This document shows positions 1 through 37,430 of a stretch of DNA of 37,430 nucleotides, in pieces. Location: positions 1-37,430 of the forward strand of contig NZ_JAIVFO010000027.1 in the NCBI RefSeq assembly GCF_029991245.1, read 5' to 3'. The notes beneath the pieces are model-generated. The model had not been told where the DNA came from, searched no databases, and worked only from the letters and a program-made list of their open reading frames with translations. Position 1 is the first letter of the stretch, and each line of letters starts with the position of its first letter. This DNA is from Xanthobacter autotrophicus (GTDB lineage: Bacteria > Pseudomonadota > Alphaproteobacteria > Rhizobiales > Xanthobacteraceae). The position numbers were made by a program, and so were the translations under genes.

Positions 1-1
1 T

Positions 2-2491
2 CTCAATGCCCCGCCCCACTCCGCCCCGAAGGCCGCCGCGCTGCCGGAGACGGTGAAGGACCCGGTCTGCGGCATGGACGTGAAGACGGACCCGGAGGCC
101 GCAAAGCCCACCTCGGTCTACAGGGACCAGACGTTTTTCTTCTGCTGTAACGGCTGCAAGACCAAGTTCGAGGCCGAGCCGGAGAAGTACCTCGCCCCGG
201 TGAAGGACCCGGTCTGCGGCATGACCGTGGAGCCCGGCCGCGCCAAATATTCGGCGCGCCACGACAAGAAACCCTATTTCTTCTGCTCCTCCTCCTGCGA
301 GACCAGGTTCAAGGCCGATCCCGGCCGCTATGTGGAGGGCGGCTCTGCCCCGCCCCCGCCGCCGGAGAAGGTGCCCGAGGGCACCATCTACACCTGCCCC
401 ATGGACCCCGAGATCCGCCAGATCGGCCCCGGCATCTGCCCCATCTGCGGCATGGCGCTGGAGCCGGAGATCGTCACCCTCGACGAGGGGCCGAACGCGG
501 AACTCGCCGACATGACGCGGCGGTTCTGGATCGGCCTTGCGCTGACCCTTCCCGTGTTCGTGCTGGAGATGGGCCAGCACCTGCTCGGCCTGCACCTTTT
601 GCCGCAGCAGACCTCCAACTATGTGCAGTTCCTGCTGGCGACGCCGGTGGTGCTGTGGGTGGGCAAGCCCTTCTTCGAGCGCGGCTGGCTCTCGCTCAAG
701 TCACGCCATTTCAACATGTTCACCCTCATCGCGCTCGGCACCGGGGTGGCCTATCTCTATTCGCTGGTGGGCACCTTTGCCCCCGGCCTGTTCCCGCATG
801 ATTTCCACGCCCATGAAGGCGGCGTGCCGGTCTATTTCGAGGCGGCCGCCGTCATCACCGTGCTGGTGGCGCTGGGCCAGGTGCTGGAGCTGCGCGCCCG
901 CGAGCGCACCTCCGGCGCCATCAAGGCGCTGCTGTCGCTGGCGCCCAAGACCGCCTTGCGCGTGAAAACCGACGGCACCGATGAAACCATCGACCTCGGC
1001 CTCGTCGCCCCGGGCGACATGCTGCGGGTGCGCCCCGGCGAGAAGGTGCCGGTGGATGGCATCGTCGCCGAAGGCCGCGCCGTGCTCGACGAAAGCCTCG
1101 TCACCGGCGAGAGCCTGCCCGTGAGCAAGGAGGCCGGCGAGAAGGTCATCGGCGGCACCCTCAATTCCTCCGGCGCCTTCACCATGCGCGCCGAAAAGGT
1201 GGGCCGCGACACCCTGCTCGCCCAGATCGTGCAGATGGTGGCGCAGGCCCAGCGCTCTCGCGCGCCCATCCAGCGCCTCGCCGACCAGGTGTCCGGCTGG
1301 TTCGTCCCCCTTGTCCTGGCTGCGGCGGTGGTGGCCTTCGCGGTGTGGATGATGGTGGGACCCGAGCCGCGCCTGACCTTCGCGCTGATGGCGGCGGTCT
1401 CCGTGCTCATCATCGCCTGCCCGTGCGCGCTCGGCCTTGCCACCCCCATGTCGGTGATGGTGGGGGTCGGCCGCGGCGCCCAGCTCGGCGTGCTGGTGAA
1501 GAATGCCGAGGCGCTGGAGCGCATGGAGAAGGTGGACGTGGTGGTGGTGGACAAGACCGGCACCCTCACCGTGGGCAAGCCCAGGGTGGTGGCGGTCGTA
1601 TCCCTGCGCGACATCGACGAGGTGGAACTGCTGCGCCTTGCCGCGAGCCTTGAGCGCGCGAGCGAGCATCCCCTCGCCGCCGCCATGGTGCAGGAGGCGA
1701 AGGCGCGCACGCTCAAGCTGTCCGAGCCGTCCGGCGTGGAGAGCCCGGCCGGCAAGGGCATCACCGGCACCGTGGACGGGCGCCCGGTGGCGGTGGGCCA
1801 TGCCGCCTTCATGAGCGAGACCGGCATCGCCACCGACCATCACACCGCCGAAGCCGAAGCCTATCGCCGCGAGGGTGCCACCGCCGTGTTCATCGCGGTG
1901 GACGGCAAGGCGGCCGGCCTCATCGCCATCGCCGATCCGGTGAAGGACACCACCGAGGCGGCCCTGAAGGCGCTCACCAGCGACGGCGTGCGCGTGGTCA
2001 TGCTCACCGGCGACAACCGCACCACCGCGCTTGCCGTGGCCAAGCGCCTCGGCATCACCGAGGTGGAGGCGGAAGTGCTGCCCGACCACAAGGCCGACGT
2101 GGTCCAGCGCCTGCGCGCCGAGGGCCACGTGGTGGCCATGGCCGGCGACGGCGTGAACGATGCCCCCGCCCTCGCGGTGGCGGACGTGGGCATCGCCATG
2201 GGCACCGGCACCGACATCGCCATGGAAAGCGCCGGCATCACGTTGCTGAAGGGCGATCTCTCCGGCATCGCCCATGCGCGCGGCCTGTCGCGGGCGACCA
2301 TGGCCAATATCCGCCGCAACCTGCTGTTCGCCTTCCTCTACAATGCGGCCGGCGTGCCCATCGCGGCGGGCGTGCTCTATCCCAGCCTCGGCCTCCTGCT
2401 CTCGCCCATGGTGGCGGCAGCGGCCATGGCGCTCTCCTCGGTGAGCGTCATCACCAACGCTTTGCTGCTGCGCCGCTGGCGCCCGCGCTGA
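2..2491 (+). CDS. copA: Copper-translocating P1B-type ATPase, 5' end outside window
   Basis: Inner-membrane pump that exports Cu(+) using ATP. Numbering from the GTG at 53: two YHS-type metal domains (repeated DPVCGM, about residues 3-50 and 51-95), then a heavy-metal-binding segment (YTCPMDP...CPICGM, about 113-137), then the membrane and catalytic core. Visible core motifs are TGES (about 351) in the actuator domain, the CPC metal site in IIACPCALG (about 456), the phosphorylated Asp in DKTGT (about 500), SEHP, and GDGVNDAP (about 698). YN and MxxSS in the last helices are typical of P1B-1 Cu(+) pumps. The frame is open to the window edge and upstream codons read as an Ala/Pro-rich linker, so the true start probably lies to the left and 53 is only the first in-window start. 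No GMxCxxC HMA domain is visible; one could lie upstream. Confidence 0.93.
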
Positions 2492-2515
2492 GGGGACCGT
2501 TCGGGCCTGGTGCCT

Positions 2516-2546
2516 CCCGGGTTTGCTCAACCTGAGCGATCCCGGG
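2516..2546. promoter_or_regulatory. Imperfect palindrome between copA and comF
   Basis: CCCGGG and GCTCA are followed by a 3-base loop, then TGAGC and CCCGGG, with one 3x3 internal loop. The dyad begins 25 bases after the copA stop and ends 60 bases before the comF start. There is no T-run, so it is not a classical terminator. It could be a transcript-end hairpin or an operator. Confidence 0.35.
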
Positions 2547-2606
2547 CGGCAGGGGCCTTCCCTTTACAACGGCGCCCGACCTGCCGATCATGACGCGGGA
2601 TCACAC

Positions 2607-3374
2607 ATGGCTGGCATTTCCGTCCAGATCGCGCAGGCGCGTGGGGCACTCCGGGCCTTCGGCTCGGGGCTGCTGGGGCTTGCCCTGCCGCCCACCTGCA
2701 TTGCCTGCGGCTCCATCACCGGCATGGCCGGCGGCCTGTGCGGCCCCTGCTGGGGCAAGCTCGCCTTCATCAGCCGCCCGTTCTGCGAACGCACCGGCGC
2801 GCCCTTCGCCCACGATCCCGGCGGGGCGCGGATCTCGGCTCAGGCGCTGGACGATCCCCCCGCCTTCGACCGCGCCCGCGCCGCCGTGACCTTCAACGAG
2901 GTCGCCCGCGATCTGGTCCACAAGCTGAAATACGCCGACCGGCTGGACGTCGCCGCCCCGCTGGCCCGGCTGATGGCCCAGGCTGGCGCGGATGTGATCG
3001 CTTCCGCAGACGTGATCGTGCCGGTGCCGCTGCATCCGTTCCGCCTGTGGCGCCGCCGCTTCAACCAGGCGGCGCTCCTCGGCCGGCATCTGGCGGCGAC
3101 CACCTCCATCCCCCAGCGCACCGACCTCCTCGCCCGCCGCCGCTCCACGCCCTCCCAGACCGCGCTGGGCCGGGCAGAACGTCGCGCCAATGTGGCGGGC
3201 GCCTTCGTCGCATGCGGCAATGCAGCATCAAGCCTCGACGGCCGGCGCGTGTTGCTGGTGGACGACGTCTTCACCACCGGCGCCACACTGGATGCCTGTG
3301 CGCTGGCCCTGCGCCGCGCGGGCGCCAGCGGCGTGGATGCCCTGACATTTGCGCGGGTTGTCGATTTCACCTGA
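2607..3374 (+). CDS. comF: ComF family protein (phosphoribosyltransferase fold)
   Basis: A 255-residue ComF-like protein. Four cysteines near the N-terminus (C31, C34, C45, C48, as CxxC...CxxC) fit the small zinc-binding module of the family. The C-terminal part has the PRPP-binding loop VLLVDDVFTTGATL (about 214-228) of type I phosphoribosyltransferases. Family members are linked to DNA uptake in competent bacteria; in Rhizobiales the gene is a conserved neighbour of grx and nitrilase genes and its substrate is not established. I chose the ATG at 2607 (MAGISVQ); an in-frame TTG at 2523 would add a tail that does not resemble the family. grx follows 67 bases downstream on the same strand. Confidence 0.88.
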   Translation: MAGISVQIAQARGALRAFGSGLLGLALPPTCIACGSITGMAGGLCGPCWGKLAFISRPFCERTGAPFAHDPGGARISAQALDDPPAFDRARAAVTFNEVARDLVHKLKYADRLDVAAPLARLMAQAGADVIASADVIVPVPLHPFRLWRRRFNQAALLGRHLAATTSIPQRTDLLARRRSTPSQTALGRAERRANVAGAFVACGNAASSLDGRRVLLVDDVFTTGATLDACALALRRAGASGVDALTFARVVDFT

Positions 3375-3441
3375 AAACCTTAACTATGCTACGACGCTTT
3401 CGTGACGGTGCCCCGCCGTCGCTCAACCCATTTGTGACCGC

Positions 3442-3696
3442 ATGAAACCCATCGAAATCTACACCAAGAGCTGGTGCCCCTATTGCCATTCCGCCAAGGA
3501 ATTGCTGCGCCGCAAAGGCTTGACCTTCACAGAGATCGACGTGACCACCGACAGGGACGGTCAGGACGAGATGACGCGCCGCGCCGGCGGGCGCACCAGC
3601 GTGCCGCAGATCTTCATCGGCGACACCCATGTGGGCGGCTGCGACGACCTCTACGCCCTTGAAGACGCCGGCCGGCTGGACCAGCTGGCCGCCTGA
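3442..3696 (+). CDS. grxC: Glutaredoxin 3 (GrxC type)
   Basis: An 84-residue dithiol glutaredoxin with active site CPYC at residues 12-15, followed by the family patterns TSVPQIFIG (cis-Pro) and GGCDDL. It reduces protein disulfides and glutathione mixed disulfides in the cytoplasm with glutathione as donor. The length is the usual one for GrxC. It lies between comF and the Nit-family gene, an arrangement common in Rhizobiales, which suggests co-transcription with comF. The region between comF and grxC is only 67 bases. Confidence 0.95.
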   Translation: MKPIEIYTKSWCPYCHSAKELLRRKGLTFTEIDVTTDRDGQDEMTRRAGGRTSVPQIFIGDTHVGGCDDLYALEDAGRLDQLAA

Positions 3697-3835
3697 GCTT
3701 TTCTTCCCCTGCTGCGCGGACCCGTGCAAGACTAGAAAGAGGCCCCATCTATCTGGGGATACGCCGGCATCAGGCGCACGCGACGTGCGTATGACGGATC
3801 AGGGCGGGTTCAGCATCCAGGAAAGAGCGGGCCTC

Positions 3836-4723
3836 ATGACCTCGGCCGACACATCCGATACCCTCCGCATCGCGCTGGTGCAGCTGCGCAGCGGCCGGGA
3901 TCCGGCAGCCAATCTCGACGCCGTCTCCGCCTTGGTGCGGGAGGCCGCGCGGGACGGCGCGCGCTACGTGCAGACGCCCGAGATCACCAACATCATGGAG
4001 CTGGACCGCGAGGTCCTGTTCGAAAAGCTCCGGGAGGAGGCCGCCGACGCCACCCTCGGCGCCCTGCGCCAGCTGGCGCAGGAGCTGGGCATCTTCCTCC
4101 ATATCGGCTCCCTGGCCCTCAAGGTGTCCGAGAAGAAGGCGGTCAACCGCGCCTTCATGATCGGGCCCGATGGGCAGATCGTTGCCCGCTACGACAAGAT
4201 CCACATGTTCGACGTGGATCTGGGCAATGGCGAGAGCTATCGCGAATCCTCCGCCTATCGCCCCGGCGAGCGGGCGATCCTGGCCAATGTGGGCGCGTTC
4301 CGCTTCGGCCTCACCATCTGCTACGACCTGCGCTTCCCGTCCCTCTACCGGGCGCTGGCCGAGGGTGGCGCGCAGGTGCTGACCGTGCCCTCCGCCTTCA
4401 CCCGGCCCACCGGCGAGGCCCACTGGCATGTGCTGCTGCGGGCGCGGGCCATCGAGAACGGCGCCTATGTGCTGGCCGCGGCCCAGGGCGGCCGGCACGA
4501 GAACGGGCGGGAGACCTTCGGCCATTCGCTGGTGGTGGACCCCTGGGGCCGGGTGATCGCCGAAGGCGGCACCGACCCCGGCGTGATCCTCGCCGAAATT
4601 GATCTCAAGGAAGTCGCCGCCGCCCGCGCGCGCATCCCCTCCCTCTCCAACGGCCGCCGGTTCGAGATCGCCGAGCCCGGCCAGACCATCGGGCACCTCA
4701 GCGTGGTGCGGGCCTCGTCATGA
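3836..4723 (+). CDS. Carbon-nitrogen hydrolase, Nit1/Nit2-like amidase
   Basis: A 295-residue member of the nitrilase superfamily. The catalytic triad is visible: Glu49 in TPEITN, Lys121 in YDKIHMFDVD and Cys162 in LTICYDLRFP. The DLRFP and GEAHWH patterns put it in the Nit1/Nit2 branch, whose members deamidate side products such as deaminated glutathione or alpha-ketoglutaramate; the exact substrate cannot be told from the sequence. A purine-rich AGGAAAGAGCGG precedes the ATG at 3836; an in-frame ATG at 3791 lacks such a site. The stop overlaps the next start (ATGA at 4720-4723), so it is translationally coupled to the DUF1178 gene. Confidence 0.9.
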   Translation: MTSADTSDTLRIALVQLRSGRDPAANLDAVSALVREAARDGARYVQTPEITNIMELDREVLFEKLREEAADATLGALRQLAQELGIFLHIGSLALKVSEKKAVNRAFMIGPDGQIVARYDKIHMFDVDLGNGESYRESSAYRPGERAILANVGAFRFGLTICYDLRFPSLYRALAEGGAQVLTVPSAFTRPTGEAHWHVLLRARAIENGAYVLAAAQGGRHENGRETFGHSLVVDPWGRVIAEGGTDPGVILAEIDLKEVAAARARIPSLSNGRRFEIAEPGQTIGHLSVVRASS

Positions 4724-5226
4724 TCCGCTACACCCTCAATTGCGCCGCGGGCCACCAGTTCGAGAGCTGGTTTCCCTCCTCCGCGAGCTTTGACGCCCAG
4801 CAGTCACGCGGGCTTGTCACCTGCCCTGCCTGCGGCTCGGCCGAGGTCGAGAAGGCGGTGATGGCCCCTTCCGTCGCGCGCACCGACCGCGCCCCCGCTC
4901 CGGCGGCGGGGGATGCCACCCCGGCAACCGCCTCCCCGGCCGCCACGCCTGCACCTGCAGAAGCTCCGGTTGCGGAAGCTCCGGTCCCGGTGATGAGCCG
5001 CCCCGACGGCGAGCTGCGCGCCCTGCTGCGCGAGTTGCGGGAGCAGATCGTCAAGACGTCCGATTATGTGGGCGACGAGTTCGCCGACCTCGCCCGCAAG
5101 ATGCACGAGGGCGAGATCGAGCACCGCTCCATCTACGGCGAGGCGACGGTGGAGGAGGTCAAGGCCCTGCGCGAGGACGACGTGGAGGTGCTTCCCCTGC
5201 CCGTGCTGCCGGAAGACCGCAACTGA
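4720..5226 (+). CDS. DUF1178 family protein
   Basis: A 168-residue protein of the DUF1178 family, function unknown. The N-terminus has MIRYTLNCAAGHQFESWF with a later CPACG, so a small Cys-containing (possibly metal-binding) module is likely. The middle is an Ala/Pro-rich linker (about residues 60-90). The C-terminus is charged and conserved in the family (LREQIVKTSDYVGDEFADLARKMH). It overlaps the Nit-family gene by four bases and ends ten bases before the convergent ubiG stop. The constant association of this family with Nit-type amidase genes suggests a shared role, but this is only inference. Confidence 0.87.
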   Translation: MIRYTLNCAAGHQFESWFPSSASFDAQQSRGLVTCPACGSAEVEKAVMAPSVARTDRAPAPAAGDATPATASPAATPAPAEAPVAEAPVPVMSRPDGELRALLRELREQIVKTSDYVGDEFADLARKMHEGEIEHRSIYGEATVEEVKALREDDVEVLPLPVLPEDRN

Positions 5227-5236
5227 GGCGGGAGCC

Positions 5237-5980
5237 CTACCCCTCTCGCTCCGCCACCACAAAGTAGTTCACCGACAGGTCCCCGGTCAGCCGGAAGTCG
5301 CCGGAGAGTGGCTCGTAGGCGAGGCCCACCTTCTCCCGCGCGGCGAAGCCGGCGGCGGCAAGCGTCGCCTCCAGCTCCTCGGGGGTGATGAACTTCTCCC
5401 AGCGATGGGTGCCCGGCGGCAGCCAGCGCAGCACATATTCGGCCCCCACGATGGCGAGGGCGAAGCTCTTGGCGGTGCGGTTGAGGGTGGAGAGCACCAG
5501 CACGCCGCCTTCCGCCACCAGGCTGGCGGCGGTGCGCACGAACAGGCTCACGTCCGCCACGTGCTCCACCACCTCCAGCGCCACCACCACGTCGAAGCGG
5601 GCACCGCGCGCGGCCAGTTCCTCGGCCGTCACCGGCATGTAGTCGATGGAAAGGCCGGACGCCGCCGCATGGGCACGGGCGATCGCCACGTTTCCGGGCG
5701 CGGGATCGATGCCGGTCACATGCCCGCCCATGCGCGCCAGCGGCTCGCTGAGCAGGCCGCCGCCGCAGCCGATGTCGAGGATGGACAGGCCCTTCAGCGG
5801 GCGCAGGGCGCGGGCGTCGCGGCCGAAATGGCGCACCAGCGCATCGCGCAGGAAGGCAAGGCGCGCCGGGTTCATGGCGTGGAGGGGCGCCATCTTGCCC
5901 TTCTCGTCCCACCATTGCGCGCCCAGCGCATCGAAGCGGGCGACCTCGGCCGGATCGACGGTGGCGTTCATCTCGGACAT
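5237..5980 (-). CDS. ubiG: Ubiquinone biosynthesis O-methyltransferase UbiG
   Basis: A 247-residue class I SAM-dependent methyltransferase that carries out both O-methylations of ubiquinone synthesis. SAM-binding motif I is ILDIGCGGGLLSEPLA at about residues 69-84, followed by the acidic strand end VTGIDPA. The N-terminal FDALGAQWWDEKGKMAPLHAMNPAR is typical of UbiG and separates it from other ubiquinone methyltransferases. An AGGAGG site four to five bases before the ATG at 5980 supports the start. It converges with the DUF1178 gene, and trpS lies upstream on the same strand with 94 bases between. Confidence 0.95.
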   Translation of the reverse strand: MSEMNATVDPAEVARFDALGAQWWDEKGKMAPLHAMNPARLAFLRDALVRHFGRDARALRPLKGLSILDIGCGGGLLSEPLARMGGHVTGIDPAPGNVAIARAHAAASGLSIDYMPVTAEELAARGARFDVVVALEVVEHVADVSLFVRTAASLVAEGGVLVLSTLNRTAKSFALAIVGAEYVLRWLPPGTHRWEKFITPEELEATLAAAGFAAREKVGLAYEPLSGDFRLTGDLSVNYFVVAEREG

Positions 5981-6074
5981 AAGGCCTCCTCGGCAGGCGC
6001 CGTCTCGCCACCAGCATTAAGCGGGGGGCGAGGATGGAGCAAGGCGGCGCAAGGCAGCGGCGCCGCACTCCGGC

Positions 6075-7112
6075 TCAGCCGCGCACCATGCCGACGATGT
6101 CCTTCACCTGGGCCATGGTCTGGTCGGCGATGACGCGGGCGCGGTCCGCGCCGTCGATGAGGATGGCGTCGATGGCGGCGGGGTCCGCCATCAGGCGCTG
6201 CATCTCGCCGCCGATGGGGCCGAGCTTCTCCACCGCGAGGTCCACCAGCGCGGCCTTGAAGGCGGAGAACTGGGCGTTGCCATAGTCGGCCAGCACGTCG
6301 GCCTTGGTGCGGTCGGAGAGCGCGGCGAAGATGCCCACGAGATTGTCCGCCTCGGGGCGGCTCTTCAGGCCCTCTTCCTCGGTGGGCAGGGGCTCGGGAT
6401 CGGTCTTCGCCTTGCGCACCTTGCCGGCGATGGTGTCGCGATCGTCGGTCAAATTGATGCGGGAGAAGTCGGAGGGGTCCGACTTGGACATCTTCTTGGC
6501 CCCGTCGCGCAGGCTCATGACCCGCGTGGCGGGACCCGAGATCAGCGGTTCGGGAAGTGCGAAATACCCCCCCTCGTGCCCGTTCGCCGCGATGGATGGG
6601 CCAAAGTCGTTGTTGAACTTCTGCGCGATGTCGCGGGTCAGCTCCAGGTGCTGCTTCTGGTCCTCGCCCACCGGCACGTGGGTGGCGCGGTAGAGCAGGA
6701 TGTCGGCCGCCATCAGGTCCGGATAGGCGAACAGGCCGACCGAGGCATTCTCCCGATCCTTGCCCGCCTTCTCCTTGAACTGTGTCATGCGGTTCAGCCA
6801 GCCGATGCGGGCGACGCAATTGAAGATCCAGGCCAGCTCGGCATGGCCGGAGACCTGGCTCTGGTTGAAGATGACGTGGTCCTTCGGATCGATGCCGCAG
6901 GCGATGTATGCGGCAGTCAGCTCGCGGATGTGCCGCTTCAGCTCGACCGGGTCCTGCCAGACGGTGATGGCGTGGAGGTCCACCACGCAATAGATGCACT
7001 CGTGGCTCTTCTGCAGCTCCACGAAGCGCTTGATGGCGCCGAGATAATTGCCGAGGTGCAGGTTGCCCGTGGGCTGCACGCCGGAAAACACGCGATCCGC
7101 GACCGCCGCCAT
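6075..7112 (-). CDS. trpS: Tryptophanyl-tRNA synthetase
   Basis: A 345-residue class I aminoacyl-tRNA synthetase that charges tRNA-Trp. The HIGH-type motif is in [13 protein letters not shown] near residue 15 and the KMSKS motif is exact ([10 protein letters not shown], about 206-212). I chose the ATG at 7112 ([16 protein letters not shown]) because GGAGG lies a few bases upstream and the family starts here; the in-frame extension to 7328 is Arg/Gly-rich and unlike any synthetase. murJ is upstream on the same strand but separated by 258 bases in which I see no gene or clear signal. Confidence 0.96.
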
Positions 7113-7370
7113 GGCGACCTCCAAAAGAGCGGCGCACCGCTCGTAAACGCCTTGCGGGGGCAAGGCACCGCGGGGAACCTTGGCGCGGCGGGGGCTTTCG
7201 CCCGGCGCAGCTTTGGCCTTCCCGACCCGCATGGATGAACCCCGGCGGCCGAAAGCGCGGCCATGTGCGGGGAGACGATGGGCCGCGTCATGCCACCTGG
7301 TGCCCCGCCGCGCAAGGGGCGAGGGCACGGGGCGCAGGGCGAGCAGGGCGCGCGTGGGGAAGCGGGCGCG

Positions 7371-8933
7371 TCAGCCCTGCGGCGCCAGCTTCGGCAGCAG
7401 GGCCTTCAGCAGCCATGCGGCGGTGCCATAGACCACGGCGCCACTGGCAACCAGCCCGGCCAGCCGCACGGCGGCCGCGCTCTGGCCCTCCGGCGCCGGC
7501 CAGAGCGCCGCGAGCATGCCGACGCATCCGCCCATGAGCAGGCTCGCGGCCACGAGCCCCAGGCCGGAGAGCAGGACCGCGCGGGAGAAGACCAGCGCCC
7601 CCGCGCGCACCAGCAGCCCCCCCAGGACCAGGAGGGAGGCGAAGGCCGAAAGCGCCGCCGCGCCCGCCGCCGCCCGCGGGCCGGCGCCCAGCCCCAGGCC
7701 GAAGGCCGAGAGCAGGCAGACCGCGAGCGAGCCGAGGGCGACGCGCTCGGCCATCTTCACCCGGCCCGCGGTGGACGCGGTGGCAGACAGGATGCGCTCC
7801 AGCCCCTGCGCCGGCAGCGACACGGCGAGAATCGCCAGAAGCGCGCCGGTGAGGTGGGCATCCTCGGCATCGAAGCTGCCGCGCTGGAACAGGGTGACGA
7901 CGATGGGGTCGGCCAGCACGGCGAGCCCGGTGGCCGCCGGCAGGGCGAAGGCGAGGGCAGCCAGCATGGCGCGGCCCGAGGCCTCCGGGGCGTCGCTGGC
8001 CGCGCCCGAGAGCGCGCTCTTGCGCAGCAGGGCCGGCACCAGCACTGCGCCTGCGCTCGCGCCCACGAGGCCGAGGGGCAGGTCCATGAGGCGCTGGGCA
8101 TAATTCAGCGCCGCCACGGCGCCGGGGCTCGCCGAGACGGCGGCGGCGATGATGATAAGGCGGAACTGGCTCAGGCCGGCGAACAGGAACGCCGGCGCGG
8201 CGGCACGGATGACCCCCAGCGCCTTGCGCCACGGCCAGCCCGCCGGAGAGATCGCGGCCGAGCCCCCCGGCAAGATCCCCGGCGCCGCCGGACAGCCGCG
8301 CGCGGCGACCACCATGAGGCCGAGCTGGGAGACGCCCGCAGCCACGGTGGCGGCGGCGATGGCCACGGCGGCGGTGTCGCTTTCCATCAGCCCGCGCAGG
8401 AGCAGCACCGCGATGACGGCGAGCACGGTGAGGTTGGCCGCCACCGGGGCCAGCGCCGGCAGCAGCACCCGATGGGCGCCGTTGGCGACGCCCCCATAGA
8501 TGGCGGCGAGCCCGGCGAACGGCAGATAGAGCACCGCCACCCGCCCGCACAGCACCGCCACATCGGCGCGCGCTCCGCCCGGCTCGAAACCCGGCGCCAG
8601 CAGTCGGATAACCTGCGGCATGAACAGCGCCGCGAGGAGCGCAAACGCGAGGAGCGTGCCGAACAGCAGTGCCAGCGTCGCCCCCGCGAGCCGGCGGGGG
8701 GCGCCCTCCCCCCCGCCCTCGGCGTGGGCGAGGGCGGGGATGAAGGCGAGGTTGAACGCGCCTTCCGACAGCAGCCGCCGCGCCAGCAGCGGCAGGGCAA
8801 GGGCCGCCACCAGCGCATCGGCGGCGGGCCCGGTGCCCAGCACCGCGGCGGTGGCCGCATCCCGCACGAAGCCGAGGACGCGGGAGGAGAGCGTCGCCGC
8901 CGAGACGATGGAGGTGCGGGCGAGGAGGGACAT
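7371..8933 (-). CDS. murJ: Lipid II flippase MurJ
   Basis: A 520-residue, very hydrophobic MOP-superfamily protein of the inner membrane that flips lipid II for peptidoglycan synthesis. The N-terminal MSLLARTSIVSAATLSSRVLGFVRDAATAAVLG is characteristic, as are SEGAFNLAFIPA, LNYAQRLMDLPLGL and a late LFQRGSFDAEDA. The length fits the usual 14 membrane helices. The start at 8933 is set by this signature; the upstream in-frame extension runs through a dispersed-repeat-like sequence. It probably has its own promoter, as the ftsH terminator lies between ftsH and this gene. Confidence 0.95.
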   Translation of the reverse strand: MSLLARTSIVSAATLSSRVLGFVRDAATAAVLGTGPAADALVAALALPLLARRLLSEGAFNLAFIPALAHAEGGGEGAPRRLAGATLALLFGTLLAFALLAALFMPQVIRLLAPGFEPGGARADVAVLCGRVAVLYLPFAGLAAIYGGVANGAHRVLLPALAPVAANLTVLAVIAVLLLRGLMESDTAAVAIAAATVAAGVSQLGLMVVAARGCPAAPGILPGGSAAISPAGWPWRKALGVIRAAAPAFLFAGLSQFRLIIIAAAVSASPGAVAALNYAQRLMDLPLGLVGASAGAVLVPALLRKSALSGAASDAPEASGRAMLAALAFALPAATGLAVLADPIVVTLFQRGSFDAEDAHLTGALLAILAVSLPAQGLERILSATASTAGRVKMAERVALGSLAVCLLSAFGLGLGAGPRAAAGAAALSAFASLLVLGGLLVRAGALVFSRAVLLSGLGLVAASLLMGGCVGMLAALWPAPEGQSAAAVRLAGLVASGAVVYGTAAWLLKALLPKLAPQG

Positions 8934-9030
8934 GGCGCGGTTCTGCCCCGCCCCGCCTGTGCTGTCGATGGCCATCCGGTGTCGCGGGGGAAGGCTGTGC
9001 TGAAGGGCGGAGGTCGCCTCATTGCCCCGA

Positions 9031-9076
9031 TGCCCCCGCACCCCGACCCGCTCCCCCAAGGGGAGAGGGAGCACCG
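9031..9076. repeat. REP-like GC-rich intergenic repeat (one copy)
   Basis: A GC-rich intergenic sequence with the inverted core CTCCCC-C-AAGGGGAG and a flanking CCCCCGCACCCCGACCC. It resembles the short palindromic repeats scattered between genes in many alphaproteobacterial genomes. Only one copy is in the window, so its repeat nature rests on resemblance. It lies between the murJ start and the ftsH terminator. Confidence 0.4.
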
Positions 9077-9141
9077 GCGCCCTCGACCGCCACCGCCGAT
9101 GGCCCATGCGGGGCCTTCCATCCGCACCGCCGGCCCAAAAG

Positions 9142-9167
9142 AAAACGCCCGCTTGCGCGGGCGTTTT
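9142..9167 (-). terminator. Rho-independent terminator of ftsH
   Basis: A perfect 11-bp stem (AAAACGCCCGC against GCGGGCGTTTT) with a four-base loop. It begins 25 bases beyond the ftsH stop and has a T-rich tail on the minus strand. Confidence 0.88.
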
Positions 9168-9191
9168 CCTCGTTCGGGACCAGTCGTCCGG

Positions 9192-11114
9192 TCAGGCCTG
9201 GGGCTGGGGCTCGATGGAGCCGCCGGCACCACCGGGACGCGGGCGCTTGGTGGTGGGAATGGCCGAGCCGCGCGGATTGGAAGGCTCGATCACGCTTTCC
9301 CGGTTCGGCGTCTTGCCGTCCAGAAGGTCGATGATCTCGTCACCCGAGAGCGTCTCGTATTCCAGCAGGCCGCGCGCCAGGGTCTCAAGGTCCTGCTGGT
9401 GCTCGGTGAGGATGCGCTTGGCCTCCTGATGACCCTCGTCCACGAGGCGGCGCACCTCGCGGTCGATGGTCTGGGCGGTGGCCTCGGACACGTTCTGCTG
9501 GCGCGACACCGACATGCCGAGGAACACCTCGTCCTGGTTGTCGCCATAGGCCACGGCGCCGAGATCCGCCGAGAAGCCCCAGCGCGTCACCATCATCTTG
9601 GCGAGGCGGGTGGCCTGCTCGATGTCGGAGGCGGCGCCGGAGGTCACCTTGTCGTGGCCGAAGATCAGCTCTTCCGCCACGCGCCCGCCCATCATGATGG
9701 CGAGGCGCGAGGTCATCTGCTCGTAGGACATGGAGAGCTTGTCCCGCTCGGGCAGTTGCATGACCATGCCCAGCGCGCGGCCGCGGGGGATGATGGTGGC
9801 CTTGTGCACCGGGTCGGTGGCCGGCACGTTCAGGGCCACGATGGCATGGCCGCCCTCGTGATAGGCGGTCAGCATCTTCTCTTCCTCGGTCATGACGAGG
9901 GAGCGACGCTCGGCGCCCATCATCACCTTGTCCTTGGCGTCCTCGAACTCGGCCATGGTGACCATGCGCTTGTTGCGCCGGGCCGCCATCAGCGCCGCCT
10001 CGTTGCAGAGGTTGGCGAGGTCCGCGCCGGAGAAGCCGGGGGTGCCGCGGGCGATGGTCTTGAGGTTCACGTCCGGGGCGATCGGGATCTTGCGGGCGTG
10101 CACCTTCAGGATCTGCTCGCGGCCCACCACGTCCGGGTTGGGCACGATGACCTGGCGGTCGAAGCGGCCGGGACGCAGCAGCGCCGGGTCGAGCACGTCG
10201 GGACGGTTGGTGGCGGCGATGAGGATGATGCCCTCGTTCGCCTCGAAGCCGTCCATCTCCACCAGCAGCTGGTTGAGGGTCTGCTCGCGCTCGTCGTTGC
10301 CGCCGCCGAGGCCGGCGCCACGGTGGCGGCCCACCGCGTCGATCTCGTCGATGAAGATGATGCAGGGCGCGTTCTTCTTCGCCTGCTCGAACATGTCGCG
10401 CACGCGGCTGGCGCCGACGCCCACGAACATCTCCACGAAGTCCGAGCCGGAGATGGTGAAGAACGGCACGTTGGCCTCGCCGGCGATGGCGCGGGCGAGC
10501 AGCGTCTTGCCGGTGCCGGGGGGGCCGACCAGCAGCACGCCGCGCGGGATGCGGCCGCCGAGGCGCTGGAATTTCTGCGGGTCACGCAGGAAGTCCACGA
10601 TCTCGGTGAGGTCGCTCTTGGCCTCGTCGATGCCGGCCACGTCGTCGAAGGTGACCCGTCCGTGCGCCTCGGTGAGCAGCTTGGCGCGGCTCTTGCCGAA
10701 GCCCATGGCCTTGCCGCCGGCACCCTGCATCTGGCGCGACAGGAAGATCCACACGCCGATCAGGGCCAGGAACGGCAGCCAGGAGACCAGCAGGCTCACG
10801 AACCACGGCACGTTGTCCGACGGCGCGCGCGCGGTGATCTGCACGCCCTTGCCGTAAAGGCGCTGGATCAGCGACGGATCGTTCGGCGCATAGGTCTGGA
10901 AGCTGCCGGAACGGTCGGAATAGGTGCCGGTGATGTTCGGCCCCTCGATCACGACCTCGCGCACCTTGCCGGCGTCAACGTCACTGAGGAGCTGCGAAAA
11001 GGAGATCTCGTTCGCGTTCGTGCGCTGCCCCGGGCTGTTGAACAGCGAGAACAGGGCGAGAAGCAGGAGGACGATGATCACCCAAAGGGCGAAATTGCGT
11101 AGATTGGCGTTCAT
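9192..11114 (-). CDS. ftsH: ATP-dependent zinc metalloprotease FtsH
   Basis: A 640-residue membrane-anchored AAA+ protease that degrades unneeded or damaged membrane and cytoplasmic proteins. Two N-terminal membrane helices (about 8-26 and 103-125) flank a periplasmic segment. The AAA domain has Walker A GPPGTGKT (about 197), Walker B IIFIDEID and the SRH region [19 protein letters not shown]. The peptidase zinc site is HEGGH (about 416-420). The length is standard. Upstream on the same strand come tilS, cpoB and pal, the usual neighbours. A heat-shock-type promoter candidate overlaps the tilS stop. Confidence 0.97.
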
Positions 11115-11228
11115 AGAACCCTCGTGGGGACAGACAGGGCCAGCCCGTTTCGACGCCTTACCATACGGAAGGAATACCTCCGCACTGGACTGCCGTCAGT
11201 GGGGCCTCCCGCACCGTCCGCTGCCTAA

Positions 11229-11257
11229 TCTAGGAGCGAGGCCCCTTTTTGCCAAGG
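11229..11257 (-). promoter_or_regulatory. Candidate sigma-32-type promoter for ftsH
   Basis: Read on the minus strand: CCTTGG, a 17-base spacer, then CCTAGA followed by TT. This resembles the alphaproteobacterial RpoH pattern (CTTG-, CCTAT/A-type -10). It overlaps the tilS stop and would give a leader of about 105 bases. ftsH is a known RpoH target in several proteobacteria; the assignment here is by eye. Confidence 0.35.
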
Positions 11258-12354
11258 ACGACAGGGCCATCGACTGGTGAATTCGGTGCGATTGGGCTGG
11301 TTTCGCGCCGGGGCGGCGCAGCCGCGACATGCAGCGCCGCCCCGCGCAGGCTCACCAGGGCACCCGCGAGGGTGCGGCGAAAAGGTGCCGAGGGCGTCCG
11401 CCCCGCGACCTTCAGGGCTTCGAACAGGGCTTCCAGCTTGGCCAGTTCCACCGGGCCCTCGGTGCCCACCCTGTGGATGGCACGGCCGAGCAGGCGCAGG
11501 GCGATCTCGTCGGGCAGGGCGGCGAAGGCATCGAGGCTGATGGTATCCGGCCGCTCCTGCGCGCCGGGAAGGCGAGCCGCGGCCTCGGCCGCATCGGTCG
11601 CGGCCTCCAGCGCCTGGTCCGCCCGCGCGACCCGGCGCGCCAGCACGGCCAGGCGGCGGGCGTCGAGCCCCTCCCCCGCCAGAGCCTGCGCCATGGCGCG
11701 CAGGCGCGGACGGGCAAAGCTCGGGTCGCCATTGCTTGGGTCGCGCACGAATGCAAGGCCGGCGGCCTCCAGCGTCGCCACCAGCCGCGCCTTGGGCACG
11801 TCGAGAAAGGGGCGCAGCAGCGCGAGGCCATGGCGCGCCGCATCGCCCCGCATGCCGCAGAGGCCGGTGAGGCCGGAGCCGCGGGCGAGGCGGAACAGCA
11901 CCGTCTCCGCCTGGTCGTCGCGGGTATGGGCGAGCGCGATGGCGGTGGCCCCGGCCTGCTGCGCGGCCTCCGCCAGCAGCCTGTAGCGCGCCTCCCGCGC
12001 CGCCTCCTGGATGCCGTGGGCGGGCTTGGCGCCCCGCCAGACGAGAATGCGGTGGGGCACGCCCAGCCGGGCGGCGAAGGCAGCCACCGCCTCGGCCTCG
12101 CGCGTCGCCTCCGCCCTCAGGCCGTGGTCCACGGTGGCGGCGATGAGACCCGGCCCGGCCGCACGGCCGGCGCGCCAGCGCGCGGCGAGATGCAGCAGGG
12201 CGGTGGAATCAGGCCCGCCGGAGATGGCGATCAGGATGCAGGGATGGGACGTGAAGGGGGCAAACAGCGCGTCGAGATCGCCGTCATCGACGGGGCTGCT
12301 TTCCTGAAGGCCCGTCGCCCCGGTGTCCATTGCCGTGCCGCCGCCCGTGGTCAT
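11230..12354 (-). CDS. tilS: tRNA(Ile)-lysidine synthase
   Basis: A 374-residue N-type PP-loop ATPase that converts the wobble C of tRNA-Ile(CAU) to lysidine, changing both codon and amino acid identity. The ATP-binding SGGPDST is at residues 45-51, followed by VDHGLR and the family motif HTRDDQAETVLFRLARGSGL. The C-terminal part is the less conserved tRNA-binding region. The start is six bases past the cpoB stop, so the two are probably co-transcribed. An additional Met at residue 9 is a possible alternative start. Confidence 0.93.
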   Translation of the reverse strand: MTTGGGTAMDTGATGLQESSPVDDGDLDALFAPFTSHPCILIAISGGPDSTALLHLAARWRAGRAAGPGLIAATVDHGLRAEATREAEAVAAFAARLGVPHRILVWRGAKPAHGIQEAAREARYRLLAEAAQQAGATAIALAHTRDDQAETVLFRLARGSGLTGLCGMRGDAARHGLALLRPFLDVPKARLVATLEAAGLAFVRDPSNGDPSFARPRLRAMAQALAGEGLDARRLAVLARRVARADQALEAATDAAEAAARLPGAQERPDTISLDAFAALPDEIALRLLGRAIHRVGTEGPVELAKLEALFEALKVAGRTPSAPFRRTLAGALVSLRGAALHVAAAPPRRETSPIAPNSPVDGPVVLGKKGPRS

Positions 12355-12360
12355 CGGACC

Positions 12361-13296
12361 TCAGCAGCCGACGCGCTTCTGTTCCCGCTCCACCGCCTGG
12401 CGGATGGAGGATGCGGCGCGCGGATATTTGCGGTCCACCTCCTGCAGCGTGGCGCAGGCGGTCTCCTTCTCGCCGAGGCCGGCGAGGGACTGGCCGAGCC
12501 GCAGCAACGCCTCCGGCGCCCGGGGCGAGCTGGGATGCTTGGTGGAGACTTCGAGGAAGGAGGCCGCCGCGTCCCCGTAGTTCTGGCGCAGGAACAGGCT
12601 TTCCCCGAGCATGAAGGTGGCATCGGGAATGATGCGGTCGCCAGGCGCGGACTGGACGATCTGGCGGAAGGTCTGCTCGGCACCGGCATAATCCTGCCGC
12701 TGGAGCTGGGCCTGGCCGGCATCGTACAGCTCGCGCACGGAAGCGCCGGGTCCCGGCAAGGCGGCCACCTGGGTGCCGCCGGACTGGGTCCCGCCGGACG
12801 TGGTGCGCCCGCCAGGAACGGCCTCGGCCGGACGCGGCAGGGCGGCGCTGGCGGGCGAGCCAAGGGGCTGCGGCGCGCCGGGGGCGGCGGGGTCCATGTT
12901 GGGATCGAAGGCGTCGGACCTTTTGCCGGGCGTGCCGGGCACGCTCGCGGGACGGCCGGAGGGCAGGGTCGCCGCCGGAGCGGCAGCGGGCGCGGACACG
13001 GCGGCCGGAGCGCGGGCGCCACCGGCGCTTTCTTCCAGGCGACGCACCTGCGCCTCGAGCTGCTGGTTGCGATACTGCAGCTGCTCCACCTGCCCGGTGA
13101 GCTGCCGCAGGGACGATTCGAGCCGCTCCATGCGGCCGACGATCTCGGTTTCGTCGCCGCCCGGGAGGGGCTGGGGCGCCGCGGCCGGGGGCTTGAAGAT
13201 ATTGCCGAACAATCCACCGTCCTGCTGGGCGGCGGCGGGCAGCGCGACGGCGCTCAGGGCGAGGGCGAGAACACCGACCAGCGGCAGGCGCATCAT
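12361..13296 (-). CDS. cpoB: Tol-Pal system cell division coordinator CpoB (YbgF)
   Basis: A 311-residue periplasmic protein that links peptidoglycan synthesis at the septum to Tol-Pal outer-membrane constriction. It has a signal peptide ending in PAAA (about residue 23), an N-terminal coiled coil that trimerises in known members (RMERLESSLRQLTGQ... about 55-95), an Ala/Pro/Gly-rich linker, and a C-terminal TPR domain (YDAGQAQLQRQDYAGAE... to the end). Two adjacent ATGs (13296, 13293) are possible starts. pal lies upstream but a strong hairpin separates the two, so cpoB may be transcribed independently. Confidence 0.92.
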   Translation of the reverse strand: MMRLPLVGVLALALSAVALPAAAQQDGGLFGNIFKPPAAAPQPLPGGDETEIVGRMERLESSLRQLTGQVEQLQYRNQQLEAQVRRLEESAGGARAPAAVSAPAAAPAATLPSGRPASVPGTPGKRSDAFDPNMDPAAPGAPQPLGSPASAALPRPAEAVPGGRTTSGGTQSGGTQVAALPGPGASVRELYDAGQAQLQRQDYAGAEQTFRQIVQSAPGDRIIPDATFMLGESLFLRQNYGDAAASFLEVSTKHPSSPRAPEALLRLGQSLAGLGEKETACATLQEVDRKYPRAASSIRQAVEREQKRVGC

Positions 13297-13483
13297 CTTG
13301 GGTCCAGGGGCTTGTGGCGGGAAAAGACGTCCGGGATCAGCCTCCCGGGCGGCCAAGAATAGGGGATGGATCGCGTCCAAAGTGTGACTCCGCAAGGACT
13401 TGCGCGTGTCGCTTGGCGGTGTCGCCGGCCGGGCTGTCCTGCCGCCGTCCGCCACCGGACGCAAGACCCTGCCCCGCAAAGCG

Positions 13484-13518
13484 AAAGGGCCGGCGGCCGC
13501 AGGCGGCGCCGGCCCTTT
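13484..13518 (-). terminator. Terminator hairpin after pal
   Basis: A perfect 12-bp stem (AAAGGGCCGGCG against CGCCGGCCCTTT) with an 11-base loop, 22 bases beyond the pal stop. It implies that most pal transcripts end before cpoB. Confidence 0.8.
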
Positions 13519-13540
13519 TCGATGATACCGGCTACCGCGC

Positions 13541-14035
13541 TCAGGCGCCGCCGGCGTTCAGCACGGTGACCGCGCGACGGTTCTGCGACCAACAGGAAAT
13601 GTCGTTGCAGACCGCGACGGGGCGCTCCTTGCCGTAGGAAATGGTGCGCATGCGCGAGGGGTCCACGCCGCGGGCGGAGAGATAGTCGCGCACGCTCTGG
13701 GCCCGCTTGGCGCCGAGGGCGATGTTGTATTCGCGGGTGCCGCGCTCGTCCGCATGGCCTTCGATGGTGAAGGTGTAGCGGTTCCACTGCTGCAGCCACT
13801 GGGCCTGACGATCCAGGGTGGCCCGCGCCTGGGGCGTGAGGTCGGTCTGGTCGCTTTCGAAGAACACGCGATCGCCCACCGCCACCACGAATTCCTGTGG
13901 TGATCCGGGCGGGCCGCCCGCACCGCCAGCACCGGCGGCGTTCTGGTTGGGATTATTGGCACACGCGGCGAGGGCCAGCGCGAAGCCGAAAAGCGCCGCG
14001 AACCGGAACCCGCGAGCTAGCCTGAGGAAACGCAT
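13541..14035 (-). CDS. pal: Peptidoglycan-associated lipoprotein Pal
   Basis: A 164-residue outer-membrane lipoprotein that binds peptidoglycan and works with TolB. The lipobox LAAC ends at Cys25 after a hydrophobic signal. The OmpA-like C-terminal domain has TIEGHADERGTREYNIALGAKRA and SYGKERP, with the Asp and Arg that contact diaminopimelate. An AAGGGAG site about seven bases upstream supports the ATG at 14035. tolB, which normally lies directly upstream, is absent; the next gene upstream is a Sel1-repeat gene 383 bases away. Confidence 0.96.
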   Translation of the reverse strand: MRFLRLARGFRFAALFGFALALAACANNPNQNAAGAGGAGGPPGSPQEFVVAVGDRVFFESDQTDLTPQARATLDRQAQWLQQWNRYTFTIEGHADERGTREYNIALGAKRAQSVRDYLSARGVDPSRMRTISYGKERPVAVCNDISCWSQNRRAVTVLNAGGA

Positions 14036-14418
14036 TCCGGTATCTCCCTTCTCAACGCTGGACCGGAGGCTTTCGTCTATCAGCCGCCCGGTTAAGCGAA
14101 CGTTCCGTGCACGGCCTGAAGCCGCCTGTCCTGGCGGAAACCGTGCGGCGCACCGCACTTCCTGCGCGCCATGGTTTCCAAGCCGTTATCCTTAAGACCT
14201 CTCCCCGGCGCGCGGCGGCACGCCCGCTCCAGGCGGACGACGCAGATGCGGCGGTTCCAAAGAGGGCCGCAGGGCCGGCAACGCCGACCCGTCGACGGCA
14301 TCTTCACTGATGCCCTCTCGTGGCGTCATCATGGCGAGCAGGTGCAGGGCTCGGGGCAGACCGACGGCGTCCGTGAGCGTTGCACAAGTGCCACACACGG
14401 CGCCGCGCCCCAGCCATC
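14036..14418. other. 383-base gap upstream of pal
   Basis: No gene, tRNA or tolB remnant is seen here. The part next to pal holds its ribosome-binding site and presumably its promoter. An inverted repeat, GGCATC-N6-GATGCC at 14297-14314, lies about 105 bases past the Sel1-gene stop and has no T-run. This is where the order differs from the usual tolB-pal junction. Confidence 0.6.
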
Positions 14419-15630
14419 TCAGGCGCGGCCGGCTTCCCAGCGGGCGGCCTGGGCCTCGGCCTTCTTGCGGTCGGCGGCGGGAAGCTGCGCCACCATCTCG
14501 TCCAGCATGGGGTCTCCGAGCCCCCGATGCTTGGCGAGAAGATGCCAGGCGGCGGCCTGGGCCTTGTCCTGCGACACGCCGCGGCCGACCGCGAGCAGCC
14601 GCGCATAGCGATTCTGGGCGATGGCATTGCCGCCCAGCGCCGCCTTGCGGAACATGGCGGCGGCCGCCGCCTCGTCCTTCGGCACGCCGACGCCGTTGAA
14701 CTGCATGATGGCGAATTCCACCTGCGCCGTGATGTGGCCCAGCCGAGCTGCTGAAGCCATCAGCTTCGCCGATTGGGCAACATCCTTCTCCACGCCGTTG
14801 CCCTCCTTGAACAGCACGGCGAGGGCATACTGGGCGTCCTCGATATCCTTGCCGGCTGCCACTTCGAACCAGCGGGCGGCCTCCGCCGGCTCCTTGGGCA
14901 TCTGGCGGCCCTGCAGATAGAGCAGGCCGAGATTGTAGGCGGCAGGGCCATTGCCCTTTTCCGCCGCCTGCCGGAACAGCTTGGCGGCCTCCAGCTCGTC
15001 CTTCTTGAGGCCCTGCCCGGCCAGCGTCAGGTTGCCGAGGGACAAAAGCGCGCCCGGCGAGCCGGCGGCAGCGGCCTTGCGATACCATTCGATGGCCTTG
15101 GCGAAATCCAGCGGCACGCCATAGCCGGAGCCGTAGAGATCGCCGAGCAGGGTCATGGCGGCCGGGTCCGTTCCGGCGCGGGCCCGTTTCAGCGCCTCGT
15201 TGAAGGCTGAGAGGTAATAGCCGCGCTGGTAGGCGCCATAGGCAAGATCGCCGCTGCCCCCCGGCGTATCGAGGCTGGGATAGGCGATCTGCGGCCCGAG
15301 CAGCGGCGGCCCGCTGCCGGCATCGGGGCGCGCCGGGCCCGGCTTTGCCGCCGGGGTTGCCGCGGGTTTGGCAGCAGGCTTCGCCGCAGGTTTGGCAGCA
15401 GGCTTCGCCTGCGGCTTCGACGGCGTTGCGGCTGGAGGCTTGTCGGACAAGGGTTTGTCGGATGAGGGCTTGTCGGAAGAGGGCTTGTCGGCAGGCTTGG
15501 GCTGCGGCGCGGTCTGGGCAAGGGCGGGTCCGCCCGCCAACGTGAGGGCCAGCACGACGTTCAGGGCGCAGACGCGTGCCACGCCCCGCACCGCCGGCGG
15601 CAGAACGCGCCGAACCAGGCCCACTCTCAT
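14419..15630 (-). CDS. Secreted Sel1/TPR-like repeat protein
   Basis: A 403-residue exported protein. The signal peptide ends at PALAQT (cut after about residue 39). A Lys/Pro/Ala/Ser linker follows, encoded by two tandem DNA repeats, then a solenoid of at least five to six Sel1-like repeats (motifs such as AKAIEWYRKAAAAGSPGALLSLGNL and AAKLFRQAAEKGNGPAAYNLGLLY). Such repeats mediate protein-protein contacts; a periplasmic scaffold role is likely but the partner is unknown. The start (ATG at 15630) overlaps the stop of the ThiE-like gene by ATGA, so they are translationally coupled. Confidence 0.85.
   Translation of the reverse strand: MRVGLVRRVLPPAVRGVARVCALNVVLALTLAGGPALAQTAPQPKPADKPSSDKPSSDKPLSDKPPAATPSKPQAKPAAKPAAKPAAKPAATPAAKPGPARPDAGSGPPLLGPQIAYPSLDTPGGSGDLAYGAYQRGYYLSAFNEALKRARAGTDPAAMTLLGDLYGSGYGVPLDFAKAIEWYRKAAAAGSPGALLSLGNLTLAGQGLKKDELEAAKLFRQAAEKGNGPAAYNLGLLYLQGRQMPKEPAEAARWFEVAAGKDIEDAQYALAVLFKEGNGVEKDVAQSAKLMASAARLGHITAQVEFAIMQFNGVGVPKDEAAAAAMFRKAALGGNAIAQNRYARLLAVGRGVSQDKAQAAAWHLLAKHRGLGDPMLDEMVAQLPAADRKKAEAQAARWEAGRA
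15365..15412. repeat. Two 24-bp tandem repeats in the Sel1 gene
   Basis: Two nearly identical 24-bp units (15365-15388 and 15389-15412) encode the Ala-Lys-Pro-Ala linker of the exported Sel1 protein. Confidence 0.85.
15437..15496. repeat. Four 15-bp tandem repeats in the Sel1 gene
   Basis: Four 15-bp units (starting 15437, 15452, 15467 and 15482) built around GGCTTGTCGG encode the DKPSS-type part of the linker. A 15-bp unit keeps frame, so copy number can change without breaking the protein. Confidence 0.85.
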
Positions 15631-16253
15631 GGCTGGGCGTCCGCGCGCGCAAGCCGGGCCATGGCCGCCGTCACGCTCGCCGCACCGCCTTCCGCCACCA
15701 GCGCCTCGGCCAGCGCGACGAAATCGGCGCCGGCTTGGGCCAGCGCCTCGGCCTCGTCGAGGGAGGCGGCGAGGCCCACGCACGGCACCTCGAACACCTC
15801 GGCCCACCAGGCCACGAAATCCAGAATGTCGGCGGCGTCCCCCGCCTGCGGCTCCAGGGCGCCGAAGAAGACATAGTCCGCCCCGCTCTCCCCGGCCTCC
15901 ATGGCGTCGTGGCGGCTGGCGATGCCGCCCGCCCCGACGATGGCCTGCGGCTTCAGCGCCCGCAGCGCGGCGTCGAGGCTGCGGGGATCGCTCACATGGA
16001 CGCCATCGAGGCCCGCGGCGGTGACGAGAGTGTCCGGCCCGGCCACCAGCACCGCCGCGTCATGACGCTGGATCGCCTCGGCCACCGCGCGCAGGTGTCC
16101 GGTGTCAGGCGCGCCGCCCTCGGGCACGCGCAGCACCACCGCGGCCACGTCGCCAGCGCGCACGGCGGCAGCCGCTGCGTCCGGCCGCAGCGCGGGCGTG
16201 AGAGTGAAGACCAGCATGAGTCGGGCGCCGGGCGGCGGCAAGGGGGAAGCCAT
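15627..16253 (-). CDS. ThiE-like (TIM-barrel) protein, probably not a classical thiamine-phosphate synthase
   Basis: A 208-residue protein with a thiamine-phosphate-synthase-like fold. Pattern matches include GLDGVHVSDP (compare GVHVGQ), IVGAGGIASRHDAMEAGESGADYVFFG and the closing barrel VPCVGLAAS...GADFVALAEALV. The phosphate/metal-contacting pieces of true ThiE are weak: the early QxRxK strand reads VVLRVPEGG, and the GPxFPT loop reads FGALEPQ. A changed or lost activity is therefore plausible. The start at 16253 (MASPLPPPG) follows AAGGGGGAAG-like sequence only on the other strand, so it is chosen by homology. It is coupled to the Sel1 gene by an ATGA overlap. Confidence 0.72.
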   Translation of the reverse strand: MASPLPPPGARLMLVFTLTPALRPDAAAAAVRAGDVAAVVLRVPEGGAPDTGHLRAVAEAIQRHDAAVLVAGPDTLVTAAGLDGVHVSDPRSLDAALRALKPQAIVGAGGIASRHDAMEAGESGADYVFFGALEPQAGDAADILDFVAWWAEVFEVPCVGLAASLDEAEALAQAGADFVALAEALVAEGGAASVTAAMARLARADAQP

Positions 16254-16448
16254 GGATGATCGGTCGGCCAAGAAATCGGCAAATTGGGGGCACGGCCCGC
16301 GGGAGCACGGGCCGATCAGGCTGCGACGCAATCTGACTGCTACCTGCTCTATCGCAAGTTCGCGGGCGGATACATCACCCAACGACCTCAAGGCCAACGG
16401 ATCACCCCATCGCCGGCGCGAATCGGCCCGAAAGCCCAGCGCCATAAA

Positions 16449-16474
16449 AAAGGGCCGGCGCGAGCCGGCCCTTT
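16449..16474 (-). terminator. Terminator of fba
   Basis: A perfect 11-bp stem (AAAGGGCCGGC against GCCGGCCCTTT) with a GCGA tetraloop and a T-run on the minus strand, 25 bases beyond the fba stop. Confidence 0.88.
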
Positions 16475-16498
16475 CTCATCCGCTATGGCAAGGCGCGC

Positions 16499-17524
16499 TC
16501 AGGCGGCCTTGCGCTCTTCCTCCGACGACCACTGGCCGAGGGCGGCGAGCGAGTTCATGTGGGCGCGATGGGTGAACGCCGCCTGGGCCTTGGCCACGTT
16601 CTCGGCCTTGCCGGCCCACGCCTTCTGCGGCGCGGCCTGGAGCGCGCGGCCGTAGGAATAGGTGAGCTTCCAGGGCAGGCCGCCCAGCTTCACCATGGCG
16701 TCCAGATGGGCGGTGGCGTCCTCGTCCGACTGGCCGCCGGAAAGGAAGGCGATGCCGGGCACCGCGGACGGCACGCAGCTCTTCAGCACGCGCACGGTCT
16801 TCTCGGCCACTTCTTCCACGGAAGCCTGCTTCGCCGACTTCTTGCCGGGCACGATCATGTTGGGCTTCAGCACCATGCCCTCGAGGCGGATGCGCTGGTA
16901 ATACAGCTCCTCGAAGGTGGTCTTCAGCACCCACTCGGTCACCTGGTAGCAGGTGTCGATGTCGTGGCTGCCGTCCATGAGCACTTCCGGCTCCACGATG
17001 GGAACGATCCGGGCTTCCTGGCACAGGGCCGCATAGCGGGCCAGCGCGTGGGCATTGGCGCGGATGGAGCCGTAGGAGGGGATGCCCTTGGCGGTGTCGA
17101 TGTCGATCACTGCGCGCCACTTGGCGAAGCGGGCGCCGAGATCATAAAATTCCTTGAGGCGGCCGGCGAGGCCGTCGAGGCCCTCGGTGATGGTCTCGCC
17201 CGGGAAGGCCGGCTGGGGCTTGGCGCCCGCGTCCACCTTGATGCCGGGGATGGAGCCGGCCTGCTGGATGAGGCTGACGAGCGGCGTGCCGTCCTTGGCC
17301 TTCTGCCGGATGGTCTCCTCATAGAGGATGACGCCGGAGATATATTTGGTCATGGCTTCCGAGCGGAACATCAGCTCGCGATAGTCGCGGCGGTTCTCCT
17401 CGGTGGATTCGACGCCGATGGCATCAAACCGCTTCTTGATGGTGCCGCTGCTCTCGTCTGCCGCCAGAATGCCCTTGCCGTCGGCCACCATTTTCTGCGC
17501 GATCGCGTCGAGCTCAGCCGTCAT
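16499..17524 (-). CDS. fba: Class I fructose-bisphosphate aldolase
   Basis: A 341-residue Schiff-base aldolase that interconverts fructose-1,6-bisphosphate with dihydroxyacetone phosphate and glyceraldehyde-3-phosphate. Signatures are KGILAADESSGTIKKRF near residue 18, ENRRDYRELMF, IVPIVEPEVLMDG, the Lys of GMVLKPNMIVPG (about residue 220) and FLSGGQSDEDA. It is co-oriented with pgk, gap and tkt but separated from pgk by a terminator and about 205 bases, so it has its own promoter region. AAGGC-type purine repeats precede the ATG. Confidence 0.95.
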   Translation of the reverse strand: MTAELDAIAQKMVADGKGILAADESSGTIKKRFDAIGVESTEENRRDYRELMFRSEAMTKYISGVILYEETIRQKAKDGTPLVSLIQQAGSIPGIKVDAGAKPQPAFPGETITEGLDGLAGRLKEFYDLGARFAKWRAVIDIDTAKGIPSYGSIRANAHALARYAALCQEARIVPIVEPEVLMDGSHDIDTCYQVTEWVLKTTFEELYYQRIRLEGMVLKPNMIVPGKKSAKQASVEEVAEKTVRVLKSCVPSAVPGIAFLSGGQSDEDATAHLDAMVKLGGLPWKLTYSYGRALQAAPQKAWAGKAENVAKAQAAFTHRAHMNSLAALGQWSSEEERKAA

Positions 17525-17651
17525 GTGCCTTCACCTGCCTTATTGCCGCCCCTCGGCGGGCGTGGAGACCAGGGCGCGCCGGCCCCGATCATGAAGGACC
17601 CACGCACACCCCGACCGGCGGGGCGGGCGTGGGCCAGCGAGACATCATACC

Positions 17652-17685
17652 ATTGCAGCGCAGCAATTGAACCCGCTGCGATGCA
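17652..17685. promoter_or_regulatory. Dyads in the fba upstream region
   Basis: ATTGC-N6-GCAAT (17652-17667) is followed by CGCTGCGATGCAA, which mirrors the first arm TTGCAGCG with one extra base. The site is about 130 bases upstream of fba. The word CATTGCAGC recurs in the tkt upstream region (22262-22270) in the same orientation to its gene. A LysR-type regulator such as CbbR is possible because the first dyad has a T-N11-A spacing; this is inference. Confidence 0.3.
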
Positions 17686-17691
17686 ACAAAA

Positions 17692-17723
17692 ACGCCCGGA
17701 CGACCTTTTCGCCATCCGGGCGT
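17692..17723 (-). terminator. Terminator of pgk
   Basis: A 9-bp stem (ACGCCCGGA against TCCGGGCGT) with a 14-base loop, seven bases past the pgk stop, followed by TTTTTG on the minus strand. Confidence 0.78.
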
Positions 17724-17729
17724 ATCTTT

Positions 17730-18920
17730 TCAGCGCCGCAGGGCCTCGACGCCCGGCAGGGCCTTGCCCTCCAGCCATTCCAGGAAGGCACCGCCGGCGG
17801 TAGAGACGTAGGAGAAGTCTCCCGCTACCCCCGCGTGGTTAAGAGCGGCCACCGTATCGCCGCCGCCGGCCACCGACAGCAGCGTGCCGGCGCGGGTCCG
17901 CTTGCCCACGTCGCGGGCCACGGCCACGGTCGCGGCGTCGAACGGCGTCATCTCGAAGGCGCCGAACGGGCCGTTCCAGACCACGGTCCTGGCGCCGTCG
18001 AGCTTCTGCGCCACCACGGCCACGGTTTCGGGACCGGCGTCGAGGATCATCTCGTCGTCGCCCACCTCGTCCACGCCGACGACGCGGTTCGCGGCATTGG
18101 CCTTGAACTCCTTGGCCACCACCGCGTCCACCGGCAGCACGATCTCGCAGCCGGCCGCCTTGGCCTTCTCCAGGATCTCGCGGGCGGTGTCGGCCAGGTC
18201 GTGCTCGCACAGCGACTTGCCCACCGTCTTGCCGAGGGCGGCCAGGAAGGTGTTGGCCATGCCGCCGGCGATCACCAGGATGTCCACCTTCTTCACGAGG
18301 TTCCCGAGAAGCTCGAGCTTGGAGGACACCTTGGAGCCGCCGACCACGGCGAGCACCGGACGCACCGGGGCTTCCAGGGCCTTGGTGAGCGCGGCGAGTT
18401 CGCTTTCCATGGAGCGCCCGGCATAGGCCGGCAGCTTGCGGGCCAGCCCCTCGGTGGAGGCGTGGGCGCGATGGGCGGCGGAGAAGGCGTCGTTGACATA
18501 GATGTCGCCGAGGCTGGCGAGGGCATCGACGAAATCCGGCGCGTTCTTCTCCTCACCCGCGTGGAAGCGGGTGTTCTCCAGCACCAGCACCTCGCCGGCG
18601 GCGAGCCGGGAGATGGCGCGGGAGGCTTCCTCGCCCACGCAGTCGGAGGCGAACGCCACCTTGCGGCCGAGCTGGCCTTCCAGCGCCTTCGCCACCGGGG
18701 CGAGGGACTGGCTCTCGTCGCGGCCCTTGGGCCGCCCGAAATGCGCCAGCAGCACCACCTTGCCGCCCTTGTCCGTGATGGTGCGGATGGTGGGCAGGAT
18801 GGCTTTCAGGCGGGTCTCGTCGGTGACCCGTCCGGCTTCCATGGGCACGTTGAGATCAACGCGCACGAGGACCCGCTTGTCGGCGAGGTCCGCGTCGTCG
18901 AGGGTTCGGAAGGCGGTCAT
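17730..18920 (-). CDS. pgk: Phosphoglycerate kinase
   Basis: A 396-residue enzyme that transfers phosphate between 1,3-bisphosphoglycerate and ADP (reverse direction in CO2 fixation). The signature [17 protein letters not shown] is at about residues 16-32; HFGRPKG, ASFAxCVG-like SDCVGEEA, and the C-terminal nucleotide loop GGGDTVAAL are present. The start at 18920 is set by [12 protein letters not shown]; gap ends 20 bases upstream, so the two form an operon. In Xanthobacter flavus gap-pgk is known to be activated by the LysR-type regulator CbbR; whether that holds here is not shown. Confidence 0.96.
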
Positions 18921-18940
18921 CTTGGCGCCCCCTTCCCCGC

Positions 18941-19951
18941 TCAACCGAGCTTGCCCATGGCGACTGCGGTGTCGGCCATGCGGTTGGAGAAGCCCCACTC
19001 GTTGTCATACCAGGACAGCACGCGCACCAGCGTGCCTTCCAGGACCTTGGTCTGGTCCAGGTGCAGGGTGGAGGAGTGCGGGTCGTGGTTGAAGTCGATG
19101 GAGACGTTGGGCTGGTCGGTGGTGCCGAGGATGCCCTTCAGCGGTCCGGATGCGGCGGCGGCGATGGCGGCCGCGTTGATCTCGTCCTTGCTGGTGGCCC
19201 GCTTGGCGATGAACTTGAAGTCCACCACCGAGACGTTGGGGGTCGGCACGCGGATGGAGGTGCCGTCCAGCTTGCCGTTCAGCTCCGGCAGCACCAGGCC
19301 CACCGCCTTGGCGGCGCCGGTGGACGTGGGGATCATGGACATGGCCGCCGCGCGGGCGCGGTAGAGGTCCTTGTGCATGGTATCCAGCGTCGGCTGGTCG
19401 CCGGTGTAGGAGTGGATCGTGGTCATGAAGCCCTTCTCGATGCCGACGGCATCGTGGAGGACCTTCGCGACGGGGGCGAGACAGTTGGTGGTGCAGGAGG
19501 CGTTGGAGACCACGAGGTGCTCGGAGGTGAGCTTGTCGTGGTTCACGCCGTAGACCACGGTCAGGTCGGCGCCCTCGGCGGGGGCGGAGACCAGCACGCG
19601 CCTGGCACCAGCGGCCAGATGCGCGGCCGCCTTGTCGCGGGCGGTGAAGATGCCGGTGCATTCGAGTGCGATATCGACACCCAGCGCCGCGTGGGGCAGT
19701 TGGGCGGGATCGCGCACCGCGGTGACCTTGATGGGGCCGCGGCCCACGTCGATGGTATCGCCGGCAACCTTGACCTCGCCGGAGAAGCGGCCGTGCACGC
19801 TGTCGAAGCGGAACAGGTGGGCGTTCGTCTCCACCGGGCCGAGATCGTTGATCGCCACCACCTCGATGTCGGTCCGACCCGATTCGATGATGGCGCGCAG
19901 AACGTTACGCCCGATGCGACCGAAACCGTTGATGGCCACCTTGACGCTCAT
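18941..19951 (-). CDS. gap: Glyceraldehyde-3-phosphate dehydrogenase, type I
   Basis: A 336-residue GAPDH. The N-terminal Rossmann signature is [14 protein letters not shown], with AINDLG (Asp36 region) suggesting NAD preference. The catalytic Cys153 is in [12 protein letters not shown], and the C-terminal [12 protein letters not shown] is intact. AAGGAGA lies at the right distance before the ATG at 19951. It lies 20 bases before pgk and 108 bases after tkt on the same strand. The tkt-gap gap has GC-rich partial dyads but no convincing terminator, so read-through from tkt is possible. Confidence 0.97.
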
Positions 19952-20059
19952 TTTGGGTTCTCCTTGAGCCGGCTTGAAGCCCGGCCTCTTGCGAAACTGC
20001 GTTGCGCACCCGCGGAAGAGCCCGCGGTGCGGCCGTGTGCGCCCGCCGTGCGCCGATGA

Positions 20060-22051
20060 TCACACCTGCCGGAGCTGGTCGAGGGCCTTGGCCGCGACCT
20101 TGTCCGGGGTCAGTCCAAAATGGGCGAAAAGATCCTTTCCAGGCGCCGAGGCGCCGAACGAGGTCATTCCCACGAAGGCGGCATCCGAACCGACGATGGC
20201 GTCCCACCCCATGCGGATGGCGGCTTCCACCGCCACCTTGGCCGGAGCGTCCCCGATCACCTTGGCCCGCTCTGCGGCAGGCCTTTCGAGGAACAGTTCG
20301 AACGAAGGGATGGAGACGACGCGGGTGGGCACACCCTGCGCCTCCAGAAGCTTGGCGGCTTCCACCGCAAGCGAGACTTCCGAGCCCGTGGCGAACAGGC
20401 TGGCCTGCGCCTTGGCCGAGGCCGCGACGATCTCATAGGCGCCGCCCGCCGAGCGGTTCTCGGCGGTGGCATCGGTGCGCAGGATCGGCAGGTTCTGGCG
20501 CGACAGGATGAGGGCGGAGGGCCGCCCTTCCGATTGCAGCGCGATCTGCCAGCACTCGGCGGTTTCTACCGTGTCGGCGGGGCGCATCACCAGAAGGTTC
20601 GGGATGGCGCGCAGGGCGGCCAGGTGCTCCACCGGCTGGTGGGTGGGCCCGTCTTCGCCGAGGCCGATGGAATCGTGGGTCAGCACATGGATGACCCGCT
20701 CGCCCATGAGCGCGGCGAGGCGGATGGACGGGCGGCAGTAATCCGAGAACACCAGGAAGCCGCCGGAGAAGGGAATGAGGCCCTTGTGCAGGGTGATCCC
20801 GTTCATGGCTGCCGCCATGCCGTGCTCGCGCACGCCCCAGTGCACGAAGGAGCCGGAGAAATCGTCCGGCGTGATGGCCTTGGCGCCCTTGGCCTTGGTG
20901 TTGTTGGAGCCGGTGAGGTCGGCCGAGCCGCCCAGCATCTCCGGCACCGCGGGGGTGATGAAATCCAGCACCAGCTCCGACGACTTGCGGGTGGCCACCG
21001 CGCCGCCGTCCGCCACCGCCTTCTGCTTCACGGCGACGATGGCGCCTTCCAGCGCCTGCGGCAGCGTGCCGGCGATGCGGCGCTCGAACTCGGCCCGGTC
21101 CGCTGCGGGCGCGGCGGCGAGACGGTCTTCCCAGGCCGCGCGGGCGGCGGATCCGGCGGCACCGGCGGCGCGCCAGCCGGCGAGCACGTCGGCGGGGATC
21201 TCGAAGGGCGCAGCCTCCCAGCCCAAGGCGGCGCGGGTGGCGGCGATCTCGTCGGCGCCGAGCGGCGAGCCGTGCACCTTCTCAGAGCCCGCCTTCTTGG
21301 GACTGCCGAAGCCGATGATGGTGCGGCAGGCGATCAGGGTCGGGCGGTCGGAGGCCTTGGCGGCGGTGAGCGCGGCGAGGATGGCCTGCGGATCGTGGCC
21401 GTCGATGCGCGTGGTCGCCCAGCCGGAGGCGGCGAAGCGCGCCAGCTGGTCGGTGGAACCGGAGATGGAGGTGGCGCCGTCGATGGAGATGCCGTTGTCA
21501 TCCCACATGACGATGAGCTTGGAGAGCTTCAGGTGGCCGGCGAGGTCCGCCGCCTCCTGGCTGAGGCCCTCCATCAGGTCGCCGTCGGAGCAGAGCACGA
21601 AGGTGTGGTGGTCCACCACCTCGGTGCCGAAGCGGGCGGCGAGCGCGCGCTCGGCCATGGCCATGCCCACCGCGGTGGCGATGCCCTGCCCCAGCGGACC
21701 GGTGGTGGTCTCGATACCTTCGGTGACGAAGTTCTCGGGATGGCCGGGGGTGAGCGAGCCAAGCTTGCGGAAGCGCTTGATCTCCTCGATCGTCACCTTC
21801 TCGTAGCCGGCCAGATGCAGCACCGAATAGAGCAGCATGGAGCCGTGGCCGGCGGACAGCACGAAGCGGTCGCGATCGGGCCAGAAGGGGCGCGTGGGAT
21901 CGTACTTCAGGACCTTGGTGAACAGGACGGTGGCGATGTCCGCAGCACCCATGGGCAGGCCGGGATGACCGCTATTGGCAGCTTCCACCGCGTCCATGGC
22001 AAGGAAGCGGATGGCGTTGGCCATGCGGTCGTGACTCGTGCGGCTCAGCAT
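20060..22051 (-). CDS. tkt: Transketolase
   Basis: A 663-residue thiamine-diphosphate enzyme that moves two-carbon units between ketose and aldose phosphates (pentose phosphate and Calvin cycles). Seen: [14 protein letters not shown] (about 26), the ThDP/Mg motif SDGDLMEG with DDNGIS following at the right spacing, DLTGSN, and [17 protein letters not shown]. Full standard length. The start at 22051 ([23 protein letters not shown]) is set by the family. It opens the tkt-gap-pgk string and is divergent from DUF4164-zapA. Confidence 0.96.
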
Positions 22052-22382
22052 GAATTCCGTTTCTCCCGCGCCGGGTTCCGGACGCGCCGCCCTGCCAGAG
22101 ACAACCTCGAGCTGTGGCAGACCTATCAGGGTCATCCGGCCATTGCTGGCCGCCTTGTACCAAGGCTCGCAAGGCTGTCAAACCTGCCCGGTCCACGAAC
22201 GTCAAGCCGGGGGGCCCGGCGAGCCCCGCGCCGCATCGTCGCGCCTGCAGCAAAGCTTCCGCATTGCAGCATTCGCAAATGCGGAAAAATTGGCCCCGCC
22301 GGCGGGCGCCCCCCGCGCGTGTTCATGTTGACAGGCCGGGAAAGTCTGGCGCGCCGCCGCCCGACTCGGCTACACTTTGCCA
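22052..22382. promoter_or_regulatory. Divergent promoter region tkt / DUF4164-zapA
   Basis: 331 bases without a gene. Contents: three evenly spaced half-sites GCCTTG-N3-CAAGGC-N3-CAAGGC at 22152-22175; a long dyad TTCCGCATT-N12-AATGCGGAA at 22257-22286; a TTGACA at 22328-22333; and a -10-like TACACT at 22371-22376, so close to the DUF4164 ATG that its transcript could be leaderless. The half-sites and dyad are plausible operators for metabolic control of tkt; the regulator is unknown. Confidence 0.5.
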
Positions 22383-22688
22383 ATGTATGCGCTGAAGCAT
22401 CGCCCGCCGCTGCAGGACGCCCCCATTGAGGCCGCGACCCGGCGCCTTCATGCGGCCCTCGACGCCCTGAACGACGCGCTGGATCGTCGTCGGGAGACCG
22501 ACCGCCATCAGGAGGCGCTGGCGGCCCAGCTTCACGCCATGGGCAACGACCGGGCGCGCCTCGCCGCGGAACTCGATCTCGCGAAGGCCGATGCCGGCCA
22601 GGTGGAGGAAATTGGCCGGGAAATCATCCGCCGCCTGGACGTGGCCATGGGCACGATCCGCGACGTGCTCGCGACCCACGGCGGCTGA
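22383..22688 (+). CDS. DUF4164 family protein (small coiled coil)
   Basis: A 101-residue, mostly helical, charged protein of the DUF4164 family, function unknown. Heptad-like patterns run over most of its length (AATRRLHAALDALNDALDRRRETDRHQEALAAQLHAM...), so a coiled coil is likely. It precedes zapA by five bases in this order in many Rhizobiales, suggesting a link to the divisome, but this is inference. No Shine-Dalgarno sequence is visible before the ATG; a TACACT box 7 to 12 bases upstream suggests a leaderless mRNA. Confidence 0.82.
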   Translation: MYALKHRPPLQDAPIEAATRRLHAALDALNDALDRRRETDRHQEALAAQLHAMGNDRARLAAELDLAKADAGQVEEIGREIIRRLDVAMGTIRDVLATHGG

Positions 22689-22693
22689 CGGGC

Positions 22694-23077
22694 ATGCCCC
22701 ACGTCTCCGTCACCATCGCCGGTCGCCAGTACAGGATGGCCTGCGACGAGGGGCAGGAAGATCACCTCATCCGCCTCGCCCATGACATCGACGGCCGCAT
22801 CTCCCAGCTGCGCACGGCCTTCGGCGAGATCGGCGACCAGCGCCTCGTGGTCATGGCCGCCATCACCATCGCCGACGAACTGGCGGAGTCGCGCCGGCGC
22901 GTTGCCGCTTTGGAAAGCGACATCGAGAGCCAGCGCGACGCCCGCGCCTCCGCCATCGCCCGCATCGAGGCGAGCGAGGAAGAGGTGGCCCGGACCATCG
23001 ATCAGGTGGCCGAGCGCATCGAGCAGCTGGTCTCCCAGCTCGCCCCCAAGGAGCGCGGCTCGGTGGGCATGGGCTGA
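22694..23077 (+). CDS. zapA: Cell division protein ZapA
   Basis: A 127-residue ZapA that bundles FtsZ filaments at the Z-ring. N-terminal VSVTIAGRQYRMACDEGQEDHLIRLAHDID is the family head domain; the C-terminal half is a long helix for tetramer formation (about residues 70-115). It is in an operon with the DUF4164 gene. The usual next element, the 6S RNA followed by 5-formyl-THF cyclo-ligase, is not here but at 35.4 kb on the other strand; instead the convergent ybgC ends 34 bases on. Confidence 0.9.
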   Translation: MPHVSVTIAGRQYRMACDEGQEDHLIRLAHDIDGRISQLRTAFGEIGDQRLVVMAAITIADELAESRRRVAALESDIESQRDARASAIARIEASEEEVARTIDQVAERIEQLVSQLAPKERGSVGMG

Positions 23078-23111
23078 AGGTCTGAACCGGCTGAAGGGGC
23101 GCCGCGCGCCC

Positions 23112-23621
23112 TCAGCGCTGGGTTTCGCCGATGGCCTCGGCCGCGCGTGCATCCTGCAGCGTCGCCTGCCGCAGCGCGTCGGGGATGCGCTTGGCCCGGC
23201 CTTCCGAGACGAAGGCCACGCGCACGGTGGCGGACACCAGCACCTCGCCGTCCCGCTTCACCTGCTGCAACAGGGTGATGGACGCACCGGCCACCTCCTT
23301 GGAGAGGGTCACCACCTCCAGCACGTCGTCGATGCGGGCGGGCTTGCGGAAATCGATCTGCATGGAGCGGACGACGAAGTGGAAGCCCGGCGCCTCGGCC
23401 GCCGCCTGCTCGAACAGCTCGCCCTGGAACACGCCGAGCAGCCGCATATAGTCGGAGCGGCCGCGCTCCATGAATCTCAGATAGTTGGCGTGGTAGACGA
23501 TGCCGGAGAAATCCGTGTCCTCGTAATAGACACGCACATGCAGCGCGTGGCCGCCGGGGATCAGCCGGCCGGCAAGGGTGAGGTGCGGATCGGACGGGGA
23601 GAGGTTTGGGCGCTCGACCAT
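23112..23621 (-). CDS. ybgC: Tol-Pal associated acyl-CoA thioesterase YbgC
   Basis: A 169-residue hot-dog-fold thioesterase. The catalytic Asp is in YYEDTDFSGIVYHANYLRFMERGRSDYMR (about residues 33-60), the diagnostic block of the 4HBT/YbgC family. It is thought to hydrolyse acyl-CoA or acyl-ACP in the context of phospholipid metabolism near the Tol-Pal system. GAGGG precedes the ATG at 23621. It normally heads the tolQRAB cluster; here the tol genes are 12 kb away on the opposite strand and zapA converges from the left. Confidence 0.92.
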   Translation of the reverse strand: MVERPNLSPSDPHLTLAGRLIPGGHALHVRVYYEDTDFSGIVYHANYLRFMERGRSDYMRLLGVFQGELFEQAAAEAPGFHFVVRSMQIDFRKPARIDDVLEVVTLSKEVAGASITLLQQVKRDGEVLVSATVRVAFVSEGRAKRIPDALRQATLQDARAAEAIGETQR

Positions 23622-23640
23622 GCCGCCCTCATAAACGAGA

Positions 23641-23668
23641 CCGCGCCCCTTGTGAACAAAGGGCGCGG
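23641..23668 (-). terminator. Hairpin after the DUF2852 gene
   Basis: A 12-bp stem with one C-A mismatch (CCGCGCCCCTT against AAAGGGCGCGG plus an inner G-C) and a short loop, between the DUF2852 stop and the ybgC start. The downstream T-run is poor, so termination is only likely. Confidence 0.45.
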
Positions 23669-23719
23669 CTCAAGATGGGCTAAGATGTTCCTGCGGCGGC
23701 AACGCGTCGCAGGAAAGGC

Positions 23720-24133
23720 TCAGTTGCCGGCTGGCGCGTCCGGGGCGGGCTCGGCGGGGCGGCTGCGGCGGTCGGCCATGAACTGGTCGAACTCCGACTT
23801 GTCCTTGGCCTGGCGCAGGCGCTCAAGGAAGTCGCGGAAGTCCTTCTGCTCGTCCTCAAGGCGCCGCAGCGTCTCCTGGCGGTACTCGTCGAAGGCGCGG
23901 TTGCCGCTGGACGGCATGGTCCGGCTCCAGCGCCCGAAGGCACCGCGCAGGGCGTCGCCGCCCTCTTCCTGCCAGCGGCCGAAGCCGCGCTTGGCACCAC
24001 ATCCCATCCGTCCGCTCCCGATTGTGAAGGCCAGGATCGCGAGGCCCAGCGGCCACCAGGCCATGAAGCCCAGCACCGTCAGCGCGATCCACGCCGGTTT
24101 GCCGTAACTGTCGAGCTTGTAAGCGAGCTCCAT
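23720..24133 (-). CDS. DUF2852 family membrane protein
   Basis: A 137-residue protein of the DUF2852 family, function unknown. One N-terminal membrane helix (PAWIALTVLGFMAWWPLGLAILAFTIG, about residues 13-37) is followed by a soluble part with a conserved GRWxxxxGxxAFDEYRQETLRRLEDEQKDFRDFLERLRQAKDKSEFDQFM-type helix, i.e. a charged coiled-coil tail. The ATG at 24133 was chosen over one ten codons upstream because the upstream start would lie over the operator. A TetR-type operator dyad sits at 24147-24167, so repression by the neighbouring TetR protein is likely. Confidence 0.82.
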   Translation of the reverse strand: MELAYKLDSYGKPAWIALTVLGFMAWWPLGLAILAFTIGSGRMGCGAKRGFGRWQEEGGDALRGAFGRWSRTMPSSGNRAFDEYRQETLRRLEDEQKDFRDFLERLRQAKDKSEFDQFMADRRSRPAEPAPDAPAGN

Positions 24134-24146
24134 AGCCGCGTTCCCG

Positions 24147-24167
24147 GTTAATGTTAATAACATTTAC
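24147..24167. promoter_or_regulatory. TetR operator candidate in front of the DUF2852 gene
   Basis: A dyad of the form GTtAATGT-N5-ACATTtAC, 14 bases upstream of the DUF2852 ATG. It matches a dyad in front of the TetR gene at 24861 in both arms and spacing, with the single mismatched pair at the same place. Confidence 0.62.
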
Positions 24168-24224
24168 ATAGATAGGCAAAGGCCCCCATTTTGTCAATGG
24201 CCCGGCCCTTGGCGGGCGCGGGAC

Positions 24225-24860
24225 TCAGGTGCCGGAGGGGGCGCCGAGACCTTTCAGATAGATCAGAAATGCGGCCTCAAGCAGCTCATCCGGGCCCATG
24301 GGCAATTTGCGCCGGGCGCTGTCGGCCCGGCCGAACAGGGACGCCACCCCATGGGCCAGCGACCAGGTATGGAGCGCCACCATCAGGGCCGGCGGGCGCA
24401 CCGGTCCGGGAATGTGAGAGACCAGAACTTCCGCCGCCTCGCGCAGCACGGCGAACGCGCGATTGCTGGCCTGCTGGAGACCCTCGTGGGCATCCGCCGG
24501 CAAGCCGGATTCGAACATGGCCACATAGTCCGCCGGCGCCCGCCGGGCGAAATCAAGATAGGCCCGCCCCACCCGCTCATAGGCGATGGCGGGCGAGGGC
24601 CGGCCGTTCTGCCACGCGGTGGTGAGCGCGTCGGCCAGCCGCTCGAAGCCGACGGCGGCCACCGCCGCCAGCAATTCGTCGCGATCGCGGAAATGGCGGT
24701 AGGGCGCCGCCGCGCTCACCCCGGCACGCCGGGCCGCCTCGGCGAAGGTGACGCCCGCCACCCCCTTCTCCCCGATCAGGTCGAGGGTCGCCTGCATCAG
24801 GGCCTCCCGCAGGTTGCCGTGATGGTAGGACCGCGTTTCTCCGTTCCGGGACCAGCTCAT
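24225..24860 (-). CDS. TetR/AcrR family transcriptional regulator (WHG-type C-terminus)
   Basis: A 211-residue TetR-family repressor. The helix-turn-helix is in VTFAEAARRAGVSAAAPYRHFRDRDELLAAVA (about residues 36-68), preceded by SYHHGNLREALMQATLDLIGEKG. The C-terminal ligand domain resembles the WHG type (PADYVAMFESGL..., HTWSLAHGVASLF). Its ligand is unknown. The dyad GTgAATGT-N5-ACATTgAC starts directly after the ATG on its upstream side, which suggests autorepression, and a second copy precedes the downstream DUF2852 gene. Confidence 0.92.
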   Translation of the reverse strand: MSWSRNGETRSYHHGNLREALMQATLDLIGEKGVAGVTFAEAARRAGVSAAAPYRHFRDRDELLAAVAAVGFERLADALTTAWQNGRPSPAIAYERVGRAYLDFARRAPADYVAMFESGLPADAHEGLQQASNRAFAVLREAAEVLVSHIPGPVRPPALMVALHTWSLAHGVASLFGRADSARRKLPMGPDELLEAAFLIYLKGLGAPSGT

Positions 24861-24881
24861 GTGAATGTGATGTACATTGAC
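24861..24881. promoter_or_regulatory. TetR operator candidate in front of the TetR gene
   Basis: A dyad of the form GTgAATGT-N5-ACATTgAC, directly abutting the TetR gene start. It is the partner of the site at 24147. Such a position would block initiation or translation start of the regulator's own mRNA. Confidence 0.62.
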
Positions 24882-24913
24882 AGTGGGGCCGCGTCGATGG
24901 GCATGACGACCGC

Positions 24914-25945
24914 CTACTCGCCCTCGTCGAACAGGGGCATGGGCTTGACCACCACCGGCTCCGGCAGGCCGAGATGGCGGAAGGCGGTGGCGGTGAGCAT
25001 CCGCCCGCGCGGCGTGCGCTGGATGAAGCCCTGCTGCACCAGGAACGGCTCCACGATTTCCTCGATGGCGTCGCGCGGCTCGGACAGCGCAGCGGCGAGC
25101 GTATCCACCCCCACCGGGCCACCACCGTAATAATCGGCGATGACGGTGAGATAGCGCCGGTCCATGGCGTCGAGGCCGGCGGCGTCCACCTCCAGCGCCA
25201 GCAGCGCCCGGTCGGCCACCTTGCGGTCGATGCGCTCGGCATCGGCCACCAAGGCAAAATCACGCACCCGGCGCAGCAGGCGGCCGGCGATGCGGGGCGT
25301 GCCGCGCGCGCGCCGGGCGATCTCGGTGGCCCCGTCGGGGGCGATGGCGATGCCCAGCACCCGCGCGCCGCGCACCACGATCTTCTCCAGTTCCTCCACC
25401 GTGTAGAACTGGAGCCGCACCGGAATGCCGAAGCGGTCGCGCAGCGGTGTGGTGAGCAGGCCGGAGCGCGTGGTGGCGCCAACCAGCGTGAACTTGGGCA
25501 GGGAAATCTTCACCGAGCGCGCCGCCGGCCCCTCGCCGATGACGAGGTCCAGCTCGTAATCCTCCATGGCGGGATAGAGGATCTCCTCCACCGCCGGCGC
25601 GAGACGGTGGATCTCGTCGATGAAAAGCACGTCGCGCTCTTCAAGATTGGTGAGGATGGCGGCCAGGTCCCCCGCCTTGGCGATCACCGGGCCGGAGGTG
25701 GAGCGGAAGCCCACCCCCATCTCCCGCGACATGATCTGGGCCAGCGTGGTCTTGCCGAGGCCGGGCGGCCCCACGAACAGCACGTGGTCCAGCGCCTCGC
25801 CGCGGGCGCGGGCCGCCTTGATGAACACTTCCAGATTGGCGCGCGCCTGCGCCTGGCCCACGAACTCCTTGAGGAGCTGGGGCCGCAGCGTCGAATCGGC
25901 GGCATCTTCGCCGTGCTTCTCGCCCGAGAGGAGGCGGGTGTTCAT
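24914..25945 (-). CDS. ruvB: Holliday junction branch migration ATPase RuvB
   Basis: A 343-residue AAA+ motor that, with RuvA, drives branch migration. Walker [10 protein letters not shown] (about residue 59), Walker B FIDEIHR, sensor 1 GATTRSG, the RDRFGI arginine finger region and the C-terminal winged-helix ([12 protein letters not shown] tail) are all present. The start [14 protein letters not shown] at 25945 is typical; a longer in-frame reading upstream overlaps the opposite-strand flavin reductase gene. ruvA is not adjacent: about 1.8 kb with two plus-strand genes lies between. Confidence 0.96.
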
Positions 25946-26227
25946 GGAGACGGGGGTGCTCCGCTTCGGACCAGCGACTCGCGCGACTTTAGAGTGCGCC
26001 GGCCGGGTACGGAAGGGGAACGCAGGGTCGCGCCCCACCCGGCAACATGCGGCGATGGACGACATGACACCCCGCAACGCCAGAGGGCCGGCATCGGTTC
26101 TATAATGCCGCGCGCCGGCGCGCCGAGCGGGTCTGTCGTCCAGCGTCGGCCGAAGAGCGCTTGGCCTGGTCGGCACCCCGCACCGGATCGAGGTTCGCCC
26201 CGGGAACAGCCACAGGAGCAGCCGGCC

Positions 26228-26758
26228 ATGAAGGACCTTCCCCTCGCCGAGGTCTACCAGCTCATCGAGCCGGGGCCGGTGGTGCTGCTGACCACCAGCC
26301 ATCGCGGCCACGCCAATGTCATGGCCATGTCGTGGCACATGATGGTGGAGTTCACTCCGCCCCTCATCGCCTGCATCGTCTCGCAGGGCGATTTCAGCTT
26401 CGCGGCCCTGCGCGCCACCAGGGAATGCGTCATCGCCATTCCCGCCGTGGACCTGGCCGAAAAGGTGGTGAAGGTGGGCAATTGCTCCGGCCGCGACGTG
26501 GACAAGTTCGCCACCATCGGGCTGACGCCCCGGCCCGCCGCCCGGGTGGCGGCGCCGCTGGTCAACGAGTGTTTCGCCAATCTCGAATGCCGGGTGGTGG
26601 AAACCCGCCTCGTCAACCGCTTCAACCTGTTCGTTCTGGAAGTGGTGAAGGCGTGGCGCGACCCGGCGCAGGCGGCGCCGCGCACCATCCATCACCATGG
26701 CTACGGGACCTTTGCGGTGGATGGGGACACGCTGAAGCTGCCGTCCCGGATGCCGTGA
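26228..26758 (+). CDS. Flavin reductase-like domain protein
   Basis: A 176-residue protein with the flavin reductase-like split-barrel fold. [44 protein letters not shown] is the typical FMN-binding start, followed by ECVIAIPA and the Cys-containing [19 protein letters not shown]. Family members bind FMN and reduce flavins or act on small aromatic substrates; the substrate here is unknown. AGGAG lies about 10 bases before the ATG at 26228. It sits between ruvA and ruvB on the opposite strand. Confidence 0.87.
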
Positions 26759-26870
26759 GGCGCGGCTCGGTTTTTCCGAGCAGCCTTCCGGGGGCTTCCT
26801 CACGTGAGAGAGAAGAGAAAATCCTCAAGCGTAACCTTGACCGCTCTTACAACTACAACCATTACGTGCT

Positions 26871-26887
26871 ATTGAATAAAATTCAAT
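26871..26887. promoter_or_regulatory. AT-rich perfect dyad upstream of the orphan membrane gene
   Basis: ATTGAA-TAAAA-TTCAAT, a perfect 6-bp inverted repeat with a five-base spacer, 43 bases before the start at 26930. A TTGACC lies upstream (about 26837). The local sequence is much richer in A/T than the rest of the window. An operator or promoter element is likely. Confidence 0.42.
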
Positions 26888-26929
26888 CGTCATGAAATGG
26901 TTCGCACTCGCGCGCTCGGGGAGGCAGGG

Positions 26930-27688
26930 ATGGCCGAGGACCCAAAACCCAAAGACGGACAGGAACCGGCCGCGGCAGAGGCAGCGGACGAGGCCTCGGG
27001 TGTCACCAGCCGAACCACGACGGTCGTGACGCAGGAAGAGCAGATGCTCAGAGACTTCCCCTCGAAAGCACCGGGGGTCTATCGATGGGCCGTGGCTGCC
27101 GTGGGCTTCATGGCAGCGGTATCGACGATCGCAGCCACTTTGAAGCCGGAAAACATCGTCACGATCACCTGCACGACCATTTTTATCATACTTCTCATAT
27201 TTCTGCTTTTCAGCTTCGAGAAGACCGAGATTGAAACCGCATCGCAATCCAAGTTGCTGAGCTGGTTTTCCGTTCTGCTTCTGATGGCCGCCAGCTCGGC
27301 GATCGTCACATCGGTCTTCTTTGCATGGCCGCTCGCCTTTTCAGCAACATCAAAGCTTGAAGCGGCGAAGATCAAGGCAAATGTCGACAGCTTCGATTTC
27401 CGCGACAGCATTCTGGTACGGGACAAGAACGACAGGGCCATGTGGCGGCAGATTTTCGGCTCGGAGACGAGCGATGTTTATAATTTCGTCGAGCGGAGGC
27501 ACAACAAGGATTATCTCCTGTTGTGGGATTCCAATCGGAAGATCCATGTCCGCATTCCGGCAGCGGGCGGCCTCGTGCAGTGGACTGAAGAAACCAATCT
27601 TGATGAATGCACGAAAAAGCCCTGCTGGTTCGACCTGCAGGGCGCCGACGTCAATCTGCGTCCAGCGGCATGGTTCTTTTCAAACTGA
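26930..27688 (+). CDS. Unrecognised membrane protein with an exposed C-terminal domain
   Basis: 252 residues; I do not recognise the family. Visible: a charged N-terminal tail rich in Glu, Ala and Thr (about 1-45); three hydrophobic helices (AVAAVGFMAAVSTIAATL, about 55-72; TITCTTIFIILLIFLLFSF, about 80-98; and WFSVLLLMAASSAIVTSVFFAWPLAF, about 113-138); and a soluble C-terminal domain of about 110 residues with two Cys (DECTKKPCWF) that could form a disulfide if it is periplasmic. GGGGAGG a few bases before ATG 26930 supports this start over 26897. Base composition is lower in GC than its neighbours, and it splits ruvA from ruvB, so recent acquisition is plausible. Confidence 0.7.
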   Translation: MAEDPKPKDGQEPAAAEAADEASGVTSRTTTVVTQEEQMLRDFPSKAPGVYRWAVAAVGFMAAVSTIAATLKPENIVTITCTTIFIILLIFLLFSFEKTEIETASQSKLLSWFSVLLLMAASSAIVTSVFFAWPLAFSATSKLEAAKIKANVDSFDFRDSILVRDKNDRAMWRQIFGSETSDVYNFVERRHNKDYLLLWDSNRKIHVRIPAAGGLVQWTEETNLDECTKKPCWFDLQGADVNLRPAAWFFSN

Positions 27689-27736
27689 GCTTCCAGGATC
27701 AAGCCCGGCGTTTCACAGGCATGATGGCGCTCCGCC

Positions 27737-28351
27737 CTACTTCGCCAGTTCCTTCAGACCCAGGCGGATCAGCGTCTCGGTCCTGGCCCCCTCCCCCGCG
27801 CCGCGCAGGGCGGCGGCGATGGCGGCATTGGCCTGCGGCGCGCCGTAGCCGAGATTGACGAGGGCGGAGACCGCATCCGCCGCCGCCCCTCCCTGCCCCG
27901 GTGCGATGACGCCGCCAAGCTGCGCCGCCAGCGGTTCGGAGGCGGAAAAGCCCGGCATCTTGTCCTTCAGCTCGGTGACGATGCGCGTCGCCACCCGCGG
28001 CCCCACCCCCGGCGCCCGCGCCACCGTGGCCTTGTCGCCCAGCGCGATGGCCTGCGTCAGCTCCGAGGCGGTCAGGGTGGACAGCACGGCCAGCGCCGTC
28101 TTGGTGCCGATGCCCTGGATGCCTTGCAGCAGGCGGAACCAGTCCCGCTCCGCCGCCGAGGTGAAGCCGAACAGGCGGATCTGGTCCTCGCGGACATAAG
28201 TCTCGATGAACAGCGCCGCCGCCTCGCCCGCCCGCGGCAGCGCCGAGAGCGTGCGCCCGGAGCAGTGCACGAGATAGCCCACGCCATGGACGTCGAGGAT
28301 CACATGGTCCTCCTCCAGCGTGTCCACGACGCCCTTGAGCTTTCCGATCAT
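27737..28351 (-). CDS. ruvA: Holliday junction DNA helicase subunit RuvA
   Basis: A 204-residue RuvA that binds the four-way junction and loads RuvB. The N-terminal OB fold starts [31 protein letters not shown]; helix-hairpin-helix motifs follow ([18 protein letters not shown] and [21 protein letters not shown], about 70-135). The C-terminal domain III ([25 protein letters not shown]) contacts RuvB. The ATG at 28351 was chosen over a GTG one codon upstream. It lies downstream of ruvC with a DUF1772 gene between. Confidence 0.95.
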
Positions 28352-28370
28352 CACAAGCCTTTCCGCCCGC

Positions 28371-28826
28371 TCACGCTGCCGCCGCCCACAGGAAGACCAG
28401 GGTAGCCAGCGCCCCGAGCCCGGTGCGCACCATGTGCAGGTGGCCCCAATTGGTGATGAGGCGCCGCGTCTCGGCGTCGGCCCTGTCCGTCGCCAGCAGG
28501 CGCCGGTTGGTGGGCATGATGCCGATGAGGGTATAGGGCCAGTTGGCCAGCATCAGCACCCCTCCGGCGAGCCAGTGCCAGTCCCCGTCGCGGCTGAAGG
28601 CGATGGCGCCCAGCACCGCGCCGGCCACGGCCAGGCTCGCCTGCATGGCAAAGCCCCGCTTGTAGGCCGGCTTCCATTGCCTGAGCGCCGCCCCGTCGTC
28701 GAGCGCGAGCCGCGCCGGCTGCTCCACGGCATTGATGTAAAAGGCGGCGCCGGTGAACAGCGCGGCCACCACCAGCGCCAAGTGTCCGATGATCATGCCC
28801 GCCCCCGCGGTGAGAGACACCGGCAT
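28371..28826 (-). CDS. DUF1772-like (anthrone oxygenase family) membrane protein
   Basis: A 151-residue membrane protein with four predicted helices ([76 protein letters not shown]). The pattern [16 protein letters not shown] and [15 protein letters not shown], with a WGHLHMVRT near the end, fits the DUF1772 family. Function is unknown; some family members are linked to anthrone oxidation. Start 28826 or 28796 are both possible. It lies between ruvC and ruvA on the same strand, 19 bases before ruvA. Confidence 0.68.
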
Positions 28827-28889
28827 TTTCGAGCGCCGTGGATTGCGGTTCGCGTGACGAAAATGCGGTGAACACAATGATCCTGGACT

Positions 28890-29399
28890 CTACAGCGCCG
28901 CGCGGGCGCGCGCAGCCGCGCCGCGATGGTGGGCGTGGGTGACGGCCACCGCCAGCGCGTCGGAGGCGTCCTCGGTCTGCGGCGTGGCCTTGGGCAGGAG
29001 GATGCCGATCATCATGCGCACCTGCGCCTTTTCGGCGCGGCCGGCGCCCACCACGCTCTTCTTCACCAGAAGCGCGGCGTATTCGGCCACCGGAAGACCC
29101 ATCTGGGCCGGCGCCAGCAGCACCACGCCGCGGGCCTGCCCCAGCTTCAGGGTGGACGACGGGTTCATGTTGACGAACGTCTCTTCCACCGCCGCCTCGT
29201 GTGGGGAAAAGCCCTCGATGACGCCCAGAAGCTCGCGGTGCAGGGTGGCGAGCCGCTCGCCCATGGGCGCCTGATCCGGCGGCAGGATGGTGCCGCAGGC
29301 GACAAAGGCGAGGCGCGAGCCGGTGACGTCGATCACCCCCCAGCCGGTCCGCCTCAGGCCCGGGTCGAGGCCGAGGATGCGAATCGTGTTCAGGTCCAT
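28890..29399 (-). CDS. ruvC: Crossover junction endodeoxyribonuclease RuvC
   Basis: A 169-residue RNase-H-fold resolvase that cuts Holliday junctions. Catalytic acidic residues are in ILGLDPGLRRTGWG (Asp12), AAVEETFVNMNPSS (about residue 70) and near the C-terminus EDASDALAVAVTHAH. The start MDLNTIRILGLDPG at 29399 is typical; ten further upstream codons are Pro/Arg-rich. It is the first of the ruv genes on this strand. Confidence 0.95.
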   Translation of the reverse strand: MDLNTIRILGLDPGLRRTGWGVIDVTGSRLAFVACGTILPPDQAPMGERLATLHRELLGVIEGFSPHEAAVEETFVNMNPSSTLKLGQARGVVLLAPAQMGLPVAEYAALLVKKSVVGAGRAEKAQVRMMIGILLPKATPQTEDASDALAVAVTHAHHRGAAARARAAL

Positions 29400-29490
29400 G
29401 GGCGCACCGTGCGGGAGGCGCGGCGGCAAGGAAAGGGCAACGCGAACGGCACCACGAGGGGATGGACGCAGGAGCAGACGAAGCGGCGGC

Positions 29491-31902
29491 TCACTTCACC
29501 GCCGCCGTGGTGCTGGCAAGGCGGGTCGCGCTCTTGGGGCGGACCGAAAGGGAAGCGATCGGGGCGCCCGTGCTCTCCTCCTGCCATTGCGGAAGGATCT
29601 CGACGATGTTCGCGGCCGCGTTCTGCGGCGCGGGAACGAAGGTGGCCACCGCCTGCTGCGCCCTGGTGAGGGTGGCGCCATCGGCCTCGCGGGCGAGGAT
29701 GTCGCGCTTGCGGCCGCTGTCGGCATCGCCCTGGGCGGCGGCAAGGCTCAGCCACTTGAAGGCTTCCCCCGCATCGGCCGCGACCCCGAGCCCCCGGGCA
29801 TAGACCACGCCCAGATTGTACTGGCTGTCGCGGAAGCCCAGCTCGGCAGCGGCGCGGAACCAGCGCACCGCGCCTTCCCAGTCCGGCGTCTGGCCGTTGC
29901 CGGCGCACAGCATCATGGCGAGGGCGTGCATGGCCCGCACGTTGCCCTGCGCTGCCGCCCATTCATAGAAGCGCCGGGCCTCTCCCAGATCGCGGCCGGC
30001 GGATTCGTAGAGCGCGCCGAGGCGATGGGCGGCCGGGGCGGAGCCCCGCTGCATGGCGAACGCCAGCCACTTCACCGCCGCGTCGGGATCGGCGTCCACG
30101 CCCCGGCCCTCCGCATAGCGGCCGGCGACAAGGAAGGCGGCGGCCGGATCGCCGGCCCGCGCCGCGGTCTGGAGCGCGGTCGGGCCGATGGCCGCCGGAA
30201 GGTCGCCCGCCGTCACCCCGGCGACGGCCGGGGCAGACAGCCGGCGCAGAGCCTGGGTGACGCCGGAGAGCAGATCCGGCCCGTTGCGCAAGGCAAGGCC
30301 TGCGGCGGTGCCGGCGAAGACGGTGGCGGAGCCGGCCAGGAGCGCGACCATGGCCACCTGCCGCCTGCGGTCGAACAGCCCGGCGACGAAACCCTTTGGG
30401 GCGCGCTTGTCGCGTGGCCGGTCCCGGCGCGCGCGGTGATCCACGCGAGGACGCGAATCAGCGGGGTCGGACCGGGCCGGGCCGGTCCGGTCGGCGCGGT
30501 GGGGGCTCCGGGGCCAGGGCGAGCCGGCAGCGGCATCCGCCGCGTCGGCATGGGTTGGCACGGCGTCGAAGATGGGGTCTTCCGCCGCCTCGGGCGCGGC
30601 AGCCGCCCGTTCGGCCGCCCGTTCAGCCGTCCGGGGCGCCGGGCGGGGGGCGAAGGTGCCCTCCCCGTCCCGGTCCAGGGCGACGGAGATATCGCGCAAT
30701 TCATATTCCAGTTCGGCGGCGAGCATGTCGCCGGCGCGGCGCTCGATCTCGTCCTGCCGCGCCTCGAGGGCGGCAAGGCCCCGCTTCAGCCCCACCACGG
30801 CGGCGCCGTCCGGGTCCTCGGAGACCTTGGCCGCCACCGCGGCCACCGCCTCGGCGGTGGCCACATGGGTCGTCTCGCGCACCTGGCGCATCTCGGCGAC
30901 CATGTGCTGGAGCTGGATCTCGATGTCATCCAGCCGGTCGAGGCGCGCATGGGTGTCCCGGAACTGCGCGCTCAGCTCGGCGAGGGTGCGCTCCACCGCA
31001 TCGGCGAGGGGAGCGATGGCGGCCTTGCCGGCCTCCTCGGCGGCGGCAATGCGCTCGGACAAGGCGGACAGACGCTGCGTCACCTCGGCGCCGATGGTCG
31101 GCGACAGGCTGCTGACCTGGCCGGAAATGGCACTCGACATGGCATCGAGACGACGGTGGACGCCCTCAAGCGCGCCCAGCAGCGAGCCCTGCAGGGCCTC
31201 CGCGGCGTCCGAATCACCGGCACGGGCGCGGGCCTCCACCTCGATCACGCGGCTGAGCAGGGCCTCGGCCTTGCGCTCGAAGGCGCCGGTGGCCTCGGCG
31301 ACGCGCCGGGCCGTCTCCTCGCCGACCCCGGCGACCGCCTCGGCGCAGGCCGTCAGGCGCTGGGTCAGGGCGTGAAGCGCGGCGGTGTCGTCGTGACGCT
31401 CGGCGGCGCGGAGCACCAGATGGTGGATCTCCTCCATCTGCCCGGTCAGCCGGGCGACCTCCACCGGGTCCACCGCGCGGGCGGCCATGAGGTCGATGCG
31501 GCGCGACAGGGCGTCGAGCCCGTCCTGAAGGGCGCGCACATGGGCCGGCTCACGCAAGGCGGCGAGCCCGGCGCGGATGGCGGCAAGTTCCTCGGCGAAG
31601 GCGTGGTCCGCATCCGCGCGCACCGCACCTGCCGCGCGGATGTCGTCCACGCGCCGGCACAGGAGGGTGATGGCCTTGTCCATCTCCTGCACCGCGCGCT
31701 TGGGCGCGGCGTTGGCGAGGCGATCGCGCAGGGCGCTCACCTCGCCACGCAGGGATTCGATGGTCGAGGCCTGGATGTCGAACACGTCCCAGGCCGGGAC
31801 ATCAGGCATCTCGCTGCGCGTGTCCGCCCACAGGGGGGCGGATCCTGCCTGAGCAGGTCCTGCCGCAGCACGCATCCGGGCCGTGCGCTCCGTCCGCTCC
31901 AT
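29491..31902 (-). CDS. PodJ-like polar scaffold: coiled coil, one membrane helix, Sel1 repeats
   Basis: An 803-residue protein. Residues about 45-410 are long charged helices with many heptad stretches (coiled coil), followed by an acidic/Pro and then Arg-rich basic linker (about 420-510), a single membrane helix VAMVALLAGSATVFAGTAAGLAL (about 514-537), and a C-terminal Sel1-repeat domain (about 580-730: AVKWLAFAMQRGSAPAAHRLGALYESAG, ARRFYEWAAAQGNVRAMHALAMML, AVRWFRAAAELGFRDSQYNLGVVYARG, AFKWLSLAAAQGD). This order matches PodJ-type localization factors of Rhizobiales and Caulobacter, which place proteins at the pole. GGGGAGG before ATG 31902 supports the start. Assignment is by architecture. 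Confidence 0.72.
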   Translation of the reverse strand: MERTERTARMRAAAGPAQAGSAPLWADTRSEMPDVPAWDVFDIQASTIESLRGEVSALRDRLANAAPKRAVQEMDKAITLLCRRVDDIRAAGAVRADADHAFAEELAAIRAGLAALREPAHVRALQDGLDALSRRIDLMAARAVDPVEVARLTGQMEEIHHLVLRAAERHDDTAALHALTQRLTACAEAVAGVGEETARRVAEATGAFERKAEALLSRVIEVEARARAGDSDAAEALQGSLLGALEGVHRRLDAMSSAISGQVSSLSPTIGAEVTQRLSALSERIAAAEEAGKAAIAPLADAVERTLAELSAQFRDTHARLDRLDDIEIQLQHMVAEMRQVRETTHVATAEAVAAVAAKVSEDPDGAAVVGLKRGLAALEARQDEIERRAGDMLAAELEYELRDISVALDRDGEGTFAPRPAPRTAERAAERAAAAPEAAEDPIFDAVPTHADAADAAAGSPWPRSPHRADRTGPARSDPADSRPRVDHRARRDRPRDKRAPKGFVAGLFDRRRQVAMVALLAGSATVFAGTAAGLALRNGPDLLSGVTQALRRLSAPAVAGVTAGDLPAAIGPTALQTAARAGDPAAAFLVAGRYAEGRGVDADPDAAVKWLAFAMQRGSAPAAHRLGALYESAGRDLGEARRFYEWAAAQGNVRAMHALAMMLCAGNGQTPDWEGAVRWFRAAAELGFRDSQYNLGVVYARGLGVAADAGEAFKWLSLAAAQGDADSGRKRDILAREADGATLTRAQQAVATFVPAPQNAAANIVEILPQWQEESTGAPIASLSVRPKSATRLASTTAAVK

Positions 31903-32320
31903 TCGGGCCTCCCCGGGGCACGGGTTTAGAGGTTTCTTATTACCGTGCCCGTTCGCGGTGATTCACTGAACAGAGGGTTTCAATTCTTGGTAAATCCGCG
32001 GTTAACGTCGCGTCGATTTGCTCAAATCCGCCAGCCGATGACGAACCCGCCGCACGCGAACCGGCCGCAGATCGGTGCCAAAGGTGCCGCAGCGTCATCG
32101 GACGGGCCGTTCGAGCGGGTCTTTAAGTCATTGAGAAGTTTATGTTGTAACTGTTACTTTCCCCAACGGTAGCCCGCAAAGCCTCCCCTCGGAGCCGGCT
32201 GGAGGTTAAACCTCGTTTGCGTTGCGGCATGTCGCGACGACGCAATTCGGAACGCACATTGATCCAAATTCCCGCGCCGAGCGCCCTGCGGCGGCCGGGG
32301 GTGCGAAGGGGACCAGACGT
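31903..32320. promoter_or_regulatory. 418-base divergent region between PodJ-like and MerR genes
   Basis: No gene is seen. Contents: a dyad GGGCACGG-N19-CCGTGCCC at 31916-31950 just upstream of the PodJ-like start; a short dyad GTAAC-T-GTTAC at 32147-32157 in an AT-rich patch with a TTGAGA upstream (about 32131), which may be the MerR promoter/operator, since MerR proteins bind dyads inside the -35/-10 spacer. Its distance to the MerR ATG (about 160 bases) is long. Confidence 0.4.
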
Positions 32321-32749
32321 ATGGATGCCAATACCTTCGAGCAGGGGGTCGCGACCCCGGCGTTTCACACCGGCCCGGCGGTCGCGGACGGCGCTCGCGA
32401 GGGTGCTCTCTTCAGCATCGGCGACCTCGCCCGCGAGTTCGGCATCACCCTGCGGGCGCTGCGCTTCTATGAGGACAAGGGCCTGCTCTCGCCGCGTCGC
32501 GACGGCATGACCCGCCTGTATTCGGAAGCCGACCGCCGCCGCCTGACGGTCATCCTGAAGGGCAAGCACCTCGGCTTCACCCTGGCCGAGATCCGTGCCC
32601 TGGTCGCCGCCCATGACGGCGAGGAAGCCAGCCTGACGCTGACCCGCGACCGCTGCCTGTCCCAGCTCGCCCAGCTCGAGCGCCAGCGCACCGAGATCGA
32701 CGCCGCCATCGCCGAGCTGAAAAACATGGCGACGTCCCTCGCCGCCTGA
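32321..32749 (+). CDS. MerR family transcriptional regulator
   Basis: A 142-residue MerR-family regulator. The winged helix-turn-helix is in FSIGDLAREFGITLRALRFYEDKGLLSPRRDGMTRLYSEADRRRLTVILKGKHLGFTLAEIRALV (about residues 30-95), followed by a dimerisation helix (LTLTRDRCLSQLAQLERQRTEIDAAIAELKNMA). Only one Cys is present, so it is not a metal sensor of the MerR/CueR type. AAGGGGA precedes ATG 32321; a longer in-frame reading from 32222 is not family-like. It converges with yebC across a shared terminator. Confidence 0.92.
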   Translation: MDANTFEQGVATPAFHTGPAVADGAREGALFSIGDLAREFGITLRALRFYEDKGLLSPRRDGMTRLYSEADRRRLTVILKGKHLGFTLAEIRALVAAHDGEEASLTLTRDRCLSQLAQLERQRTEIDAAIAELKNMATSLAA

Positions 32750-32799
32750 TTGCAATCCGGGCAGGTCGGAATGGCCTGACCGGTTCGACCCGACCAAAC

Positions 32800-32831
32800 A
32801 AAAGGCACGGACTGGTCGGTCCGTGCCTTTT
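32800..32831. terminator. Bidirectional terminator between merR-type gene and yebC
   Basis: A 12-bp perfect stem (AAAAGGCACGGA against TCCGTGCCTTTT) with an eight-base loop and T-runs on both strands, in the convergent gap of the MerR gene and yebC. Confidence 0.9.
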
Positions 32832-32893
32832 TGATTCTGGATCGATGCGACAGCGCCCCGACAGAGCCGCCACCCGCGCGGGTGGCGTCGCCC

Positions 32894-33643
32894 TCACTCC
32901 GCGTTCAATTTGGCCAGCAGGGCTTCGGACAGCTCGAAATTGGCGGTGACGTTCTGCACGTCGTCGTTGTCCTCGAGATTCTCCACGAGGCGGAGCAGCT
33001 TCTCGCCGGTCTCATCGTCCACCGCGACGGTATTTTGCGGCCGCCAGATCAGCGCTGCCTTCTTCGGCTCGCCGAACCTGGCTTCCAGCGCCCGCTGCAC
33101 TTCCGCCAGACTTTCCGCCGCGCACACCACCTCGTGGCCATGCTCGGAGGAGGTCACGTCGTCGGCGCCGGCTTCGATGGCGGCTTCCATCATGGCATCG
33201 GCGTCGGCCTTCTCGGGGGCGAACTCGATGGCGCCCATCCGGTCGAACATGAAGGACACCGAGCCGGTCTCGGCGAGGTTGCCGCCGGACTTGGTGAAGA
33301 AGGACCGCACTTCCGAGGCGGTGCGGTTGCGGTTGTCGGTCAGCGCCTCGACGATGACCGCGACGCCGCCGGGGCCGTAGCCCTCATAGCGGATCTCGTC
33401 GTAATTCTCGCCATCGGCGCCCGCCGCCTTCTTGATGGCGCGCTCGATATTGTCCTTGGGCATGTTCTCGGCGCGGGCCGCGAGGATGGCGGCGCGCAGG
33501 CGCGCGTTCATGTTGGGATCGGGCAGGCCCATCTTGGCCGAGACGGTGATTTCGCGTGCCAGCTTGGAGAACAGCTTGGAGCGCATCGCATCCTGCCGCC
33601 CCTTGCGGTGCATGATGTTCTTGAATTGCGAATGCCCGGCCAT
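32894..33643 (-). CDS. yebC: YebC/PmpR family transcriptional or translational regulator
   Basis: A 249-residue YebC family protein. [32 protein letters not shown] is the typical start, followed by [13 protein letters not shown] and [28 protein letters not shown]. Members act as DNA-binding regulators or, in more recent work, as factors that relieve ribosome stalling at proline stretches. AAGGAA precedes the ATG at 33643. It is a usual neighbour of ruvC; here a PodJ-like gene and the MerR gene intervene. Confidence 0.95.
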
Positions 33644-33809
33644 GCCGCCACCATTCCTTGAATGCCGATCCCGCGCCCCGCCGCTGCAGCGCTGCCCGGA
33701 CCGATCTGTTGACTGGAGCCGGCCTTATAGGTCCGTGCCGGCCAAAAGCGCAAGAAAGCGGGTGCAGCATGATGCCATCCAAAGGCGCCGGCTCCCGCCT
33801 CCCCTTCCG

Positions 33810-34631
33810 TCAGGCCCAGAAGGCCGGCCGCGCCTCCTCAAGCCCGGCGCCGAGGCGCACGGCGGCGACGCGCACGGCAAGGCCGGTGCGGTCGTCGGTC
33901 TCCACCGCCACGCCGGAAAGCGTTCCCGGCCCCGTCGCCGGCTCGAAGCGGCCGGAGGCGAGCTTGCGGGTGAAGCGGCGCAGGGGCTCTTCCTTGTCCA
34001 TGCCGATGACGCCGTCATAGGCGCCGCACATGCCGGCATCGGTCATGTAGGCGGTGCCGCCGGACAGGATGCGGTAATCGGCTGTGGGCACATGGGTGTG
34101 GGTGCCCACCACCAGGGAGGCGCGGCCGTCGCAATGATGGCCGATGGCCTGCTTTTCGCTGGTGGTCTCGGCGTGCACGTCCACCACCACCGCGTCCACC
34201 ATTTCGCCCAGTGCCGCGCCGTCCAGCGCCCGGTCGAGGGCGGCGAAGGGATCGTCCAGCGGGTCCATGAACACCCGGCCCATGACGTTCATCACCAGCA
34301 CCCGGGCGCCGTTCCTGGCTTCCACCAGGGCGGCGCCACGTCCCGGCGTGCCGGGGGGATAATTCATGGGCCGCACCAAAGCCGGCGCCCGCTCGATGAA
34401 GACGAGGGCCTCGCGCTGGTCGAAGGCATGGTTGCCGAGGGTGATGGCATCGGCGCCGGCGGCGATGAGCTCGCCGTAGATGGCTTCGGTAATGCCGAAG
34501 CCGCCGGCCGCGTTCTCCCCGTTCACCACCACGAGGTCGAGCTTCCAGTCGCTGACGAGGTCCGGCAGGCGGGAGACGACGCATTCCCGGCCGGGACGGC
34601 CGACCACATCACCAAGGAACAGGATACGCAT
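33810..34631 (-). CDS. YmdB-like metallophosphoesterase (TIGR00282 family)
   Basis: A 273-residue calcineurin-fold phosphoesterase. Metal-ligand motifs seen: MRILFLGDVVGRPGRE (Asp8), VVNGENAAGGFG, ITLGNHAFDQRE, VVDVHAETTSEKQA and VGTHTHVPTADYRIL. Characterised relatives hydrolyse cyclic nucleotides (2',3'- or 3',5'-cAMP) and affect motility and biofilm choice; the substrate here is not known. It follows the 5-formyl-THF cyclo-ligase gene by 52 bases on the same strand and precedes yebC. Confidence 0.9.
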   Translation of the reverse strand: MRILFLGDVVGRPGRECVVSRLPDLVSDWKLDLVVVNGENAAGGFGITEAIYGELIAAGADAITLGNHAFDQREALVFIERAPALVRPMNYPPGTPGRGAALVEARNGARVLVMNVMGRVFMDPLDDPFAALDRALDGAALGEMVDAVVVDVHAETTSEKQAIGHHCDGRASLVVGTHTHVPTADYRILSGGTAYMTDAGMCGAYDGVIGMDKEEPLRRFTRKLASGRFEPATGPGTLSGVAVETDDRTGLAVRVAAVRLGAGLEEARPAFWA

Positions 34632-34683
34632 TCAGAAGGGTCCAATGAGCAGCGGAGGCCTATGGCGGGGGGCCGGGGCCGGA

Positions 34684-35271
34684 TCAGGCGCGGGGGCCGA
34701 CGGCCCAAGCTTCGATATCCGTTACCATCATGTCCACCGGCTCGTCATGGGTCTCGACGGGCACCGCGTCCACTTCCTGGCACGCAAAGGCAAAGCCGAT
34801 GGCCCGCACCGGCCGCCGCGCCCGCAGCAAAGCGAGGGTGCGATCGTAGAAGCCGGCGCCATAGCCGATGCGGAAGCCGCGCCGGTCGAAGGCGGCCAGC
34901 GGCACCAGCAGCAAGTCGGGAACGATGTCCGGCGCATCCGGCCCCGGCTCGGGAATGCGAAACGCGCCCGAGGGCACGAGCGGGGCGTCCTTGTCCCAGC
35001 GGCGGAACAGGAGAGGACGGTCGCGGGCAACGATGACGGGAAGGGCGAGGACCGCGCCGGCATCGCGCAGGGCGTTCGCCAGCGGCGCGGTGTCGATCTC
35101 GTCGCGGAACGGCGCGAACAGGGCGATGGCTTGCCCCTCCACCGCGCCTGCGGCGGCCAGGGCATGGCTTGCGGCTGCGCGAGAGGCAGCGGCGCGGCCC
35201 GTCTCGCCCATGGCCGCGCGACGTCCGAGCGCGAGGGCGCGCAGGCGTTTCTTTTCGGCGGCGATGTCCAT
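34684..35271 (-). CDS. 5-formyltetrahydrofolate cyclo-ligase
   Basis: A 195-residue folate enzyme that converts 5-formyl-THF to 5,10-methenyl-THF with ATP. The N-terminal KKRLRALALGRRAA, central LFAPFRDEIDT and the C-terminal RIGYGAGFYDRTLA (phosphate/folate-binding) with FACQEVDAVPVETHDEPVDMMVTD are all family signatures. It lies about 60 bases downstream of the 6S RNA candidate, an association known from E. coli (ygfA) to alphaproteobacteria, so co-transcription with 6S is likely. Confidence 0.94.
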   Translation of the reverse strand: MDIAAEKKRLRALALGRRAAMGETGRAAASRAAASHALAAAGAVEGQAIALFAPFRDEIDTAPLANALRDAGAVLALPVIVARDRPLLFRRWDKDAPLVPSGAFRIPEPGPDAPDIVPDLLLVPLAAFDRRGFRIGYGAGFYDRTLALLRARRPVRAIGFAFACQEVDAVPVETHDEPVDMMVTDIEAWAVGPRA

Positions 35272-35329
35272 GAGGGGCGAAGTCGGCTTGTCCAGAAAAC
35301 GTGCGGAGCCACAGAAGCCGTCGGAGGTC

Positions 35330-35480
35330 GATCCCGGGAACCTACAACGTAGGTGGGCGCCGTGTGTCCAAGTCCAGGGACAAGGTCAGGGACAGCTCCC
35401 TTAAGGATCGATAAGGCCCCGGGGAAATGTCTCCTAACGAGCCCCGCAGCCCCGCCCGACCAATGTAGGCACCCGGCCGC
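35330..35480 (-). ncRNA. ssrS: 6S RNA candidate
   Basis: 6S RNA binds the housekeeping RNA polymerase holoenzyme and tunes transcription in stationary phase. On the minus strand a closing stem is visible: CCGGG then CCTACA at the 5' end (35476 downwards) pairs with TGTAGG then CCCGG at the 3' end (down to 35334), enclosing about 143 bases. Inside are further stem segments and an unpaired purine-rich middle (around GGAGACATTTCCCC and CTTAAGGGAGCT), as in the open-bubble fold. The position directly upstream of the cyclo-ligase gene is the conserved site. The exact ends are uncertain by about five to ten bases. Confidence 0.75.
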
Positions 35481-35862
35481 CCGAGCGCCAGCCCCAACAG
35501 CGTGATCGGCCCCAAGAGAGGCTTTGAGAGACGCTTTGAGGGGCGTGGAAACCCTGCATCCGGCAGAAACGCGACGCAATCCGCCACGTGCGGCCCGGTG
35601 CTAACCCGCCATTAAGCCTGTTCGTGCACAGCTTCCTGCGTGCCGCGAAGCTTTCGCGCCGCAGCACGAACCGGTCGGCCCGTCAAAGTTTGGACAGACT
35701 CGCTCGCTCAAAGAGCCAGCGAACTTCGAACGGGTTTCCGGCCGAGACGTTTCCGAGCGGCAGCGCGCCGCCCCCGGAAGCCGGAGGCTTTGGGCCGGGC
35801 ACATGCCCGGCGCCCGAGCGCAGAAGCACCTCTTCCGCACGGGAGGGGCAGCGGAGCCGAGA
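35481..35862. promoter_or_regulatory. Divergent region 6S RNA / tolQ, with leader hairpin
   Basis: 382 bases without a gene. Contents: two direct copies of GCTTTGAG 12 bases apart (35521 and 35533) near the 6S promoter side, and a very stable hairpin GCCGGGCA-CA-TGCCCGGC at 35794-35811, about 50 bases before the tolQ ATG. No clear -35/-10 pair could be fixed for either side. Confidence 0.4.
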
Positions 35863-36684
35863 ATGACTGATTTGACACGCCGTTCCGGCATCGTGTCCCA
35901 CCTGCGCCCCGCGCCGCTGGCCGCAGCGGGCCTCGCCGTGGCCGTAGCCCTGGCGCTGCTGCCGACGGCGGGCGTCGCGCAGGACCTCACCCAGGCCCCG
36001 CTGGCGGCGCCCTCGGCCGACATTTCATTCCTCGGCCTGTTCCTGCAGGCCCATTTCGTCGTGAAGCTGGTGATGATCGGCCTCATCACCGCGTCCATCT
36101 GGGTGTGGGCCATCATCATCGACAAGTCGATGCTGTTCTCCCGCAACAAGCGCGAGATGGACCGCTTCGAGCAGGTGTTCTGGTCCGGCCAGAGCCTGGA
36201 AGACCTCTACCGCACCCTGGCCGGGCGCTCCAACCAGGGCATGGCCGCCATCTTCGTTGCCGCCATGCGGGAGTGGAAGCGCACCTACGAGGGCAGCTCC
36301 CGCTCGTTCGCCGGCCTCAACCAGCGCCTGGACAAGGTGATGAACGTGACCATCGCCCGCGAGGTGGAGCGGCTCGAATCGCGCCTGCTGGTGCTGGCCA
36401 CCGTGGGCTCGGCGGGGCCGTTCATCGGCCTGTTCGGCACGGTGTGGGGCATCATGACCTCGTTCCAGTCCATCGCCGCCTCCAAGAATACCTCGCTGGC
36501 GGTGGTGGCGCCGGGCATCGCAGAAGCCCTGTTCGCGACCGCGATGGGCCTCATTGCGGCCATCCCCGCGACGATTTTCTACAACAAGTTCATTTCCCAG
36601 ACTGGGCGTCAGGCCCAGCGGCTGGAGGGATTTGCGGACGAGTTCTCCGCGATCCTCTCGCGCCAGATCGACGAGCGGGGCTGA
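35863..36684 (+). CDS. tolQ: TolQ, proton-channel subunit of the Tol-Pal system
   Basis: A 273-residue inner-membrane protein of the MotA/TolQ/ExbB family. Three expected helices are present (KLVMIGLITASIWVWAIIIDK; LLVLATVGSAGPFIGLFGTVWGIM; VAPGIAEALFATAMGLIAAIPATIFYNKF). The N-terminus carries an extra 50-residue part with a signal-like segment (PLAAAGLAVAVALALLPTAGVAQ), more common in ExbB-type proteins, but the rest (SRNKREMDRFEQVFWSGQSLEDLY) and the following TolR argue for TolQ. The ATG at 35863 is preceded by CGGAGCCGAG. ybgC, its usual upstream neighbour, is not adjacent. Confidence 0.92.
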   Translation: MTDLTRRSGIVSHLRPAPLAAAGLAVAVALALLPTAGVAQDLTQAPLAAPSADISFLGLFLQAHFVVKLVMIGLITASIWVWAIIIDKSMLFSRNKREMDRFEQVFWSGQSLEDLYRTLAGRSNQGMAAIFVAAMREWKRTYEGSSRSFAGLNQRLDKVMNVTIAREVERLESRLLVLATVGSAGPFIGLFGTVWGIMTSFQSIAASKNTSLAVVAPGIAEALFATAMGLIAAIPATIFYNKFISQTGRQAQRLEGFADEFSAILSRQIDERG

Positions 36685-36687
36685 TCC

Positions 36688-37146
36688 ATGGGCATGGCGG
36701 GAGGCGGAGCGGGAGGATGGCAGAGCCGGCGTTCGCGCCGTCGCGCGCCGCCCGTGATGGCCGAGATCAACGTGACGCCCATGGTGGATGTCATGCTGGT
36801 GCTGCTCATCATCTTCATGGTGGCGGCGCCGCTTTTGACCGTGGGCGTGCCCATCGACCTGCCGCAGACGCAGGCGAGCGCGGTGAACCAGGACAACAAG
36901 GAACCCATCACCCTCTCGGTGAAGGAAAACGGGCAGATCTTCCTCGGCGACAGCGAGATCAAGTACGAGGATCTGGTCTCGAAGTTGCAAGCGGTGACCC
37001 AGGCGCGCGGCGGCTTTGACGAGCGCGTCTTCGTGCGCGGCGACAGGAAGGCCAATTACGGAGCGATCATGCGGGTCATGGGGCGCCTGTCCGGCGCGGG
37101 CTTCAAGAAGGTGGCCCTGGTCACCGAAGTGGAACAGGGAGGCTGA
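36688..37146 (+). CDS. tolR: TolR, membrane subunit of the Tol-Pal system
   Basis: A 152-residue ExbD/TolR protein. A short basic cytoplasmic tail (SRRSRRRAPP) and the family block AEINVTPMVDVMLVLLIIFMVAAPLL give one membrane helix (about residues 32-52) with the conserved Asp for proton flow. The periplasmic part has VGVPIDLPQTQA, VKENGQIFLGD and a C-terminal VFVRGDRKANYGAIMRVMGRL domain. It starts three bases after the tolQ stop, so it is in the same operon. Confidence 0.95.
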   Translation: MGMAGGGAGGWQSRRSRRRAPPVMAEINVTPMVDVMLVLLIIFMVAAPLLTVGVPIDLPQTQASAVNQDNKEPITLSVKENGQIFLGDSEIKYEDLVSKLQAVTQARGGFDERVFVRGDRKANYGAIMRVMGRLSGAGFKKVALVTEVEQGG

Positions 37147-37153
37147 CGGGCCG

Positions 37154-37430
37154 ATGCGCGCGGGGATTGCGGCATCGACGCTCCTGCATGCGGGCGTCCT
37201 CGTTCTGACCCTGGTGTCCTTCACCGGGGCGAAGCCGTTTGAGCCCATGACGGAATCGCTGCCGGTGGATGTGGTCTCCATCTCCGAATACACCAAGCTC
37301 ACCAAGGGCGCCCGCAACGCGCCCAAGCTGGACAAGCCCAAGCAGATTGCCGAGAAGGTGGGCGATCCCACCCCCGTCGAGGACGCCAAGCTGAAGGCGA
37401 GCGAGAAGGCGCCGGTGGAAGCCACCGCCC
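37154..37430 (+). CDS. tolA: TolA, cut by the window end
   Basis: The first 92 codons of a TolA-like protein, beginning seven bases after tolR. An N-terminal membrane helix (AGIAASTLLHAGVLVLTLVSF) is followed by the PVDVVSISEYTKLTKG block and a Lys/Pro/Ala/Glu-rich stretch, the start of the long periplasmic helical domain. TolA bridges the inner-membrane TolQR to Pal and TolB. The gene continues past the right edge; tolB is presumably beyond it. Confidence 0.88.
   Translation, partial: MRAGIAASTLLHAGVLVLTLVSFTGAKPFEPMTESLPVDVVSISEYTKLTKGARNAPKLDKPKQIAEKVGDPTPVEDAKLKASEKAPVEATA

Follow-up and report, generated by a model that had tools for sequence, protein, structure and literature searches.

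In Escherichia coli, zapA, the 6S RNA gene ssrS and ygfA, which encodes 5-formyl-THF cyclo-ligase, form the neighbourhood zapA-ssrS-ygfA. The clade of the DNA analysed here, a stretch of 37,430 nucleotides from Xanthobacter autotrophicus (the window), resembles this neighbourhood in that the cyclo-ligase gene follows 6S, but differs from it in that the zapA-6S linkage is broken while the 6S-cyclo-ligase linkage is intact. The locus behaves like other bacterial lineage-specific inversions, in which a core block is turned around at its own site and becomes fixed in a clade with almost no change in gene content. In Shigella, rearrangements are reported to be linked to abundant insertion sequences (PMC8072062). 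In contrast to those rearrangements, neither a repeat nor a mobile element was found at the ends of the Xanthobacter inversion, and two inversions are nested.

A second report (PMC9275681) gives tolQRAB and pal-cpoB as separate transcription units in Rb. sphaeroides, C. crescentus and other alphaproteobacteria, so that a cut between tolB and pal would also fall between units there. The locus is similar to the tol-pal arrangement described there in that tolQRAB stay together with their own upstream region and pal is a separate unit. It departs from it in that tolQRAB are parted from ybgC by an inner inversion and from pal-ybgF by an outer one. No paper on this inversion was present among the matches listed from the open-licence PMC literature. 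Our analysis indicates that the locus very probably represents a chromosomal inversion that is specific to one lineage, fixed there, and nested inside another inversion.

The locus and its gene order in relatives

The gene content and strands proposed by an earlier sequence-only reading agree with the annotation of the window (Table 1). Besides the genes listed there, the inverted block contains on its minus strand a DUF2852 gene, a TetR gene, an Anthrone_oxy-type ORF and a gene for a Sel1 protein. The orphan ORF on its plus strand gives no match in Pfam. None of these genes, nor those of the block's plus strand, had been named in the sequence-only reading. RuvA matches an IS110 model, but below the cut-off. 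The pal-ybgF-tilS-ftsH genes are present within the window but separated from tolQRAB.

Table 1. Features of the window, with coordinates in nucleotides.
Feature	Position	Strand	Basis or remark
Module P (ancestrally adjoining tolB on its downstream side)	9192-14158	-	Comparison of gene orders; ftsH 9192-11114, tilS 11230-12354, ybgF 12361-13479, pal 13541-14158
Outer (older) inversion, left breakpoint interval, pal/Sel1 ORF	14159-14418		Canonical genomes have tolB/pal and z262/Sel1 instead
Module S, minus part: Sel1 ORF, thiE-like, fba, pgk, gap, tkt	14419-22135	-	tkt 20060-22135
Module S, plus part: DUF4164 and zapA	22377-23077	+	DUF4164 22377-22688, zapA 22694-23077
Inner inversion, left breakpoint interval, zapA/ybgC	23078-23111		Convergent
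Module B (inverted block), ybgC through 6S RNA and promoter-like pair	23112-35491	-	
Block genes, minus strand		-	ybgC 23112-23621, ruvB 24914-25945, ruvA 27737-28354, ruvC 28890-29399, yebC 32894-33643, ymdB-like 33810-34631, 5-formyl-THF cyclo-ligase (5-FCL) 34684-35271
Block genes, plus strand		+	Flavin reductase 26228-26758, orphan ORF 26930-27688, MerR 32321-32749
6S RNA gene	35302-35455	-	Rfam RF00013, 84.2 bits
6S promoter-like pair, TACATT at -12 and CTGGC at -36	35462-35467, 35487-35491	-	Conservation only
Inner inversion, right breakpoint interval, 6S/tolQ	35492-35600		Divergent
CTAA-N7-TTAA box upstream of tolQ	35601-35615	+	Conservation only; single match in the window, both strands counted
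Module T: tolQ, tolR, start of presumed tolA	35863-37430	+	Cut by the window end; tolQ 35863-36684, tolR 36688-37146; open frame starting ~37154 presumed tolA from position only, without family match

The sequence-only reading held that a single 12.4-kb inversion had created both the zapA/ybgC and the 6S/tolQ junction. Both are indeed non-ancestral, and flipping the block between them recovers the order of the relatives. The proposed size stands, the block measuring 12.38-12.52 kb, but the proposed span 23078-35862 does not: the inverted DNA includes the promoter-like pair of 6S but stops short of the tolQ box, which places the right breakpoint in 35492-35600 and not at 35862.

The polarity of the change is set by outgroups, namely two canonical genomes from outside genera (G034 and G101) and a survey of the family. 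Among 100 family genomes, 78 of the 94 that hold both genes have 6S co-directional with zapA and at most 1.5 kb downstream of it (6 without zapA or 6S were excluded). The markers stand in the order zapA-6S-ybgC-tolQ, co-directional and within at most 150 kb, in 48 of 61 genomes, the 39 without all four on one contig being left out. The survey of 6S and ybgC counted only matches above the family cut-off, to the exclusion of weaker ones and of a partial second 6S match in G092. Eighty loci were also compared; in 38 of them both zapA and tolQ were missing. Of the 29 loci with zapA and ymdB, 24 have zapA ahead of ymdB, co-directional and at most 5 kb away, and of the 22 with ybgC and tolQ, 20 have ybgC ahead of tolQ. 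The exceptions are the carriers L036 and L037, locus L078, and the wider-spaced loci L084 and L103. The order that the sequence-only reading gave for Sinorhizobium fits these data. The genes yebC-ruvC-ruvA-ruvB-ybgC are co-directional in all 8 Ensifer/Sinorhizobium loci among the 80, as are the cyclo-ligase gene, ymdB and tolQ in those loci that show them, but none of the 8 showed zapA.

Within Xanthobacter, both derived junctions occur in five of 14 species (the window's genome G000, and G002, G005, G008 and G012) and are absent from the nine others. The carriers are judged to include X. oligotrophicus 29k (G002) and X. autotrophicus DSM 432 (G005). The zapA-6S and ybgC-tolQ adjacencies, whose presence in relatives the sequence-only reading had made its check, are both found in 7 of the 14 species, on one contig in G001, G003, G004, G009 and G021 and on separate contigs in G006 and G010. 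In a tree of 12 proteins of the locus itself, the five carriers form one clade (UFBoot 100), and thus one old event explains all of them. Branch lengths in the same tree separate the carriers by 0.02-0.09 substitutions per site.

Two nested inversions

Wide flanks were compared in nine genomes, those of the window itself only in part, using the modules S (Sel1...tkt-zapA), B (6S...ybgC), T (tolQRAB), P (pal...ftsH) and C (murJ-trpS-ubiG). Within Xanthobacter, G004 and G021 have the canonical order A-S-B-T-P, as do G034 and G101 outside it. The genes to the right of ftsH vary among these canonical genomes: module C follows ftsH in G101, whereas murJ was not seen in the parts covered for G004, G021 and G034. 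G001 and G003 have the order A-[T'B'S']-P-C, and G012 has A-[T'-B-S']-P-C, which the window matches over the part it covers. The FtsH coordinates of G002, G005 and G008 are consistent with the order of G012, whereas in G009 they agree with that of G001. The three arrangements of A, S, B, T and P thus result from two nested inversions. Relative to the replication fork, judged by hand from dnaA, the origin itself not being located, the whole locus seems to be oriented differently in G001 and G003 than in G012.

The comparison shows that a segment of about 24 kb spanning Sel1...zapA-6S...ybgC-tolQRAB (modules S, B and T) flipped between z262 and pal in an ancestor within Xanthobacter, which parted pal-ybgF-tilS-ftsH from tolB. 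The middle 12.4 kb, module B, then flipped again in the common ancestor of the five species that make up the X. autotrophicus group. This second step produced the convergent zapA/ybgC and the divergent 6S/tolQ junctions, and turned B back to the orientation it ancestrally had towards the genes outside the outer inversion, with S and T remaining flipped and swapped around it. Since the 12.4-kb inversion sits inside an older one, the tolB-pal linkage is lost too, and the block now lies in its ancestral orientation with respect to the chromosome. Strand skew at fourfold sites was considered as a clock for the flips and gave nothing clear, since the block skew of the canonical G004 and G021 is near zero; it is -0.13 to -0.16 in the five-species clade and -0.22 to -0.28 in G001, G003 and G009.

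Breakpoints and origin of the inversion

The cuts of the inner inversion fall between genes, and no gene is seen broken. Because the intergenic DNA has diverged, the breakpoints are not readable to the single base. The -12 element of 6S and the tolQ box are each found in all 14 Xanthobacter species, and the -36 element in 13 (the exception is G008); in the four outside genomes, the -36 element is found in two and the tolQ box in one. On this pattern of conservation, the 6S promoter and the tolQ box each probably travelled with their own gene. The inversion may have been tolerated because no transcription unit was cut, so that 6S kept its promoter and tolQ its upstream region.

The sequence-only reading saw no inverted repeat at the ends, and none emerged here. 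The longest exact inverted matches between the junction regions are 9-12 nt, no longer than the maximum of 20 shuffles (11-14 nt), in nine genomes. No inverted match above chance was found at the outer and G011-type breakpoints (five tests in four genomes), and among the best 25 of 133 imperfect inverted pairs in 22300-36000, no pair links the two junctions. No homology above chance was seen at the junctions, though their DNA has diverged. Ku genes, which serve end joining, are present in two copies each in 8 of the 14 Xanthobacter genomes, including that of the window; they were not found in G002, G004, G006, G008, G010 and G021, of which G002 and G008 carry the inversion. We suggest that two double-strand breaks may have been joined illegitimately, rather than recombined through repeats. 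It is somewhat unlikely that the inversion arose through repeats or insertion sequences that recombined and later decayed. The 0.02-0.09 substitutions per site between carriers would leave room for such repeats to disappear, but a matching pair is kept in no tested genome, before or after the inversion (nine genomes; four for the outer and G011-type breakpoints).

Other explanations fit the locus poorly. The block does occur in both orientations within the genus, as it would if it were a reversible, phase-variable element switched through inverted repeats or by a site-specific recombinase. Such switching is nevertheless very improbable: the end regions of the block contain no inverted repeat above chance, no site-specific recombinase is present among the genes with a family match above the cut-off, and orientation tracks phylogeny. 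It is just as hard to believe that the block arrived already flipped by horizontal transfer instead of being inverted in place. We found no point in support of transfer. The proteins of the block are 84-99% identical to those of the other four carriers (79-90% for the Sel1 protein), its gene complement is equal among carriers save for the orphan ORF, and the window's genome has a single zapA and a single 6S gene. The window's genome is fragmented into 495 contigs, which might suggest an assembly or scaffolding error, a possibility that the sequence-only reading had itself raised. Such an error is extremely improbable, as the window sequence is continuous through both junctions, and these recur in G002, G005, G008 and G012, in the last on a 5.31-Mb contig; the recurrence of both junctions in the assemblies of five species excludes an artefact. 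The inversion, which affects a run of common housekeeping genes, is a genuine rearrangement of the chromosome, and its kind is ordinary.

Recurrent cuts and significance

G011 carries a separate inversion that is likewise cut at zapA/6S, and lacks the outer inversion. The 12-protein tree places it beside the five-species clade (support 84), a position that would imply that the outer inversion either was reversed or occurred twice; three topologies for its placement all pass the AU test (p 0.24-0.62). The boundary between zapA and the 6S promoter is cut in the window's clade, G011 and G007. It is unlikely that this boundary is a recurrent breakpoint in Xanthobacter, with apparently independent cuts in the three and with the second inversion perhaps favoured by restoring the ancestral orientation of ruvCAB-6S. 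A hotspot at zapA/6S was set aside, as two well-defined inversions and one scrambled genome that share the cut are too few for a test.

The nested order provides a genomic character that is usable for subdividing Xanthobacter. The locus is also a clean natural experiment, in which the linkages of 6S with zapA and of tolQ with ybgC, conserved in most relatives, are both lost. Named strains with and without the inversion exist, and can show whether these linkages matter or merely persist.

Gene content of the window

The window comprises bases 1-37430 of contig C199, from a genome assembled in 495 contigs. On re-annotation, the gene map given by the sequence-only reading for the block and both of its flanks proved correct; further genes on both strands are interspersed in the block.

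Features of the window around the two new junctions
Feature	Position	Strand	Basis
ftsH	9195-11114	-	FtsH search of window
tkt	left of first junction	-	gene map
DUF4164	left of first junction	+	gene map
zapA	left of first junction	+	gene map
ybgC, ruvB, ruvA, ruvC, yebC, YmdB-like gene, 5-formyltetrahydrofolate cyclo-ligase, 6S RNA	between junctions	-	gene map
tolQ, tolR	right of second junction	+	gene map
Presumed tolA (open frame start)	after tolR		name by position

The flavin reductase gene and ruvA lie 11-27 bases apart in eight relatives measured, versus about 0.97 kb in the window (26763-27735), a stretch with 55% G+C against 69% for the window. It contains an orphan ORF (26930-27688, plus strand, 252 aa), for which neither a Pfam match nor a relative among 148 other family genomes was found. 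Contig G008:C46 (locus L017) and the window stop at almost the same point of the presumed tolA, where short-read assemblies may be broken by repetitive coding sequence.

Two nested inversions in Xanthobacter

The 14 species of genus g1 were taken as Xanthobacter. The nearest RuvA loci, in a scan of named genomes with the best 80 loci listed, belong to X. autotrophicus DSM 432, X. oligotrophicus 29k and Xanthobacter sp. YC-JY1. Both new junctions, zapA/ybgC and 6S/tolQ, occur in five of the 14 species, which form one clade with support 100 in a concatenated tree of 12 locus proteins. In searches with the window region, G002, G005, G008 and G012 (main contig 5,308,934 bases) are collinear with it; G001, G003, G004 and G009 match it piecewise, in an order and strand corresponding to a reversed block. 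Gene maps of individual loci agree on block orientation. Seven species retain both old adjacencies, zapA-6S and ybgC-tolQ; in G006 and G010 each lies on a separate contig. The gene order of relatives supports the inversion proposed from sequence, and extends it by nesting.

The canonical order, which G004 and G021 share with the outside genera G034 and G101, is z262, Sel1-thiE-fba-pgk-gap-tkt-zapA, 6S...ybgC, tolQRAB, pal-ybgF-tilS-ftsH, followed in G101 by murJ-trpS-ubiG. In G001 and G003 the whole Sel1-to-tolB stretch is reversed between z262 and pal. In G012 it is reversed apart from the middle 6S...ybgC, which points in the old direction. The window, where tilS, ybgF and pal lie right of ftsH, has the G012 order over the part it covers. 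FtsH coordinates are consistent with this order in G002, G005 and G008, and with the G001 order in G009. Two nested inversions, outer first and inner second, are the shortest account found: the Sel1-to-tolB stretch would have flipped between z262 and pal, and 6S...ybgC would then have flipped back inside it.

The left cut lies within the 34 bases separating zapA and ybgC. Upstream of 6S, TACATT at -12 (14/14 species) and CTGGC at -36 (13/14) occur independently of arrangement. A CTAA-N7-TTAA box, which we take to resemble a CtrA half-site pair, lies upstream of tolQ in all 14 species (15/18 with four outside genomes added). As the 6S pair and the tolQ box were each kept with their own gene, the right cut falls within 35492-35600. 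No inverted repeats above shuffled sequence were detected at the breakpoints, and none of the 25 imperfect inverted pairs listed, of 133, brackets the block.

Other arrangements of the cluster

In a survey of 100 family genomes, counting same-contig pairs, zapA-ybgC (≤1.5 kb) and tolQ-6S (≤3 kb) neighbours were found only in G000, the window's genome, and G005, the clade's sole members in that sample; the first pair is convergent there, the second divergent. Four other orders of zapA, 6S, ybgC and tolQ within 150 kb occur in G062, G071, G078 and G108, and seven more genomes have these genes dispersed over >150 kb. In Rhizobium sp. RU20A (L078) and Metarhizobium album (L082), the zapA-6S pair is intact but faces the other way from ruvCAB, a further case of rearrangement in this cluster.

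G011 and G007 keep ybgC-tolQ, with zapA/6S broken in ways other than the carriers'. In G011 (L022/L023), 6S...ftsH is reversed as one piece behind zapA, so that ftsH is convergent to zapA; the gene beyond 6S is not murJ but one that, judged by eye from its sequence, encodes a GMC-type oxidoreductase. This is a separate inversion, sharing the zapA/6S cut with the window's clade. The 12-protein tree groups G011 beside that clade at support 84, and an AU test leaves more than one placement. That the five species share the outer inversion with the G001 group argues against this grouping, and for G011 having branched before those two lineages split. In G007 (L013-L016), the cluster is dispersed over several contigs and places; 6S adjoins an apparent divergent murJ start (read by eye), and zapA adjoins another gene.

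Possible route and tolerance of the inversions

There is no sign of a phase switch: no repeats above chance were seen, no site-specific recombinase was found, and orientation tracks the tree. Ku is present in eight of the 14 species, two copies each, which makes end joining a possible route for the inversions; two of the carriers, G002 and G008, had no Ku match.

Of the four cuts, three coincide with plausible boundaries between units: the zapA/6S promoter, the ybgC/tolQ box and tolB/pal. The last is counted here because, according to PMC9275681, alphaproteobacteria including Rb. sphaeroides and C. crescentus transcribe tolQRAB and pal-cpoB as separate units. The fourth, z262/Sel1, is intergenic. 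Such positions, at unit boundaries or between genes, could account for the tolerance of these rearrangements. The event is of an ordinary kind, in an informative place.
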